The notes beneath the pieces were generated by a model that saw nothing but the letters and a program-made list of their open reading frames with translations, was not told the origin of the DNA and did not search any database. Both the position numbers and the translations under genes were made by a program. A stretch of 64,000 nt of DNA from Halobacillus halophilus DSM 2266 (GTDB taxonomy: Bacteria > Bacillota > Bacilli > Bacillales > Halobacillaceae): positions 4,030,001 to 4,094,000 of the forward strand of contig NC_017668.1 of NCBI RefSeq assembly GCF_000284515.1. The letters are read 5' to 3'. Shown in pieces: positions 1 through 64,000 of the stretch. Position 1 is the stretch's first letter, and every line of letters begins with the position of its first letter.

Positions 1-1177
1 TCGCCTTTTGCAGCTGATCCTTATGGTCTTCCTCCTTCTCTAGTTCCTCAGGAAGGTGTTCGATTTTTTCGAATGGATTGTCTGCCCCTTTATCCCCAAA
101 CAATTCTTCCAGCAAATGATGCAGCTTGAAACCATACTTCTTATACTGCATGCTTAACAAAAATTCAACGTTACCTTGGAAGGCATTGGTCGAACTATTC
201 GCAGATCCCATATAAATACGCTGCTGATTATGCTTTGACCTGGCATAGAACTTGGCATGAATATCCTGAAGCTGCGAGAGATCCACTGCATCACTCTCTT
301 CACTGAAAGCTCCTTCTCCTTCCACAATGGTATCCTTTAACACGTAAACGTCAAAGGCATTAATAAGTTCGTTTGTGAGCTTAGGTAATTCTGATCTTCT
401 AGTAATTAATACTTGGGTTGCCTGCGATAGTGCATTCTCATGTAATTCAGATATAATGGCTTCAGAGAGAAACGGAGATATGATAATTAGATGATGATAG
501 CTTTCAAAGAGCCCGATATCCTCCCCATCATATCCTTCTATACCTAGAGGGTGGAACTCAAAGTCGGGCACATGTTTATCACCTGATTGAAAATGGATAT
601 ACGGCAGCTCCCTAATCATATCCCTTAAATGCTGCTGCTTTTCATGGTGTGGGGTTTGAGAAACAAGAAATTTCAAGAAATCGATCAAAGGTTGATTCTT
701 GGTCGTAGGCTTTGGCTGTTTTTCCCCTTCCAGTGCAAGCGCCATATCCCAGCTTCGATCGAAGGTAAGGTTTCTAGATAAAACGAGCATACGGTATAAA
801 ACGTTACGATCTTTATCCTGATATTTGATCAACCACACTTTCGGATGGAAAGATCGCTCGTTCTCTAAGGCTACTTCAAACACACTATCTTCCATCAGAG
901 CAAACAAGGTGTTTCCCTCTTTAGGAACTTTTATTTGGCCGGCTTCACAAAAAATGGCCAACTGATCAGCCGTCTGACGTAATCCCTCCAACATATAAAT
1001 AGGATCATCCTGAAACGTCTGGTCCATCTCCTCTGAGAGGCTCAATGCCACAGGAACACCAATTAAAGCTTCTAAATCTAACGAATATGTAGTCCCTGCA
1101 GCAAATACAACTTCGTATCCTGCCGGAGGCGTTAATAGATCACTATAATTGAGGCGATCCTTATCGGGCTTAAGCAT
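1..1177 (-). CDS. PLD-family nuclease-like protein (C-terminus cut by window edge)
   Basis: About 392 codons are visible from an ATG at 1177; the 3' end lies beyond the left edge. Two HKD-like half sites are seen: HPK near residue 108 followed by SRNLTFDRSWD, and HAK near residue 305 followed by GSANSS near residue 322. This is the bipartite layout of phospholipase D-superfamily proteins, which in bacterial defence islands usually act as nucleases. The start overlaps the stop of the upstream DUF6361-like gene by 8 bases, so the two are almost certainly co-translated. The family assignment is good; a defence role is inferred from neighbours (McrBC-like pair, PD-(D/E)XK nuclease, SF1 helicase). 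Confidence 0.75.
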   Translation of the reverse strand, partial: MLKPDKDRLNYSDLLTPPAGYEVVFAAGTTYSLDLEALIGVPVALSLSEEMDQTFQDDPIYMLEGLRQTADQLAIFCEAGQIKVPKEGNTLFALMEDSVFEVALENERSFHPKVWLIKYQDKDRNVLYRMLVLSRNLTFDRSWDMALALEGEKQPKPTTKNQPLIDFLKFLVSQTPHHEKQQHLRDMIRELPYIHFQSGDKHVPDFEFHPLGIEGYDGEDIGLFESYHHLIIISPFLSEAIISELHENALSQATQVLITRRSELPKLTNELINAFDVYVLKDTIVEGEGAFSEESDAVDLSQLQDIHAKFYARSKHNQQRIYMGSANSSTNAFQGNVEFLLSMQYKKYGFKLHHLLEELFGDKGADNPFEKIEHLPEELEKEEDHKDQLQKA

Positions 1178-2366
1178 AATCATCACCCATTCCAGAAAAA
1201 ATATCCTCGATTAAAATTTTTGAATTTGGAAAACGATATTGAAGTTTTTCCGCTCCAAGCCAAGTCCCCTCTTCATAAGCGTAATATTTAGAGTTATACA
1301 ACTTCGCACGATCTTTTGACTTCAATTCAATCTCACGCTTTACAAGAAGCTCATCAATCTCTTGCTCATCTCCCGAGACCACCGCTCTTTGCCATTGTTC
1401 AAGAAACCTTCTTAATAAAGGATTGTTGATTTTTAAACGAAAAAGAACATCAAGGTAACGGAATGCCGCAAATTCATTTTTAACAAAATCACTATTCTTC
1501 CACTCTTCCCATTTCTGGACAGCTCGCTCATTTTCATGATTAGATAGAAGAACGTTGTATCGTATATTCGCACCAGAAATAAATTTGCTGAATTGCTCAG
1601 CCAATGTATAGTCTGCTCTTATATTGGAAGGAAGATTGAGCCTCCCAATTTCCTCAAATTTATTTATATTATGTAGTTCCTCCGGATTTTGTTGGAGTAA
1701 ATAGGAAAAGAGACTATCTTTCGATTTTTGAGATTTCACTATTTTCTCCTTTAGGAATATAGCTTCATTCGAAGTAAGATTCATAGAAAGAGTGTCTTTC
1801 CAATCAGAATCAGGCAGCAGGCACTGCCAAAAGGTACTGTTGTATTCGGCAGCTTCAGAATCCACGGCATCTCCTTCTTCATTCCCTAGTGAATAAGCAG
1901 ACTCCTGTTTCTTCTGAAGAGAGACGACTGCCTTTGCATAGTTTTCTAAAGATAGGTGGTCATGCTTGAATATTTCAAAGGTTTTAAGGCCGTTCCAGTA
2001 AATACTAGATGGTTTACGCTTTAGCTTTTTACGAGCACGAGCTCCAATCACACCATCAGCATTCGTTTCAACTAATGTATCTATCAAGTTGATTTCCCTT
2101 TCCGCAAGTTCTTCGAGAAATTTCTTATGATCTGAGTATTTCTCCCTTTCCAGTTTCATCATGAGGTAAGGAACAATAAAAAAGTATTTTGCTCGAGTTT
2201 GGATGGTGGATGTGCCAGGAAAGAAAATATCTCCAAAACCATCTCGAATCATTCCCGTTCCCAACTCATCTACCGCACCTTTATCTGAAAGTAAATCTAG
2301 AACCGCCATGACTTTGTTTCTATGTTCGCTAGAATAATCAATCCAACCAATTTGTAGAGGGGTCAC
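1170..2366 (-). CDS. DUF6361-like protein, defence-associated
   Basis: A 398-residue protein opening MTPLQIGWIDYSSEHRNKV, with a conserved-looking early stretch (FGDIFFPGTSTIQTRAKYF, residues about 45-63). I recognise this as DUF6361-like, a family usually beside PLD-domain proteins and helicases; that is recalled, not searched. There is no membrane segment and no evident catalytic motif. It is first in a leftward operon with the PLD gene, overlapping it by 8 bases. An upstream region of about 145 bases separates it from the divergent nuclease gene at 2512. Molecular function is unknown; a regulatory or targeting subunit for the PLD protein is a guess from gene order. Confidence 0.65.
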   Translation of the reverse strand: MTPLQIGWIDYSSEHRNKVMAVLDLLSDKGAVDELGTGMIRDGFGDIFFPGTSTIQTRAKYFFIVPYLMMKLEREKYSDHKKFLEELAEREINLIDTLVETNADGVIGARARKKLKRKPSSIYWNGLKTFEIFKHDHLSLENYAKAVVSLQKKQESAYSLGNEEGDAVDSEAAEYNSTFWQCLLPDSDWKDTLSMNLTSNEAIFLKEKIVKSQKSKDSLFSYLLQQNPEELHNINKFEEIGRLNLPSNIRADYTLAEQFSKFISGANIRYNVLLSNHENERAVQKWEEWKNSDFVKNEFAAFRYLDVLFRLKINNPLLRRFLEQWQRAVVSGDEQEIDELLVKREIELKSKDRAKLYNSKYYAYEEGTWLGAEKLQYRFPNSKILIEDIFSGMGDDYA

Positions 2367-2511
2367 TGTAAGCCTCCTAGAAAATTCTGTTGGTGTTATT
2401 TTAAATTACTTGACTGAATCTTGAAAGTTATTTGAAAAATGAGATATCAATAATGGGAGGTTTACCAACACATTTGATATACTTATGGTAGTAAAAGGAG
2501 TGTAGAATGAT

Positions 2512-3429
2512 ATGGGCGATATAAAATTATTCTCATTACATAACGATAGTGTAAAAGAGTTAGAAGGACAGGCCGTAGCTATTGAAAAATCGTTACAAAA
2601 AATCCTGGAAAAGCATTTAGAAAGCTTCTTAGGGGTGCGTTTTCTATCTTCTGAATATAGTACAGGTAGAAAACATGCCGGGAGAATAGATACGTTAGGA
2701 ATCGATGAAAACCATGCCCCCGTAATCATCGAATATAAACGTTCGGTTAATGAAAATGTGATCAACCAAGGCTTATTTTATTTAGACTGGCTACTCGACC
2801 GCAAAGCAGAATTTGAATTAATGGTCATGAAGAAATTTGGAGCAGAGGCCTCAGATAATATTGATTGGAGCAGTCCACGACTTCTCTGTATTGCCGGAGG
2901 ATTCACGAAATACGATGAGCATGCCGTTCAACAGATTAATCGAAATATTGAACTCTACCAATACAAGCATTATGAAGATGGTTACTTACTTCTTGATTTA
3001 GTCAATGCTACCACCACGCAACCCGTACAGATCACAGGCTCCTCACCTTCAAATAGCACAAAACCTAACAAGTATAAAACAGTTAGTGAGTTTATTGAAC
3101 AAGCTAGTACCGAACTGACCGATCGCTTTGAATTAATCAAAGCTTATATGACAGCGCTTGGCGATGACGTACAAGTCAAAACATTAAAGAACTATATCGC
3201 CTTTAAACGTATTAAAAACTTCGCCTGCGTAGAGGTTCATCCTGGTTCAGGAAAGATTCTATTATATCTAAAAGTGAACCCTGAAAAAGTTGAATTAGAA
3301 CCTGGCTTCAGCCGTGATGTGAAAAATATTGGTCACTATGGGACAGGCGATTTAGAAATTGTCATAACGAAAGACGAGGATATTGAGAAAGCAAAGCATT
3401 ACATTGATTGGAGTTATGATAATAGTTAA
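2512..3429 (+). CDS. PD-(D/E)XK nuclease-like protein with DUF5655-type C-terminus
   Basis: 305 residues. The N-terminal half carries a PD-(D/E)XK-like core: D60 in GRID, then E74 and K76 in VIIEYKRS, after helices containing acidic residues. The C-terminal third (from about residue 200, VSEFIEQASTELTDRFELIKAYM) resembles DUF5655, a domain of unknown role often fused to nuclease-like folds. An AAAGGAG motif precedes the ATG. It is transcribed divergently from the DUF6361/PLD pair and convergently with the DUF2357 gene. A DNA-cleaving or DNA-binding defence function is likely but unproven. Confidence 0.65.
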   Translation: MGDIKLFSLHNDSVKELEGQAVAIEKSLQKILEKHLESFLGVRFLSSEYSTGRKHAGRIDTLGIDENHAPVIIEYKRSVNENVINQGLFYLDWLLDRKAEFELMVMKKFGAEASDNIDWSSPRLLCIAGGFTKYDEHAVQQINRNIELYQYKHYEDGYLLLDLVNATTTQPVQITGSSPSNSTKPNKYKTVSEFIEQASTELTDRFELIKAYMTALGDDVQVKTLKNYIAFKRIKNFACVEVHPGSGKILLYLKVNPEKVELEPGFSRDVKNIGHYGTGDLEIVITKDEDIEKAKHYIDWSYDNS

Positions 3430-3509
3430 TTTAATAAGTGCCTGCCCCACTATTAACTTCTTGGGAACAGACACTTTATCTGATATCAAAGAACCGAGGG
3501 AAAGCGTCC

Positions 3510-5984
3510 TTACCCTCTAGACTGAAGGTTCACTATTTCCCTGAACACCTTATTCACGTTGTGCACCACATCCTCATAAGTAAAAGCCAAACTCCCCTTA
3601 TCGGATCGCACTTTAATAACCGATTCAACCACTTCAACCGTTAATCCATTAATGAGTGTCCTGAAAGAGGTAACTTTGCCAGCCTTTTCAAGCTCCTTAT
3701 GATCGAGATCCATACGAACCTCTCCAGAAAACCTTCTTAACACTTCCCACAGTTGTCTTTCCATAGCACTCTTCATATAGAGTTGAGGTAGTTCTTTAGC
3801 TGCTTTCAAATCCGGTAAAGTAGTTAAAGTGGAAGTACTAATTCCATAGCCTACTGGCTTGATAGAAAGCTTGAGTCTTTTCCACGTATCCATGTATAGA
3901 CGGATTCCACCACGTTGATAATCTACTTTTAAATCACGTAGTCTAGCGTATTGGTAGATCCCACCATTCTCTGCAAAGATAGCTTTCGGTTTATATAAAG
4001 CTATGTAGCGTGCTTCCTTCCAGCCTTTACATAAATACGAATCCCTAATAAACATGTAGCCTGACTGGTTGATGTTCCGTAACTGTTGTTCACCGTTAAC
4101 CTTTGCGATTAATACTTTCTCTTGCACTCTAGAGTTCCACTCTTCAAGCGTCCCTTTAGGCAAAATCCCCTCTTCCTGTAATTGTTTAGGTGAGCACTCT
4201 ATTAATCGGTCTAAGAAACGTTCCACTAATGCAGTAGATTGAGGCAGAAAAGGAAAGCCACCTATATTTACTTTTTGAATGCTTTGGTAAAACGCGTGTT
4301 TTTCGTATTCATGTTCTTCGCCCCAAGGAAATAATACGTAGGCACCAAACGTATTACGTTCATAGGCGCTAGCATTATTTTCTACTATCGCATCTCTATA
4401 GCGGTGCATCGTGTTGATATCTTCTTCCAAAGGACCGGGACTATGATAAGTCCGTCCATAATAACTTCCTTCTGCAGCAAAATCGACGCGATACTTAGCA
4501 TCAAAGACATATTCGTAGGTATGGTCTTTCCCCACTTTTTCTATGCTTAACATAGAATCTGGTTTTTGCTTTACCGTTGGCAATCTTCCTGAATGCTTTT
4601 GGAAATGTAAGGTGATCTTTTCATTCGTATGAGGATGACGAAAGACTCTTTTCGCCGACTTCGACTGATTTAACGTTACAAAAAGCCCCTCACGATTGAC
4701 CTTAATAATATCTTGACTGATCATCTTATACTTTGAAGCTAAAATCTGTCCTAACTTTAAGAACGTCCAATATTCATAAAGGGTTGCCACATCTTTGACA
4801 GAGATTCTCGCTAATTCTCCATGCAAAACTAAACCACGAGATAGCGTCAGATAGGCTTGATAAGCTTCTCTGTATCCAGGGGCCATTTGTAGCACGAGGG
4901 ACATTACAGAGCGATCAAGCTTACCTATGGTTCTCCAAAAGGGAGAGGCAAGCTTTCTTTGGATAGACGATTCCATGTTTTGGACTACTTTCATTTTATC
5001 TTGGTTGGGATTTTGTTGATCAAAGGGTTTTCTCTCTTCCAGCTTTCGTTTTAATGAATTCAATTTATGCGAAAGCCTCACCATCATCCATTTGACGAAG
5101 CGGTTTTCTAATGTGTCGTAGGTTGGTTCTTTTTGAACGTTTATCCCTTTTGTCGGCATCATTTTCTTTTCATGAATGGGAATGCCATTAGGAGATTCCA
5201 CAAATAGACCAGGACGTTTTCGCAGATATTTCAAACCGACCGTGTCCTGCCTTTTAAGCTGGTCACCCCTCACTAAGCGATGTTCTTTCTTCAATTGGTG
5301 GTGAGGTTGTTTTTCGACTTGTGTAACGGCCATTGTAAACTGTTGGAAGTATTTCATTACTAAACGATAAAATTCTGCCCAAGAGGGTTCGGCCGTTTGC
5401 GTTGTGGTAGCTCCTAAATAGGTTTTCTTAACGAAATGATAGGCTAAGTTATAAACTTCCTCATTCACTTCCTCTAAGAGCTGTTGGTAATCTTCCTTAT
5501 ACGACAGTTTAGAAGGAAAGACTTCCAAAGTTACATCCAACTGCTTTTTCCCTTCACTCAGGATAGAGAAAGTGGTGTACCCTACTTCATTCGTAAAGGA
5601 TAAATTCCCCATTAATAGTTGATGAGGGTGCTTACCTACCTTACTGACTGCTTTCCTTAAGGTAGGATGTTCATGCTCAAACTCTAATGAATCGTGACTT
5701 TTAGGCGTTACCACGAGTTGATAAACTCCATTTTCAAAAAATAAAGGTGGCACATTAATATGTTCCGTGAGTTTCTCTTCACGCACATCAAATACTCTAA
5801 CGGATTCAATAGCTTCTCCATTTACTGAAAAGTACATGGATTCATAGGGCTGTATAGCCTTGTATTGCTTCAAACTCTCATAACGACTATGGTACGGTTT
5901 TCCCTTAATGTAGAGGGAAAACGAGTCCGTCTCTATTTCAATCAGTTCTCTTTCATCAGCTGCTCCAGAAGGAAGTAAATCCAT
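3510..5984 (-). CDS. DUF2357 McrC-like nuclease subunit
   Basis: 824 residues, DUF2357 family, the usual partner of McrB-like AAA+ proteins. A PD-(D/E)XK core is visible late in the protein: PDS near residue 474, then FDAKYR near residue 493 (strand followed by D-x-K). The long N-terminal part is beta-rich, with a basic helical stretch at about 230-330. The start has a GAGGTGATTTAG leader. Its first 29 bases overlap the end of the McrB-like gene, so the two form one translationally coupled unit. By analogy with McrBC it would cleave DNA once the ATPase has loaded and translocated; target (modified DNA or a phage signal) cannot be read from sequence. Confidence 0.75.
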   Translation of the reverse strand: MDLLPSGAADERELIEIETDSFSLYIKGKPYHSRYESLKQYKAIQPYESMYFSVNGEAIESVRVFDVREEKLTEHINVPPLFFENGVYQLVVTPKSHDSLEFEHEHPTLRKAVSKVGKHPHQLLMGNLSFTNEVGYTTFSILSEGKKQLDVTLEVFPSKLSYKEDYQQLLEEVNEEVYNLAYHFVKKTYLGATTTQTAEPSWAEFYRLVMKYFQQFTMAVTQVEKQPHHQLKKEHRLVRGDQLKRQDTVGLKYLRKRPGLFVESPNGIPIHEKKMMPTKGINVQKEPTYDTLENRFVKWMMVRLSHKLNSLKRKLEERKPFDQQNPNQDKMKVVQNMESSIQRKLASPFWRTIGKLDRSVMSLVLQMAPGYREAYQAYLTLSRGLVLHGELARISVKDVATLYEYWTFLKLGQILASKYKMISQDIIKVNREGLFVTLNQSKSAKRVFRHPHTNEKITLHFQKHSGRLPTVKQKPDSMLSIEKVGKDHTYEYVFDAKYRVDFAAEGSYYGRTYHSPGPLEEDINTMHRYRDAIVENNASAYERNTFGAYVLFPWGEEHEYEKHAFYQSIQKVNIGGFPFLPQSTALVERFLDRLIECSPKQLQEEGILPKGTLEEWNSRVQEKVLIAKVNGEQQLRNINQSGYMFIRDSYLCKGWKEARYIALYKPKAIFAENGGIYQYARLRDLKVDYQRGGIRLYMDTWKRLKLSIKPVGYGISTSTLTTLPDLKAAKELPQLYMKSAMERQLWEVLRRFSGEVRMDLDHKELEKAGKVTSFRTLINGLTVEVVESVIKVRSDKGSLAFTYEDVVHNVNKVFREIVNLQSRG

Positions 5985-7695
5985 CTAAATCACCTCGCCG
6001 GATCATCTCATAAACCTTTCGACCACTTCTCGGAAAACGTGCCTGGCTCAGTATGTCCTCGATCTGATCTGATGATAAACCTTCTTCATAAGTATGGTTT
6101 GTAAAGTAAGTAAATAAGTTCATTAACACCTGAAAAGCTTGTCCATGACTAGCTGTGAGTCGCGGAAGAATCTTTTGGTAAAACTGAAAGTCTAACGCTT
6201 GGTCCTCAGTCATTAAATAGCGACTATAAATTGTATAGAAACAAACCTCATCACGGACGCGATAACCCACATGTGCCTGAATGGGTTTAAGAATCTCGTT
6301 AATCTGAACTAACTCTTTCGTTACATGTTCCACCGTTTCTTTATTTGATGATGAATAGGCATCTTTCAAACGAAGGTATTCTGATTGTATTCGTTGATTC
6401 GGAAGGTTTACTTGTTCCTGTTGTCCCTCCTCTTCAAGAAAAAACAAGATATCCAAATGAACGTCATTCCATTCAATGGTATTCGCACGATCTAATACCT
6501 TTTTACTAAATGGATGAGTGGTTTCATCCATATTCACTGTCCCAATAATATATAAATTGGGGGGGATCGTTAGCCGCTCCCACGCTTGGTTTTCACTCAT
6601 AATCGGGAGGGTTTGAACTTCTCCATCCACCCATTTTCTACTTTCCATCACACTTAGAAAATCACTAAAATAATACTCCACACGTGCCAAGTTCATTTCA
6701 TCTAGCACCACGAAGTAAGGGTGCTCTTTATGTAGCCTTGCTTCCTTAATCACAGAGGTTAACGGTCCCTCCTGAAATGTTCCTCTAATATCCGTGTAGC
6801 CTAGAAGGTCAGAGCCGTCGCTCCAGTCGGGTCTTACTGGAATTAAAGTAAATTGCTTGTTTTCCTCTGTTGCTCCTAAACTTTCGGAAAACAACTCTAT
6901 GATCTTCGTTTTCCCTGTTCCAGAAATACCAGATAAAATCACAAAAGGCTTTGTTCTGAGCGAGAGAAACAAATTTTTCACATCCTCTAATTCATAGTAA
7001 AAACCTTGATTCCGTATGTAAGAGTGTATATGTTCAATGATTTTTTCATCTGACCACTCTATCTTGTGATCTGTATCATTTTCCTCTACACGTTCACTTT
7101 TTAAGCGGACGTAGTCATCATAGATATCAATCATAGATGATAAGTCTTGTTGTAGGTCAGCTTCTGGAGGGAGGGATTTCGGGTCGTATTCAATATACAG
7201 TGCCGTAGACTCTTCATAGCTCTTTCCCTTGGAGCTGCTTCCGATGTTAATCGCGTCATCTTTGTGTATAGGTGATGAAGTAAGATAACGATCTGTCTGA
7301 ATCGTACTTCTAATATCTTCTCGGATGTGCTTGAGCTGTTCTTTCGAAGCTTTTGTAATTCCTTGAGCGAATGAAAGATAGACCCTCTCCATATCTTCAC
7401 TAAACAAATACCCTAAATAGTAGCCTTGTTGCGTACTTGTTGTTACATGCTTATCTAAGATAGTAATCCAAGGAACTTGGGCCCAATTTCCTTGTCCCAC
7501 TGAACCTTTCACTATAAATCGGTCTTGATCAATAAAATCCAGCGAGTTGATCATTTCTGGAACATCGGTTCGAACAAATTGACCTAATGAATTGGATTTA
7601 AATTGCTTGTTTTTTTCTGTTAAATATTCATTTGTAATCTTGGTTAATATCGAGTGAATCTTGTCTTTACTTTCTAAATTTGCTTGATCATTCAC
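5956..7695 (-). CDS. McrB-like AAA+ NTPase with MrcB-type N-terminal domain
   Basis: About 579 residues from the GTG at 7695, which has GAGGAGAG upstream; the reading frame stays open a little further. Residues about 40-130 (QVPWITILDKHVTTSTQQGY) match the MrcB N-terminal domain (DUF3578), a target-recognition module. The AAA+ core has Walker A GISGTGKTKII, Walker B FVVLDEMNLARVEYYF and the NMDETTH...LDRANTIE segment typical of McrB-like motors. It overlaps the DUF2357 nuclease gene by 29 bases. Together they form a McrBC-type restriction system. Whether it prefers GTP, like true McrB, cannot be told here. Confidence 0.8.
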   Translation of the reverse strand: MNDQANLESKDKIHSILTKITNEYLTEKNKQFKSNSLGQFVRTDVPEMINSLDFIDQDRFIVKGSVGQGNWAQVPWITILDKHVTTSTQQGYYLGYLFSEDMERVYLSFAQGITKASKEQLKHIREDIRSTIQTDRYLTSSPIHKDDAINIGSSSKGKSYEESTALYIEYDPKSLPPEADLQQDLSSMIDIYDDYVRLKSERVEENDTDHKIEWSDEKIIEHIHSYIRNQGFYYELEDVKNLFLSLRTKPFVILSGISGTGKTKIIELFSESLGATEENKQFTLIPVRPDWSDGSDLLGYTDIRGTFQEGPLTSVIKEARLHKEHPYFVVLDEMNLARVEYYFSDFLSVMESRKWVDGEVQTLPIMSENQAWERLTIPPNLYIIGTVNMDETTHPFSKKVLDRANTIEWNDVHLDILFFLEEEGQQEQVNLPNQRIQSEYLRLKDAYSSSNKETVEHVTKELVQINEILKPIQAHVGYRVRDEVCFYTIYSRYLMTEDQALDFQFYQKILPRLTASHGQAFQVLMNLFTYFTNHTYEEGLSSDQIEDILSQARFPRSGRKVYEMIRRGDLDGFTSFWSS

Positions 7696-7870
7696 TAATC
7701 CAACTCTCCTCAAAATCAAGTTTATAATTACACCCTAAGGAACCACATGTTTAATGCCATGACATTTATATTTAGCCTGATTTATTTAGTCACTTCTGCT
7801 CAATAGAATATTTTCAAAAATAATCCATAGTTATCACTAACACTAAACGATGAAATCGTGTTTTGAAAGC

Positions 7871-7924
7871 AAAAAAGAAGAGAACGACTCCTCTTGTTAA
7901 GAAAGGCATTCTCTTCTTTTTTTG
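7871..7924 (-). terminator. Terminator after the helicase-nuclease gene
   Basis: Arms AAAGAAGAGAA and TTCTCTTCTTT enclose a loop of about 24 bases, with T-rich tracts on both sides. It lies between the stop of the 906-residue helicase gene and the start of the McrB-like gene, so it ends helicase transcription and the McrB pair needs its own promoter. Confidence 0.6.
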
Positions 7925-7977
7925 ATTTGAAATATTAATAGAGTGCCTCTAGAGAGGAATTCCGCCTCAAACAGCTC

Positions 7978-10698
7978 TTACCTTAAAATCTCCAAAAGTT
8001 TATTATGTAATTTTTCTTTTTCTTCACTACCAGTCGTTTTCATTCTAATTATTGGAATTCCATACTTTTGCAAAATTTGGTCTTTCATTTCATCTCTTTT
8101 AAGCTGCACAGGGTTCTCGGAATGGAATGCATGGCCGTCCACTTCTACCACTAGTAGGGGCATTTTATCCATTTTGTTAAATATAACAAAGTCTGTGTGA
8201 GTTAATGGATTCATAGCATATTTTCGTTCTGATTCTGTAAGTCCTTCAGAGTCCTGGATTAACATTCGAAGTGGTTGATGGAGTACGAAATCCAAGCTAA
8301 TGAATTTTTCATCACTTAACACTTCCTCGATTACTACATTCATTAAATTTTCTGAAGTGTATTTAGAAACTTTTTTACTTTTTTTCATTATATTTAATAA
8401 TTTGTCTGAGTAGCTACTATAGAGAAGATCAAAAACGGAATGAATTTTGCTTTCTATAACTTGAAAATTGTTATATCTAATATATCTAATTAAATCTCCT
8501 ATATTCGTTCGGTGCCAACGTTCGCCCCCATCGGCTACTACGACAATTAGCTTTTCCTCTGCACGTGATACAGCTACGTTTATCAGTTTAGCGTCATCTA
8601 CGAAGTCATTTGCTTTGACTTTATTAGAAACTGTAGTCAGAATGATTGTTTCTTTTTCTCTTCCCTGAAATTTATGGACAGTATTTACTTCCAATTCAGA
8701 GTCTCCATATGTATGTTTGATTGTATCCGCTTGTAATCTGTATGGTGAAATTATCCCAGTAGAACTCAATTCTATCTTTTGTTGTGGTATTACTTCTTTT
8801 AAAATTACATCTATTTGCCTTTCGTTAATTTTATCCCTGGCATGGTTACCTTTCGCCGTTTTATATATCACTAAAGGTTGAGTTTCTTCTTCTGCTTCTG
8901 TCAACACTACTAACTCATTGTCATAGAATTTTTGATTACAAAAACCAATTATTTTTGGATGGCATCGATAATGCTCTTTTAGTAGCGTTCTTGGAGCATC
9001 TTTAAATACAGCCCCTACCGATGATAATAAACTGTGCTTTGCGTAATGGTATCCTTCATCAACATTAAATTCCTCAAATATTCTTGTCGTTATTTTCTTA
9101 ATTTCGAAAGTAATGACATTGGGAAGCTGCTTCATATCTCCTACGACTACCGCTTTCTTTGCGGAAGATAAAGCTAGTGCACCAGTTACTAAATCCACTT
9201 GCGAAGCTTCGTCGACAAGTACAAAATCAAATAGATAGTTTTGAGGTGCATTTTTTCTCAGGGAATGAGTGGTACTTAAAATGATAGGATACTCCTTAGA
9301 AAATTCACCAAAATTATTCCACAAAGCCTTCTCATCGAATAAAATCCTTTTCTTTTTCTTTCCATAAATGGCTGCTAACTTTCCTTTGAGCAACTTCATA
9401 GAGTCTTCACTATACTGATTCATGACAGCTTCAAAATCATAATTCTTCAGCTTCTTACCTAATCTATTTATTTCGGTTTCCAACTCTTTTATCTTTAATT
9501 CGTAATAGAGCCTTTGTAAGTTAGAAATAAATTTCTCTGAGGAGTATTTATATAGCTCAAAGTTATAGATACCGTACCTCATTAGGTAAAATAACTTTTG
9601 CCCCCATGTAATTTTACCACTCTGTATTGATCGCTCGTAATCAATTAATAATTGCAGTACTCTATCCGAACTTAATTTGTAATAGGATTTTATTTGTAAA
9701 AGTTCTAGTTCTGTTTTTGAAATATAGTCTTTAAAATATTTATACTCTGTTTTGATTGAAGATAATGATTGCTTCAAAGAAGCTTTCTTGTTTTTATACT
9801 CTAGCATTTGGTTCAGTTCTTGCTCGGATTCCTCTAGTTTTCTTCTGATGAATTGGACTTGAGTATCCTCTAGCACCCAATGATCCATGCTAGGATAAGC
9901 CCCACTTTGCTCAGAGAAAAATTTTTTCTTATTTTCTCTTTTCCCTAAATAAGCAGCCAAAAAATCAATTCCATACTTTTGCAATTTCTCATATACATTG
10001 GATGTAGCAGAATTATTATTCGAAACAACCGCAACCGTTTTATCATTCATAATAGCGTTGGCAATAATATTAAGAATCGTTTGCGTTTTTCCTGTACCCG
10101 GGGGGCCTTCAATGATACTAAGCTGTTCGTTCATCGCTTTTATAGTAGCTGACTTCTGGCTAACATTAAATCCAAAAGGGAAAATAACATTTTCTTTTTT
10201 CTCTTCACTTTTTAATGGTTTTCTTTCTAAATAAGCAGATAAAACACTTTGGGAACTGACAGTCGTTAAACTATCATACTGTTTACTTAATAATTTCCGA
10301 CCTTGCTCTTCTTCAGAATCTATCTGTTGAGATAGTTTTTTTAAGTAATCAAAACAAATAATGGCGTTTTGATTTGATAAGCTATCCTCATCTATTGTCA
10401 ATGATTCTCGGGAATAAGTTTTTTTGAAACCACTATTAAAAATTAATCTTACATGCGTTTCGAAAACCAAAATATCATTAATTCCATTTATAGGTTGATT
10501 ATTTTTATATACTATTTTAGAAGCTGTTTCCAACCTTTTTGGATCACGATACCAAACTACTTTATTTTCATTATATTTGTAGACCTTATTGGACCTCTTA
10601 AACCTAATATGCCAATTGCCATTATTAAAATTACAAAATGAAACTTGATCTGTTTTGTCTGTTCCGTTTATAAGGACCAGGTCATTGTCTAATTTCAC
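7978..10698 (-). CDS. SF1 (Upf1/DNA2-like) helicase fused to DUF2726-like nuclease domain
   Basis: 906 residues from a GTG with AGAGGTGC upstream. Helicase motifs run in SF1 order: motif I GPPGTGKTQTILNII (about residue 197), motif II LVDEASQVD, motif III VVVGDMKQLPNV, motif V TVHKFQGREKETIIL, motif VI NVAVSRAEEKLIVV. The region between motifs I and II is coiled-coil-like (about 265-440). The last 130 residues resemble the DUF2726/Vsr-like endonuclease fold: THTDFVIFNK, then LVVEVDGHAFHS, then a final IPIIRMKT strand. The composition suggests a one-gene defence protein that unwinds and cuts invading nucleic acid. It is not an obvious match to Gabija, Hachiman or Mokosh as I know them. Confidence 0.75.
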   Translation of the reverse strand: MKLDNDLVLINGTDKTDQVSFCNFNNGNWHIRFKRSNKVYKYNENKVVWYRDPKRLETASKIVYKNNQPINGINDILVFETHVRLIFNSGFKKTYSRESLTIDEDSLSNQNAIICFDYLKKLSQQIDSEEEQGRKLLSKQYDSLTTVSSQSVLSAYLERKPLKSEEKKENVIFPFGFNVSQKSATIKAMNEQLSIIEGPPGTGKTQTILNIIANAIMNDKTVAVVSNNNSATSNVYEKLQKYGIDFLAAYLGKRENKKKFFSEQSGAYPSMDHWVLEDTQVQFIRRKLEESEQELNQMLEYKNKKASLKQSLSSIKTEYKYFKDYISKTELELLQIKSYYKLSSDRVLQLLIDYERSIQSGKITWGQKLFYLMRYGIYNFELYKYSSEKFISNLQRLYYELKIKELETEINRLGKKLKNYDFEAVMNQYSEDSMKLLKGKLAAIYGKKKKRILFDEKALWNNFGEFSKEYPIILSTTHSLRKNAPQNYLFDFVLVDEASQVDLVTGALALSSAKKAVVVGDMKQLPNVITFEIKKITTRIFEEFNVDEGYHYAKHSLLSSVGAVFKDAPRTLLKEHYRCHPKIIGFCNQKFYDNELVVLTEAEEETQPLVIYKTAKGNHARDKINERQIDVILKEVIPQQKIELSSTGIISPYRLQADTIKHTYGDSELEVNTVHKFQGREKETIILTTVSNKVKANDFVDDAKLINVAVSRAEEKLIVVVADGGERWHRTNIGDLIRYIRYNNFQVIESKIHSVFDLLYSSYSDKLLNIMKKSKKVSKYTSENLMNVVIEEVLSDEKFISLDFVLHQPLRMLIQDSEGLTESERKYAMNPLTHTDFVIFNKMDKMPLLVVEVDGHAFHSENPVQLKRDEMKDQILQKYGIPIIRMKTTGSEEKEKLHNKLLEILR

Positions 10699-10797
10699 TC
10701 TTAAAGCACCTCTTTTTTAACCAATATGAATTCCGATTACATCTTTTTCCTTTTAGACATTTTAGCACATTATTGATCAGCGCTATATCAAATAAAA

Positions 10798-10847
10798 GGC
10801 GTCTTCATCTGAGGAGTTTCCATGGAAACTCCTCAGATGAAGACGCC
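10798..10847. terminator. Perfect 50-bp palindrome, probable bidirectional terminator
   Basis: Two 25-base arms with no spacer, centred on CCATGG. It is flanked by a T-rich run on each exit side (TTTTATTT leftwards, TAAATTTTTT rightwards). It sits between the stop of the phage-type DnaB gene and the start of the SF1 helicase gene, so it could terminate leftward transcription of the replication cassette. Confidence 0.6.
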
Positions 10848-10946
10848 TAAATTTTTTCTCTATTTCTTCCTAGAATTTCTCTTTTTCAAAGATCATTATT
10901 TTTTCACCAATTCTTTTAAGAGAAGCATAGATAAACTTATCATACT

Positions 10947-12224
10947 TTAATAAATAGCAAGCTGAGACGTTTTCCCAACAAACTTCCCATACTCTTTTTG
11001 AAACTGCAACTTCACTTTCCCAACCGGACCATTCCGCTGCTTACCGATAATCAATTCAATCTTGTCATTATTCTCCTGCAAATTATAGTAATCCTCCCTA
11101 TATAGGAACGCGATCACATCGGCATCCTGTTCAATGTTGCCCGATTCACGCAGATCAGACATGAGCGGACGTTTATCCTGCCGTTGTTCTACAGCCCGGG
11201 ATAATTGAGACAGTAGTACAATCGGAATTTCAAGCTCAAGAGCTAATAACTTCAATTCTCTTGTAATAACGCCTACCTCGAGGTCACGACGTTCGGAACG
11301 TGTGGAGGGGGACATAAGCTGAAGATAATCGATGATGACCAGGTGACGTTCATTCTTTATTTTCTTCATATGGGACCTGATTTTTGCTCGGATTTCGCTG
11401 ACGGTTCTTGGTTGGGTCTCAATGTTGATTTGCCATTCGGATACTGGCCCCATGACATTTAGAATGTCTATGTAATCCTGCTTGTTAAAATCCATGGATT
11501 GCCATTTCGCTCCATCCACTAAAGCTTCGGAGGAAAGGATCCGCTTGATAAGCGGCCTTTTCCCCATTTTCAGACTGAAAATCTGAGCACTCCCACCCTC
11601 CTTACAGTGGTGGGAAGCAAGGTTGAGGGCAAACGCTGTTTTCCCCATCGAAGGTCTGGCCGCAAGAATAATTAAATCCCCTTTCTGCGTACCGCCTGTC
11701 ATTTGATCCAGCTCTTCATATCCGGTTGAGAAACCAGTTATACCATCTTTTACTGGAGTCTTCATTTCCTTGGCAATCTCAATGAGAACCTCTCGTACCG
11801 AACCCTCATCTTCTATCATGCCAACCTCTCGATAAGAATCCATATTCGCACTTAACGTATCATACGTTTCATCGCCTGGATCTTTGACGTATCGGATTGC
11901 CGCTGCCCTGGTGAGGCGGTGTCTGTACGCATCAAGCACCAGACGCTGATGATGTTTAAAAGTTGCCGTTGTTGGAACCGATGTAGCAAGCTCGGTCATA
12001 TAGGTGACACTTCCCGCCTCTCTGATCTTATCTTTTAACATTGTGGTCACTGTGACTATGTTGACCGGCTCATTGGCTTCATAGATGGTTCTCATCGCCT
12101 GGAAAATTTTCATGTGCCTTTTATCGGAGAAATGCTCGGGTGAAAGAATGACATCATCCATCAGCGCCCCTTCCATTAACAGGGTGCCAATAACTGATTG
12201 TTCTGCTTGTTGATTGAAAATCAT
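10947..12224 (-). CDS. Phage-type DnaB replicative helicase, catalytic Glu replaced
   Basis: 425 residues with both DnaB parts: N-terminal helical domain (NQQAEQSVIGTLLMEGA) and RecA-like ATPase core (Walker A ARPSMGKTAFA near residue 188, Walker B LVIIDYLQLM, QLSRAVEQR, then SDLRESGNIEQDADV). It most resembles SPP1 G40P-type phage helicases. The H1a motif, normally SLEMGK with the catalytic Glu, reads SLKMGK: codon 219 is AAA instead of GAA. This predicts weak or no ATP hydrolysis. Its start overlaps the loader gene by ATGA. It ends a three-gene leftward replication cassette with no phage structural genes nearby, so it is probably a remnant. Confidence 0.85.
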   Translation of the reverse strand: MIFNQQAEQSVIGTLLMEGALMDDVILSPEHFSDKRHMKIFQAMRTIYEANEPVNIVTVTTMLKDKIREAGSVTYMTELATSVPTTATFKHHQRLVLDAYRHRLTRAAAIRYVKDPGDETYDTLSANMDSYREVGMIEDEGSVREVLIEIAKEMKTPVKDGITGFSTGYEELDQMTGGTQKGDLIILAARPSMGKTAFALNLASHHCKEGGSAQIFSLKMGKRPLIKRILSSEALVDGAKWQSMDFNKQDYIDILNVMGPVSEWQINIETQPRTVSEIRAKIRSHMKKIKNERHLVIIDYLQLMSPSTRSERRDLEVGVITRELKLLALELEIPIVLLSQLSRAVEQRQDKRPLMSDLRESGNIEQDADVIAFLYREDYYNLQENNDKIELIIGKQRNGPVGKVKLQFQKEYGKFVGKTSQLAIY

Positions 12225-12547
12225 TTGTCCATCTTCCTTTCCATTTCATCCAGTTTCTCTAAGAACAACCGTTTCGTTTCCTCCGACACTTCTGCCGCTT
12301 CTTTTTTCCAACGTGCCATCTTTTCAGCCATCCCATTATCCGATACCTCATAGACGGCAATTTCTGATAAAGTTGGCGGGAACGGTGATTTCACCACATG
12401 GTTCGTTAAACGTCTCATCACTTGATCATATTTCATTTTCTCAAGCTCCGCAGTCCAGAGAGTAACCTTCCTTTTCGTCAGTGGAAATTTGCCTACATAC
12501 ACTTCCTCAATGGTTTTCAATACTTCTACCGCTTCTTCATAATTCAT
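12221..12547 (-). CDS. Phage replicative helicase loader/inhibitor-like protein
   Basis: 108 residues, mostly helical (MNYEEAVEVLKTIEEVYVGKF; then TAELEKMKYDQVMRRLTNHV). Size, composition and place directly before a phage-type dnaB match the helicase loader/inhibitor family of Firmicutes phages (SPP1 G39P-like). Both ends overlap neighbours by ATGA, so the three genes are translationally coupled. The predicted role is to deliver the hexameric helicase to an initiator-bound phage origin. Confidence 0.7.
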   Translation of the reverse strand: MNYEEAVEVLKTIEEVYVGKFPLTKRKVTLWTAELEKMKYDQVMRRLTNHVVKSPFPPTLSEIAVYEVSDNGMAEKMARWKKEAAEVSEETKRLFLEKLDEMERKMDK

Positions 12548-13263
12548 ATATTTCTCTCCCTTCTAATCTTCTCAAAAATGTCGTCCTCTTTTTCATCTGA
12601 CTCTTTAATATTGGGGCGCTGTTCCAGTGCTAGGGCCTCCGCCCCTTTGAGTGTTGTAACACCCACTGCCTGCCAACGTTTTAAAATAGCCTCGCAATAT
12701 TTATAAAAACGCTTGTTATGCTGCAAAGCTCGCTTCATTGATTCCACGACCAATTCGTCGGACAGCTCTTCACACCACTGCGTAATACTCTCAGCTGTAT
12801 AGGGAGTCAGCATCCCGATATTCTGTTCGTAAAATTCATGAGGATTTGGATCAGTGGCCGCTTCTTCATCTCTCTCTTTTCTTTTTCTTTCTTTTCTTTT
12901 AAATAAAGCGCTCAGTCCTACGTCCGTTCCTACGCCCACTCCTGCGCTCACCCCTTCGCCCGCTTCTTCGGTCACGGGCTTATTTATACGTGAGATCATT
13001 TCATACAAAGGCGCACGGTTTCGGTTGATAAAAGTGTGCTTAATGTAACCCTTCTCCTTTAACTCTGCGCGGGCACGTTTAAAAGTGCTCTCCGTAAGAC
13101 GAGCCTTCGTCATGAGAGTCGCGGACGGAACTGCGAATTCTTTTTTCCATCCAACTTTGTTATTGAAATGCATCAACGAAATCCAAAGCATCGAGGCAGG
13201 TAAAGATAGCTCTTCCAATTCCAGCTGATCTAAAAAAGCATTCAATTCTTTTAAGTAATTCAT
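12544..13263 (-). CDS. Phage replisome organizer / DnaD-like initiator
   Basis: 239 residues from the ATG at 13263, chosen because GGAGGAG sits six bases upstream; a longer open frame has no such signal. The N-terminal 90 residues form a winged-helix-like replisome-organizer domain (ASMLWISLMHFNNKVGWKKE, then ATLMTKARLTESTFKRARAE). After a low-complexity Gly/Val linker comes a DnaD-like C-terminal helical domain (EFYEQNIGMLTPYTAESITQW, ending ILKRWQAVGV). Such proteins bind the phage origin, often inside their own gene, and recruit loader and helicase. Confidence 0.75.
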   Translation of the reverse strand: MNYLKELNAFLDQLELEELSLPASMLWISLMHFNNKVGWKKEFAVPSATLMTKARLTESTFKRARAELKEKGYIKHTFINRNRAPLYEMISRINKPVTEEAGEGVSAGVGVGTDVGLSALFKRKERKRKERDEEAATDPNPHEFYEQNIGMLTPYTAESITQWCEELSDELVVESMKRALQHNKRFYKYCEAILKRWQAVGVTTLKGAEALALEQRPNIKESDEKEDDIFEKIRRERNI

Positions 13264-13293
13264 TTTTCTCCTCCTTTTTTTGAAGGCATAAAA

Positions 13294-13333
13294 AATAGAC
13301 CTTCTTATCTCTAGAATCGATAGGAGGGTCTGA
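13294..13333 (-). terminator. Hairpin with T-tract ahead of the replication cassette
   Basis: On the minus strand a 13-base-pair stem (AGACCCTCCTATC with GATAAGAAGGTCT, two G-T pairs) is followed by ATTTTTTATG. It lies only about 30 bases before the replisome-organizer start. It could terminate an upstream transcript or act as a leader attenuator. The rest of the 13334-13654 stretch shows no convincing gene. Confidence 0.5.
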
Positions 13334-13654
13334 TTTGGTGTCAATTTTTAAAAAAATATTTTGTGGGGAATTTTTAGTCATGCTTTTTACTTTGTTAAGG
13401 AATGGATGCATTTACTTTTTTCGGGATTAGAAGAATTATCAAAATGTATTGTGATTAACTGTTTCTATCGTTTATTATTTCGTGCTATAAAGTATTAAAA
13501 AAAGGATGTAACTTTCTCCAAGTAAATTTTGCAGCTAGTGACTGAAATACATAAAGTTGATTAGTTCTGTCTTAAATGGATCAATGTTACTGCATACGTG
13601 GATCAAAAAGTTTCATTATTTAGAAAGCTAGACCTCTAAAGATTGTGGCTATGA

Positions 13655-13690
13655 TAAAAAAGCCTTCTAGCTTAATAGTTAGAAGGCTTA
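13655..13690 (-). terminator. Terminator after the 292-residue unknown gene
   Basis: Inverted arms AAGCCTTCTA and TAGAAGGCTT around a ten-base loop, followed on the minus strand by TTTTTT. It begins six bases past the stop of the gene at 13696-14574. Confidence 0.75.
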
Positions 13691-13695
13691 AAGGC

Positions 13696-14574
13696 TCATT
13701 TGTTAAACATATCACGCTTTGTAGTATCTAAAATAAATTTACCAATACTCTTCTTGTTAACTCTCAAATGGCGATAAGAGTTAACAACTAAACATACTTC
13801 ATTATTTCTTCTTTCGACATTTCCAATACCATAGAATACTAAATTAAACCCTTCTTGTAATAACTCTTTCAAAACCTTAAACATGCGTTCAACATTATTT
13901 GGAGAATTTGCGAAGAAGTTTTCTTCAAAGTAAATTTTAGTACTGGTGTTCCCCTTTTCTAACAAGAAAATGGCACGTTTCTCATAAGCTTCAATGGAGG
14001 AGATTTCTTCATACAAAGCAGTTGCACTTCCTATATCGTCCTCGCTTAAAGCGGACACGCTATGACGTTTTCTAACAGTTGGAGCTCTTTCACCTTCTTG
14101 AGTAAGAGAAGCACTGGCATCAGTTGAAGGATTAACTGAGGTTATGTTCTCGATCTCACCATCTGTCCCTTTTGTATTACTTTTCTTTCTTCTACTTCTC
14201 TGCCTTTTCAACCTTTCATCTCTTTCTTCTTCGGTTTCTGCCACGGAATTTATTAGTCCACGTAACACATTATCAATATGTTTATCAGACAAACCTCTTG
14301 TATTTGTTGCAAGATTTTTACGTGATTTGTTCTTTTGCTCTCTTTCAAAAAAGTCTTCACATTCTTCTGAATGATCTTCATTTGGCCAAGTTTTAAAGTG
14401 TTCTCTTCTTTTCCCTCTGGGAACAAATTCAATTCTAGCAGCGCATTCATCATATGCACAATACAAGTTTTTCTTTACGACATCGTAATCTTCTCTGCCC
14501 TCAACCTCATCTGGTGTAACTTCTTCGGTCAAATCACCTTTTCTGAATAGTGCAACCTCAATAGACAACTTCAC
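13696..14574 (-). CDS. Unknown protein with putative N-terminal zinc-finger motif
   Basis: 292 residues, not recognised as a named family. Residues about 35-73 hold a possible zinc site: YCAYDEC, then REHF, then EDHSEEC, a C-C-H-H-C arrangement reminiscent of the CoiA-type N-terminal region. The middle (about 85-170) is charged, Ser/Thr-rich and probably disordered. The C-terminal 100 residues look globular (SSIEAYEKRAIFLLEKGN, then ERMFKVLKELLQEGFNLVFYG). It is a monocistronic gene with its own terminator, between the phage cassette and host dus. A nucleic-acid-related accessory role is possible but not shown. Confidence 0.55.
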   Translation of the reverse strand: MKLSIEVALFRKGDLTEEVTPDEVEGREDYDVVKKNLYCAYDECAARIEFVPRGKRREHFKTWPNEDHSEECEDFFEREQKNKSRKNLATNTRGLSDKHIDNVLRGLINSVAETEEERDERLKRQRSRRKKSNTKGTDGEIENITSVNPSTDASASLTQEGERAPTVRKRHSVSALSEDDIGSATALYEEISSIEAYEKRAIFLLEKGNTSTKIYFEENFFANSPNNVERMFKVLKELLQEGFNLVFYGIGNVERRNNEVCLVVNSYRHLRVNKKSIGKFILDTTKRDMFNK

Positions 14575-14952
14575 TCACCCCTATTTTTTATTTGAAAGAA
14601 AATTCAAAATTTTCCTTCATTGCTTATTTTATAACACAACCCTTAATTTACCAATACGAATTTTTACATTATTGATCAAATTATGAGTTCTCACATACTT
14701 AAAATCTTATTGATAAAAAAGATGAACTAAAATTAATAAGGGGATTTACAAACTTTCTTTATTTCTTTTCCCCCTCTCTTCTGTTCATTACTTCATGACT
14801 TTGACTACTCATTCCCTTGCACTTTTCGTTTGATACCATTAAAGTATATAATGGTTGAAATCCAGCCTAACTGGTAATGGATAAGATAGTAACATTTTCA
14901 CTTTTTAATTTTGGGAACATGGTTTCCCTTAAGGAAAGGGTTCAGATATAGT

Positions 14953-15951
14953 ATGAAAGATAATTTTTGGCATGAGTTGCCGCGACCGTTTTTTGTTCTG
15001 GCACCGATGGAAGCTGTGACGGATGTCGTTTTTCGTCACGTTGTGAGTGAAGCAGCGAGACCGGATGTGTTTTTTACAGAGTTTACGAATACGGATAGCT
15101 ACTGCCATCCGAAAGGAAAAGACAGCGTACGGGGGCGTCTGACATTTACGGAAGATGAACAACCAATTGTGGCCCATATTTGGGGTGACACCCCTGAAAA
15201 CTTCCGGGACATGAGTATTGGTTTAGCCGAAATGGGCTTTCGCGGCGTGGATATCAACATGGGATGTCCTGTGCAGAATGTTGCAGCCAAAGGTAAAGGA
15301 TGCGGGTTGATCCGTCGTCCAGATGTGGCAGCGGAAATCATTCAGGCATCCAAAGCAGGAGGACTGCCCGTAAGTGTGAAGACCCGTCTCGGTTATACAG
15401 AGGTGGAGGAATGGCGGCATTGGCTGAAGCACCTTCTGGAACAGGATATAGCGAACCTTTCCATCCATCTCCGTACGAAAAAGGAAATGAGTAATTTCGA
15501 TGCTCACTGGGAGCTGATTCCAGAGATCAAGAAACTTCGTGATGAAGTGGCGCCAAATACGCTTCTTACAATCAACGGGGACATTCCTGACCGTCAGAAG
15601 GGAATTGAACTCGTAGAAAAATATGGCGTGGACGGCGTAATGATCGGCCGCGGAATCTTCCATAACCCGTTTGCTTTTGAAACAGAGAAGAAAGAGCATA
15701 CCAGTGAAGAACTGCTCGATCTCCTGCGACTGCAGCTCGACCTTCATGATAAGTATTCTAAAGAACTGGAGCCTCGGTTGTTTAAACCGCTTCGCCGCTT
15801 CTTTAAGATTTACGTCCGCGGGTTCAGTGGAGCGAGTGCCTTGCGTAATGAGCTGATGAGTACAAATTCTACTGATGAAGTACGTGCGCTGCTTGATGAG
15901 TTTACAGAGAGAGATGGCGTAAAAGAAGAGGAAAGTTTTTCTATTTCTTAA
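14953..15951 (+). CDS. dus: tRNA-dihydrouridine synthase
   Basis: 332 residues from the ATG at 14953; a TTG 42 bases upstream in frame would add residues unlike the family. FMN-dependent reduction of uridine to dihydrouridine in tRNA D-loops. Seen: start [15 protein letters not shown] (phosphate/FMN loop), the [19 protein letters not shown] motif with catalytic Cys, [16 protein letters not shown], and the [16 protein letters not shown]-binding end of the TIM barrel. The C-terminal helical domain follows. It is monocistronic, with a TATAAT at 14849-14854 as a possible -10. The rest of the 378-base upstream gap holds nothing obvious. Confidence 0.93.
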
Positions 15952-16004
15952 GTACAAGTACACACCGTTTCGTTTGAACCAAATCATTACTAGAGTTTCA
16001 CAGG

Positions 16005-16038
16005 AGAGAAAAGCCTTTATGTGCTTTTCTCTTTTTTT
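16005..16038 (+). terminator. Terminator after dus
   Basis: Ten-base-pair stem AGAGAAAAGC / GCTTTTCTCT with an eight-base loop, followed by TTTTTT, about 50 bases after the dus stop. Confidence 0.85.
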
Positions 16039-16384
16039 AATAACAGAAAGAATAAGTACAGGCTAGGTACACTTCGCTTCATTATCTCTTCATTCCACAT
16101 AAGCGCTCCTTCATTTACAAAGCTACCCATAAGACTAGTTAGTAGTTCAAAGACTAGCTTTTTGGCTTTACTTTACTTTTAAGCGTCCTCACGTAAGTTC
16201 TGAGAGAAATTCATGAATTTGCTCCTCCCTTTTTTGGTTCATTTAATTATATGTAAGCTAAAACATATTTTCTGGGCATAGACAACTTTCAATTACCGAA
16301 AAACGCGCATTTATCTTATAAGACCTCAAAAATATTTCTTCATGGACGTCATATGGTAAATAAAGACTTTAATCAAAAAAGGAA

Positions 16385-16487
16385 CTATTGTAAAATGATA
16401 TAAAAGTAGCTTTCTCCCTTTATAATCAGCCTAAATTATGTTGGGGCTACTTTGAAGATGGGTGATCATTCACCCATCTTTTTTTAT
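16385..16487 (+). ncRNA. Possible small transcript ending in a strong terminator
   Basis: At 16455-16486 the stem AAGATGGGTGA / TCACCCATCTT with a short loop precedes TTTTTTT, a textbook intrinsic terminator on the plus strand. No open reading frame of note precedes it, and dus already has its own terminator at 16005. A short noncoding RNA starting near 16390-16430 (a TATAAT lies at 16421) would explain it. The promoter is weak, so this remains tentative. No other gene is seen in 16039-16715. Confidence 0.3.
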
Positions 16488-16715
16488 ATAAAACTCCTTT
16501 CACGTATTGCTAGTATTTTTATTTCTATTTCAAGAACGATGAAAACAATATTTGGAATTAATCGTCACTGAATAGATATTCGTAATTAAGTTGATTCAGT
16601 GCAATCTTCAAACCACCAAAATTTCAGAAGGCTATATGGTAAGCGGTGGATATCAATTAAACACTCTTTGGTTAGATACATTCACTTAAATGAACTGAAT
16701 ATCACTTTTTATGAG

Positions 16716-17145
16716 CACAAAAAAGCACTGATCCTTATCAGTACTTAATCAAAATGCTGATCCTTTTGTTTTACGATTGTATAAGAGATCACCCCCCCTA
16801 GCCACGCCCCTTCTTATCGACCAAACCGGTGATCAAAGAAACGAAATACAACAGCCCGTTGGTGAGAATAACGGGTCCAATCCAAGCTCCGCTCGTAAGA
16901 TAGTCTGGGAGAGTGTGGTTTGTTTCCGTCTTTGGATACGACCGTCAAATTTGTCAGCAGCATCCCCAGTGTCCTTCCATTTGAGAACAGTGGAATGGCG
17001 AGTAAGAAAGTAAAGTGGGTAATATTGAAAGCTCTCCAGAAAATCAGGGTTGGCTCGTATCCGCGGCCGGTATCTTGCCATTGAGTATATAAGGCGGCAA
17101 TAAAGCGGCGATCATGAGTTCAAGTCCGTCGGCAGGACCACCGGC
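16716..17145 (-). pseudogene. Decayed duplicate of the RDD-family membrane protein gene
   Basis: About 430 bases align along their length with the intact RDD gene and its terminator at 38124-38555, in the same orientation. Damage in this copy includes a one-base deletion near the equivalent of codon MIAGF (GCCGGC to GCCGC, about 17105), another single-base loss near the FGPVILTN segment, and TGG to TAG in the RGWGE segment. Similarity includes the downstream hairpin (16716-16751). The paired copies flank the roughly 21-kb BREX-bearing block as direct repeats. The 50 bases between this and the next open frame hold nothing notable. Confidence 0.85.
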
Positions 17146-17201
17146 TAAAATACACCTTATCATTTTTATTTTCTTATGATAAGAATTCACCCTTCATAAT
17201 C

Positions 17202-18137
17202 TTAAAATTCACTATTCCTTCTTTCTAAAAGTTTTCCTACTGAATATGAGACAAAGAATCCTATAATTAACAAATTAAATACACTACCAATAATATGCTC
17301 CAACAAAGGTATAAAACTAATAATGCCTGCTTCCGTGTTTAAATTTGATGGATAATTAAAAAAAGGTTCTATACCTTTATGGATTACTAATAACAAGTCA
17401 GAATAGAGAGAAGGTGTATTACTATACTCTAAACTCTGTTTTAATCCATAAATTTCTTTCTGATCAAAATATGTAAACACATCGTTATTTTCTAGATAAA
17501 ACACACCAAAAATTATTCCAATAACAATAAGGTTGAAAAATAATAATACACAAATGAAATTTATAAATTAAAATAAATAAGAATAGAATGAATCTATCAC
17601 ATACTTAACAAATAAAAATGAATAGGAAAGGATAACTACAATAGATAATAGCAAAATGAAAGTATTAGAGGTATTATTCAAAAATAGCCTAACAAACCCT
17701 ATAGGATATATAATAATGACAAAACACTTCATAAAATAGAATAATAACTCTTCTTTCCCCCCTAATATACTACTATGAATAAACTCTCCAATAGCAATTA
17801 ACAATACACTTAAGATGACAAGCTTAAAACTATCACCAATCTGATCTGGATTATCTTTTAATAAGAAAAATAATGCGGAAGAGGTAAAGTATGTCCATAT
17901 CCTCCATTTAAAAAAATTATCTAAGTAAGAATATTTTTTTATTCCGTTTTTTACATCTGAGCGTGCACTCTCAAGATTAAAACTTGTTTCTGCAAAAGCT
18001 ATTTTTAATCTTTTCATTAATTTCATTAAATATAATACTACTGAATACGTAAGAGTATGGAATAGCACTGTAAGTGCCATAGCTGCTATTACTTTTTCTA
18101 TTACACTCACCCACTTTTGTACAAACCTAGAATTCAC
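17202..18137 (-). pseudogene. Multi-pass membrane protein interrupted by one in-frame stop
   Basis: Two open stretches in the same frame are separated only by a TAA at 17570-17568. The upstream part (189 residues from GTG at 18137) has about five hydrophobic segments and ends YSYLF. After the stop the frame continues FINFICVLLFFNLIVIGII to the natural stop at 17202. The joined product would be about 311 residues. The last part (LLLVIHKGIEPFF, a linker, then IGSVFNLLIIGFFVSYSVG) resembles pore-helix plus final helix of an ion channel, but no selectivity filter is clear. It is either a recent pseudogene or a stop-split pair; function unknown. Confidence 0.55.
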
Positions 18138-18213
18138 TTATGGTACGGCTCACCGTAACGTTAAATAGGGTAAACAACGAGATATAAGGAGGTTAACCCC
18201 ATCCTTATATCTA

Positions 18214-18567
18214 TTATTTTCTTATGTATAATCTCAACGTTATACCTAGTACTATCATTGCAAGTGTATCATTTATTCTGCCTACAAAATTTTCACTATA
18301 CTTTAATGCATCATCTATACCTGTATTTATTGCAAGGTAACCAAATCCAGCTAAAAACAAAAGAAGAACAAATAGAAGCAGAAGATCTCCATTATGACCG
18401 TTTGCTTTGTTTGTTATTTTATTAGCTAACCAATCATGAAATAACAAATAAAAAGAAAAGATAGTTGCTGCTAATAACCATATCGGTCTAAGCATCCCAA
18501 AAAAGTTTAGTATTCCTAGTAGGATAATAAGCCATGCTGCTTTTGTTATCCAAGTTTTCTCTTCCAT
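18214..18567 (-). CDS. Small four-helix membrane protein, unknown
   Basis: 117 residues from an ATG preceded by GAGGAAGTG. Four hydrophobic segments are clear: about 10-27, 29-47, 62-80 and 97-112, ending LRLYIRK. No family recognised. It lies upstream of, and co-directional with, the split membrane protein, 76 bases away, and about 160 bases downstream of the DUF6680-like gene. It may be a membrane component carried with the defence block. Confidence 0.5.
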   Translation of the reverse strand: MEEKTWITKAAWLIILLGILNFFGMLRPIWLLAATIFSFYLLFHDWLANKITNKANGHNGDLLLLFVLLLFLAGFGYLAINTGIDDALKYSENFVGRINDTLAMIVLGITLRLYIRK

Positions 18568-18724
18568 ATGACACTTCCTCTAATCATTGGTTTATAATTA
18601 ATTATCTAAATAACAAAACCCATTTTTTGATACCTCATATATACAACCATGCTAGTGTTTTAATATGATGAGCGCAGTTGCTCAATGAACGTCTATTGTC
18701 ACACTACTGACCTTAAATAATTTA

Positions 18725-19105
18725 CTAATTCCTTATATTAAACGCCCTTAAATAAAAACTATCAGTCAGAATTCTAGTATCAATTTTTAGGTCATCACAC
18801 ATATTCTTAAATAATTCCAACAGCCTTTGATTTGTGATATCAGATTCATGGTGTTGGCTACTAATGCTTTCATGAAAAGACTTTAAAGACTGTAATACTT
18901 CTGGAGAATCATTAAATACAATAAACACTTTATTCAGCGCTTCAGAAAATTTATCTCCCTTTAAGTCAAAGCGGTTTCCCATTAGTTGTTCTAATAAATC
19001 GTATTTTTGTTTTCTCTTAACTGAGCGTTTATGATATAAATTTGAAATTATAATACCAATAACACCAGAAAACAGGGATGAAACAAAAACAGTAACCCAT
19101 TCCAT
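18725..19105 (-). CDS. Small membrane-anchored protein, DUF6680-like
   Basis: 126 residues from the ATG at 19105 (AAGGATTG upstream), not the longer frame. One N-terminal transmembrane segment (VTVFVSSLFSGVIGIIISNL) is followed by a basic stretch and a soluble helical domain. That domain holds LLEQLMGNRFDLKGDKFSEA and LNKVFIVFND, which resembles DUF6680 as I recall it. It begins 23 bases after the Mrr-like gene and probably shares its transcript, making it the last gene of the BREX-linked operon. A membrane effector or anchoring role is speculation. Confidence 0.55.
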   Translation of the reverse strand: MEWVTVFVSSLFSGVIGIIISNLYHKRSVKRKQKYDLLEQLMGNRFDLKGDKFSEALNKVFIVFNDSPEVLQSLKSFHESISSQHHESDITNQRLLELFKNMCDDLKIDTRILTDSFYLRAFNIRN

Positions 19106-19127
19106 AATTATCAATCCTTTTTTATTA

Positions 19128-20114
19128 TCACTCTGGCACATACATCTTCTGTAAAGGCAATAAGGCTCGTACATCATTTGGCATTTGCTCATACCACTTC
19201 ACAACTAAATTCACCAATTCCTCCAGGTCTACTAATCTAACAGAGTTATGCTTTGCGACCGCTTCAGCATGCGAAGTAAATCCCCCGGTAGAGACAAATA
19301 AACTATTCGCATCAATTGGGTTTGCACCAAGGAGTTGCTGAATTTCTGGTGCAGATGCAGATGATTTTCGATGCTTTACCTGAACTTTTATAATTGGCTT
19401 TTCAAATCCAAATGCATCTTTAAATGCTAGTACATCCACTCCTCCATCAGGCCCTTTAGGGCTTACCTGAACATTATAATCCATTGCTTGTAATAAACCA
19501 CCTACTAACTCTTGCATTTGCCAGGGATCGAGATTATCTACTTTATCCTGAACCATCACTAATGCTTTATTAACCAGGTCTTGTATGATTTCACTTTCTT
19601 CTTCATCATCTTCATCTATATCCTCAGGTTCTAAGAAAGGGGATTCCACTAACCTTTCAATTTCTTTCCCCCATTCATCAACACGAAATACCGTTAGTAC
19701 TGAGCCTAAACTGTTTTTAGCTGCTTGTGACAAAAGATCCCGTTCTACCGTAACTTCTTCCCAGTCAACGTCTATATGATTAGGATAATTTGAATCTCCA
19801 ATCGACTTATCAAAATAATGGTCACCTGCCACTGTTCCTACCATGTACTCTCTAGTTTCTTTGTAGTAGGTTATTACCTTATCCCCTTTTTTAATGTCTC
19901 TACTAAAACGCCAAACTTGATTTACCCAACTGCTTCTGGATTTCGGTTTACTTTCTTCATAAACTTCATCCGCCATATCAATCATTTCACTCTTTGATTG
20001 AAATTGTTTTGGATCTTCTAATTGCGGCCATCCAATAGATGCAATGCCCTGTTCTTCCCACACTGGAATTAATTCATTATTGTCCCCTGCTCGAACCATC
20101 CACCAACGCTTCAT
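19128..20114 (-). CDS. Mrr-like restriction endonuclease
   Basis: 328 residues. The N-terminal half (MKRWWMVRAGDNNELIPVW, SIGWPQ, VITYYKETREYMVGTV) resembles EVE/McrB-NTD-type modules that read modified bases. An acidic linker follows (EPEDIDEDDEEESE, about 160-173). The C-terminal half is an Mrr catalytic domain: MQELVGGLLQAMDYNV, GPDGGVDVLAF (catalytic Asp), then IIKVQVKHR (Q-x-K). It starts 14 bases after the SNF2-like helicase gene, with a GGGGG leader. The domain pairing predicts cutting of modified foreign DNA, complementing BREX, which would spare host DNA methylated by PglX. Confidence 0.8.
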   Translation of the reverse strand: MKRWWMVRAGDNNELIPVWEEQGIASIGWPQLEDPKQFQSKSEMIDMADEVYEESKPKSRSSWVNQVWRFSRDIKKGDKVITYYKETREYMVGTVAGDHYFDKSIGDSNYPNHIDVDWEEVTVERDLLSQAAKNSLGSVLTVFRVDEWGKEIERLVESPFLEPEDIDEDDEEESEIIQDLVNKALVMVQDKVDNLDPWQMQELVGGLLQAMDYNVQVSPKGPDGGVDVLAFKDAFGFEKPIIKVQVKHRKSSASAPEIQQLLGANPIDANSLFVSTGGFTSHAEAVAKHNSVRLVDLEELVNLVVKWYEQMPNDVRALLPLQKMYVPE

Positions 20115-20128
20115 TTATGAATCCCCCT

Positions 20129-23100
20129 TTAATAAGTAAACATTAACCCTTGATCCAACTGATGCTCTTTAATTCCATGTTCTCTGAGCTCATACACGAA
20201 AACCCGTTCTGTTATATCACTATAATCCTCCAGCACCAGTTGTTGTTTAAACTGATATAAATCGTCAGTGACGACGATCAACCTATTTTCGCCCTCAACA
20301 TCCTCACTAATAAAATCTACGAGTCCAAAAGCAGGTTGTAATTGAACATTCAACCTACCACTTTTCAATTCATACTCCTCAATTAGAGAGAGAAAGTCCT
20401 GAGGAATAACACGTCCATTTGATACACCATTGGATGAAACTTTAAATTGTGCTATCCGCTTTACTGGTTTTAGTTGGATGGAGCGTTCCCGATCAATTTC
20501 ATTCAAACGCTCTTTACTGCGGTCTTCTATTTCATCTATCTGTGCATAAGTCTGGTTGATTAATGCACTATTTTTTCTTTCTACGTTTTCTCTCTGGTAT
20601 TTTTCTAAACGTTGCTGTAATGTTTCAATCTGCTCTTCAAAAGACTTTCTTAAAAAGACTCTTTTTCTATTAGCATAATCCTCTCGCTTACGTTGAATTG
20701 TTTTTAAAAGGTTTCTTGCATGCTTAATGACGTACCGTTTAATGTCTTGGTCTTCTTGAACGAACGTACCCTCCACCTCTAATGTTTGGTGAAATAAGAA
20801 ATAAGGAGAGACTTGGACAAAACCACCATTCTCGCGTTTCCCAGTCATCATTAACTGTTGTTCAAGCTCACGACCATTTCCATCCACAATCGTTACCTGA
20901 TTCAACTCAATTTTCATATCTTCAGGAACGGAGGCTTGAACTTCATAAAATGGCAAAACAGCCTGCTGAATTTCTTTAAAGGTCAATTGCATAATTATGT
21001 TAAACACAGGACTGTCATTTTGTAACATGGAAAGTTGAATAGTTTCTGAGTTCGTAGTTAATGCAAAACGAATAGATTCATCGAAATCAAACATTAACTT
21101 ACGTCCGCGGGCAAAATCACGTATACGTTTAGGAAAACGGTCGATGCGAGCTGTAGACTTGTCTCCCGAGACGCTCACACGTGTCCTCGTACTTTCTAAA
21201 CCTTGTAAAACGAAGTGACCATAGAACCGCCGAGGAATGCTATGGATTGAAACTTTATCGAAAGAGCGTTTAGCTCCTGGTAAATCAAAGTTTTCATCAA
21301 GACGCTCATTCTTAGCTAACTCTAGCAATCGTTCATGTTCTTCGGATAAGGTCTTTTCCATACGCTCAATCACATTATCGAGATTTTCCCTGCCTATAAT
21401 GGATTGTTCCATAATAGAAGGTAAATCAGCCTGATGATCTTCCAATACTTCACCGATGAAATCATATACCAATTCCTGACCAAGGTCTTCCCTCATCTGT
21501 TCCATCTTTGTAAGAAGACGTGAAAGCACATCCCCTTCACGAGTATTTGTAGCTACTAAATTAAAGACAAACACTTCGTTCTTTTGACCGATACGGTGAA
21601 TACGCCCCATTCGCTGTTCCAATCGATTCGGATTCCATGGTATGTCGTAATTTACCATCTGATTACAGAACTGAAGGTTAATGGATTCTCCACCAGCATC
21701 CGTAGCAAGCATGATTTGCAAATCGTTGCGAAACTTCTCCACCTCTTCTTGACGCCTGTCCATGGAAAAACCACCCACAATTTTAGCAATATCCGGTACA
21801 TAAGCCTTCAATTTCTTTTCTAAATAATTCAGTGTATCTTTTGATTCCGTGAAAATTAGTATTTTCTCCCCTTGAGCAAGAAGTCCGTCTGCTCCAAATA
21901 AGGTGCTTTCCAGTTCAAGAAATTTTCTCTCATTCTCCTGCTGCCGTACCACATTTGCTTTGCGGATCAAATGATCAAGCATTTCTATTTCCACCTGAAG
22001 TTCGTCCATATCAAGTTCTTCAAATTCACCTTCTGCATATTGCTCCATCAATTCCTGATCTTCAAAGGAGCTTTCTTCATATTCTTCTGTGTCTATTAAT
22101 TGCTGAAACCTCTGTCCTGTCTCCAAAACTTTCTGCAGTCGTTCTTTTCTTCGTAATAGAGAGAGGTAGATTGCTTCCACAGAAGAGCTAAGCCTCCGTT
22201 GTAAAATCATCATAGCAAAAGCAACATTCGGTTTATCATTCTTTTTCGCACGGTTAAAGTAATGACGTACGTAGTCCGTCACAGCGTCGTATAGCTCTAC
22301 TTCTGCAGAGCTTAACTCGAAACCAAGTGTCTTTGTCGTTCGTTTCGGAAACAAGGGTGTTCCGTCAAATTTAACCATCTTTTCTTTTAACCGACGGATT
22401 ACGTATGGATTACTCTTTTCGAAAATAGAGTCACTTCGATTCAGTTGAGAAAAAATATCATGATCGATAAGGCTCATTAAGTGCCTAAAGTTTTCTTTGT
22501 CTCCTTTATGCGGAGTAGCTGTTAGAAGCATGCAATGTTCTGAATGACGTAACAGGTTCTCCCCAAGTTGAAACATTTTCGTGCGTTTCACTTTTCTTTT
22601 TTTCTGTCCTACTGTGTAAGCTGCCATCTTATGAGCCTCATCTACAATCACTAAATCAAAGTGAGAATTTAGGATCATATTTTTAATATCCTCTCTAGAA
22701 GCCCAATACATGGATGCTATCACTTGCTGGTGCATTTCAAAGGGGTTGGTTTCACCCGAAGCTTTCAAGTAATCACGAGTTATAATTAAGAAATCTTCAT
22801 CGAATTTTTCTTTTAACTCTGCCTGCCACTGTTTTAATACTAGCGGAGGAACTAGAATTAACGTTTTGCGAACCATATTTCGTGCTTTCAATTCCCTGAT
22901 CAGCATACCGGACATAATCGTTTTACCTGCTCCTGGATCATCAGCCAATAGATAACGTACTTGAGGGGCCTGAAGCATCTTACTATAAACCGCTTCAATT
23001 TGGTGAGGCAGAGGTATCATATTCTTATTCCCACGAGCCCGTGCTTGAGAGTATTCTTTTTCTGTTCGCAATACGTGATACTGTAAATAGTGTTGAAAGC

Positions 23101-23308
23101 GATTCTTCCATTGATCTGAAGTTTCGATCTCAGAATAATGTTCCACTTTTTCTAATTGAAATTCTTCTAAATAATTTTCGAAGAATTGATTGGATTCACG
23201 ACCGACAGCTTCTACCAAAAACAACTCCTCATCAATGCTTTCGACATGCTTAATTTGAACAGGCTCTGGCCAGAAAGATCCCCCGACTATTTCACCTTTC
23301 TTGAGCAT
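20129..23308 (-). CDS. SNF2/HepA-type helicase in the position of brxL (BrxHII/DrmD-like)
   Basis: 1059 residues, ATG with GGAGGTG at optimal spacing. SF2/SNF2 motifs: Walker A LADDPGAGKTIMSGM (122-135), DEAH box at 223-226 (VIVDEAHKM), motif III LLTATPHKGD, and helicase C-terminal motifs GGESINLQFCNQMVNYDIPW and NRLEQRMGRIHRIGQ. A long coiled-coil region follows (about 840-930). It starts 27 bases after pglZ. SNF2-type helicases mark other BREX types (BrxHII) and DISARM (DrmD). Here one replaces the Lon-like BrxL of type 1 systems. Likely an ATP-driven DNA translocase. Confidence 0.85.
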   Translation of the reverse strand: MLKKGEIVGGSFWPEPVQIKHVESIDEELFLVEAVGRESNQFFENYLEEFQLEKVEHYSEIETSDQWKNRFQHYLQYHVLRTEKEYSQARARGNKNMIPLPHQIEAVYSKMLQAPQVRYLLADDPGAGKTIMSGMLIRELKARNMVRKTLILVPPLVLKQWQAELKEKFDEDFLIITRDYLKASGETNPFEMHQQVIASMYWASREDIKNMILNSHFDLVIVDEAHKMAAYTVGQKKRKVKRTKMFQLGENLLRHSEHCMLLTATPHKGDKENFRHLMSLIDHDIFSQLNRSDSIFEKSNPYVIRRLKEKMVKFDGTPLFPKRTTKTLGFELSSAEVELYDAVTDYVRHYFNRAKKNDKPNVAFAMMILQRRLSSSVEAIYLSLLRRKERLQKVLETGQRFQQLIDTEEYEESSFEDQELMEQYAEGEFEELDMDELQVEIEMLDHLIRKANVVRQQENERKFLELESTLFGADGLLAQGEKILIFTESKDTLNYLEKKLKAYVPDIAKIVGGFSMDRRQEEVEKFRNDLQIMLATDAGGESINLQFCNQMVNYDIPWNPNRLEQRMGRIHRIGQKNEVFVFNLVATNTREGDVLSRLLTKMEQMREDLGQELVYDFIGEVLEDHQADLPSIMEQSIIGRENLDNVIERMEKTLSEEHERLLELAKNERLDENFDLPGAKRSFDKVSIHSIPRRFYGHFVLQGLESTRTRVSVSGDKSTARIDRFPKRIRDFARGRKLMFDFDESIRFALTTNSETIQLSMLQNDSPVFNIIMQLTFKEIQQAVLPFYEVQASVPEDMKIELNQVTIVDGNGRELEQQLMMTGKRENGGFVQVSPYFLFHQTLEVEGTFVQEDQDIKRYVIKHARNLLKTIQRKREDYANRKRVFLRKSFEEQIETLQQRLEKYQRENVERKNSALINQTYAQIDEIEDRSKERLNEIDRERSIQLKPVKRIAQFKVSSNGVSNGRVIPQDFLSLIEEYELKSGRLNVQLQPAFGLVDFISEDVEGENRLIVVTDDLYQFKQQLVLEDYSDITERVFVYELREHGIKEHQLDQGLMFTY

Positions 23309-23335
23309 AAAAACACCTCCATTTCCCTCTCAAGT

Positions 23336-25831
23336 TTAATACAAGGCTTCATATAGGCGTAAAACAAACTCTTCTTCGAGATATGTTTCCTTACCCTTTT
23401 TAGTTACTGTATCAATTCTCAGTTTACATTTTTCACCTATCTTATAATGCTTTTCAATTAAGCTAAACTCTACTTGCCTATTACGCTCTTTATTTTCCCC
23501 CTTTAGATCAAACACAAGTTCAACTTCATTGGATATTCGCTCATTGCCCTGGTAAAAAGCTGCTCGCACTTTTCGCGATGTGTATTCATCTGTGATACTT
23601 TGTTCCTGATAGAACGACACGGGCACTCGGTAGTTCGAGATTACTTTATTAATCATGGCTACCGCAATATCCACTGGTTGAGCCTTTTCAATGCGACGGT
23701 AATCAATCAAAGGAACAACAGCTTCCTGAGGTAATGCTCCGCCATGGATAAATTGAAGGCCACCACCAGTTTTAAAACGGTTGAGGCTCTTCGCAAGCAC
23801 GACTTCAGCATTTTTTAAAGGAGTTTGGTGCTCAGCTAATTTAATTGCTCCTTCTGGAACTGACAAATCATGTCCAATTGCAAAACGTCGGCTACCATCT
23901 AATACATTCCCTTCAACAGCTGGGATTTTTCCGTACTCCTCAATTTGCTTAAATTGGAACAGAAACCCATGATCCGCAGTGATAAAAATCCGCTTTGCTT
24001 GAAGGCGGGACAAACGATCAACTGCAATTTGTAAATCTTGAATTGCTTGATGAACAGCTCCGTAGGTTTCACGCTCTGATTTAGCTGAATCCCCTAAAGC
24101 GTCAATGTGATCGTGGTATAGGTAAACCAACCGCTTTCCTCTTAATAATTGCTCGGCTTCACTTGTTTTCATATCTAGTAGTTGTTTCAACTTAAAAACT
24201 TCTGTTTGTGATTCAACCGTTTGCAGGATTTTACGGCGGTTATCCATTCCTTTAGTCGATTGTCCATCAGCTAATACACCTTTTTTGTCATCGACTTCTA
24301 GTTGACGATGGGGTAGTAATGACGCCATTCCTAACTGTGTGTAAGTTGGATAACTTGATGCCATCGGTTGAAGACTAGAGCTACCATTTTCACGTTTCGT
24401 TAAATGGTCATGAAGTTCATAGCCAGCTTCATAACGCAAAGCATCTGAAATGATTACGAACACTCTTGTTTGTTCTTTATCCAATATTGGTTGAATCTTT
24501 TCAGAAAAGAATGTTCGCTGTGGCATTATTTTTGGTACATAATCATCTTCAAGTTTGAAATTCATTTCCCCTGATAGACGACCTAAATATTCATTTTCAT
24601 ACCAATTTGTCAGACGATTAGCAACCTCTTCCAACATCTGTTTCGAATCAAGACGTGTGAAATGATCCATGAAATGACGATAGGCCTGATCAATTTCGTA
24701 GAGAGATTCCGCATAATTTTCATAAAAATCACTTTCCTGATGAATTCGATGTACAAAAGTTTTTAAAGTCTCCATTCGAATAGCTTCGTAAAGGGTTTTA
24801 TACAAAGCTCTCAGTTTACCTTTTGAGCCCCAATGGGTCTGCAAGCGTTGCGCAATTAAAGATAAGCGTTCTTCCCCCTGAATTGTTTGATGAAGTAGCT
24901 CATCGATACATTTTTCTATGATCAGAGCATCAACAACAGGGAAGGTGTCTGTTAGAGAATAGTTGGAGATGTCTTGTGTACCTAATTTCTCCCTTACATG
25001 AAATGCCTTCTCCCATTCCTTAATGTGGTTTTCAAGAATATCTGCATCACTCTGCTGAAGCCACTCTTCAATGAAAAGCGAACAAACGTTAGGGGATGAA
25101 GAAATCCAACGCTTTTCCCACTCTTCCACGATAAAATTTGCCTTTTGTTTAAAGTGTTGATAAATAAGTACATTTATCAGCTCTTTGAAAGGTTGGTTTA
25201 GATCACCCAAAGAAACACCAAAATAACGACCAACGATCTCCAGTGTGCGATCTAAGGAGAAGTTACGCTTAATCGCCTTCACAAACTCATTATCTTCCAA
25301 CTGTAAATCAGACGAGAGAACTTGACGTGAGATAACTCTGACGTCAGCTACCGTGGCTTTTGTTATAACGGCCATCATACTAATTTCAAACTGCGTTTCA
25401 TTCGCTTGTTCAGGTAATACTTTATACAGTTTTCTTTTACGCTCTTTGCTATTAAAGAATGACGCATACTTCTCCATCATTGGACGTAAAACCTGGTCTG
25501 ATACGTGTAATGTTTCTGATAGCATAGCTGTTTCATCTGCTTTGAATTCTGTGCTGTATGACAATATATCCAACAATATATTATTTTTGTCGTCGGGTCT
25601 TGGTACATCAGAATAGATTAAATAGGAATCTGTTGCTCTTTGAAGTTCAAGCTCCACCTTCAGTTGAAAAAAGTTTTGATCTGTTAAATACCTAACTTCA
25701 ACACCCACTAATTGTTGGCTTAGTTCATCAATACTCACTTGAGCCTGAGCGTCATACCAAAACACAATCGCCCTACCTTTATTTTCCTTTTCTTGTTGTA
25801 TTTTTTCTTGTAGTTTTTCAATTACATTCAC
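23336..25831 (-). CDS. pglZ: BREX phosphatase-like protein PglZ
   Basis: 831 residues from the GTG at 25831 (GAGGTGG six bases upstream); a GTG nine bases earlier is in frame but overlaps that site. PglZ belongs to the alkaline-phosphatase superfamily: metal-site strand FVIISDALRYEAG near residue 462 and ITADHGFLF near residue 619. The N-terminal part is helical and the C-terminal part beta-rich. PglZ is required for both BREX methylation and exclusion in studied systems. A strong hairpin just upstream, at the end of pglX, may set its level. Confidence 0.93.
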   Translation of the reverse strand: MNVIEKLQEKIQQEKENKGRAIVFWYDAQAQVSIDELSQQLVGVEVRYLTDQNFFQLKVELELQRATDSYLIYSDVPRPDDKNNILLDILSYSTEFKADETAMLSETLHVSDQVLRPMMEKYASFFNSKERKRKLYKVLPEQANETQFEISMMAVITKATVADVRVISRQVLSSDLQLEDNEFVKAIKRNFSLDRTLEIVGRYFGVSLGDLNQPFKELINVLIYQHFKQKANFIVEEWEKRWISSSPNVCSLFIEEWLQQSDADILENHIKEWEKAFHVREKLGTQDISNYSLTDTFPVVDALIIEKCIDELLHQTIQGEERLSLIAQRLQTHWGSKGKLRALYKTLYEAIRMETLKTFVHRIHQESDFYENYAESLYEIDQAYRHFMDHFTRLDSKQMLEEVANRLTNWYENEYLGRLSGEMNFKLEDDYVPKIMPQRTFFSEKIQPILDKEQTRVFVIISDALRYEAGYELHDHLTKRENGSSSLQPMASSYPTYTQLGMASLLPHRQLEVDDKKGVLADGQSTKGMDNRRKILQTVESQTEVFKLKQLLDMKTSEAEQLLRGKRLVYLYHDHIDALGDSAKSERETYGAVHQAIQDLQIAVDRLSRLQAKRIFITADHGFLFQFKQIEEYGKIPAVEGNVLDGSRRFAIGHDLSVPEGAIKLAEHQTPLKNAEVVLAKSLNRFKTGGGLQFIHGGALPQEAVVPLIDYRRIEKAQPVDIAVAMINKVISNYRVPVSFYQEQSITDEYTSRKVRAAFYQGNERISNEVELVFDLKGENKERNRQVEFSLIEKHYKIGEKCKLRIDTVTKKGKETYLEEEFVLRLYEALY

Positions 25832-25851
25832 GTCTTCCACCTCTATATGTA

Positions 25852-25884
25852 AACAAAAAGAGGAGAAGATCTCCTCTTTTTGTT
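25852..25884 (-). terminator. Intra-operon hairpin overlapping the pglX stop
   Basis: Arms of 15 bases (AACAAAAAGAGGAGA and its exact complement) around an AGA loop, followed by TTACATATA on the minus strand and containing an internal CTTTTTG tract. It covers the pglX stop codon and ends 12 bases before the earlier pglZ GTG. It could partly terminate or protect the upstream mRNA, splitting brxA-pglX from pglZ-helicase-mrr expression. Confidence 0.6.
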
Positions 25885-28800
25885 ACTTAATCTTTGCTAG
25901 TACATTATAAAATTTAGCGTAGTTCATTTTAACACCATCGTCTAAATCAATATCAATTTGTTCATTCGCATAAGTAGCTAAATGCTTATCAAACTCTTGT
26001 AGTTCATCAATCTTTTTCTGAAAAGCTGTCCTAGATTTTTCTAAGCTACGACGATCAGTCGCGGATAAACTTGGATTAGCTAAACGTGTATCAATCATGT
26101 CAATTTCATTTTGGTATTTCGATTGAATTTCTTGTAAATGCTCAAACCGAATCGTTGCCATTGTATCTGGTTGGTAACGATGCATATAGATGAGCGTTCG
26201 CAAACCTTTTTGTTTACCTGAATCAACTAACCAATAAATTGGTCGTTTTTGATAGGTTTTACAATGGTTTTTAAAAAATTCGTCTAAGAAATAACGGCGT
26301 AGTCGTTCTTCTGGTGACTCATTTTTCTTTATTATTAATGATTCAGCTAACCATTCCATATTTTCATCTACTGTATCTGGACTAAAGGTAACTGAGAGAA
26401 ACTCACGTAAACGTACAATAATATCTTTATCAAAGTAATGATCATCTGTTAATTGAATCAGACCATAATGGTTTGGTATAAATTTTTGATAAATCGATTC
26501 ATCAAATTGACCACCTGCATAAGCGAGCCCTTCAACATCTAATGAGTAACGGCCCATGACACAACCAATAAAGTAAGATAAAAATGATTTAGTATTATTT
26601 ATACGACTTTCATTTCTTATTGTAATATCTTTTTCTTCAACTTTTGGAGATAACTCCCCTTCTAAACCATAAGTCTTGATAAATATTTCATTTAAACTTT
26701 GCTCATTTTTTCTTAGTTGCTGAATGTAGTTATTAACTTTTTCTTTCCAACAACTATTTGCCTCAGAAATTTTTTCAATTTCTTTTATATTAGTTATAAA
26801 TGGGTGTTGTTTAAAATCCCATGATATTTCATATGACTCCCATTCATCCTTGGCTATTTGTACACTGCTCTCTACTAACTCTTTTACTAAATTTCTATTA
26901 GTTGGTTCAATGATTGGTAAACTTTTTAAATCGCCGGTTTGAAAACTAATGGTTGGGTTTAATAGCTCTAACATTTCACTTGAAACTTTTGAAGTTAAAA
27001 AGCCTAAAATGATAGATAAAAAATCTTTGTTATTAGTAAATAAGGAAGAACCTTTGACATCAAAAATAAAGCCTTTCGGTGAATATCTTATTCCAAAATA
27101 CTGTGAGTTAACATCCGACCATGTCAAACCTTCTCTAAAGTAAAAATTAATGTTTTTAACCGTCCTAGTGTAATTCTTGTATTTGCTAGTTGCAAGTTCT
27201 TTTATTTCTTCTCCATCTTTTTCCCAATTTACCACATAGTACTGATTTCCATACCATTTTCTATAGGCACCTCCTTTATTATATGGGAACCATTTTTTAT
27301 TACTATTTTTAGCTTCGATAAGGTTGGACATATTAAAACCAATATCTTCAACCCCAACCTCATACCATAACCTCAAAAACCTATCGTTGTTTCCAGTTTG
27401 TAAACCCGCCCTTGGTTGGGCAATACCCCCTAGTTCATTGTGATTTTTAAAAGCTGATTTTACAGATTCCGTTGCCCAATAAGCAATGCGATTACCAGGA
27501 AAATTAAAAAATTCTTCACTTTTATGAATGTATTTATATGACCTATTTTCTTTAGCCGCCTCTTTAACTAAGGAAGAAAGTTCGGTAGATTTATATTTTG
27601 AAAGTTTCAGGTAGACCCCCAAAGTACTTTTGGTTTGTTTATGAGCTACAAAAGCACAAATTGGAACAGTTGCTTCACTAAATGCAGAATAATTTAAATG
27701 AATTAAGCTTGATAATGCAGATTTTTGTAAAAGGTTTTTTCTTAATTTCTCGTGAGTAGATATGAACATCCATGTATATGGTGTAACTAATACAAAGTAA
27801 CCATTATCTTTAGTTATAGTTTTGGTCTGATATATAAACGAAGAATACAAGTCAGTTTTATAATCTTTATACTTTTCATTCATATATTTTTTCAGCACTT
27901 TGTTGTATCTACTATGATAGGGCGGGTTAGTTATAACCACTTCATATCTTTGATATAATAAATTAGCTTGTTCGATTATAGGTAATAACTTGACCTTTAG
28001 TTCTTTGATATAAGATTCATCAAGTAAATTAACTTTTTGGTCATCTAAGTTATATAAACGATTAATCCATTCCTCATAAGGTAATTCAATTGGATTTATT
28101 AATGACCCAAATTGTTTTCCATTCTCAAATTGGCTTAATAATTCGTTGATGAATGACTTTTCCATTTTATTTTCTGCAAAATAATTAATAGCCTCCTCAG
28201 ATAATGTTTGATCAGCCTCTACTATTTCATATACGTTCAATTTTGGACTCTTACCTTTTCGACTAAGCCTTGAAATAAAACGTGGTTGTTTTTCAGCTGC
28301 CTTCATCAGGAGTGCAAAGTTCGCAATTTGCTGAGCACGTTTATCTATATCCAAACCGTAGAGATTGTTTTCCAAAATTAACTGTGGTATTTCTCTTGAT
28401 GGATAACCTGCTTCTTCATACATATCGTATAACATATCAAAAGAGTAAATTAAAATGTGTCCAGACCCACACGCGGGGTCCATAATTTTCAAATCTTCTA
28501 ATGAATCAAACCTGGGATATAGATGATGGTTTTCTTTATGTTTAAAATAATACTCCCAATGCTGTGACAGTTGATTATCTTCGTATTTCTCATCGTAAAG
28601 TTTTCCTAATGAATTTTGTACCATGTATTGTACAATCCACTTAGGTGTGAATAATTGAGTTACTACAGGTAAGTCTTCCTTTTTCACTGCATTATTTCTT
28701 AGTCCACCAACTTGTTCCTTCTTTTCAGACATGTAATATTGGTACAGCCAGCCTAATACTTCGACATTATCTGAACGCACACCGTCTTCACGTACATGAT

Positions 28801-29401
28801 AGAAGTTTTCATCAGACAATTCATTTACAATTTTACGTATAATCGACTCCTGGTCTAATAAATAATCGGGTAATAATAGCTCTGTATAATCTTCAATCTT
28901 TTCAAATAAGAAAGGCAGTAGCTGGTTTAAAGCATTACACTGGGCAATGAGCAAACTTCGATAGGCTTTTTCATTATCTCCTTCTTGTATGCTTTCACTC
29001 ACTTTTTGATGTTTAACATCTAAATTCATAGTTTCAAATTGCAATAAAATGTCAGGATCATTTTTACCCGTACTACTTGATAGCACGTTGACTTTATCCG
29101 GTAGATAATTGTTTACTTCCATATAGCGCATAGCAATAATTCTGTTAAACCACGTATATGAAATTTCCTCGATTAATTGATTGTATCCTACGTTGTTCAA
29201 ACGTTGTTGTAATGTACGAAAAGATTGCTTCATTTCTGTATCATATGATTTACCGTTCACGTACAATTGTCCGTAGTTTTCTTCAACCTTCAATTCCTGA
29301 TCATTTTCAGTAATGCCGTATTGCTCTGCTTTCAATGAAACTTTATCTATCAGGTCACGCCTGGCTTCTACAGCAAATCTCTTCAACTCTGCTTTATTCA
29401 T
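25883..29401 (-). CDS. pglX: BREX adenine-specific DNA methyltransferase PglX
   Basis: 1172 residues from the ATG at 29401 (AGAGGTGAAACG upstream); the frame extends 15 codons further without a good site. SAM-binding motif MDPACGSGHILIYSFD near residue 305 and catalytic NPPY motif (VVITNPPYHSRYN) near residue 490 identify an N6-adenine methyltransferase. The C-terminal two-thirds include the target-recognition region (PRAGLQTGNNDRFLRLWYE, then FQTGDLKSLPIIEP). PglX methylates a non-palindromic site on host DNA so BREX can tell self from phage. It is full-length for the family and intact. Confidence 0.95.
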   Translation of the reverse strand: MNKAELKRFAVEARRDLIDKVSLKAEQYGITENDQELKVEENYGQLYVNGKSYDTEMKQSFRTLQQRLNNVGYNQLIEEISYTWFNRIIAMRYMEVNNYLPDKVNVLSSSTGKNDPDILLQFETMNLDVKHQKVSESIQEGDNEKAYRSLLIAQCNALNQLLPFLFEKIEDYTELLLPDYLLDQESIIRKIVNELSDENFYHVREDGVRSDNVEVLGWLYQYYMSEKKEQVGGLRNNAVKKEDLPVVTQLFTPKWIVQYMVQNSLGKLYDEKYEDNQLSQHWEYYFKHKENHHLYPRFDSLEDLKIMDPACGSGHILIYSFDMLYDMYEEAGYPSREIPQLILENNLYGLDIDKRAQQIANFALLMKAAEKQPRFISRLSRKGKSPKLNVYEIVEADQTLSEEAINYFAENKMEKSFINELLSQFENGKQFGSLINPIELPYEEWINRLYNLDDQKVNLLDESYIKELKVKLLPIIEQANLLYQRYEVVITNPPYHSRYNKVLKKYMNEKYKDYKTDLYSSFIYQTKTITKDNGYFVLVTPYTWMFISTHEKLRKNLLQKSALSSLIHLNYSAFSEATVPICAFVAHKQTKSTLGVYLKLSKYKSTELSSLVKEAAKENRSYKYIHKSEEFFNFPGNRIAYWATESVKSAFKNHNELGGIAQPRAGLQTGNNDRFLRLWYEVGVEDIGFNMSNLIEAKNSNKKWFPYNKGGAYRKWYGNQYYVVNWEKDGEEIKELATSKYKNYTRTVKNINFYFREGLTWSDVNSQYFGIRYSPKGFIFDVKGSSLFTNNKDFLSIILGFLTSKVSSEMLELLNPTISFQTGDLKSLPIIEPTNRNLVKELVESSVQIAKDEWESYEISWDFKQHPFITNIKEIEKISEANSCWKEKVNNYIQQLRKNEQSLNEIFIKTYGLEGELSPKVEEKDITIRNESRINNTKSFLSYFIGCVMGRYSLDVEGLAYAGGQFDESIYQKFIPNHYGLIQLTDDHYFDKDIIVRLREFLSVTFSPDTVDENMEWLAESLIIKKNESPEERLRRYFLDEFFKNHCKTYQKRPIYWLVDSGKQKGLRTLIYMHRYQPDTMATIRFEHLQEIQSKYQNEIDMIDTRLANPSLSATDRRSLEKSRTAFQKKIDELQEFDKHLATYANEQIDIDLDDGVKMNYAKFYNVLAKIK

Positions 29402-29449
29402 CGTTTCACCTCTGTATGTAGAGGGGAGATAATTTACCTGCCCCATGGA

Positions 29450-32400
29450 TTATGATTTAACAAAATAGTATGTTTGTAATTCTCTTATTAAATTTCTTTT
29501 TAATGACTCAATTGCCCGCTCCAAGTCTTCTTCAGAATCAATACTATCAACTTGGTTAAAGAAAGAATCATATAATTCTCGCTCGGTAATAACCTTTGGT
29601 TCTCTCTTAACAGCATCTGATTCCTCTCTTAATTCTTTAAGCATCTGCCGTGTTTTGACTTTTGTACAATCAATCAGCTCTCTTAATTGTTGTTGATTGA
29701 TACGCGCACTGGAAATACGTTCACTTTCCTTTATCTTTTCATAAAGCTGACTAGCTTTGTTCGTTCTTAATTGGATGTATTCTGTTATAGTTTCATATTC
29801 TGAATATTGATCATTTAGGGTCTCTAGTTCATTCATAGATTTATTAGATTGTACAAGTACTGCCTGTTTTTGATTATTGGTTTCATCTTGGATAAGGTTC
29901 TTCAGGTTATCCACTAACTTTGGTAACTGACTGATATCTTTGGTTGGTTCTTCCTGTAACAAAATTTGTTTCATCCGTCGTACGATTTCACCTAGCTCAT
30001 CATTATGAATGACTTCTATGTCCTGTTCATGTTCAACTAAAGCTTTAACCGCTTCATCAAACTTGACGATAGGATTTCCTTCATAAAAGCCTTGAAGCTT
30101 CTCTAAAATGTCATACCACTCTTCAATATCATCTTCGTACTGTATGAACGTGCGACAAAATTGCTCTGGATCTCGGTTAGCCAGTAATTTTTGTGTTCCA
30201 TTGACTACAGTTCTTATATCACTTTCGCCAGGATACGGATATTCACTTGTGGTATCCTGTTGGCGTCTTCTTTCACGTACCTTTTCAATAGGACGAACAA
30301 ATTCTTCTTCTACTTTTTCTCTTATTAACTCGTCATAAGAATCATACGTATCGTACGGTTGAGTAATCGAAAAGAAATCTCGTACAAGTGCAATCAGTTC
30401 TTGTTTCAGCTTATTATCCATTTCTACAATTGGAAGAACAACTATGCGATCGCGTTCAGACAATTTTTCTAATCGATCATAAAATTGGTTTGATTTAGGT
30501 GTAAAAGGTTCTCCCGCATACATAAACCGTACTTTCCCTGCATTCATTAACCCCATTAAAATACCGATCGTATCTTTTTCTTCCCAACCATAAGGAATCG
30601 TCTTATATTTTTGCACGACTTGTTTTAGTGTTCTTTGATCATGAAAACGTTCAAGTTCTTCTATAAAATACTTCATCTCATCCATTGCATTCTTATTTGT
30701 GTCGCTAAACAAACTTTGTTGTCCCAAATCCTTTACGACTTGCTCCCATTCTTTCTTGTTGTCCTTAAAGGATATAGGCTTTTCAATATAATCTAATTTC
30801 TCAAATGTACTACGAACCAACATATTCATAGCCTGATCGATTTTGTTTTCAAACTTGCCACTGAAATCACGACGTTGACCTTGAATGTAAAAGCTGGCAT
30901 TGTCACATGCTTTGGCCAACAGTTCTTCAGCTTTTTCTGCGAATTCATCCACTTCTCCAAGTTTTAATTCATAAATCCGCTTTTGCTGCTGTGAAGTTGT
31001 ACTAGTTTGCTTGCGTCGTACATAACTATCTACCTGTTGAATATATGCAAGAGCCCTCTCTGCTTCTGCAACTAGATCTTTGTTCAGGAGAACGATTAAA
31101 TACCCAGAATTTGCCTTAGAAATCGCTTCTGAATCTGTCATTCCCTCAGAAAAAACTTGTATGGTCAATTCGTGGTTCATCTGTCCTTTCACATAACTGT
31201 CAAACCGCTTATTAAAATTAAAATGTTTTGTCTGGCCATTATACTTATATTCATATTTCGGGTGAAGGTACATGGCATTAAAAAAGAGATTGCCTAATCG
31301 TTCTTTCACAGCAGAACCGTTGTAGTCTTCTACGCGTATTTCACGATTAATTTCTTGTTCTTCGTCTGATAAGAATGAATAGGAACCATCTGCGTGCTGC
31401 TCAATGAACATTATAGTCTGAAGCCGATTCAACGATTCTTTTATTTTGTATTCCAGCGGTTGGCGTTCATCGTAAACCGTTTCAATCATGAGTGTTGCAA
31501 TGTTGCTTGGTGTAGATTTGATTTCATCGATTCCTTTGATTAGATAGAGAACTTCCAAAACTTTTACGTCGTACTCTTCTAACCCTTCCTGGTTACGGGC
31601 ACGATCTTGCGCTCTTGCGATTGTACCCGTAATCGATGATTCAAGGTAATCACGAATAGAAGGATAAAATTCTGCCATAGTAACCATATTATCTACATTT
31701 TCTTCAGCATTTAATTGGGCAGCTTCCTGGAAAGCTTTAAGTAAGGAACGTTCACCTCGAGAGGTGTGCTGCCCACCTTCTCCCAGATTACGGATTTTGG
31801 TGAAGACTAACTGCAGTAACTCAATTTGATAAGGAACAAATGGGTAAAAGGAAACGAATTCTTCGATATTACGGTAACCGGAACGCAATTGAGTGTTATT
31901 CGTATCAAAAGCCAAACGGTTATGAATCAGTTTTCCTTCTTGGTCATGAATAGTATTTAGTGTATCAGCACCAACTGGTTCTTTCTCCAAAAGACGTTTT
32001 TTAATTACTTCATCTGTATTCGCACTGGATAAGTTAATTTTTGTCTCAAAACGTCCTTGGATTTTAGAAAAGTCTTTCGTACTGTCTAAATCCGATACGG
32101 TTGACTCAAGTTTTTCCTGTGATGTGACGATTATCCATGCCTGACCATGGCATAAATCCCCTAGTTTTTCTGTAATTGTTTGTAGATTGAGCATTAAGCT
32201 TGTGTTGTTGCCAATATACTGCCCAATTTCATCGGCAAGGAAAACGATACGATAATCTGGTCCCTGACTTTTACAATAATCAGCAACGAGTTCTGCAACT
32301 CGTTGAGCATCAATAGAAAACCATTCTCTGCTCATATCAAAGAATGTTTCCGCCGTATCTTGGTCATAACCTACTGTTTCAAGAGCTTTTATAACTTTTC

Positions 32401-33013
32401 TTTTACGTAATAAAATTTTCAAACGGAGTTCTTCCCAAGACTTACCGTTTTGATCAAAGATTGTTTGTTTGAATTCTTCGTATTTCCCATCACTATCTAG
32501 TTGGCGTTCCATCTCAGCAACCCATAAGGTATCTGAATATCCTAAATGATTATTAAACACTCTCAGAAACACTTCGATAATACGCTCTTTTTCCGAATCC
32601 TTAGAAGAAGATGTAGAACGTGAATCGATATTGAATAATAATGCATCCGATTTTTTCTCGGATACTTGTTGCATCATGTTCAGAAGCTCCTGGTTTTCGG
32701 ACTTGTTTTCAAAATAATCAGCAGGTGTTTTACCTGCAATTGTCTGATTATGTAATAAATAAGATAGGATCTTTAAGAAGTGTGATTTACCAGACCCAAA
32801 GAAACCCGAAATCCATACACCCACTTTTGTTGAGGGTTGATTATAGACAGCTAAATAATTCTTATAAAATCTCTCAAGATAATGCTCACTTTCTTCGGTC
32901 AGGACGTATTCATCCAATTCCGTTTCCACTACGTCCTCTTCTACTTGTTCAGCCTGAACGACGTTATTAATTGGACGAAATATATCTTTTTCAAATAGAT
33001 CTTTAATCTGCAT
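29450..33013 (-). CDS. brxC: BREX ATPase BrxC
   Basis: About 1187 residues from the ATG at 33013, with GGAGGGG upstream; the ATG three bases earlier is equally usable. P-loop FFGSGKSHFLKIL near residue 72 and Walker B VFLADEIGQYIG near residue 259 give an AAA+ ATPase of the BrxC/PglY (DUF499-related) class. The C-terminal half is largely coiled coil. BrxC is a core BREX component whose ATPase activity is thought to organise the complex. It ends 48 bases before pglX and follows brxB by 13 bases. Confidence 0.93.
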   Translation of the reverse strand: MQIKDLFEKDIFRPINNVVQAEQVEEDVVETELDEYVLTEESEHYLERFYKNYLAVYNQPSTKVGVWISGFFGSGKSHFLKILSYLLHNQTIAGKTPADYFENKSENQELLNMMQQVSEKKSDALLFNIDSRSTSSSKDSEKERIIEVFLRVFNNHLGYSDTLWVAEMERQLDSDGKYEEFKQTIFDQNGKSWEELRLKILLRKRKVIKALETVGYDQDTAETFFDMSREWFSIDAQRVAELVADYCKSQGPDYRIVFLADEIGQYIGNNTSLMLNLQTITEKLGDLCHGQAWIIVTSQEKLESTVSDLDSTKDFSKIQGRFETKINLSSANTDEVIKKRLLEKEPVGADTLNTIHDQEGKLIHNRLAFDTNNTQLRSGYRNIEEFVSFYPFVPYQIELLQLVFTKIRNLGEGGQHTSRGERSLLKAFQEAAQLNAEENVDNMVTMAEFYPSIRDYLESSITGTIARAQDRARNQEGLEEYDVKVLEVLYLIKGIDEIKSTPSNIATLMIETVYDERQPLEYKIKESLNRLQTIMFIEQHADGSYSFLSDEEQEINREIRVEDYNGSAVKERLGNLFFNAMYLHPKYEYKYNGQTKHFNFNKRFDSYVKGQMNHELTIQVFSEGMTDSEAISKANSGYLIVLLNKDLVAEAERALAYIQQVDSYVRRKQTSTTSQQQKRIYELKLGEVDEFAEKAEELLAKACDNASFYIQGQRRDFSGKFENKIDQAMNMLVRSTFEKLDYIEKPISFKDNKKEWEQVVKDLGQQSLFSDTNKNAMDEMKYFIEELERFHDQRTLKQVVQKYKTIPYGWEEKDTIGILMGLMNAGKVRFMYAGEPFTPKSNQFYDRLEKLSERDRIVVLPIVEMDNKLKQELIALVRDFFSITQPYDTYDSYDELIREKVEEEFVRPIEKVRERRRQQDTTSEYPYPGESDIRTVVNGTQKLLANRDPEQFCRTFIQYEDDIEEWYDILEKLQGFYEGNPIVKFDEAVKALVEHEQDIEVIHNDELGEIVRRMKQILLQEEPTKDISQLPKLVDNLKNLIQDETNNQKQAVLVQSNKSMNELETLNDQYSEYETITEYIQLRTNKASQLYEKIKESERISSARINQQQLRELIDCTKVKTRQMLKELREESDAVKREPKVITERELYDSFFNQVDSIDSEEDLERAIESLKRNLIRELQTYYFVKS

Positions 33014-33026
33014 CATTTTCCCCTCC

Positions 33027-33575
33027 TCATGAAATTCGAGATAGTTGATAGTCATCTTCATAATCCAGAATACTGAATAACTTCAACCTTAACCCTGTAA
33101 ATTCCCCTGGGTAAAAAAGCACGATAGGCTTCTTGTACCCTTTACTTGAAATAGCTTTTAATAACTGGCTTGATCTTAAGAAAGGGTGTGCTGTGCCAAC
33201 ACCAGTAATGAAAATTAGCTCCGCTTCTTCTGTCATATCTTTAAATTGCTGGATCATTGTATTACCCTCGTTAAGAATTGGCTCGATTACATCATTTAAC
33301 CCACGTAGACCCTCCTCTTCAGCCACTTCATACAATTCTTCCATTTCATCCTCTTCAAAAAAGGAGAGCAGAAACTCAAATAAGTTCACCTCTCTAATAT
33401 TTACCTTGGTACGTTTCAACATGTTTTTTAAATATACACGTACTTGCAACTCGTCCTGCGGCGGATAATCCAGTACAAAATGAGGAATATCACTCCCGAT
33501 GCCTTTGGGGTTCGTGAATCCTTCCTGGTTGATCCTCTTCTCCATTTGCTCTAAGCGTTCATATGTCGATTTCAT
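33027..33575 (-). CDS. brxB: BREX protein BrxB (DUF1788)
   Basis: 182 residues, matching the DUF1788/BrxB size of about 190-200. The C-terminal part FITGVGTAHPFLRSSQLL, then KKPIVLFYPGEFTGLRLKLF, is characteristic of BrxB. The middle is acidic and helical (FEEDEMEELYEVAEEEG). It overlaps the brxA stop by four bases. BrxB is needed for BREX defence in studied type 1 systems, with no catalytic motif known. Confidence 0.92.
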   Translation of the reverse strand: MKSTYERLEQMEKRINQEGFTNPKGIGSDIPHFVLDYPPQDELQVRVYLKNMLKRTKVNIREVNLFEFLLSFFEEDEMEELYEVAEEEGLRGLNDVIEPILNEGNTMIQQFKDMTEEAELIFITGVGTAHPFLRSSQLLKAISSKGYKKPIVLFYPGEFTGLRLKLFSILDYEDDYQLSRIS

Positions 33576-34174
33576 AATTCATTCACCTTTTCTAAGACTG
33601 TAAAAGAATATAATAAAGGATCATTCTTTTCAGCATATGTTCTTAAGGATTGAGTCATATGTATCGGATTTATTGAATATTTCGTCTGATCCACCTTTTC
33701 AATCATCTTGGCTTCTTTAAAGAACAAGCTTAATGACCTTATAAGACGCTTAATTGTTTCAGGTCTCCAGTTACTAACTTTGTCGTCTGTATTAGCCTTT
33801 TCTTCAAAGAAATAATGAAAGTCATTCGCATATAACGACTCTTGAAGTTCATATTTATAGACGATTCTTTCCCAATAAAACTCTAAAGGAATGCGATACA
33901 CATCCAAAAAAGAATACAATGTCAAAGCCTTCCTGTCGTAATCAACGGCACTTAAAAAATGTTGTTGTAGTTCATCACCTAGGACTGCCGCTCGTCTATA
34001 CACCATATTATATCTATTCTTTATACTGACTGGGCTTCGCAACTGGAATAGATTCTTCTCAGTTACTTCTTCTAATATTTCATTCTTAGTTTTATTTTGC
34101 TTCATGAGTTCAATAACGATATACATCTCATGTTCTGACCATTTTTCTTTAGTAAATCCGGCTGAATAGTGCAT
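33572..34174 (-). CDS. brxA: BREX protein BrxA (DUF1819)
   Basis: 200 residues from the ATG at 34174, preferred because AGGTGA sits six bases upstream; the GTG nine bases earlier overlaps that site. The sequence YSAGFTKEKWSEHEMYIVIE and the later SPVSIKNRYNMVYRRAAVLG match BrxA. This protein family has a winged-helix-containing fold and binds DNA. It is the second gene of the leftward operon, after the small leader gene, and is followed by brxB with a four-base overlap. Confidence 0.92.
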   Translation of the reverse strand: MHYSAGFTKEKWSEHEMYIVIELMKQNKTKNEILEEVTEKNLFQLRSPVSIKNRYNMVYRRAAVLGDELQQHFLSAVDYDRKALTLYSFLDVYRIPLEFYWERIVYKYELQESLYANDFHYFFEEKANTDDKVSNWRPETIKRLIRSLSLFFKEAKMIEKVDQTKYSINPIHMTQSLRTYAEKNDPLLYSFTVLEKVNEL

Positions 34175-34201
34175 ACTTTTCACCTACATTCTCTTTCCCT
34201 C

Positions 34202-34462
34202 TCATTTATTACGGTTAGAGAGAATTTTGTTTACAACTTCTAACCTTCGTTTACCACATTGTTGCTTTAAAACAGTTGTAAAATCCCCGTCCTTTAAAAA
34301 CTTAGTGTCGTTGTTTTTATAAAGGTTATGTACCAGCCCTATCATCTGTTCTTCTTCGATCTCGTCGTTCCAATATCGATCGATAACATTATTAATTGAT
34401 GAAGCCAGATCTCTTTGTGTTTTATGGAAGAGTTTTATACCCACCCAGTCCACCTCACTCAT
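34202..34462 (-). CDS. Small leader gene of the BREX operon (TIGR04540-like)
   Basis: 86 residues from the ATG at 34462. An in-frame TTG at 34516 is rejected because it coincides with the -35 hexamer of the operon promoter. The core KTQRDLASSINNVIDRYWND, then EEEQMIGLVHNLYKNND, then TVLKQQCGKRRLEVVNKIL, strongly resembles the uncharacterised TIGR04540 family as I recall it. It is helical and basic at the end. It lies 27 bases before brxA on the same transcript, so a regulatory or BREX accessory role is plausible. Confidence 0.65.
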   Translation of the reverse strand: MSEVDWVGIKLFHKTQRDLASSINNVIDRYWNDEIEEEQMIGLVHNLYKNNDTKFLKDGDFTTVLKQQCGKRRLEVVNKILSNRNK

Positions 34463-34487
34463 CTTACTTTTTTTATACTTATCTCTT

Positions 34488-34516
34488 ATTTTATAGGTAG
34501 TTCTATGGTTGCACAA
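34488..34516 (-). promoter_or_regulatory. Predicted sigma-A promoter of the BREX operon
   Basis: TTGTGC (-35, 34511-34516) and TAAAAT (-10, 34488-34493) on the minus strand, spaced by 17 bases, about 25 bases before the ATG of the small leader gene. It is the only good promoter seen upstream of brxA. The 220-base region to the divergent ABC gene holds no other clear element. Confidence 0.55.
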
Positions 34517-34736
34517 TAGCTAGCAGATAAATATACAAAAATTTTCCTAGACACCACATTTTATCTTCACACAAGGAATGATGGTTGTTTCATCAGCGTC
34601 TGGGAAGATAGCGGTTGTCATATTACTGTGGATTTATAGTTTTATTTTTCTAATATTCTGAAACCTCTAATCACCGGCATACGTATGAGAGTCAGTTAAT
34701 AATAATTACGGTGTTAGAGGGAAAGGAGACAGTTCT

Positions 34737-35648
34737 GTGATCAAGGTAGAAAACATCAGCAAGCACTACGGCTCACTACAAGCACTCGACAACATCAGTT
34801 TCACCATCACCGAAGGCACCTGCTTCGGACTCGTGGGACCAAATGGCGCCGGCAAGTCGACGCTCATGAAGATTTTATCCGGCATTTTACTTAATTTTGA
34901 TGGGGACATTCATGTGAGAGATTGGCAGGTTTCGAAGGACCGCCTCAAGATTAAGCAGCAGATCGGCTATATTCCTCAGGAGATCTGCCTGGAGGATACG
35001 CTGACTGCTCGTGATAACCTGATCCTTTTTGGCAACTTGTATGGATTAAAAGGAAAAGAACTGCAGCGCCGGATGGATGAGGTGCTTGATCAGATCGGCT
35101 TAACGGACAGGGTAAAAGATAAAGTCATGACGTTCTCAGGCGGGATGAAGCGCCGATTGAATATTGGCTGCGCGCTTTTGCATAAACCAAGCATCGTCAT
35201 TATGGATGAGCCGACCGTTGGCATTGACCCGCAGTCGCGGAATTCGATTTTTTCGATTATTCATCAACTGAAGGCTGAGGGGAGCACGATCATCTACTCC
35301 AGTCACTATATGGAGGAGGTCGAGCTGCTGTGTGACAGCATTGGCCTCATTGATAAAGGGCAGCTCATGGAGTTCGGCCGGATGGAAGAGTTGTTAGAGA
35401 AATATGCGAAGCCTTCGTTGTTTATTGCGGGAGAGGGCATTGAGCTTGAGATGCTGAAAAACTTTGGAGAGGCAGAAGCGAAAGGAAACGGCTATTTGCT
35501 AAATAGTGACGAGCCGCTTCTCACGCTGGAGAAATTGGTGGCGCACTGTCGGGAACACCTTTTGGAACCACGCAGGTTGGAGCTTTATCAGCCGCGGCTC
35601 GAGGATATTTTCTTCAATTTGACCGGCACGCAATTAAGAGACGCTTAG
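34737..35648 (+). CDS. ABC transporter ATP-binding protein (ABC-2 type)
   Basis: 303 residues from a GTG preceded by AAAGGAG. Walker [15 protein letters not shown] (about 33-46), Q-loop YIPQE, signature TFSGGMKRRLNIG, Walker B IVIMDEPTVGID, H-loop YSSHYMEE: a complete nucleotide-binding domain. The extra C-terminal region (about 215-303), ending LEDIFFNLTGTQLRDA, is typical of ATPases partnered with ABC-2 permeases for drug or lipid export. It is cotranscribed with the permease 17 bases downstream. Higher GC than the BREX genes suggests it is host-like rather than part of that system. Confidence 0.9.
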   Translation: MIKVENISKHYGSLQALDNISFTITEGTCFGLVGPNGAGKSTLMKILSGILLNFDGDIHVRDWQVSKDRLKIKQQIGYIPQEICLEDTLTARDNLILFGNLYGLKGKELQRRMDEVLDQIGLTDRVKDKVMTFSGGMKRRLNIGCALLHKPSIVIMDEPTVGIDPQSRNSIFSIIHQLKAEGSTIIYSSHYMEEVELLCDSIGLIDKGQLMEFGRMEELLEKYAKPSLFIAGEGIELEMLKNFGEAEAKGNGYLLNSDEPLLTLEKLVAHCREHLLEPRRLELYQPRLEDIFFNLTGTQLRDA

Positions 35649-35665
35649 GAAAAGGAGGAATCCCT

Positions 35666-36409
35666 ATGTGGGCAATCGCTCGTACGGAATTGAAAAAGAC
35701 CGTCCAGGATAAAGGGCTGTGGTTCTGGACATTTGTGCTTCCGATTGTATTTATTGTGGCTTTTGTCGCGATTTTCTCGGGTGATGAGAGCACGAGCTAT
35801 AAAGAAGTGGTGACCCAGATCATCCCGGGTTACACGATCATGTTCGCTTTTTTTATTATGATTTCCATGGTCATTGTTTTTGTAAAAGATCGCGAGCGCG
35901 GGATGGTCGCAAGAATTGCCAGCACTCCCCTCTCCATCCATCAATATTTCTTCGGCAAATGGCTGCCGTTCATGATCGTCGTGCTTGTCCAGATCACCGT
36001 CCTGTTTGGGTTTGGTGTCGTGGTCTATGATCTGCCGCTTGGAGACCCCTTTGCTCTCATTCTCTTATCCCTGGCTCTTGCGTTTATTGTGACCGGCTGG
36101 GGCATGGCGATGGCGGTTATTGTGCGAACGGAAAATATGGGGATTGCGATGACACAGATCCTTGCTTTAGGCGGGGCGCTCCTCGGTGGTCTTTGGATGC
36201 CGGTCGAGTTCATGCCTGAGGTGGTACAGAACATTAGTAAAGCCTTGCCGCAATACTGGGCGCTGCAGGGGTACAAAGAGATTATTCTTTCTGGCGGCGG
36301 GGTCGGTGATATTTGGCTGCATCTGCTGGTTTTAATTATCGCCGGGGTGGCTGGTGGAGTGCTGGCTTTAGTTTCTTATCCTAGGTTTCTTCGGCAGTCC
36401 AGAAGTTAA
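35666..36409 (+). CDS. ABC-2 type permease
   Basis: 247 residues with six hydrophobic segments (about 20-40, 56-76, 97-119, 127-150, 160-178, 218-238). The ABC-2 pattern is visible: KDRERGMVARIASTPLS after helix 2, and LGGALLGGLWMPVEFMPE before the last helices. It pairs with the ATPase just upstream (AAAAGGAGG leader) to form an exporter; the substrate is unknown. Confidence 0.88.
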   Translation: MWAIARTELKKTVQDKGLWFWTFVLPIVFIVAFVAIFSGDESTSYKEVVTQIIPGYTIMFAFFIMISMVIVFVKDRERGMVARIASTPLSIHQYFFGKWLPFMIVVLVQITVLFGFGVVVYDLPLGDPFALILLSLALAFIVTGWGMAMAVIVRTENMGIAMTQILALGGALLGGLWMPVEFMPEVVQNISKALPQYWALQGYKEIILSGGGVGDIWLHLLVLIIAGVAGGVLALVSYPRFLRQSRS

Positions 36410-36413
36410 AAAT

Positions 36414-36442
36414 AAAGCCTTCAGATTAGACTGAGGGCTTTA
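36414..36442 (+). terminator. Terminator of the ABC operon
   Basis: AAAGCCTTCAG / CTGAGGGCTTT stem with a six-base loop, directly after the permease stop; the T-tract is short. Confidence 0.65.
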
Positions 36443-36468
36443 CGAAACATATTATTAACAAATGGTTA

Positions 36469-36873
36469 TTATATAAGATAAGAAGTGAGACCATTATCTT
36501 CTAATCTCTTTTTGAGATTACAAAAGGAAAAGGAACGAATATTTGGATTATCAACTTTCAAAATATCCAAGATATCTTTGGTGCTTTTCTTTTTATTCTT
36601 TAGAATCGTGTTAACTGACTTTACCCTCTTGAAATAGGGTTGATAGTTTTTATACTTTCTCAAATCTGCTAAAAATTCTGCTAAAAAATCATCTAACGGT
36701 CGATTTCCCCAGTAAATAACTAATAAGTTGATAGCATTATAAAGTTCTTTTGCCTCAGGATTCCATTCGTTCTTTGAATGGTTTAGAGGTCTCGAAACCG
36801 TTCTACTACTATTTGAATAGGAGGAAGATAACGGATCAAATATACTTAAAGGTTTTAATCCTAATAACTTCAT
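36469..36873 (-). CDS. Unknown 134-residue protein
   Basis: Basic, helical protein with no recognised motif. The first 35 residues are Ser-rich and look disordered. The rest (EAKELYNAINLLVIYWGNRP, then DFLAEFLADLRKYKNYQPYF) looks folded. It overlaps the upstream 71-residue frame by four bases, suggesting a two-gene unit. Low GC and unknown family fit the accessory block. Confidence 0.4.
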   Translation of the reverse strand: MKLLGLKPLSIFDPLSSSYSNSSRTVSRPLNHSKNEWNPEAKELYNAINLLVIYWGNRPLDDFLAEFLADLRKYKNYQPYFKRVKSVNTILKNKKKSTKDILDILKVDNPNIRSFSFCNLKKRLEDNGLTSYLI

Positions 36874-37085
36874 AAAGTCCTCTCCTGTCGGCTTGCCGCA
36901 ATAAAATGAACCTGAATCTTTACTATTTTTTTATTTTCATAGTGAAACGAATAATAACTATCTTCTAGTCTCCTGCCAGTACAACTCGAAAGCTGATGAC
37001 CATTTAATAACCTTGTATGCGTAATGGGGACGATATTATAGTTCTTAACTAAATCAATTCTACGTTGGTGTCCATGACAATTCAT
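36870..37085 (-). CDS. Unknown 71-residue protein coupled to the 134-residue gene
   Basis: Begins MNCHGHQRRIDLVKNYNIVP after an AAGGAGG motif (37090 region) and overlaps the next gene by ATGA. Basic, with several His and Cys residues, no membrane segment. A small two-gene operon, perhaps toxin-antitoxin-like in layout only; no family match recognised. Confidence 0.4.
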   Translation of the reverse strand: MNCHGHQRRIDLVKNYNIVPITHTRLLNGHQLSSCTGRRLEDSYYSFHYENKKIVKIQVHFIAASRQERTL

Positions 37086-37172
37086 AAAAATCCTCCTTGA
37101 AAGTTCAAAAGTAACTTCTCACTCAATTACTTTTTAGAAAGGAACACTCGAGAATATAACCTACACCCTACG

Positions 37173-37850
37173 TTAATCTCTTAAATATTTATTATAATAA
37201 GTTTCAATAAAAGATCCGGATTCAGTAGTATGATCATACGTATATCTATGATCATGATTTTTATTACATTTCCCTACCATTTTGTTAAATTCACTATCGA
37301 AATAAATGTGTACTTCCCCTTCGCAAATTGGACATATACCATACTTTTGCACTTGAAAAACTTGATCACCTTCCCTAATCAGAAAAGGAGTTTCCTTCTT
37401 ATAAACAACTCCTTCATTTTGCAGCGTATTGTATTTAACTTTCGAATCAAAAGCATACGCCCCAAACAAGAGCAAGAAAAGAATATAGAAAATAGTAGAA
37501 AAAATATTAAAATCAGTTTGTTTCCCCACAAAATCTGCAATAGTTATTAAAGCAGCAGTGATAGATATTACACCGGAAACCAAATATCTTATTTTATATC
37601 CTTTAACTCCCCCTACTATTTTTTCCGAAGCGCGATCGGCATACTCTACAACACGTGTACTTGATCCTCCATTACTATGAAAATTTTTAATATATAAATT
37701 CTGTCTACTGTTGTTCCCTAAACCAATGTTTAAACTATTGTTCCCTGAATTATTAATTGAGTTTGCAGTGTATTCTCTAGATGTATTTCCACAAAATGGA
37801 CAAAAACTGTAAGCATCATCAAAAGTGTGTTTGCACTCTTTACACTCCAT
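37173..37850 (-). CDS. Zinc-ribbon membrane protein, unknown role
   Basis: 225 residues from the ATG at 37850 (GGTGGAG upstream). N-terminal zinc ribbon with paired CxxC motifs (CKECKHTF, then CPFCGNTS). A Ser/Asn-rich linker follows, then two transmembrane segments (about 94-115 and 120-140). A C-terminal domain carries a second possible zinc site (ICPICEGEVHIYF, then GKCNKNHDH). Topology would place both metal sites on the same side. Monocistronic, in the accessory block between the ABC transporter and the RDD gene. Confidence 0.6.
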   Translation of the reverse strand: MECKECKHTFDDAYSFCPFCGNTSREYTANSINNSGNNSLNIGLGNNSRQNLYIKNFHSNGGSSTRVVEYADRASEKIVGGVKGYKIRYLVSGVISITAALITIADFVGKQTDFNIFSTIFYILFLLLFGAYAFDSKVKYNTLQNEGVVYKKETPFLIREGDQVFQVQKYGICPICEGEVHIYFDSEFNKMVGKCNKNHDHRYTYDHTTESGSFIETYYNKYLRD

Positions 37851-38028
37851 TTCTCCACCTCTATAATAGAATTTTAAAATTAAAAACAAAAAACAATATA
37901 TGTAAATTATACCATTTAATTACTGGTTGAGGTAGTGGTTAGAGTATTTAGCTCAAAATACCATTAGGGGTGACAGTGTGCCGCAATAGTGTCTTATCTG
38001 CAGTTTTTTAGGCAGTCGAAAAGCTAGT

Positions 38029-38077
38029 AAAGCTCCTTTAGGACTTTTTTTCCGGGAGACCTGAGGGGCTTTTTTTG
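38029..38077 (+). terminator. Terminator-like hairpin without an obvious upstream gene
   Basis: Imperfect stem between AAAGCTCCTTTAGG and CCTGAGGGGCTTT, followed by TTTTTT on the plus strand. Both neighbouring genes run on the minus strand, so its user is unclear. The rest of 37851-38123 shows nothing convincing. Confidence 0.4.
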
Positions 38078-38152
38078 CTTATGAGCGACTTTCACTAATG
38101 GACTGAAAACCATTTTTTATATACACAAAAAAGCACTGATCCTTGTCAGTAC

Positions 38153-38578
38153 TTAATCATAAGACTCTTCCTTTCGTTTTACGGTGGTACACGAGATCAT
38201 TTCTCCCCAGCCACGCCCATTCTTATCGACCAGACCGGCAATTAAAGAAACGAAATACCACAGCCCGTTGGTGAGAATAACAGGGCCGAATCCAAGCACT
38301 GCTCGTAAAATAATTTGAGAGAAGTGCGGTTTGTTTCCGTTTTTAGATGTGACCGTTAAATTCGTCAGCAGCATTCCCAGTGTCCTTCCATTTGCGAACA
38401 GTGGAATGACGAGTAAGTAAGTAAAGTGGGTGATGATGAAAGCTCTCCAGAAAATCGGGTTCGGCTCGAATCCCCGGCCGGTATCCAGCCATTGCGTGTA
38501 TAAAGCGGCGATAAAGCCGGCGATCATGAGTTCAAGTCCGGCGGCGATGAGTCGTTGTAACAGGTTCTTTTCGTTTAT
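38153..38578 (-). CDS. RDD-family membrane protein with apparent ATA start
   Basis: About 141 residues if started at ATA 38578; the first ATG (38527) would begin inside helix 1 and cut the RLIAAGLELMIAGF segment typical of RDD proteins. A GGAGGGG site sits six bases before the ATA, where ATG would be expected, suggesting ATG to ATA mutation or non-canonical initiation. Three hydrophobic segments and NGRTLGMLLTNLTV follow the RDD pattern. Downstream AGTACTGA / TCAGTGCT plus TTTTTT (38124-38155) is its terminator. A decayed duplicate lies at 16716-17145. Confidence 0.7.
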   Translation of the reverse strand: MNEKNLLQRLIAAGLELMIAGFIAALYTQWLDTGRGFEPNPIFWRAFIITHFTYLLVIPLFANGRTLGMLLTNLTVTSKNGNKPHFSQIILRAVLGFGPVILTNGLWYFVSLIAGLVDKNGRGWGEMISCTTVKRKEESYD

Positions 38579-38840
38579 GGTAATCCCCTCCTCCCCTGTC
38601 CTGTATTCTATGGAAACGTGACAGGAAAGGTTCTGGGAGTGGCGGGATGGTACTCATTTTCCGAAAGAACCAAGGGCTTTTCAATGGAAGCTTCGGGTGT
38701 AACTTGTCCGGTTCGGTTGGCGACAGGAACATCTGGATTAGAAGTACATGCGGCCGCTTAAGAAAGAAGAAAAGCGCCCCCTCCATGACACAGCCTTTGA
38801 AAGGAAATGATTGTAAGACCTAGTCTATTAATTATCTATT

Positions 38841-39959
38841 CTACATATTTATCCTCGGTACACGCTGGCTGATTTGGCATGTGACTTCGTAATGAATGGT
38901 CTGAAGCTGATCGGCGACTTCTTTAAGGGGAATGTTCCCTTCGTCAGGTTCCCCGAAAAAGGTGTAGACAGCATCTCTGCCGGATTCCTCCACGGAACTT
39001 ACATCAATCATCGTTTGGTCCATACATACTTTCCCTACAATCGGGCATTTTTGGCCGTTGGTCACAACATGACCTTTATTGGATAGAGCACGGGGAAGTC
39101 CATCTCCGTAGCCAATGGGGACGGTTGCTACTTCTATGGGCTGCTCTGGAGCGTAGGATCTTCCATAGCTGATGGGTTCACCGGGATAGACTGTTTTGAT
39201 CATGACAGGTTTCGTTTTCAGGCTCATCACCTGTTGAAGCGAAATCCATTCTCTCATATGTTCCCCGGGATAGAGGCCATACAAGCTGATGCCCACTCTC
39301 ACCATGTCCATGTGCATAGAAGGAAAGGCAATGGTGGCTGCACTATTGCAGCAGTGAGTGATAGGAATGTTCCCATATTTCCTTTCCACCTCTTCCACGA
39401 CCGACAGGAAGTGGTGGAATTGCTGCTCTGTGTAATCCGGGTCTTCATTATCCGCGTCGGAAAAATGAGTGAAAATCCCTTCTACATGAACGTAAGGGGA
39501 GTCGTTTTTTTCTAAGAGTTGGAGGACATCTGCCCCTTTTTTTAAGCCGATTCGATGCATGCCGCTATCGACTTTGATATGGATGTTCACCTGCTTCTGG
39601 TTCTCTTCTGCTGCACGGATCACTTCTTCCATAATTTCATCTGTATACACCGTCAGCGTAAGCTCATGGTCAATGGCTTCCTGAACCGCTTCTCTCGGCG
39701 TATAGCCAAATATAAGAATAGGTACGTTTATGCCTGCTTTTCTTAACTCAATCGCTTCTTCAATAATCGCTACGCCTAAGCGGTTGGCCCCTGCCTGCAT
39801 CATTGAATGTGCACACGGAACAAGTCCATGGCCGTAGGCATCTGCTTTGACCACCCCCATCAACAGGCATTCTTTATGAATATAATCTTTGAACTCTTTT
39901 ACATTTTGGCTGAGAGCTTCCAGGGAAACTTCGGCCCATGTGGGGCGGTAGTTCGTCAT
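38841..39959 (-). CDS. alr: Alanine racemase
   Basis: 372 residues. PLP-dependent interconversion of L- and D-alanine for peptidoglycan. Seen: PLP-lysine motif LMGVVKADAYGHG (about residue 38), RVGISLYGLYPG, IGYGDGLPRAL, and VCMDQTMIDVS near the C-terminus with the catalytic-Tyr region. Start has AGGAGGAATAACC upstream. It lies 60 bases downstream of ald, separated by a terminator at 39979-40012, so it may have its own promoter. Clustering of alr, ald and a PucR-type regulator indicates an alanine-metabolism locus. Confidence 0.96.
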   Translation of the reverse strand: MTNYRPTWAEVSLEALSQNVKEFKDYIHKECLLMGVVKADAYGHGLVPCAHSMMQAGANRLGVAIIEEAIELRKAGINVPILIFGYTPREAVQEAIDHELTLTVYTDEIMEEVIRAAEENQKQVNIHIKVDSGMHRIGLKKGADVLQLLEKNDSPYVHVEGIFTHFSDADNEDPDYTEQQFHHFLSVVEEVERKYGNIPITHCCNSAATIAFPSMHMDMVRVGISLYGLYPGEHMREWISLQQVMSLKTKPVMIKTVYPGEPISYGRSYAPEQPIEVATVPIGYGDGLPRALSNKGHVVTNGQKCPIVGKVCMDQTMIDVSSVEESGRDAVYTFFGEPDEGNIPLKEVADQLQTIHYEVTCQISQRVPRINM

Positions 39960-39978
39960 GGTTATTCCTCCTGTCTAT

Positions 39979-40012
39979 AAAGAAAGCTCCTCCAGCAGTT
40001 GTGGAGGAGCAG
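39979..40012 (-). terminator. Terminator between ald and alr
   Basis: Nine-base-pair stem GCTCCTCCA / TGGAGGAGC with a seven-base loop, then TTTCTTT on the minus strand, just after the ald stop. Confidence 0.75.
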
Positions 40013-40019
40013 GTTAAAC

Positions 40020-41150
40020 TTATACGTGTGCTACTGACTGAAGTGCTTCACGGACTGGTTTGTACTCATAACCAAGATCACGCGCTACGGCTTCATAAGT
40101 CAAGTGACCATTCGCCGTGTTCACTCCTGCTTCAATTGCTTTATTTCCTTCGACTGCTTGGTTCACGCCTTTAGAAGCGATTTGCAGTGCGTAAGGAATC
40201 GTTACATTCGTCAGGGCGATGGTGGATGTGCGCGGTACCGCTCCCGGGATGTTTGCGACGGCGTAATGAAGGACGCCGTGCTTTTCGTAAATCGGATCAT
40301 CGTGCGTCGTAATATGATCGACCGTTTCAAAGTTGCCTCCCTGGTCTATCGCTACATCAACGATGACTGAGCCTTCTTTCATGTCTTTGACCATGTCTTC
40401 CGTCACAATTTTCGGCGCTTTAGCTCCCGGAATCAACACAGCACCAATGACCAGATCCGCTTCTTTGACGGCTTGTGCAATGTTTAATGGGTTGGACATT
40501 AAGGTTTGGATGTCTGACCCGAACTGGTCATCCAGCTCACGAAGACGATTCGGGTTCAGATCCACGATTGTAACGTGAGCTCCCATTCCGATCGCTAATT
40601 TGGCGGCGTTGGTTCCTACGATCCCTCCGCCAATAATGACGACTTTTCCACGTGAAACACCAGGAACGCCGCTTAATAGGATTCCTTTTCCGCCGAATGA
40701 TTTTTCCAGGAATTGCGCTCCTACCTGAGTAGCCATGCGGCCCGCTACTTCACTCATTGGAGTCAGAAGCGGCAATTTCTGATCGACAGCAACCGTTTCA
40801 TAAGCAATCGCGGTTACTTCATTCTCTACTAAGGCCTTCGTTAATTCAGGCTCAGCAGCAAGGTGAAGGTACGTAAATAATACCAGTCCTTTGCGGAAGT
40901 ATCCGTATTCAGATGGTAGAGGTTCCTTCACTTTCATGACCATCTCAGAATTCATCCAGATATCGGAAGCGGTTTCAACAATCTCAGCACCAGCATCGCG
41001 ATATTCTTCGTCTGTAAAATTACTGCCAGTACCTGCATGTGTTTCGACACGAACCTTATGTCCTGCGTGGATGAGGTTAACGACACCTGAAGGCGTAATA
41101 GCTACGCGGTTTTCATTATTTTTAATTTCTCTTGGAATTCCGATAATCAT
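40020..41150 (-). CDS. ald: Alanine dehydrogenase
   Basis: 376 residues from the ATG at 41150 (AAGGTGG upstream); the frame extends six codons further. NAD-dependent deamination of L-alanine to pyruvate. Seen: N-terminal [17 protein letters not shown] with substrate-site RVA...P, VMKVKEP (catalytic Lys region), YLHLAAE (His), then the Rossmann fold [21 protein letters not shown] and VTIVDLN. It is followed by a terminator and then alr, and preceded by the PucR-type regulator gene, which has its own terminator, so ald has its own promoter in 41151-41225. Confidence 0.96.
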
Positions 41151-41224
41151 GGGGAGTCCACCTTTCAAGTTGTATGTAAGGAAAGTATAGCTCTTCTGCT
41201 GCTCATTTTATTTAGGTGAAACTG

Positions 41225-41271
41225 AAAAAATAAACAGGAGGATTTGTGTAAAATCACAAATCTTCCTGTTC
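41225..41271 (-). terminator. Terminator of the PucR-type regulator gene
   Basis: 16-base arms AACAGGAAGATTTGTG and CACAAATCCTCCTGTT (one mismatch) with a short loop, then TATTTTTT on the minus strand. The stem begins inside the last codons of the gene. Confidence 0.8.
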
Positions 41272-42504
41272 GTTTTCATAAATCAATAGATCTAAATAAA
41301 GCATCGTTTTTTGGTTCACATCTTTAAAGTCGATGTTTCCGATTTCCTTAATCCGTTTTAAGCGGTAGTTTAGGGTGTTCGTATGAATATGCATATGGGC
41401 AGCGGCCTGGTGGACATTACTGTTATGTTCAAGAAAGACTTTCAAGGTCTCAAGCAGCATGGAGTTATGGCGTTCATCGTATGTTTTGATATGGTTGAGA
41501 GCATCATTTTTATAATTTTCCTTTTTTTGAAGGGCAGCCAGTTCATGAATGAATTGATAGACCCCGAGGTCCTGATAGTTGTCGACATGCTTTAGACCTT
41601 CAGAATACTGCTCCTTCAATTTCAGAGCTTTCAACGCTTGCTTATAGCTGTCGCTAATGAAGGACGGGGAATCGTAGATCAAGCCGAACGCCCCTTTTAA
41701 ATCCTCAAAGTGAAGCCGTTCTTTCATTTTTTGTGTGAATTCACGAATAAACGCCTGGTTCATCTCATTCGCATCTTCTTTATTATCGGTTCGGACAAGC
41801 AGAATAAGCTGTCGATCATCGAATATCCGGTTCACAACCCGCGTTTGATGAAGGGTTTCCGTTAAATAATACGCGTGTCGTTCAACCGCTTGACTCATAT
41901 CTTCTGTAAATTCGAAGACTGCTACACAAAGCTGACCATTCAAGTTCATCTGATACTTTTTCGCCATCCGTTTGATCTCTGTCGGATTTTGCAAAGAGCC
42001 TGTAAGCAGCTGCCAGAAAAATTCTTTGCTGCTTTCGTCGGTCTTTTTCTTCTTAGCCTGCTGTCTGAGTAAATAGTGACTTACCCACTGGGCCGCTTCT
42101 TTTATTTCTTCCAAATGCTCGGAAGTAATCGGCGATTCATTCGTTTGCGCCCAAATGAAGCCGAGAATTTCGTTGTCTTTACGAACAGATATAGCCAGAC
42201 GATCCCCGAGACCGATGTCGTCAATTTTATGAACAATAACAGGCTCTTCACTTTCAAAAAGCTTGGCCATAAATCCGTGTTTCCATAGCCCGTTAATCAC
42301 ATGCTCCGGTACTTTCCGTCTCATGATGGTCGCGGTTCGCGCATGATCCACGTTCTGTTCGTGTTTGCTATAGGAGACGATGAAATGATTAGCATCTTCA
42401 ATGGTGACCGGGCATCCCAGGATTTCCGCAATGCTATCTGCAAGTCCTTCGGGTGAATCGATGAAATCTTTATATGAATATGTCCAATTTGGTGATGGTT
42501 TCAT
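41254..42504 (-). CDS. adeR: PucR-family transcriptional regulator, probable ald activator
   Basis: 416 residues. A GAF-like N-terminal sensor region (about 20-150) precedes a linker and a C-terminal PucR helix-turn-helix (HSNVHQAAAHMHIHTNTLNYRLKRIKEIGNIDF, written here as its key span near 360-392). In B. subtilis AdeR of this family activates ald, and here the gene lies directly upstream of ald in the same direction. That synteny supports the symbol. AAGGAG precedes the ATG. Confidence 0.8.
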   Translation of the reverse strand: MKPSPNWTYSYKDFIDSPEGLADSIAEILGCPVTIEDANHFIVSYSKHEQNVDHARTATIMRRKVPEHVINGLWKHGFMAKLFESEEPVIVHKIDDIGLGDRLAISVRKDNEILGFIWAQTNESPITSEHLEEIKEAAQWVSHYLLRQQAKKKKTDESSKEFFWQLLTGSLQNPTEIKRMAKKYQMNLNGQLCVAVFEFTEDMSQAVERHAYYLTETLHQTRVVNRIFDDRQLILLVRTDNKEDANEMNQAFIREFTQKMKERLHFEDLKGAFGLIYDSPSFISDSYKQALKALKLKEQYSEGLKHVDNYQDLGVYQFIHELAALQKKENYKNDALNHIKTYDERHNSMLLETLKVFLEHNSNVHQAAAHMHIHTNTLNYRLKRIKEIGNIDFKDVNQKTMLYLDLLIYENEQEDL

Positions 42505-42636
42505 AGTGATACTCCTTATCGGGTGGATACCCTTATATTATCATTGTTTTTCACACAAACAATCCATTCTTCTATTGAAATCTTTGTCAAAATGAACGAA
42601 TATAAGATAGTGGATTTGTAGATTCCACCAAACCTT

Positions 42637-42690
42637 TGAAAACGCATTCATGATAAGGTTAAGAGACTTCTTCCATATGAAAACGCTTCA
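42637..42690 (+). promoter_or_regulatory. Two cre-like sites upstream of the ykvI-type gene
   Basis: TGAAAACGCATTCA (42637-42650) differs from the catabolite-response consensus at one position, and TGAAAACGCTTCA (42678-42690) looks like the same site with one base missing. They lie 41 bases apart, about 50-100 bases before the start codon at 42741. CcpA control is suggested but unproven. Confidence 0.4.
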
Positions 42691-42740
42691 TTATAAATGG
42701 AAGACTCAAGAGACATTACTGTACATAGGAGGACCCATTC

Positions 42741-43817
42741 ATGAAACAAGTACTTAAAATTGCAAGCGCCTTCATAGGAATTATTGTAGGTGCCGGCTTT
42801 GCATCGGGACAGGAAATTCTTCAATACTTTACGAGTTTCGGATACTTAGGGACAATTGGCACGATTATTTCAACCGCTTTGTTCGCCTATATGGGGATGA
42901 TGCTGGTCAAACTCGGTACGAGAACACAGGCCACTTCGCATAAAGAAGCGATCTACAAAGTAAGTGGTAACAAATTTTTAGGAGTGATTGTAGATTACGT
43001 TATCATCCTGACCTTGTTCGGTGTCGGAGTGGTCATGATCGCAGGAGCGGGATCCATTCCAAGTCAACAATTCGGGTTGCATCCGCTTTTAGGGGTTATT
43101 ATTATGAGCGTTATCGTTATGGCCACCGTGATGATGAACGTGGACAAAGTCGTCAATGTCATTGGCAGCATTACCCCGTTTTTAATTTTGACCGTCATTA
43201 TCATATCTATTTACAGTCTGTTTACGATGGACCAGTCCTTTGGTGATTTAAATTCTGCAGCGATTGAACAACCCTCAGCCTTATCAAATTGGTTTCTATC
43301 CGCTATTAATTACGTTTCCTTCAACGTAGCCGTAGGGGCATCCATGTCCTTACTAATGGGAGGAAACGAGAAGGATGAACGGACGTCTGCTATTGGAGGG
43401 TTACTCGGTGGTCTTGGGCTCGGAATCATGATCGTTCTCAGCCATTTGGCGATTTTCTCTAAAGTCGACACAGTAGCTGCCTACGATATGCCGACCCTTG
43501 CTCTAGTCGATAACCTATCGCCAATATTAGGGACGTTCTACTCTATTGTATTGTTCGGGATGGTCTTCAATACAGCCGTCAGCATGTTCTTCTCTTTTGC
43601 TGCTCGATATACAAAAGTCGGTACAAGCAATCACAAAAAGTTTGTCCTTGTTACTGGCGTTGTAGCTTTCGGACTCAGCTTTGTAGGATTCACCGAGCTT
43701 GTCGCATTCTTCTATCCTTTGATTGGATACATGGGGCTGTTCCTGATCTTAGCTTTGATCACAGCGCCGTTCCGATTGAAGAAATCACAACAGAAAGAAG
43801 AACGTTTATCTGCATAA
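42741..43817 (+). CDS. ykvI: YkvI-family membrane transporter-like protein
   Basis: 358 residues with about ten transmembrane segments. The start KIASAFIGIIVGAGFASGQE is the hallmark of the YkvI family, distant relatives of the APC/LeuT-fold transporters with a G-A-G-F-A-S-G-Q turn in helix 1. Substrate unknown; amino acid or related compound is a guess, encouraged by nearby alanine genes. AGGAGG lies eight bases before the ATG. Two cre-like sites precede it, and a terminator follows. Confidence 0.8.
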   Translation: MKQVLKIASAFIGIIVGAGFASGQEILQYFTSFGYLGTIGTIISTALFAYMGMMLVKLGTRTQATSHKEAIYKVSGNKFLGVIVDYVIILTLFGVGVVMIAGAGSIPSQQFGLHPLLGVIIMSVIVMATVMMNVDKVVNVIGSITPFLILTVIIISIYSLFTMDQSFGDLNSAAIEQPSALSNWFLSAINYVSFNVAVGASMSLLMGGNEKDERTSAIGGLLGGLGLGIMIVLSHLAIFSKVDTVAAYDMPTLALVDNLSPILGTFYSIVLFGMVFNTAVSMFFSFAARYTKVGTSNHKKFVLVTGVVAFGLSFVGFTELVAFFYPLIGYMGLFLILALITAPFRLKKSQQKEERLSA

Positions 43818-43820
43818 ATT

Positions 43821-43851
43821 AAAAGGCCACCTCTATTTGGTGGCCTTTTTT
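43821..43851. terminator. Bidirectional terminator between ykvI-type gene and rlmH
   Basis: AAAAGGCCACC / GGTGGCCTTTT stem with a seven-base loop and T-runs on both exits, between convergent genes. Confidence 0.85.
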
Positions 43852-43905
43852 CATTGTTTAGATGGATTTCTACATTCTCTGCTTCGCTTCAGATGTGCTT
43901 TTGAT

Positions 43906-44385
43906 TTATTTATGATAAGGCTCGTTTTTCATAATCTTAAACGCCCGATACACCTGCTCCACAAGCATTAACCGCATCAACTGATGTGGAAACGTCATCT
44001 TGGAAAACGACAGACTAAAGTCACTCCGCTTCAGCACCTCATCACTCAACCCAAGCGATCCGCCAATGACAAACGCCACTTTACTCTTTCCGTATGTAGC
44101 AAGACTGTCCATATGACTAGCAAGCTTCTCAGAAGTCAGCTGTTTCGCTTCAATTTCCAGCGTCATCACGTACGCGTCCTGGGAGATCTTAGACAGGATC
44201 CGCTCCCCTTCTTTCTGCTTTACTTCTTCCATTTGAGCTTCACTCAGGTTTTCTGGTGCTTTCTCATCCGAAACTTCAATAATGTCCACTTTGGCGTACG
44301 GTCCGAGCCGCTTCACGTATTCTTCAATTCCTTGCTTTAAATATTTTTCTTTTAGTTTTCCGACGGTAACTATTGTGATTTTCAT
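43906..44385 (-). CDS. rlmH: 23S rRNA pseudouridine-1915 N3-methyltransferase RlmH
   Basis: 159 residues from the ATG at 44385 (GGAGG at eight bases); the longer frame has no site. SPOUT-class methyltransferase acting on helix 69 of 23S rRNA in assembled ribosomes. Seen: start [15 protein letters not shown], then [20 protein letters not shown] (SAM-binding knot) and the invariant C-terminus [17 protein letters not shown], ending KNEPYHK. In B. subtilis its orthologue YydA lies near the wal locus, as here. Confidence 0.97.
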
Positions 44386-44599
44386 AGGTAAATCCTCCGT
44401 AAAATATGTTGGTCTTAGTGTATCACAAAAATGCGGGGCTGAACCTTTCTCTAGAGGCTTAACGTCTGCGACCAGGTCCATCCATAGCGCTCATAATGAG
44501 TGTTTTTCCAAAGAAAACCTTTTCATTAGTAAAACCATTATAAAAACGCTACCATAATAACTAATACCTAATTTTATATAATTAAGAGGAGGAGTTCTA

Positions 44600-45565
44600 A
44601 TGAAATGGGGCATCATGAGTGCCGCGAATATTGCCAAGAAAATTGTGATTCCAGCTATTCAACGGGCAGAAAACGCGGAGATAGAAGCCATTGCCAGTTT
44701 GAGCGGAAATGCCGAGGAAACCTCAACGTCCTTCGATATCCCAAAAACGTATGATACATATGAAGAGCTGCTTGCCGATGAAGAAGTGGAAGCCGTGTAT
44801 ATTCCGCTGCCGAATCACCTTCATAAAGAGTGGACTCTTAAAGCCGCTCGTGCAGGGAAGCACGTATTGTGCGAGAAGCCTGCGGCCTTGTACCGAGCGG
44901 ACGTCGAAGAGATGATTGAGACCTGTAACGAGAATGGAGTCTATTTCCTGGAAGCGTTTATGTACCAATTCCATCCTCAACACCAGCGTGTTAAAGAGTT
45001 GATTCAAGAGGGACATATAGGAGATGTTCAGTTAATCAAGCCTTCCTTTTCGTTTAAGCTGGATCCCTCGAACTATAATATTCGCCTGGATGCTGACAAA
45101 GGTGGTGGCGCTCTCTGGGACCTGGGATGTTACGGGGTGCATTCAGCATTAAATCTTATAAGTGAACCAGTGAAAGACTGGGCCGTCTCTTCCAGCCTTC
45201 ACCCTACCAACAAAGTAGACACGACAACTTTGGCCACCCTCACCCTGGCTAATGATGTGAAAGTAGCCATTGACTGCAGCTTTGATATGGTTTTCCGGGA
45301 TGAATACCAGGTTGTCGGATCAGAAGGACTCATCCACGTCCATCATGCCTACCGTCCCGATGCCAAAGACCACGTTGGGAAGATTACCTTAACCAAAGCC
45401 AATGGAGACGTCTCCACTTATGAAGAAACAGGGGATCAATACCGTCTGCAGGTGGAAACGTTTATGAATGCTATCAGCAACCAAGAATCTTTACAGCCTT
45501 ATCATGAAGCCACTAAAACGTATCTGGATATCGTAGAGAAATTACAGGAAGACATGCGAAAATAA
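44600..45565 (+). CDS. Gfo/Idh/MocA-family oxidoreductase
   Basis: 321 residues. N-terminal Rossmann fold starts WGIMSAANIAKKIVIPAI (a variant of GxGxxA), with the family motif VLCEKPAALY (EKP, about residue 92) and the GGGALWDLGCYGVHSAL catalytic segment. NAD(P)-dependent oxidation of a sugar or polyol; exact substrate unknown. AGAGGAGGAG precedes the ATG. It is monocistronic and convergent with the ribose operon, sharing the palindromic terminator at 45593-45633. Confidence 0.9.
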   Translation: MKWGIMSAANIAKKIVIPAIQRAENAEIEAIASLSGNAEETSTSFDIPKTYDTYEELLADEEVEAVYIPLPNHLHKEWTLKAARAGKHVLCEKPAALYRADVEEMIETCNENGVYFLEAFMYQFHPQHQRVKELIQEGHIGDVQLIKPSFSFKLDPSNYNIRLDADKGGGALWDLGCYGVHSALNLISEPVKDWAVSSSLHPTNKVDTTTLATLTLANDVKVAIDCSFDMVFRDEYQVVGSEGLIHVHHAYRPDAKDHVGKITLTKANGDVSTYEETGDQYRLQVETFMNAISNQESLQPYHEATKTYLDIVEKLQEDMRK

Positions 45566-45592
45566 GCAAATTAAATTAGTAATCCATTTAAA

Positions 45593-45633
45593 ACCACTTC
45601 AGGTCATCCATAATATGGATGACCTGAAGTGGT
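45593..45633. terminator. Perfect palindrome with AGGTCATCCA core, bidirectional terminator
   Basis: Two exact 20-base arms around a single central A, beginning ACCACTTCAGGTCATCCATA. T-runs lie outside on both sides. It ends both rbsB (leftward) and the Gfo/Idh/MocA gene (rightward). The core is shared with the larger palindrome at 51551-51613. Confidence 0.8.
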
Positions 45634-45654
45634 AGTTTTTACCTTATTCTATTT

Positions 45655-46605
45655 TTATTCGGTTACGAGTTGCAGTTCGACTGGGATGAATTCTTCTACT
45701 TGTTCATCTTTCGCGACTTTGCCTGCTGCGTCGATCGCTTTCTGGCCAATGAGCTCTGGCTGCTGGGCGACGGTTGCGTCCATTCTTCCTTCTGAAACAG
45801 CGGCGCGGGCGTCATCGGTAGCGTCAAAGCCTACCACGGTGACATCTTCCAGCATGTTATTAGATTCAAGGGCCTGAACCGCTCCGAGTGCCATTTCGTC
45901 ATTGTGAGCGAAAACGGCATCAAGACTCTCTGTGCTTTGCAGAATGTTTTCCATAACCGTTAGTCCTTCTGAACGGTCAAAGTTGGCGGATTGGTTAGCT
46001 ACAATTTCAATGCCATCCATGGAATCTACCACGTTGTGGAAGCCTTCTCCTCTTTCACGTGTAGCGGAAGCGCCTGGAATTCCTTCCAGCTCTACAACCT
46101 GTCCTTCTTCATTAAGCTGTTCGGCAATGAAATTACCTGCCATTTCTCCACCTGCGACGTTATCAGAAGCGATGTGGGTGACGACATCTCCACCGTCGGC
46201 TGTACGGTCTACGGTAATTACGGGAACGCCTGAATCATTCGCCGATTCGATCGCAGAAACGACGGCTGCTGAATCCGTAGGGTTCACGAGTAGTACGTCG
46301 ATCTCCTGCTGTAACAGGTCTTCAATATCACTGACTTGAGTAGCAGCGTCGTTTTGAGCGTCCGCCGTTGTAATTTCAAAACCGGCTTCTTCTGCTGCCG
46401 CTTCAGCTCCGTCACGCAAAGAAACAAAGAACGGGTTATTCAGCGTGGAAATGGATAAGCCGACTTTCGTGGTATCCTCTCCATTACCGGAATCTCCGCT
46501 GTCTCCTTCTGAATCATCGGAAGAGCTTCCCGGCTGTTCCGTGGAACAAGCCACAACCAATAACAATAAAGCAAAAAGGCCAAATAATTTCATCCAGTTT
46601 TTCAT
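45655..46605 (-). CDS. rbsB: Ribose ABC transporter substrate-binding lipoprotein
   Basis: 316 residues. Lipoprotein signal peptide with lipobox LVVACS (cleavage before Cys about residue 20), then an acidic Ser/Gly linker. The periplasmic-binding fold follows (VGLSISTLNNPFFVSLRDGA, VDVLLVNPTDSAAV, TVDRTADGGDVVTHIASDN, AVFAHNDEMALGAVQAL). It binds ribose outside the membrane for RbsAC. Last gene of rbsRKDACB, 58 bases after rbsC, and followed by the palindromic terminator. Confidence 0.95.
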   Translation of the reverse strand: MKNWMKLFGLFALLLLVVACSTEQPGSSSDDSEGDSGDSGNGEDTTKVGLSISTLNNPFFVSLRDGAEAAAEEAGFEITTADAQNDAATQVSDIEDLLQQEIDVLLVNPTDSAAVVSAIESANDSGVPVITVDRTADGGDVVTHIASDNVAGGEMAGNFIAEQLNEEGQVVELEGIPGASATRERGEGFHNVVDSMDGIEIVANQSANFDRSEGLTVMENILQSTESLDAVFAHNDEMALGAVQALESNNMLEDVTVVGFDATDDARAAVSEGRMDATVAQQPELIGQKAIDAAGKVAKDEQVEEFIPVELQLVTE

Positions 46606-46663
46606 CTTTTACTTCCTCCCTGTTTTTTATTTCATCATGCTTTAAGCAAAACCTCATGTCCCT

Positions 46664-47599
46664 TTATTTAGACCTTCGATCAAGCAGCACAGCGAGCAAT
46701 ATGACGCCGCCTTTCACAATCTGCTGATAGAAGGATGACACGTTCATTAAGTTCAAGCCGTTGTCCAGAACGCCGATAATCAAAGCACCGATCAAGGTTC
46801 CGCTGATCAGGCCTCGCCCGCCGGCAAGACTGGTTCCTCCGAGTACAACCGCCGCAATGGCGTCCAGTTCATACATGGTCCCGGCTGTAGGCTGGGCTGA
46901 GTTTAAGCGACTGGTCAAAATGATTCCGGCAAGGACTGAAAGCATTCCTGTCAGGGAATACACCCAGATTTTTACGCGATCGGCTTTAATACCAGATAAA
47001 ACCGATGCTTCTTCATTACCGCCTACCGAATAGACTTGTCTTCCAAACACCGTTTTGTGCAGGATTAGAAATAGAACGAAGAAAATGAGAATCATTAGTA
47101 CACCTGGGAAAGGGATTCCGAACACGTACCCTCTTCCAATCATTTCAAAGGTGAAGCTATCAGAAAGTCCTGTAATCGGACGTCCATCGGTATAAACCAA
47201 TGTTGCCCCGCGGAAAATCGTCATCGTAGCCAGTGTGGCAATAAAGGGAGCTACTTTCCCTTTTGTAATGACAAGACCGTTGAAGGCTCCCATCGCAAAT
47301 CCTGCGAGCAAACCAATAAATACGGCTAACAGTGGATCCATGCCGCTTGAAAGCATTCCGGCCGTAAGGGCGCTCCCGAATGCCAGAATGGAACCAACGG
47401 ATAAGTCAATACCTCCTGTCAGGATGACAAAGGTCATTCCAAACGCGATCAGGGCGTTAATGGATATTTGCCTGAGTAAATTCAATAAGTTGTCCAGCGT
47501 GAAAAAGTTATCACTTACAAAACCAAGAATGATCATAATGAGCAGTAGTCCGATTAACGGACCTAATTTAGCAAAGTTGTTGACCACCATGTTCTTCAT
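46664..47599 (-). CDS. rbsC: Ribose ABC transporter permease
   Basis: 311 residues with eight or more hydrophobic segments; the RbsC/AraH signature is clear ([20 protein letters not shown], then [19 protein letters not shown]). It overlaps the rbsA stop by ATGA, with GGGGGAGAG upstream, so translation is coupled to the ATPase. Forms the membrane channel of the ribose importer. Confidence 0.95.
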
Positions 47600-49101
47600 C
47601 CTGTCTCTCCCCCCGTCGCCGCTTGCATAATTTTTTCTTGAGTGGCTTCTCCACGATTAAATATTTTGGATACGTTTCCTTCGTGGATGACCATAATCCG
47701 ATCACTAATGCCGAGAACCTCTGGTAATTCGGAGGACACCATGATGATGGCGACACCTTGCTCCGTCAGTTCATTCATAATGTGATAGATTTCCTTTTTC
47801 GCTCCGACATCCACGCCGCGGGTAGGCTCGTCCAGGATGAGCACCTTGGGCTGGATACCCAGCCATTTCGCGATCACCACTTTTTGCTGGTTGCCTCCGC
47901 TTAACGATTTCACTTCCTGTTCCCGGCCAGTGGTCCGGACATGGAGCCGCTTCATTAAATCATCAATCAGTTCGTTTTCCCTGTTGGAATTGATCCACCC
48001 TTTATTAGAAATCGCTTTCATATTTGACAACGCGATATTTTCACGAATGGACAAATTCAGTACGAGTCCCTCGTCTTTACGGTCTTCGGTAATAAATCCG
48101 ATGCCTGCCTTAATGGCATCACTCGGATGTTTCACGGTCAGCGGCTCTCCGTTCAAGTAGATGCTGCCTTTGTTTTTCTTCACGGCACCGAAAATCGTTT
48201 CCATAATTTCGGTCCGTCCGGCTCCCATCAGACCGGCCACTCCAAGAATTTCTCCGGCGCGTACGTCAAAGCTGACATCCTCAAACCATTTACTCCTCGC
48301 TAGATGTTCTACCTGGAAAATAACTTCGCCGTTCACTTCATCTCTGGATGGAAACCGCTCCCCCAGTTCCCGTCCGACCATCATTTTGACAATCGCTTCA
48401 AACGAGGTATTCGATGCCTCTTCCGTTCCGATGTACTCACCATCCCGTAAGACGGTGATCCGGTCGCAAATCCTAAAGATTTCTTCCATTCGGTGAGAAA
48501 TATAAACGATGCTGACCCCTTGTTTTCTAAGAGAATCAATCACTTCAAACAGGCTTTCGATCTCCCGGTCCGTTAAGGCCGCCGTAGGTTCATCCATAAT
48601 AATCATCTTGGCATTCGTCGATATCGCCCGGGCTATTTCGATCATCTGCTGTTTACCCACCGATAAATCGCCGGCATTTTCATTCGGGTCGATCGAGGTA
48701 ACGCCCAGTCTTTTCAAATTCTCGAGCGTCTGTTGGTGCATTTGTTTTTTCTGAAGAATCCCGGTTTTGCGCCAGGTGATTTCTTTCCCTAAAAACATAT
48801 TTTGAGCGACGGTTAAGTGAGGAATGATGTTCAACTCCTGATGAATGACCACGATTCCCTGTTTTTCCGCTTCCTTAGGATTGGAAAAAGAGATATCTTC
48901 ACCGTTCACCTGAATGGAACCTCCGTCTCTTGCGTGTATGCCCGTCAGTATTTTAACAAGTGTGGATTTCCCGGCCCCGTTCTCACCCATGAGCGCGTGG
49001 ACTTCACCTGGGTTCACGGAGAAATTCACTTTTTTAAGAACCTGGTTGCTGGAAAAGGATTTATCGATATCGTTCATGACGACAAAAGGCTGCTTAGACA
49101 T
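47596..49101 (-). CDS. rbsA: Ribose ABC transporter ATP-binding protein
   Basis: 501 residues from the ATG at 49101 (GCGAGGTGAATAAC upstream); the GTG nine bases earlier is part of that site. Two tandem ABC domains: the first with Walker [15 protein letters not shown] and signature [14 protein letters not shown]. The second has a degenerate Walker A ([14 protein letters not shown]) and signature [15 protein letters not shown]. This is normal for RbsA, where only one site is canonical. It powers ribose uptake. Confidence 0.96.
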
Positions 49102-49116
49102 GTTATTCACCTCGCT

Positions 49117-49515
49117 TTATGAAAAAATGACTCCGGATTGTAATAGGACATTGGAAAAAGGGGTAGCCTCTCCCGTACGAATAATTACTTTTGAATCTTT
49201 GGAGTGCTTTTTCAGATTTTCATGGGTCGTGTAATGCTTTGGAATGTCGGCTAAACAATCGGATACCTGCTGATGCACCGTTGGATTGTTGGTTTGAATT
49301 TCTTCCGCCAGCGTAGCCCTTTCGATTTTCATATCGCCTGTAACGGCACGCAATACGGTTAATAGATCAGGGGTTCCAAGATTCAGAGAAACATCGATAC
49401 AGCGGGTTTCTTCAGGAATCGGCAGCCCGCAGTCGGCTATTATAATCGTATCGGTGTGACCAAGTCTCGCTAGAATCGAAGCGATTTCCCGGTTTAAGAT
49501 GCCGTGCTTTTTCAT
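49117..49515 (-). CDS. rbsD: D-ribose pyranase
   Basis: 132 residues, MKKHGILNREIASILARLGHTD with the His of the RbsD active site (GHTD) and the C-terminal IIRTGEATPFSNVLLQSGV. Interconverts beta-pyranose and furanose ribose so ribokinase can use it. Overlaps rbsK by four bases and precedes rbsA by 15. Confidence 0.96.
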   Translation of the reverse strand: MKKHGILNREIASILARLGHTDTIIIADCGLPIPEETRCIDVSLNLGTPDLLTVLRAVTGDMKIERATLAEEIQTNNPTVHQQVSDCLADIPKHYTTHENLKKHSKDSKVIIRTGEATPFSNVLLQSGVIFS

Positions 49516-50411
49516 GTTGATGAACCCCCCTGCTCTCTTAAAAACTGCTCGACACTCGCTTGATCAGGCATGCCGCTCTGTGCCCCTTTTTTCATAATCG
49601 AAAGGGCGGCTGCGGCGTTGGCGGTTTGAACGGCTTGCTCTATGGAGTAACCTTCCGCCAGTTTCGTAGCGAGGGCACCACTGAAGGTATCGCCTGCCCC
49701 TGTCGTGTCTTCCACGGTCACATCATAGCTTGGAACCGTGACGAGCTCTCCATCTTTATAAATGGTGACGCCTTCTGATCCTCTTGTGGTGATCCACTTA
49801 TCTTCCGACCGGTCTTCCTGTAATTCTTTTTTGAACAGCTCGGCTTCTGTTTCATTCGGCGTAAGATAATCAAAGGCATCGATGACAGATGCAGGCAGCG
49901 GCTGATAAGGGGCCGGATTCAGGATCATAGGAACGTCTAGATCCTTCTTTAGTTCGGAGAGATAGGTGATCGTTTCGAGCGGAATTTCCAGCTGGGTAAG
50001 GATTATATCACTCTCTTGGATCAGATCCAGATGGTCCTGAATATAAGAAGGCGTGACTTCCTTATTTGCGCCTGCCGCTACAATGATGCGGTTGTCCTGG
50101 TTCGAGAGGATAATCGTTGCAGTCCCCGTCGCTTCCTTCTCAGACCTGGCAATCGCTGAGGTATCAATACCTTCGTTTTGGAGGTGATGAACGAGGTCTT
50201 TACCGAACACATCGTTACCGACCGCTCCAAGCATCTGTACATCAGCGCCGAGCCTGGCGGCCGCCACCGCCTGGTTCGCGCCTTTTCCGCCGGGATAGGT
50301 TGCGAAATTGTCGCCGAGGACCGTTTCTCCCTGCTTTGGCATGATCGTCGTCTGAACGGTGAGGTCCATATTAATGCTTCCGATTACCGTTACCTTAGGT
50401 TTCTTTGTCAT
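49512..50411 (-). CDS. rbsK: Ribokinase
   Basis: 299 residues of the PfkB family. N-terminal substrate motif GSINMDLTVQT and YPGGKGANQAVAAARLGADV (PfkB signature 1); C-terminal VEDTTGAGDTFSGALATKL (signature 2 with catalytic Asp and anion hole GAGD). Phosphorylates ribose to ribose-5-phosphate. Overlaps rbsR and rbsD by four bases each. Confidence 0.96.
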   Translation of the reverse strand: MTKKPKVTVIGSINMDLTVQTTIMPKQGETVLGDNFATYPGGKGANQAVAAARLGADVQMLGAVGNDVFGKDLVHHLQNEGIDTSAIARSEKEATGTATIILSNQDNRIIVAAGANKEVTPSYIQDHLDLIQESDIILTQLEIPLETITYLSELKKDLDVPMILNPAPYQPLPASVIDAFDYLTPNETEAELFKKELQEDRSEDKWITTRGSEGVTIYKDGELVTVPSYDVTVEDTTGAGDTFSGALATKLAEGYSIEQAVQTANAAAALSIMKKGAQSGMPDQASVEQFLREQGGSST

Positions 50412-51409
50412 GGATGGTCCTCCTTTCGTCTCGTCGAATCTCTTTCTACTAGTTCCACTGTGAATTCTTCTGATTGGGCTTCATGATATTGATTTTCTAT
50501 TTGCTGAATGAGTAATTCTGCTGCTCTGGCTCCTATTTTGTAAATCGGCTGAGCCATGGTCGTTAACGTCGGCGTGGTCGTTTCGCCAAGGGTAATTCCG
50601 TCAAAAGCGATCACAGAAAGCTGATCGGGGATTTTTATTCCCAGTGCCTCCGCCGCTTTGATTGCGCCCACTCCCATGAGATCATTCGCCACGAACAGGC
50701 CATCGATTTCCGGGTGTCTGGTGAGAAGTCTTTCGGTCGCCTTCTTCGCTTCTTCAAAGTGATACTCCCCCGGCTCAATATAGGACTTCTTGAACCAGCT
50801 TTCTTCTTTCACGACATCCAGGTACCCCTCGAGGCGCTGATTCGCATTGCTTGCCTGCTCCGGACCGGATATATGAGCGATTCTTTGGCATCCTAAGTCT
50901 TTTAAATATTGGACCGCCTGCCTGGAGCCTTCGCGGTTATTTACCGTAACCGATGCCATCGATCTGTGCAGGATTCGGTCAAGCGCAATGACCGGGACAT
51001 CAATATTCTGGATATACTCTTCCGTCATCGTGCTTGAAACCACAATAATTCCATCTAACGATTTCTGTTTTAACGCTTCTAAATACGTGATTTCTTTATT
51101 CAAATCATCGTCTGTGTTACATAGCACAAAGGTAAAGCCATGCTGGTTGGTCATATCTTCTACAGCGCGTGCTAATTCAGGGAAGTAAGGGTTCATAATG
51201 TCAGGCACGAATAGGGCAATCATTTTGGACCGTCCTTTAAATAAGATACGGGCCACATCATTCGGCCGGTAATTCAGTTGTTTGATGGCTTCAGCCACTC
51301 GCTCCTTCGTTTCACTGTGAACATATCCGTTCCCATTCAATACTCTGGAGACGGTAGCTGTAGACACTTCAGCCAGTCTGGCAACATCTTTAATCGTAGG
51401 CATAAACAT
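50408..51409 (-). CDS. rbsR: Ribose operon repressor, LacI family
   Basis: 333 residues. N-terminal LacI helix-turn-helix MPTIKDVARLAEVSTATVSR followed by the hinge VLNGNGYV, then a periplasmic-binding-like sensor domain (MIALFVPDIMNPYFPELARA). First gene of rbsRKDACB, so it is probably autoregulated. Two matching palindromic operators lie just upstream at 51434 and 51490. The ribosome binding site is weak (GAAAGCAG), which may keep repressor low. Confidence 0.94.
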   Translation of the reverse strand: MFMPTIKDVARLAEVSTATVSRVLNGNGYVHSETKERVAEAIKQLNYRPNDVARILFKGRSKMIALFVPDIMNPYFPELARAVEDMTNQHGFTFVLCNTDDDLNKEITYLEALKQKSLDGIIVVSSTMTEEYIQNIDVPVIALDRILHRSMASVTVNNREGSRQAVQYLKDLGCQRIAHISGPEQASNANQRLEGYLDVVKEESWFKKSYIEPGEYHFEEAKKATERLLTRHPEIDGLFVANDLMGVGAIKAAEALGIKIPDQLSVIAFDGITLGETTTPTLTTMAQPIYKIGARAAELLIQQIENQYHEAQSEEFTVELVERDSTRRKEDHP

Positions 51410-51433
51410 CGTCTGCTTTCTTTTTTAAATATG

Positions 51434-51447
51434 TGTAACCCGTTACA
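51434..51447. promoter_or_regulatory. RbsR-type operator 1
   Basis: TGTAACCCGTTACA, a 14-base palindrome with TGTAAC/GTTACA arms as expected for LacI-family repressors. It lies about 25 bases before the rbsR start. An identical copy lies 56 bases upstream. Confidence 0.7.
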
Positions 51448-51489
51448 TACTCGTGAAAAAAATAAAGCTTTTATTAAATTTCGATTACA

Positions 51490-51503
51490 TGTAACCCGTT
51501 ACA
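51490..51503. promoter_or_regulatory. RbsR-type operator 2
   Basis: Identical TGTAACCCGTTACA to operator 1. The spacing of 56 bases is a little over five helical turns, permitting looping by a tetramer or independent occupancy; it is placed at the likely promoter. Confidence 0.7.
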
Positions 51504-51510
51504 CACAATA

Positions 51511-51524
51511 TTAAAGCGCTTACA
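51511..51524 (-). promoter_or_regulatory. cre site of the ribose operon
   Basis: On the minus strand TGTAAGCGCTTTAA, one mismatch to the CcpA consensus TGWAANCGNTNWCA. It sits just upstream of operator 2, so ribose genes are probably under glucose repression too. Confidence 0.6.
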
Positions 51525-51550
51525 ATACAGTGTCAACCCGAAAGCCGTAG

Positions 51551-51613
51551 AACCAAATAAACCCACCTCAGGTCATCCAGAATCTGGATGACCTGAGGTG
51601 GGTTTATTTGGTT
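51551..51613. terminator. 63-bp near-perfect palindrome, terminator-like
   Basis: Exact 31-base arms around one central A, beginning AACCAAATAAACCCACC and sharing the AGGTCATCCA core with the 45593 palindrome. It starts eight bases beyond the M48 protease stop, so it probably ends that gene, although there is no long T-tract. Confidence 0.65.
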
Positions 51614-51620
51614 GTTCTCT

Positions 51621-52883
51621 TTATTCGATTTGCTGGTATTGTTCGAGCAGGTGAATGCGCTCCATCATCGTCGGATGACCATAACGCAGGTATTTCACTA
51701 ATGCCGGAGGATTTACTTCACTAAGTCCATTCACCGTCAGTTCCTGGAAGGCGCCGACCGCCGCTTCTGGATTTTGCGTCATTTCAATCGCATACACGTC
51801 TGCATCCATCTCGGCATTTCTCGAAATCGCAAGCTCAACAGGTGTGGCTGCAAAGCTAAGTAATGACAGAATGATGAAGAGTACAGGGAGTCCGGCTATA
51901 TCCGAAACCGATTTTATGTTTAGTTTATCCCCCCACCTACGTACTGAATATTTCATAAGATGATACGCCAGATATAGTCCAATGAATGCTGCAGCGACCG
52001 CTCCGAACAGGTTCCAATACAGGTGATGCATCACATAATGTCCAATCTCATGCGCCATAATGAACAACACTTCTTTTTCCTGCAGACGGTTAAGCGTCGT
52101 ATCCCAGAGGACAATTCTTAAATTGGAGCCAATTCCATTCACATAAGCATTCATGCTGTTCGTTTCCTCGGACATATTGACTTCATAGACCCGTTCAGCT
52201 GGCACATTCGCTTCATCAGCAAGGCTCAGAATCTTTGCTTCTAAGTTTTTATCCTTCAGATCGGAGAACTCATTGTACAGCGGGTCAATCACCACAGGCT
52301 GGAGGTACATCATGAATACTAAAAACGGCATCATTAAAATCGATGCGTACAGCCACCAGCGCTTTTCGAACTTTCTCATCAGCGTGTACAAAACCGTAAT
52401 GAGCAACGCCATAATGATATAGCCCACCCAGAAGCTGATTAACTCATCTTTCATCCAGTCGGAAAACGTCTGTGTGGATATGCCATAGCTGAGCGAAAGC
52501 CTGCGGCTGATGTAATCAACCGGAAAGGTAAGCATCCAGGTTAATGTGGAAAGAAGCAGGACATACACCGGGATATGTACGATCGAAAAACGGGACACTC
52601 GCTCGCTGGACTGTTTAAAAACCGTGGAGATTCCAAAGATCATCACACCTAAATAAATGATCCACTCGAGCGGCAGACTGACAAAGTAAAGAAAATCTTT
52701 ATAACGGGAATAGTCCTGACTCTGCGCAAGCTCTTTTGCCGTCATAAAAGTGGCCGGGTCAGCAGATGTCCCCTGATAAGCTTCGGGTACACCAAACTCG
52801 GCCCATTGAAATAAGTATAGACCTATAAGGACGCCATAAATTGCAAATAGTATGAGTGTCCAAGTGAGAAATCGTTTCTTCAC
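51621..52883 (-). CDS. M48-family membrane metalloprotease (STE24-like)
   Basis: 420 residues from a GTG with GGAGGTG upstream. Zinc motif HEIGH within MAHEIGHYVMHHLYWN (about residue 273) and a downstream Glu in SRNAEMDADVYAIEMT complete the gluzincin site. About seven hydrophobic segments surround it. Typical of the Ste24/CAAX-type protease group; in bacteria such enzymes act in membrane-protein quality control. Substrate unknown. Monocistronic, ending at the large palindrome. Confidence 0.9.
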   Translation of the reverse strand: MKKRFLTWTLILFAIYGVLIGLYLFQWAEFGVPEAYQGTSADPATFMTAKELAQSQDYSRYKDFLYFVSLPLEWIIYLGVMIFGISTVFKQSSERVSRFSIVHIPVYVLLLSTLTWMLTFPVDYISRRLSLSYGISTQTFSDWMKDELISFWVGYIIMALLITVLYTLMRKFEKRWWLYASILMMPFLVFMMYLQPVVIDPLYNEFSDLKDKNLEAKILSLADEANVPAERVYEVNMSEETNSMNAYVNGIGSNLRIVLWDTTLNRLQEKEVLFIMAHEIGHYVMHHLYWNLFGAVAAAFIGLYLAYHLMKYSVRRWGDKLNIKSVSDIAGLPVLFIILSLLSFAATPVELAISRNAEMDADVYAIEMTQNPEAAVGAFQELTVNGLSEVNPPALVKYLRYGHPTMMERIHLLEQYQQIE

Positions 52884-52964
52884 TTCGTCACCTCCGGAAG
52901 TTTTCTGCCCCTTATTGTACGAGCTTTGAAATCATTTTAGAACAAAAGGCTCCCGGTCACAAGA

Positions 52965-53450
52965 TTAGGGCAGAGGTTCAAATTGCCTGATCACCTGGAG
53001 GACTTGTTCCCTGGAAAGATCATCTTCATTGGAAAACGATACATAATTGAATCGGTAGGAGAGATTCTCATCTTTCCATAAAATAGTGTGTCCATCGTCC
53101 TCCAAAATGTATTCTCCCATCCATTCATCTGATATTTTAATCGGTTCGGATTCATAAGAAACACCCGGATTCCAGCCAACTTCACTAATCAGAAGGCTTA
53201 CTACGCTGTTGTGTTTATTTTGGAAAGAGATCGCTGTGATCTGCCCTGCAGCCATCTCATTGCTCACTTGAATGTCGGTCACTTTAAAAGGCAGCTGTTT
53301 AGGGAGTAGGGCATCTTCAGGTAACTTATCGGACTTCTCAACGACTAAACTTCGATCGTAATCATAAAGTCGCACTTCCGAGGTGCACCCCGGGAGGAGA
53401 GCCAGGATGAGCAGCACAAATAGGATGGTTTTAATTCTCAACGACAACAT
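52965..53450 (-). CDS. Predicted lipoprotein, unknown
   Basis: 161 residues. Signal peptide with lipobox ALLPGC (Cys about residue 22), then a beta-rich domain (PFKVTDIQVSNEMAAGQITA, then DDGHTILWKDENLSYRFNYV). It resembles the broad group of DUF4367-like exported domains, without certainty. Start overlaps the end of the Nudix gene by 20 bases, so the two are coupled. Confidence 0.65.
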   Translation of the reverse strand: MLSLRIKTILFVLLILALLPGCTSEVRLYDYDRSLVVEKSDKLPEDALLPKQLPFKVTDIQVSNEMAAGQITAISFQNKHNSVVSLLISEVGWNPGVSYESEPIKISDEWMGEYILEDDGHTILWKDENLSYRFNYVSFSNEDDLSREQVLQVIRQFEPLP

Positions 53451-53898
53451 GCTCCGTATGTTCTGGCAGCCTGTGCAGGCCAGCAGTCAGAAATTCAGGC
53501 TGTAAGATGATTTCGTTCAATTCCGTAACCGGAATCCATTGATAGATGAGCCGCTCCCCTTCCAGTCCGTGGAAAGGCCCTTCTTGAAAATGAGACCGAT
53601 CAGAACTTAAAACGAAGTAAAAGCCAAGCTCATGATAGTGATGTCCATCATAGTGAAAGAAATTCTCTGCGATCCACGGAGTACTGGCGACGTCCACCTC
53701 ATATCCAAGTTCTTCGTTCATTTCCCTGACGATCGTGTCTCTTGCCTGTTCACCAAGCTCGACTCTGCCCCCCGGCAGCGCCCAGTACTGGTCGCCCGCT
53801 TGCTTATGTAGTAACACATGATCCTGTTCGATCAGAATGCCCGCAGCCCGGTAATTAAACCGCTTCGAACCCGTCTGAAACTTTACATCCACACCCAT
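53431..53898 (-). CDS. Nudix hydrolase
   Basis: 155 residues from the ATG at 53898 (GGAGGAGG immediately upstream, spacing two to five bases); the longer frame lacks a site. Nudix box GGRVELGEQARDTIVREMNEELG matches GX5EX7REUXEEXGU with only conservative changes. Hydrolyses a nucleoside diphosphate-linked compound; substrate cannot be assigned. Operon with the lipoprotein gene; an Fnr/Crp-type palindrome lies 160 bases upstream. Confidence 0.9.
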   Translation of the reverse strand: MGVDVKFQTGSKRFNYRAAGILIEQDHVLLHKQAGDQYWALPGGRVELGEQARDTIVREMNEELGYEVDVASTPWIAENFFHYDGHHYHELGFYFVLSSDRSHFQEGPFHGLEGERLIYQWIPVTELNEIILQPEFLTAGLHRLPEHTEHVVVEN

Positions 53899-53945
53899 TC
53901 CTCCTCCAGATAATCGTCTACCCTCTAATGTATCACACACAGGAA

Positions 53946-53965
53946 TAATCTGGATGACCTGAGGT
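53946..53965 (+). repeat. Half copy of the AGGTCATCCA palindrome
   Basis: AATCTGGATGACCTGAGGTG is identical over 20 bases to the right arm of the palindrome at 51551-51613 (51581-51600), but the left arm is missing. A broken copy of the same repeat. Confidence 0.7.
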
Positions 53966-54054
53966 GCCAAAAAATACCAAGCACCAATTATGTGAAATAC
54001 TGAACAAAACTCTTGCTATTTATTCGTTCTGCTTATATAATAGTTTCATAGTTT

Positions 54055-54078
54055 ATAATGTGAATCATTTCACATTAT
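54055..54078. promoter_or_regulatory. Fnr/Crp-family binding palindrome
   Basis: TGTGAATCATTTCACA (54059-54074) is an exact match to the Fnr/Crp pattern TGTGA-N6-TCACA, within ten-base arms ATAATGTGAA/TTCACATTAT. For the leftward Nudix gene, a TATAAG -10 at 54032-54037 would place the box centre near -41.5, the usual activator position. For the rightward oxidoreductase remnant it could once have been its control site. Confidence 0.55.
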
Positions 54079-54085
54079 CACACAA

Positions 54086-54349
54086 AATCAAGATAACCAT
54101 CGCCCAGGCTTTATGCCGACCGCTGAACACGTACAGTTAAAAGTCACGTTTGACCCGGCCACCCACCGGGTACTGGGTGCACAGGTGATTTCCAAAGCAG
54201 ACGTTACGCAATCGATCAATACGATGAGTGTCTGCATCCAGAACGGAATGACGGTGGAAGAACTCGGCTACGTGGATTTCTTCTTCCAGCCGCACTTTAA
54301 TAAGCCCTGGAACTTTATTAATAAAGCTGGGCTGCAAGCCGCTCTCTAA
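54086..54349 (+). pseudogene. C-terminal remnant of a CoA-disulfide reductase/NADH oxidase-type gene
   Basis: About 85 codons match only the dimerisation domain of pyridine nucleotide-disulfide oxidoreductases: HRPGFMPTAEHVQLKVTFD, then VLGAQVISKADVTQSINTM, then LGYVDFFFQPHFNKPWNF. The FAD- and NAD-binding domains (over 350 residues) are absent; upstream sequence is non-coding. There is no good start codon with a ribosome site. A deletion fragment. Confidence 0.8.
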
Positions 54350-54368
54350 AAGATATGAAGAATACAAG

Positions 54369-54408
54369 AAAGCCCCTGGTCAGTTTAGCAGCTTGACCAG
54401 GGGCTTTT
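54369..54408. terminator. Bidirectional terminator
   Basis: Stem AAAGCCCCTGGTCA / TGACCAGGGGCTTTT with an 11-base loop, between the oxidoreductase remnant (rightward) and the nucleosidase lipoprotein (leftward). Confidence 0.85.
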
Positions 54409-54414
54409 CCTATC

Positions 54415-55284
54415 TTATTCGCCTGTTTGGGTAGTGATATATTCTTTTACGACTTCATACACATACGCCTGGTTCGCTTCCGCTGTATTCGGATCGTACT
54501 CTCCGCCGTTAACTTTGTTGTTGGAAAGGATGCGGATACCTAAGAAAGGCACATCATAAGCCTTGGCGATCTGCGCGCCGGCCGCGCCTTCCATTTCCTC
54601 GACAGAAGTTCCGTACTTCTCATGGAACCATTGAATACGATCCACTTCATTGTTCCAGACGTCCGCCGAGCCAATCGTACCTTCAACCACTTTTCCTTTC
54701 TCGTGAACATCTTTCACAGCCTGAGCCGCGGCAAGAAGTTCTTCGTCCGCTTCAAAGTAACGAATGTTTTCTGCATCCGGATCTTCTCCTGCGCTTCCTT
54801 CAGAAGCCATGAGGTCCATCGGAATCCATTCTTTCGGCGCGATCCCTTCTCCATCTTCTCTGCTTCCTGTTTTCAACGATCCGATATTTGTCGTTCGTTC
54901 TCCTAACACAATGTCATAGACATGCAGGTTCGGATCGTGTCCGCCTGATGTACCCTGGTTAATAATCGCGGCCGGATCATACTTTTCAATCGCGATGGCC
55001 GTAGCTGCTGCTGTATTTTCCATCCCTTTCCCTGTCTTGGCTACAATCACAGGATAATCATTCACCGTCCCTTTATAAAAAACGAACGATCCCGATTTCT
55101 CCTCTTGCACATCTTCTAAGCGCTCCGCGAATTTTTCCGCTTCAATCGGCATTGGACCTTGAACGATAATAGGCTGCTGCGCACTTTCTTCATCTTCGGC
55201 CGCTGCCTCTTCGGATGATGAGCATGCCGCAAGTAATGATACGAATAGAATAGAAATAATAGCGAGTGAAGCGTATTTTTTCAT
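54415..55284 (-). CDS. Exported nucleosidase lipoprotein (PNP/MTAN superfamily)
   Basis: 289 residues from the ATG at 55284 (AAGGAGAG upstream). Lipobox LLAACS shows it is anchored outside the membrane, unlike cytoplasmic MTA/SAH nucleosidase. The phosphorylase fold is clear: IVQGPMPIEAEKFAERL, VIVAKTGKGMENTAAATAI, GTSGGHDP and EEMEGAAGAQIAKAYDVPFLGIR. The residue matching the catalytic Asp of MTAN (I-S-D) is Asn255 (I-L-S-N). In purine nucleoside phosphorylases an Asn there selects 6-oxopurines. With the guanine riboswitch upstream, cleavage of guanosine or inosine for base scavenging is my inference. Confidence 0.85.
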   Translation of the reverse strand: MKKYASLAIISILFVSLLAACSSSEEAAAEDEESAQQPIIVQGPMPIEAEKFAERLEDVQEEKSGSFVFYKGTVNDYPVIVAKTGKGMENTAAATAIAIEKYDPAAIINQGTSGGHDPNLHVYDIVLGERTTNIGSLKTGSREDGEGIAPKEWIPMDLMASEGSAGEDPDAENIRYFEADEELLAAAQAVKDVHEKGKVVEGTIGSADVWNNEVDRIQWFHEKYGTSVEEMEGAAGAQIAKAYDVPFLGIRILSNNKVNGGEYDPNTAEANQAYVYEVVKEYITTQTGE

Positions 55285-55363
55285 CAAAATAAATCTCTCC
55301 TTAACGAATATAATAATAGCTTTCTGAACCCTCACACGCTCATCGAACTCTCTTACTCAGTCC

Positions 55364-55409
55364 ATAAAAAAAGGCCTAGAAAAGCAGAGAAATCTCTACC
55401 TTCTAGACC
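55364..55409 (-). terminator. Riboswitch expression-platform terminator
   Basis: GGTCTAGAA / TTCTAGGCC outer stem with an inner GTAGAGA/TCTCTGC stem, followed by TTTTTTT on the minus strand, between the purine aptamer and the nucleosidase gene. This fits ligand-induced transcription termination. Confidence 0.75.
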
Positions 55410-55486
55410 TACAAAGTCAAAGCACACCACGGCTAAAGTATGGTAATCCAAACCATAAGAAACCTGCTGAATATGGGTGCACTTTA

Positions 55487-55557
55487 ACTCGTAGTCCAGT
55501 TCTTTCATTGGGAACCGGGTAGAGACGCTCGGACCTTATTTCCGAGAATATACGAGT
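55487..55557 (-). ncRNA. Purine riboswitch aptamer, guanine class
   Basis: On the minus strand P1 pairs ACTCGTA with TACGAGT. P2 is CTCGG/CCGAG with loop AAATAAGGT. J2/3 reads TCTCTACC, P3 is CGGTT/AACTG with loop CCCAATGAAAG, and J3/1 reads GACTACG. The C in GACTACG (C74 of xpt numbering) is the guanine-specifying base; adenine switches have U. Controls the nucleosidase lipoprotein gene downstream. Confidence 0.93.
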
Positions 55558-55584
55558 TGGGCTATGTAATCGGGCTACTGTGAT

Positions 55585-55613
55585 AATATAGCAGACTCAT
55601 GCCACACAATCAA
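55585..55613 (-). promoter_or_regulatory. Promoter of the riboswitch-controlled transcript
   Basis: TTGATT (-35, 55608-55613) and TATATT (-10, 55585-55590), 17 bases apart on the minus strand, so transcription would start about 20 bases before the aptamer. Confidence 0.7.
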
Positions 55614-55685
55614 CTAAAAAACGAACAAAAATAATAAAAATCACATTAATGTTCGTTTTATTACAAAAATAGGAACCTGTGACCC

Positions 55686-55790
55686 TTACCTGCTTACGAA
55701 ACCGGCAATTCCAAGAGCATATAGGAGTGCAGCAATGATCAGCAAAATAATCACTACAATAATAATCGTTTTAACTAAGCCGCTTTGCAC
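55686..55790 (-). CDS. 34-residue single-pass membrane peptide
   Basis: From a GTG with AAGGAGGGGGG upstream: MQSGLVKTIIIVVIILLIIA followed by ALLYALGIAGFVSR. Almost the whole peptide is one hydrophobic helix with a Lys near the N-terminus and Arg at the C-terminus. The very strong ribosome site argues it is real. Family and role unknown. The 55791-56114 stretch shows only a weak hairpin near 55914-55945. Confidence 0.5.
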   Translation of the reverse strand: MQSGLVKTIIIVVIILLIIAALLYALGIAGFVSR

Positions 55791-56114
55791 GAGTCCCCCC
55801 TCCTTCCCACTCGGTCACTCCTCATACATGCACTCTTCAAAGAGTCACCTTCCCCATCGTAAACCTGAGCATGTCGAATAGCCTGGCCCCTTTCCCATCT
55901 TCATTAAATAGAAGAGAACTGCTCTGAGCTCTTCTCTTCTTCTTTAATACCATTATTTAGGTTGTCGATAAACCTGAATTGTCATTTTATTACAATTAGT
56001 GAAACGATTACAGGTTCTATTCAATCGATTTAACATGAGCTCTTTTGCCATTTGTAAGGATCTTCGGCCTTGAAACAAGCCCCTGCAACTGCAAACAGCC
56101 TTAATAGATTCCTC

Positions 56115-56146
56115 AAAAAAACCCCTCTGGATTTCTCCAAAGGGGT
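56115..56146 (-). terminator. Terminator of the 58-residue gene
   Basis: ACCCCTTTGGA / TCCAGAGGGGT stem followed by TTTTTTT on the minus strand, ten bases after the stop at 56156. Confidence 0.8.
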
Positions 56147-56155
56147 GAGGGGAGG

Positions 56156-56332
56156 TCATTTCATTCGCTTAGTGGTTTTTTTATAGGATTTAGACTTTCT
56201 GACATGCTTACTGAGTTCATCCAATGGAATACCGTCCACAAAGCGGTCCTTATGAAACATTTCAGCAAAAATGTGATGCTGGGCGGCTGACAGATTCTTT
56301 TTCGTACTTTGACCAGTCTCAAGTTCCGGCAT
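56156..56332 (-). CDS. Small basic protein, unknown
   Basis: 58 residues from the ATG at 56332, which has GGAGGTGAG at good spacing; the longer frame to 56410 does not. Helical and Lys-rich at the end (HVRKSKSYKKTTKRMK), with HHIFAEMFHKDRFVDGIPLD in the middle. No known family recognised. Followed immediately by a strong terminator, supporting a real monocistronic gene. Confidence 0.55.
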   Translation of the reverse strand: MPELETGQSTKKNLSAAQHHIFAEMFHKDRFVDGIPLDELSKHVRKSKSYKKTTKRMK

Positions 56333-56450
56333 GGAACTCACCTCCAAAGTGTAAACTTTCGAGTCCCTCTTTTGACTGATGAACTGTCTCCAGGTGATCT
56401 CATACTTCACCTTATGATGGAACGCCGCTCAATATGTACATTTCCATGAA

Positions 56451-57470
56451 TTATAAGCATCGATGTACTCGTTCGATGACGAGGTCGATATCTTCGCCCG
56501 AGACATCATAATGAGTCACAAACCTCACCGTGTAAGGTCCAAACGGTACAGCAAGAACGCCCTGACTCTTCAGCTCCTCGAGAAATTCATGCGAGGTCTT
56601 CCCCCGTCCTTCCACATTGACTAAAAGGATATTCGTATCTACGTTATTCTCAATTTCCAGCCCTTCTATATTTCCTAATCCTTCCGCTAACTGCTTCGCA
56701 TGCTCGTGATCTTCCGCCAGCCGATCCACCATGTCATTCAGCGCCACAAGACCCGGAGCCGCAATGATCCCTACTTGACGCAGGCCTCCGCCGAGACGTT
56801 TTCTCCACTTGCGGGCTTTACGGATAAAGTCCTCAGACCCTGCAATAATGGAACCAACGGGAGCTCCCAGCCCTTTCGATAAACAGAACTGAATCGTATC
56901 CGTCTGGTCGGCATACGTTTTCACCGGAACCCCCGAAGCCACCGAAGCATTGAACAACCTGGCCCCGTCCAGGTGAAGCGGAATACCGGATTCCTGTGCA
57001 ATTCGATGAATCTCCTGCATATTTTCTAAAGGAAGAATCGCTCCGCCGGCTTTGTTATGACTGTTTTCCAGACAGATCAGCCCCGTTTCTGGAAAATGAA
57101 TATCATCAGGCCGGATCGCTGCTTTTACTTCGTGAGGGTTCATCGCCCCTCTTGTACCTTGCAGTGTTCTCGGCTGAACACCGGCCAGGGCAGACATGGA
57201 AGCTCCTTCATATAAAAATAAATGAGCATTTGCTTCCATGAGAACTTCATCTCCAGGTTGGCAGTGGGTCAACACAGAGATTTGATTCCCCTGTGTACCA
57301 CTCGTAACAAAAAGAGCAGCTTCTTTCCCCGTAAGTTCAGCAGCTCGATTCTCAAGTTTTTTCACAGTGGGATCTTCTTCATAGACATCATCCCCCACCT
57401 CTGCTTCAAAGGCAGCTTCACGCATGGCGCGGGTAGGCTTCGTTACGGTATCACTCCTTAGATCAATCAT
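56451..57470 (-). CDS. Low-specificity L-threonine aldolase
   Basis: 339 residues of the PLP-dependent beta-eliminating lyase family. Start MIDLRSDTVTKPTRAMREA is diagnostic; EVGDDVYEEDPTVKKLE, LHLDGARLFNA (PLP-binding Asp/Arg) and CLSKGLGAPVGSI (PLP-Lys) follow. Splits threonine to glycine and acetaldehyde. AAAAGGAGGAG before the ATG. Monocistronic. Confidence 0.95.
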   Translation of the reverse strand: MIDLRSDTVTKPTRAMREAAFEAEVGDDVYEEDPTVKKLENRAAELTGKEAALFVTSGTQGNQISVLTHCQPGDEVLMEANAHLFLYEGASMSALAGVQPRTLQGTRGAMNPHEVKAAIRPDDIHFPETGLICLENSHNKAGGAILPLENMQEIHRIAQESGIPLHLDGARLFNASVASGVPVKTYADQTDTIQFCLSKGLGAPVGSIIAGSEDFIRKARKWRKRLGGGLRQVGIIAAPGLVALNDMVDRLAEDHEHAKQLAEGLGNIEGLEIENNVDTNILLVNVEGRGKTSHEFLEELKSQGVLAVPFGPYTVRFVTHYDVSGEDIDLVIERVHRCL

Positions 57471-57598
57471 GTTATCTCCTCCTTTTCTGTTATTGTACGA
57501 AACAATTCAGGAAGATGGAAATAGATGAATTACTAAGACGATTGACCTGCTTCTTATGGTATAAATAAAGTAACAGCAAAAGGGGAGGGGACTATGGA

Positions 57599-58294
57599 AT
57601 GAGTATATTTCAAATAGTATTATATCTTCATATTCTGGCGGGGTTTACGGCGCTTATCGTGTTTTGGATTCCTTTAGTTACGAAGAAAGGAGGAATGATT
57701 CATAGACGTGTGGGCTGGATATATGTGTGGGCCATGGGGATCGTATCAGCTACTGCTTTTTACATGGGGATTTATCGGATCGGATTTGATGCTTCACGAA
57801 ACGCAGCAGAAAAATCTTTCGCTTTCTTTCTGCTCTTTATAGCTGTTCTCAGCGCCTCCACGGCCTGGAATGGAATCCGGGTGCTGAGGTTCAAGCGAAG
57901 GACCAGAAGAAGAAGTTTGTTAAGTCTGGACACAGGGATCTCATTAATACTCGTTTTCAGTTCGATTATTACGATGGTGATTGGATGGGTAAATCAGTTT
58001 CCATTATTACAGTACTTCCCGGTAATTGGACTATTTTTAGGTTATGGACAGCTCAATTACTGGCTGACTCCTCCACAAACAAAAATGCACTGGTATTTTG
58101 AACACTTTGGCAACTTAATCGGATGTTCCATCGCCACCATTACCGCCTTCACCGTTTTTGGAGCCCCGCGCTTATTAAACATTTCATCGATAAGTATTTT
58201 CTTGTGGTTTTTACCTACGATCGTCCTGACGCCACTGATTTTTGGATTTACTCGTTACTACCGGAAGAAGTTTCGACTATCAACGCCTAAATAA
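57599..58294 (+). CDS. DUF2306 membrane protein
   Basis: 231 residues with about six transmembrane segments. LHILAGFTALIVFWIPLV, then GMIHRRVGWIYVWAM (His-x-x-x-Gly-W motif) match DUF2306, and the YWLTPPQTKMHWYFEH segment includes a conserved His. Function unknown. GGGGAGGGG lies about eight bases before the ATG. Monocistronic; the DnaA-box cluster starts at its stop codon. Confidence 0.8.
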   Translation: MSIFQIVLYLHILAGFTALIVFWIPLVTKKGGMIHRRVGWIYVWAMGIVSATAFYMGIYRIGFDASRNAAEKSFAFFLLFIAVLSASTAWNGIRVLRFKRRTRRRSLLSLDTGISLILVFSSIITMVIGWVNQFPLLQYFPVIGLFLGYGQLNYWLTPPQTKMHWYFEHFGNLIGCSIATITAFTVFGAPRLLNISSISIFLWFLPTIVLTPLIFGFTRYYRKKFRLSTPK

Positions 58295-58297
58295 TAT

Positions 58298-58669
58298 TTA
58301 TCCACACTTTCGTAAATCGTTAGAAAATGAGGAGTCCAACTACAACAACAGGATAAAATTACTCTCCATTTATTTTCACGATTTTTACGAAGGATTCATG
58401 ATCCTTACATGCCCTTCACAAAATAAGAGTCAAAAGTCATCCACATGTGGAAAAAAGTCACTAACGATTTTAGTTACCCACAATTGTCCACAGACTTATG
58501 CACAATTATTGGTAATTTTCTAATATTCACAGGTTTTCCCCTGATGTAAACAGGTTATCCACAAAACTATCCACATATGCACAATTTGGGAGGGGTATAT
58601 GGTAGTAGAATTTACGTTCGCCACCATATATGCTATTTATCCAGAACACTATTCACAGGCTGTGGACAA
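58298..58669. promoter_or_regulatory. DnaA-box cluster outside oriC
   Basis: Exact TTATNCACA boxes at 58298-58306, 58496-58504 and 58555-58563. Around them are about ten boxes with one mismatch: TCATCCACA 58437, TTTTCCACA (minus) 58446, TTACCCACA 58474, TTGTCCACA 58484, ATATTCACA 58523, CTATCCACA 58567, ATATGCACA 58575, TTATCCAGA 58637, CTATTCACA 58649 and TTGTCCACA (minus) 58661. The intergenic space is free of genes. It resembles the DnaA-binding clusters known from B. subtilis, one of which lies near the yydA locus. Confidence 0.75.
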
Positions 58670-58691
58670 AAATATGAGGTTTTTCGACAAT

Positions 58692-58738
58692 AAAAGAGAT
58701 ATCCTCAACTGGTTTAGTTTTTAAGGATACCTCTTTTT
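58692..58738 (-). terminator. Terminator of the htrA-like gene
   Basis: AAAGAGGTATCCT / AGGATATCTCTTT stem followed by TATT on the minus strand, just after the protease stop at 58745. Confidence 0.75.
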
Positions 58739-58744
58739 CACGTT

Positions 58745-59968
58745 CTATTCTTGTGAACCAAGGGTTACAGTCGTCGTATTTTTTTTACCATCCCGGTAGT
58801 ACGTGATCTCCAGTTCATCTCCGGCATCTTTTTCATTGTACAAGTATTTCCGAAGATCAATAATGTCCTTCACTTGGTTGCCATCAAGCGAAGTGATCAC
58901 ATCAAGTGGCTGCAATCCAGCTTTAGCTGCCGGCGACATCTGTTTAATACTTCGTATATACAGTCCGCCTTCAACTTCCTCTGGTAAATTCAACGTACCT
59001 TCCCACTCCGAGCTAGGAACTTCATTTAATCCATAAGCTTCAATACCAATATAAGGACGGTTCACTTGTCCATATTGTTCGAGTTCATCAATAATCGGCT
59101 TAGCTGTATCAATTGGAATAGCGAATCCTATCCCTTCCACAGCCGATTGAGCAATCTTCATAGAATTGATTCCTATTAACTGTCCTTCTATATTGATTAA
59201 GGCTCCGCCGCTGTTTCCTGGATTAATGGCCGCGTCCGTTTGAATAACCTCTGCCTGCCAATCTTCTAAACCATCCCCATTAAAGTCCTGCGGAATGGCA
59301 CGCTGCTTGCCGCTGATAATCCCCTGCGTGACCGATCCGGAAAAACGCAGTCCTAATGGGTTACCGATGGCGATCGCGGGCTCACCGATTTTAAGGTTTT
59401 CTGAATTTCCTAGTTCAATCGTATGCTTCACTTGATCCCCAGGCATTTTAAGAACCGCCAGATCTGTAAATACATCGCTCCCGACAAGCTGAGCTTTAAT
59501 TCTCGTTTCATCGGCCAGAACCACTTCAATTTCACTGGCCCCTTCGATTACGTGATTGTTGGTCACAACATGAGCCGTGCCATCTTCGTTTTTGTAAATG
59601 ACGCCTGACCCTACATTGCTTTGCTGACTGGAACCATTTTGTTCCCAGAAATTCTGCTGAGATTGAATATTAACGACACCTACGACAGAAGGAGTCACTT
59701 TATCTACAACATCTGTAATTTGTGAAGTCACATCAAGTTTTACATTTTTCGTCGTATCTCCTGTAAGACCCTGGTCATCATCGACCAGTCCGCTGTCATC
59801 TTCAGGAATGGTAATCTCATAAGGAAGTAATTCGGTTTGAACTAGAGCTGGAAGTGCTAACAAGATTAAAACTGCACCAAGGATCACGCCTACAATGGTA
59901 GGCATGACCCAACGTCTTCGACTGTTCTTCTGCTGGGCAGCTGGGGAGTGGTCATCATAGTAACCCAC
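58745..59968 (-). CDS. HtrA-like membrane-anchored serine protease
   Basis: 407 residues. One N-terminal transmembrane helix (about 22-44), acidic linker, then a trypsin-like domain with His in VVTNNHVIEGA, Asp in FTDLAVLKM and Ser in NPGNSGGALIN; a C-terminal PDZ domain (AGLQPLDVITSLDGNQV). Catalytic triad intact. Corresponds to the YyxA/HtrC position after walJ in B. subtilis. Acts in envelope protein quality control. A 79-base gap separates it from walJ. Confidence 0.92.
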   Translation of the reverse strand: MGYYDDHSPAAQQKNSRRRWVMPTIVGVILGAVLILLALPALVQTELLPYEITIPEDDSGLVDDDQGLTGDTTKNVKLDVTSQITDVVDKVTPSVVGVVNIQSQQNFWEQNGSSQQSNVGSGVIYKNEDGTAHVVTNNHVIEGASEIEVVLADETRIKAQLVGSDVFTDLAVLKMPGDQVKHTIELGNSENLKIGEPAIAIGNPLGLRFSGSVTQGIISGKQRAIPQDFNGDGLEDWQAEVIQTDAAINPGNSGGALINIEGQLIGINSMKIAQSAVEGIGFAIPIDTAKPIIDELEQYGQVNRPYIGIEAYGLNEVPSSEWEGTLNLPEEVEGGLYIRSIKQMSPAAKAGLQPLDVITSLDGNQVKDIIDLRKYLYNEKDAGDELEITYYRDGKKNTTTVTLGSQE

Positions 59969-60047
59969 GCGGCTTCACCCATCCTTTCTTCGCTCGTTTA
60001 TGATCTACTCACGTATTCTTTCCTGTTTTACCAAAAATAAAACGCTG

Positions 60048-60842
60048 TTATACTTCATAAATCGGAGTTGCCTGTTTCGGATCCGTATCATGAAGCTCAA
60101 GGTGAGAGCCGATGTGGAATCCCCGTTCTTCTAAAATGTTTCTAACGGACATGCGTGCCAGGTCCTTCATATTATTGTCCAGACTCAAGTGAGCCAGATA
60201 GATGCGCTGCGTGCGGTCCGTCAGGATATCGGTTAAGGCGAGAGCGCAATCTTCATTCGAGACGTGACCGGAATCTCCTAATATACGCCGTTTTACATTC
60301 CACGGATATCGTCCCATGCGGAGCATACTTACGTCATGATTGGATTCAAAAATATAAGCGTCGGCATCTTCCACCGTTTTTTTAATTCTTTCAGATACAT
60401 AGCCCAAATCCGTTACGAGAGCTACTTTTTTTCCGTCCTGGTGGAAGGTAAAAAACATAGGATCCGCGGCATCGTGCGAGACCGCAAATGATTCTATATC
60501 AAGCTTGCCGAACGTCTTCGTTTCTTCCATATTAAAATGAAATTTCTGATCCAATGACAATTTACCGATATGCCCTTCCATGGCGTGCCACGTTTTTTCA
60601 TTCGCATAGACAGGGAGATTATAACGTCTTGCCATAATTCCAAGTCCCTTGATATGGTCGCTATGCTCATGCGTCACTAAAATCCTGGATAATTCATTAG
60701 GATCAATATTCACTTGCTGCAATAAACTTTCGATACGCTTCCCACTTAATCCTGCATCGACTAAAATCTTTTCATCCCCTGATTCTATATAAAAAGCATT
60801 ACCTGTACTGCCTGAAGCTAGTACACTCATACGTAAAGTCAT
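60048..60842 (-). CDS. walJ: WalJ (YycJ) metallo-beta-lactamase-fold protein
   Basis: 264 residues. Zinc-binding motif [13 protein letters not shown] (HxHxDH), preceded by [20 protein letters not shown] and followed by AVSHDAADP and SNHD. A cytoplasmic nuclease-like MBL enzyme linked to cell-wall and DNA-replication coordination. Overlaps yycI by four bases in the walK-H-I-J operon. Confidence 0.95.
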
Positions 60843-61792
60843 TCATTAGACACTCCATTGTTTGTTTCTTCTGTTCCATCATTACTTTTTTCGTTATCTA
60901 CCAGAGGGGCCGGCGTATTATTCACACTTAAATCAAAGGAGCTGTTAATCTTCTCGATGAAGGCTGATTCTTTCTCATCAATAACCGCACCCGTGATCGC
61001 ATAGACAAACAGGATCTTCTCTCCATTTACCGTCACTTTCCACGTTGGGGCAAACACTTGCGGGCCGTTCTCTTCACCCAGTACTAGATAAAAGCTGTTA
61101 TAGTACCCCACTGACATACTGGTAACCTCATCTCCCGAGGCTAAATGATCTTCATCCATTAATTTCTGGATGATTTTGCTAGGCTGGATAATCTGCGGAT
61201 CCTGAGAACCGGAGCTTGGCGCTTGTTCATCTCCATTTGAGAAAGATAACAAAGTGGCAATATAGCTTGTTATTTTCCCATCCTCAACCTGAAGCATTAA
61301 GAAGCCCCCGCTATTATAAAAAATGGTGCGGTCATTTTTCTTTTGAAAAAACAGGATCACTCCTTCTTCCTTGTTCCAGTTCCAATATTCATACTGATTA
61401 CTAAAAGGGACTACACTGTTCACCTGATCCACTACGTTATCTTCCGTAACTTCAACAGGTTCGCTGAGCTCGCTTTTTAAAACACTGTTATTCTGTACCG
61501 CAACCGTTTGCTCGTCTCCCTCTCTTAATTCCTGGATCTGTGAAAGAACCCCCTCTGAAAATTCACTACCTGAAGAAATGGTTTGAGGAACGGCCGGCAC
61601 TTCGCTTGGGACATTATCCCAGGAGACCGTAATGTTATTGTTTTCAAGCTCGTCTTCAAAACTCTCAGAGTTAGCGGTAGCAATCGGACCAAGCTCCGAC
61701 GCCTGCTGCTTTTCCATAAACTGATTGAGGAGAAAGATATCCAGAACTAAAAAACTAAGGATAAATAAAACTTTAATTTGTCCCCATTGCAT
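60839..61792 (-). CDS. yycI: WalI (YycI), WalK regulator
   Basis: 317 residues, one N-terminal membrane helix ([19 protein letters not shown]) typical of YycI, then an extracellular domain. The C-terminal tail after about residue 285 is acidic and polar ([19 protein letters not shown]), longer than usual. YycI and YycH form a complex that modulates WalK at the membrane. Overlaps walJ and is 17 bases after yycH. Confidence 0.9.
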
Positions 61793-61809
61793 TTACACCC
61801 TTCTCCTTC

Positions 61810-63165
61810 CTAGGAAACTTCTTCATCTTGCCTTAATTCATCCATTTCCAGAGGGACCCAGCTGCCCGACAGTTTAACAAACCATCCAGGAAAGAGGGAA
61901 TAAGCAAGGTTTGGACGCTGCTCTTTTAACTGATACCCGATCTTAACGCCTTCCACTTCTTCCAGATTATATTTATCCGTATTCGTTAAGAAATCCCTCA
62001 CTTCTTCTCCCGAAGCGAGCTCGTCCGTGGAGGTGTTGTCATAAGGATAACGCTCAAAAATGACAAGCGGGCGAATATACTCCTGGATCTCACCTTGTTC
62101 GTATTTCATGGACATGATTTCTACATTGGTTTCGCTTGATAGAATAGGCAGGCCATTATAATGCATTCGATACGTTGCCTTCTCCATAGTCGAGGAAATA
62201 CTGTCCAAATAAAACGTATTGGTCCAGCCCACGTGGTTATTCACATCATTAATGCTGCGGGTTAATAAATCATACTCAAGCAATGGACTTGGGTTAGCAC
62301 GGTTAGGAATCATGTACTCATATTTAAGTCTTGTTTCATTATCCAGAACATCCAATCGCCGGTCTGTCGTAGCCAGTCGCCGATGACCATTAATCGATGA
62401 AGATGAGACCACGGCATTAGGTGGAAAAAGATCGTTTTGAATCGGAACAAGTGGAATCGGAGTGGTCTGCAGCACTTCCTCAGGATAAGCCACACGGCCT
62501 TCTGGAAGATAGATTGTATTTTCAATCTCCGAGCTGCCGAGAAGGGAGATCGAACCATCCAAAGCAATCTGCTCGATTAAGTCATTCTTGTCATCCAACT
62601 CATTAAATAATTGGCTTCCATAGTCTTCATCAATGGTAGCCCTGAGCTTAGCCGGCGCTACATCGTCCGTCGAATCGACGGCCAGAACCTGATAAAAAGA
62701 GGATGAATTATCATCGTGACCATGAATAAAGAACAGCCTGTTAAATACCTGGGTCTCTGAAAGCTCTCCTGTACTTACAGTAAAGATGTTTTCAAGCACT
62801 TTTAGAGGAAGCTCCTCGGGAAAAACGGCTTCCACCACGTGACTATCTTCATCAAAACTGGGCTGTGCTGGAGTTTCATCCACATTCAAAAGCTCCCATT
62901 GCTTCATTCTGTCATACATGGCCGTTTTTTCTGCCGGATCTTCATAAGAATAGGAAGCTCCTCTTTCGTGAAAGACGAACTGCTCCGGCTCCACAAGACT
63001 TACTAAATCATTTTCTTCGCCGTCTAATTGGGTAGTATCAATCACTTCTTGTCCCTCTTCAACGATTTCACTGCTTGGCTGATAATTCCATAGAGCGACC
63101 GTTAACACCAGACTAAGAGCAATCAGTATAACCAAAATTACGGACTTCATTGTTTCCATGTTCAT
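61810..63165 (-). CDS. yycH: WalH (YycH), WalK regulator
   Basis: 451 residues, N-terminal membrane helix (KSVILVILIALSLVLTVALW) with the extracellular YycH domain behind it (RLATTDRRLDVLDNETRLKY, and near the end EEVEGVKIGYQLKEQRPNL). Overlaps walK by four bases. Binds WalK with YycI to set kinase output for cell-wall genes. Confidence 0.92.
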   Translation of the reverse strand: MNMETMKSVILVILIALSLVLTVALWNYQPSSEIVEEGQEVIDTTQLDGEENDLVSLVEPEQFVFHERGASYSYEDPAEKTAMYDRMKQWELLNVDETPAQPSFDEDSHVVEAVFPEELPLKVLENIFTVSTGELSETQVFNRLFFIHGHDDNSSSFYQVLAVDSTDDVAPAKLRATIDEDYGSQLFNELDDKNDLIEQIALDGSISLLGSSEIENTIYLPEGRVAYPEEVLQTTPIPLVPIQNDLFPPNAVVSSSSINGHRRLATTDRRLDVLDNETRLKYEYMIPNRANPSPLLEYDLLTRSINDVNNHVGWTNTFYLDSISSTMEKATYRMHYNGLPILSSETNVEIMSMKYEQGEIQEYIRPLVIFERYPYDNTSTDELASGEEVRDFLTNTDKYNLEEVEGVKIGYQLKEQRPNLAYSLFPGWFVKLSGSWVPLEMDELRQDEEVS

Positions 63166-64000
63166 GAATTTCCCCTCCGCTTCTGACTCATTAACGGAAG
63201 TGTAAAGTGTACCGAGGTCCCTTTACCCTCTTTGCTTTCTGCCCATATTTTACCGTGATGGGCTTCAATCATTTCCCGGGCAATAGCGAGGCCAAGACCG
63301 GTGCCGCCCATTTCTCTTGCTCTCGATTTATCTACCCGGTAAAACCGGTCAAAGATTTTATCAACTGTATCCGCCGGCATACCGATGCCTTCATCCGTCA
63401 CACTCACGCGAAGCTGTTTCCTGGTAGAATACGCATCAAAACGAATCGTGCCGCCTTCTGGTGAATATTTTACAGCGTTGGATATGACATTATCCAGCAC
63501 TTGTGTCAATTTATCTTTGTCCATCCAAACGTACATATTTTTCTTCGGAAGGTTTCTTTCAAACTCCATATTTTCATCTTTATTCATCTCAAATCGATCA
63601 ATAATCTGATTGTAGAAGCCGACAAATTCGACACGCTCTCTCATTAAGGTCGTTTCTTTATGGTCCATCTTCGTTAATTGCAGCAAATCATTAACTAAAC
63701 GAATCATACGGTCGGTTTCATTCTGTGTAACATCTAAGAATCTCGGAGCAATATCAGGATCCTGCCAGGCCCCATCGTTTAAGGCCTCAATATAGCTCCG
63801 CATGGTTGTGAGCGGTGTCCGCAGCTCATGAGAAACATTAGACACGAATTCCCTGCGTTCCTGCTCTACCTTCTCCTGTTCCGTAACATCACTAATCACC
63901 GAAATAAATCCGTCCATTTCTTCATTCTCATCTTCTACCACTGAAAAATTGGCCTTAACCAGCAGATGCTTGTCTTCACTGCTGAGGTCAATAATCATCG
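63162..64000 (-). CDS. walK: Sensor histidine kinase WalK (N-terminus beyond window)
   Basis: The C-terminal 279 codons are visible; the gene enters from the right edge. Seen: end of the PAS/PAC domain (FISVISDVTEQEKVEQE), HisKA phosphoacceptor FVSNVSHELRTPLTTM, and HATPase_c motifs DNVISNAVKYSPEGG (N box), VTDEGIGMP (G1) and GGTGLGLAIAREM (G2). The essential WalK phosphorylates WalR to control autolysins and wall growth. Start of the walK-yycH-yycI-walJ run seen here. Confidence 0.95.
   Translation of the reverse strand, partial: MIIDLSSEDKHLLVKANFSVVEDENEEMDGFISVISDVTEQEKVEQERREFVSNVSHELRTPLTTMRSYIEALNDGAWQDPDIAPRFLDVTQNETDRMIRLVNDLLQLTKMDHKETTLMRERVEFVGFYNQIIDRFEMNKDENMEFERNLPKKNMYVWMDKDKLTQVLDNVISNAVKYSPEGGTIRFDAYSTRKQLRVSVTDEGIGMPADTVDKIFDRFYRVDKSRAREMGGTGLGLAIAREMIEAHHGKIWAESKEGKGTSVHFTLPLMSQKRRGNS

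Follow-up and report, generated by a model that had tools for sequence, protein, structure and literature searches.

The operon analysed here, carried on the minus strand of a 64,000-nucleotide stretch of Halobacillus halophilus DSM 2266 DNA (the window), is likely a member of a Bacillales BREX sublineage in which a type 1 core has a RapA-like SNF2 translocase as its last core gene in place of BrxL, and would act by the mechanism proposed below. Its genes follow one another nearly without gaps, in the order leader, brxA, brxB, brxC, pglX, pglZ, SNF2 helicase, Mrr nuclease and DUF6680. Every gene named in a preliminary description of this DNA was recovered on the minus strand, and each passes its family model:

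34202..34444, minus strand: leader gene, TIGR04540 family, 80 aa (NCBIfam 107.5 bits, cut-off 50)
33572..34183, minus strand: brxA (PF08849 171 bits; PADLOC BrxA)
33027..33575, minus strand: brxB (PF08747 103 bits)
29450..33016, minus strand: brxC ATPase (NF033441 1061 bits, cut-off 400; open frame from 33061)
25883..29401, minus strand: pglX adenine methyltransferase, BREX-1 type (NF033452 1311 bits, cut-off 500; open frame from 29446)
25852..25884, minus strand: pglX-pglZ hairpin, 15 pairs, attenuator-like (palindromic; the scan gave the plus strand)
23336..25840, minus strand: pglZ, BREX-1 type A (TIGR02687 539 bits, cut-off 270)
20129..23308, minus strand: RapA-like SNF2 helicase (PADLOC PDLC02620 1105 bits, residues 1-1044 of 1059; trees)
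19128..20114, minus strand: Mrr-type nuclease (Mrr_cat PF04471 80.9 bits, cut-off 21)
18725..19105, minus strand: DUF6680 protein with an N-terminal hydrophobic stretch (PF20385 33.5 bits, cut-off 23.2)

The intergenic gaps measure 18 nt between leader and brxA, 42 nt between pglX and pglZ, 27 nt between pglZ and the helicase gene and 14 nt between the helicase and Mrr genes, and brxA overlaps brxB by 4 nt. For the leader, the most likely start codon is GTG 34444 and not TTG 34516, since comparison of the upstream DNA revealed an in-frame stop just upstream in the nearest relative. Starts at 33016 for brxC and 29401 for pglX are the most likely ones because the family-model alignments begin close by, as is 19105 for the DUF6680 gene, whose longer frame overlaps Mrr. 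The proposal that the operon is read from one promoter found no support: the consensus scan places no minus-strand site directly ahead of the leader, and a hairpin lies between pglX and pglZ, at a position where helicase-type relatives also carry hairpins. The DUF6680 gene is an optional part; besides its own copy, tblastn matched it only in L051 among the loci compared. Within PglX, residues ~203-952 (of the open frame from 29446) are replaced in the nearest relative, and mean pairwise identity is 0.30-0.38 at residues 601-920 versus 0.74-0.87 at residues 1001-1120.

A helicase in the place of BrxL

The five core proteins BrxA, BrxB, BrxC, PglX and PglZ stand in the order of BREX type 1, but an SNF2 helicase occupies the operon end where BrxL would be, and a profile search of the whole genome found no BrxL (PF13337). 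We therefore did not file the operon as canonical type 1. To survey this arrangement, we collected 41 type-A pglZ loci, 18 from genomes among 199 order-level relatives and 23 from other genomes among 299 in the phylum. BrxL lies beside pglZ in 26 of them, and a full-length helicase in seven, whose genomes lack BrxL. Neither gene adjoins pglZ in the remaining eight, and none of the 41 has both: beside pglZ, helicase and BrxL are mutually exclusive. One genome (G319) does carry the two, on separate contigs, with BrxL adjoining pglZ and the helicase elsewhere. The eight loci with neither count against the model in so far as a motor may be dispensable in some type 1 systems; in two of them, G272 and G403, pglZ is matched only in part, so that a contig end may hide the neighbouring gene, and two others, G237 and G374, have BrxL elsewhere in the genome.

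The order pglX-pglZ-helicase was found again in 18 other loci. In a PglZ tree of 43 rows, which takes in 18 of the 26 BrxL loci and six of the eight loci with neither gene and leaves out L088, L091, L098 and partial BrxL loci, all 19 helicase-linked rows form one clade (support 100/100). The helicase-ended operon is a recurrent Bacillales lineage and not a one-strain hybrid. The preliminary description was thus borne out in its reading of a type 1 core in which a helicase replaces BrxL, as no brxL lies elsewhere in the genome and the helicase is no neighbour peculiar to this strain. Its term "hybrid", which suggests a recent patchwork, is not supported for a group whose PglZ proteins form one deep clade.

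Helicase kinship, proposed mechanism and rival explanations

In the helicase tree, the window's clade and the Bacillota BREX type 3 helicases form a single clade with 100/100 support. The type 3 assignment of these relatives is illustrated by L034, identified with the PADLOC models for BrxF, BrxC, PglXI, PglZ and BrxA, and in both layouts, type 1-like here and type 3 in Bacillota, the helicase is the final core gene. By contrast, the helicases sampled from named BREX-3 and BREX-5 loci outside the Bacillota type 3 group lie far from ours in the tree. A second helicase tree drops the fragment L122 and five rows of the first that are truncated, identical or long, and the split helicase of G173 (L039) is omitted from all trees. 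That type 3 and type 1 cores exchanged the helicase within the clade (L031, L032) is only moderately supported, with a fork at 90/93 and an AU p of 0.039 in a test run without five near-identical rows and most of the outgroup. Among solved proteins RapA comes closest, both by sequence (3.2e-37) and by fold (946 columns, E 8.1e-17, TM-score 0.18, from a weak model with mean pLDDT 57); the fold models of Mrr and the helicase (mean pLDDT 45 and 57) are too poor to support statements on domains. Because one SNF2 lineage closes two cores differing in most other genes, this comparison shows the motor at the BREX end to be, as far as sequence can tell, an exchangeable part. Such exchangeability would make the function of BrxL testable, by asking what both motors have in common.

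In the mechanism that we propose, each biochemical step of which is drawn from what has been published about other BREX proteins, PglX together with BrxB, BrxC and PglZ would mark the host's DNA at a site that the central domain of PglX determines, and the same complex would recognise unmarked phage DNA. The SNF2 motor would then be loaded and would move on or remodel the phage DNA, allowing PglZ to nick it and block replication, a step corresponding to the one proposed for BrxL in ordinary type 1 BREX. Mrr would act as an optional second line, outside the core. Passages of PMC12839542 propose that BrxL and the SF2 helicases of BREX types 2 and 3 serve to unwind DNA, and a passage of PMC12205998 reports PglZ as a metal-dependent nuclease; another passage of the latter, stating that Salmonella BREX can protect without BrxL, counts against the motor step.

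The operon might instead be simply the Bacillota form of BREX type 5, a type 1-like core with BrxHII, and nothing more. We consider this unlikely, although the gene content is similar (A, B, C, X, Z and an SNF2 helicase), helicases replacing BrxL have already been published (2026) for types 5 and 6 in passages of PMC12839542, and a plasmid locus, L081, that contains named BREX-5 genes likewise has a helicase adjoining pglX. A literature search for BREX devoid of BrxL gave no hit. PglZ and PglX, which reach 539 and 1311 bits with BREX-1 models, score 56 of 250 and 267 of 900 bits with those of BREX-5; the L081 helicase is 29% identical and, on its long branch, falls outside the clade; and L081 has two large BrxC-size genes, with pglX on the opposite strand from most of its operon. 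On PglZ, PglX and helicase, membership of type 5 was rejected. BREX-6 models likewise score below their cut-offs, at 84 of 400 bits for PglZ and 364 of 900 bits for PglX. That helicase and Mrr form a separate two-gene helicase-nuclease system merely located behind BREX is very unlikely: the helicase follows pglZ in 19 of 19 type-A clade loci (with one small EVE gene between them in L031), at a distance of -17 to 27 nt in the 15 close loci, whereas Mrr is present in only 11 of the 19 and has no relative in the type 3 loci compared. What speaks for such a pair is that the best PADLOC labels are DrmD and PDC-S02, not BREX, and that Mrr also occurs behind type I HsdR (L065) and type III Res (L068).

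The DrmD label would also fit a DISARM-BREX hybrid in which the helicase is DrmD and brings a DISARM function, as would the matches of the DrmA model to the helicase (226 bits) and of the DrmMI model to PglX (1037 bits). However, the PADLOC DrmD model fails to separate the families, since it gives 1228 bits on a BREX type 3 helicase. The NCBI DrmD equivalogs, checked as the preliminary description had advised, are missed by far (357.6 of 610 and 218.8 of 950 bits), kinship with DrmD being judged by model score only, as the trees include no curated class 1 DrmD. The MZB domain (PF09369), a stand-in for DrmB, was not found in the genome. We rejected the DISARM link on the DrmD cut-offs and on the breadth of the PADLOC label, and regard this hybrid as extremely improbable. 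The reading that we retain is that of a Bacillales BREX sublineage whose type 1 core ends in a SNF2 motor.

Leader gene, Mrr nuclease and insertion site

The operon lies in a stretch inserted at a defence hotspot, delimited by blastn against two same-genus loci, L168 and L167:

16049..34640, strand not applicable: inserted stretch

The same site is empty in one genome of the genus (L168, G019) and filled by a type I R-M system (HsdR, HsdS, HsdM) in another (L167, G001).

The leader, whose identity was missing from the preliminary description, gave the least expected result of the analysis. TIGR04540 scores above cut-off in 16 of 199 genomes, and each time it stands at the head of a defence operon based on methylation: BREX types 1 and 3, DISARM-like, type I and III R-M, Druantia-like or DUF499. 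A short box precedes it:

34462..34480, minus strand: 19-bp box ahead of the leader gene, shared without change by 8 of the 16 leader loci

The box sits 15-20 bp before the leader start codon. No exact copy was found in 1.5 Mb of other loci besides the window's own region (L161). Viral contigs contain five exact matches, none with a leader gene (tblastn, E up to 0.001), so the box alone is not diagnostic. A phage origin of the leader was rejected, with no match in phages, PHROGs or viral contigs, as was a known RNA element, none being found in Rfam. The longer leader frame has no Pfam match, and none of the papers searched names the TIGR04540 leader. Tentatively, leader and box could be a putative portable Bacillota control cassette for defence operons with their own methyltransferase, in which the small protein or the leader transcript would act at the box to control the timing of expression or to repress it, so that in a new host modification comes before restriction, perhaps as the Bacillota counterpart of BrxR. 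If so, defence operons could be swapped behind a common switch, and many Bacillota methylation-based ones would answer to a single small control gene, with consequences for how a host can acquire such systems and survive.

In its catalytic part the nuclease agrees with Mrr-like type IV enzymes: it has the Mrr catalytic domain, and the Mrr catalytic motif D...(Q/E)xK, read by eye, is retained in 9 of 9 aligned rows. Its N-terminal domain matches EVE weakly (best E=0.041, in 3 of 9 members), and a profile search of Mrr against solved structures gave no match. By its distribution, Mrr is a mobile, facultative add-on outside the core. The suggestion that it adds attack on modified DNA is accordingly a guess, the gene being facultative and portable and the EVE match weak.

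Comparison with known systems

The BREX types reportedly go back to Goldfarb 2015. Each of the window's five core proteins passes a BREX or BREX-1 model, and their order is that of BREX type 1 (BrxA-BrxB-BrxC-PglX-PglZ-BrxL), with the SNF2 helicase instead of BrxL, but they mostly share 22-41% identity with those of four BrxL loci (L071-L074). With BREX type 3 the operon shares its helicase lineage, which closes the Bacillota type 3 loci, and its leader family, present in the type 3 locus of G127; the type 3 core (BrxF, PglXI, type 3 PglZ) is not among the matches listed for its proteins. Two proteobacterial loci with named BREX-3 genes, L123 and L124, have another helicase lineage, placed between methyltransferase and pglZ. 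Haloarchaeal BREX type 5 resembles the window in joining a type 1-like core to an SNF2 helicase, but differs in its PglZ and PglX families, in its pair of BrxC-size genes and in a distant helicase: both haloarchaeal rows, L081 with named BREX-5 genes and L077 without a listed BREX neighbour, fall far outside the clade. With DISARM DrmD and RapA, the latter its closest solved structure, the operon has an SNF2 motor in common; by contrast with DISARM, its helicase stays below the DrmD equivalog cut-offs, and DrmB and DrmC are not among its listed PADLOC matches.

Like the WYL regulator BrxR, the leader is a gene in regulator position fronting diverse defence systems, but it is an 80-aa TIGR04540 protein without a Pfam match; BrxR is mainly proteobacterial, with 6 homologues in 607 Firmicutes genomes according to a passage of PMC9122601. 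Add-on nucleases beside BREX have also been published (2026), in passages of PMC12839542. BREX with GmrSD, a type IV restriction system, resembles the window in this respect, and in the relative L046 GmrSD stands where the window has Mrr, whereas the window's own nuclease has the Mrr catalytic domain.

Operon content and the gene in the place of BrxL

The operon comprises, in order of transcription, a TIGR04540 leader gene, brxA, brxB, brxC, pglX, pglZ, and genes for a SNF2 helicase (1059 residues predicted), an Mrr nuclease (328 residues predicted) and a DUF6680 protein. For the leader, brxC, pglX and the DUF6680 gene, the longest open frames differ from the likely starts. Genomes sampled for comparison are denoted by G and loci fetched for comparison by L.

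18725-34516, minus strand: the operon, read from 34516
20129-23308, minus strand: RapA-like SNF2 helicase
25852-25884, minus strand: 15-pair hairpin between pglX and pglZ
34462-34480, minus strand: 19-bp box upstream of the leader

By NCBI cut-offs, PglX and PglZ both class as BREX-1 proteins. The genome (4.17 Mb, 3 contigs, rated 100% complete) contains neither BrxL nor the MZB domain, used as a stand-in for the DISARM protein DrmB. Among the 199 genomes sampled around the window (own included), 18 carry type-A PglZ (TIGR02687): a full-length helicase lies beside pglZ, without BrxL, in seven (own included), BrxL in seven others, and neither in four (G035, G049, G136 and G139). In a phylum sample of 299 genomes, own included, PglZ-A was present in 24, thus in 23 besides our own, counting G319 though its PglZ-A falls below the cut-off; BrxL was found beside it in 19 and was missing in four (G237, G272, G374 and G403), and none of these 23 had a full-length helicase on the PglZ-A contig. 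Pooling both samples, 41 type-A PglZ genomes divide into 7 with the helicase, 26 with BrxL, 8 with neither and none with both. G319 counts against strict exclusion per genome: its pglZ has BrxL beside it, and a full-length helicase lies on a different contig.

In the 199 genomes, the helicase model matched 10 copies, full-length or split; besides the seven beside type-A pglZ, these are three in the type 3 layout (G127, G172 and G173). Across 84,980 species genomes, 17 loci matched (close relatives only): 12 with a type 1 core, three in type 3 gene order as judged from gene length and position (L057-L059), and the partial L055 and L060.

The 19 helicase-linked rows of a 43-row PglZ tree formed one side of a branch with 100/100 support. 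In helicase trees of 39 and 36 rows, the window's clade (100/100) joins type 1-core helicases with Bacillota type 3 helicases, whose type was assigned from layout except in L034, which was checked and carries BrxF, BrxC, PglXI, PglZ and BrxA. Outside this clade, on long branches of unsure placement, fell the helicases of proteobacterial L123 and L124 (named BREX-3 genes), of L081 (named BREX-5 genes around) and of the DUF499/DUF1156 loci L075, L076, L078, L080 and L082; in L078, the large neighbour of the DUF1156 gene carries the name of its HEPN part. Inside the clade, the type 1-core rows L031 and L032 grouped with type 3 (97/94 and 97/97; 90/93 with the smaller helicase set), and forcing all type 1-core rows together was narrowly rejected (AU p 0.039, smaller set). 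These trees firmly establish that two BREX cores draw on a single helicase lineage, and lend moderate support to its having moved between type 1 and type 3 cores more than once.

Genes behind the helicase and variation within PglX

Of the 19 helicase-type loci, 11 have Mrr behind the helicase, directly adjoining it in 10. Elsewhere, the region after the helicase holds GmrSD and an MTES_1575 helicase-nuclease (L046), or the latter together with Mrr (L044). A Z1-domain protein occupies this region in L050, and a KAP NTPase in L035. One relative, L051, also has DUF6680. Members of the Mrr family (E up to 1e-30) were found in 15 of the 199 genomes, directly behind this helicase in two (our own and G078), with a more distant copy about 8.7 kb downstream in G177. 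Six other Mrr places were fetched (L065-L070): Mrr stands directly 3' of type I HsdR in L065, where L066 has a gene of Mrr's length, known from length alone, at the same place; directly 3' of type III Res in L068; and near a PLD-helicase labelled type IV in L070. No restriction gene was recognised beside Mrr among the few neighbours scanned in L067 and L069. As L065 and L068 show, this family is a nuclease that becomes attached at the end of restriction operons of different kinds. Methylation by type I, type III and BREX systems is mostly on adenine, so an Mrr cutting all m6A would be harmful in such hosts; we infer that it would read a mark other than m6A, or depend on a signal from the system. 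Separately, pglZ and the helicase of L031 are separated by a free-standing EVE-domain gene (14602-15138), and a Cas9-like gene (HNH_4, RuvC) lies behind a BREX core without BrxL in L063 (13837-17100).

The nearest relative, G078, belongs to another family and shares the leader-to-Mrr unit (window 34519 to 19130) at 87 and 94% DNA identity, with blastn similarity absent from a stretch that spans PglX residues about 203-952. Its PglX is 53% identical to ours, against 84-98% for the seven other proteins compared from leader to Mrr. Residues 601-920 were the most variable part of PglX in a close set of 16 rows. Given this replacement and this variability, PglX probably exchanges its target specificity as a cassette. 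L035 and L044 each have two pglX genes.

The gap between pglX and pglZ folds at -12.5 to -34.4 kcal/mol in 18 of the 19 helicase-type loci (window included; no shuffled baseline), and inverted repeats that differ in sequence can be made out by eye; the 19th, L052, has a broken pglX and a visible inverted repeat. Twelve other loci were tried: the gap folds clearly in the BrxL loci L071, L072, L073 and L159 and less neatly in L063, is too long for folding in L062, L074 and L153, and its counterpart spans at most 21 nt in four type 3 loci. The hairpin is attenuator-like and may lower expression of pglZ and the genes downstream.

A leader cassette shared by unrelated defence operons

The leader cassette is the part of the operon that a specialist would not expect. 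We surveyed an order-level sample together with plasmid, phage and viral collections. TIGR04540 scored above its cut-off in 16 of the 199 genomes (18 at E up to 0.001), and all 16 leaders have downstream, on the same strand, a defence operon of methyltransferase-including kind, the next open frame beginning at -17 to 279 nt. The methyltransferase gene itself was identified in 15, G083 showing brxA, pglZ and BrxL only. Both plasmid matches also head such operons.

Table. Defence operons headed by the leader
BREX with this helicase: own genome (G000), G078, G177
BREX-1 with BrxL: G089, G083, G165, G188, G048, G125
Rearranged BREX-1 without BrxL, next gene at 279 nt: G139
BREX type 3: G127
DrmA-DrmB with type III R-M: G122
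HKD-SNF2 with type III R-M: G042
Type I R-M: G025
DruE with IIG enzyme and SNF2 helicase: G013
DUF499/DUF1156: G166

Since the leader occurs in 10 of the 18 type-A PglZ genomes, BREX without it exists. An identical 19-bp box, containing AAGTA twice, 11 bp apart, lies 15-20 bp 5' of the start codon in 8 of the 16 loci, and seven of the other eight have a related A-rich stretch starting AGTAA. The window leader with about 115 bp upstream is 87% identical over 219 bp to its counterpart in G025, which heads a type I operon, and leader plus upstream DNA is 78% identical over 334 bp to that of G013; the operons behind these three leaders are unrelated, and the similarity stops near 34560. No mention of TIGR04540 or CLB_0814 was found in the literature searched. 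The rearranged locus of G139 (L151) holds three extra leader copies, weak and apparently broken.

Chromosomal setting and relation to described systems

In G019, of the same genus, the matches to window 14812-15954 and 34643-36416 adjoin, 234 bases apart. In the congeneric G001, the left-hand match extends to 16048 and a type I R-M system (hsdR, hsdS, hsdM) occupies the same site. A near-empty site in one relative and a type I system in another indicate that a defence hotspot has received an insertion of about 18.6 kb (16049-34640). Stretches 16687-17133 and about 38030-38480 match the same same-genus DNA (about 85% and 84-92%), and are a duplicated stretch flanking the island and an ABC transporter. 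Window 10867-14811, with DnaB and DnaD-like replication genes, is absent from G019 and is probably a second mobile insertion.

We conclude that the operon is a real and recurrent new BREX variant, partly anticipated in print. The terms 'DrmD' and 'Mrr' are both absent from the text of PMC12839542, and its consulted portions do not separate the Bacillota helicase. Those portions describe PD-(D/E)XK nucleases as the commonest auxiliaries, report helicases in place of BrxL for types 5 and 6, and liken BrxHII to RapA.
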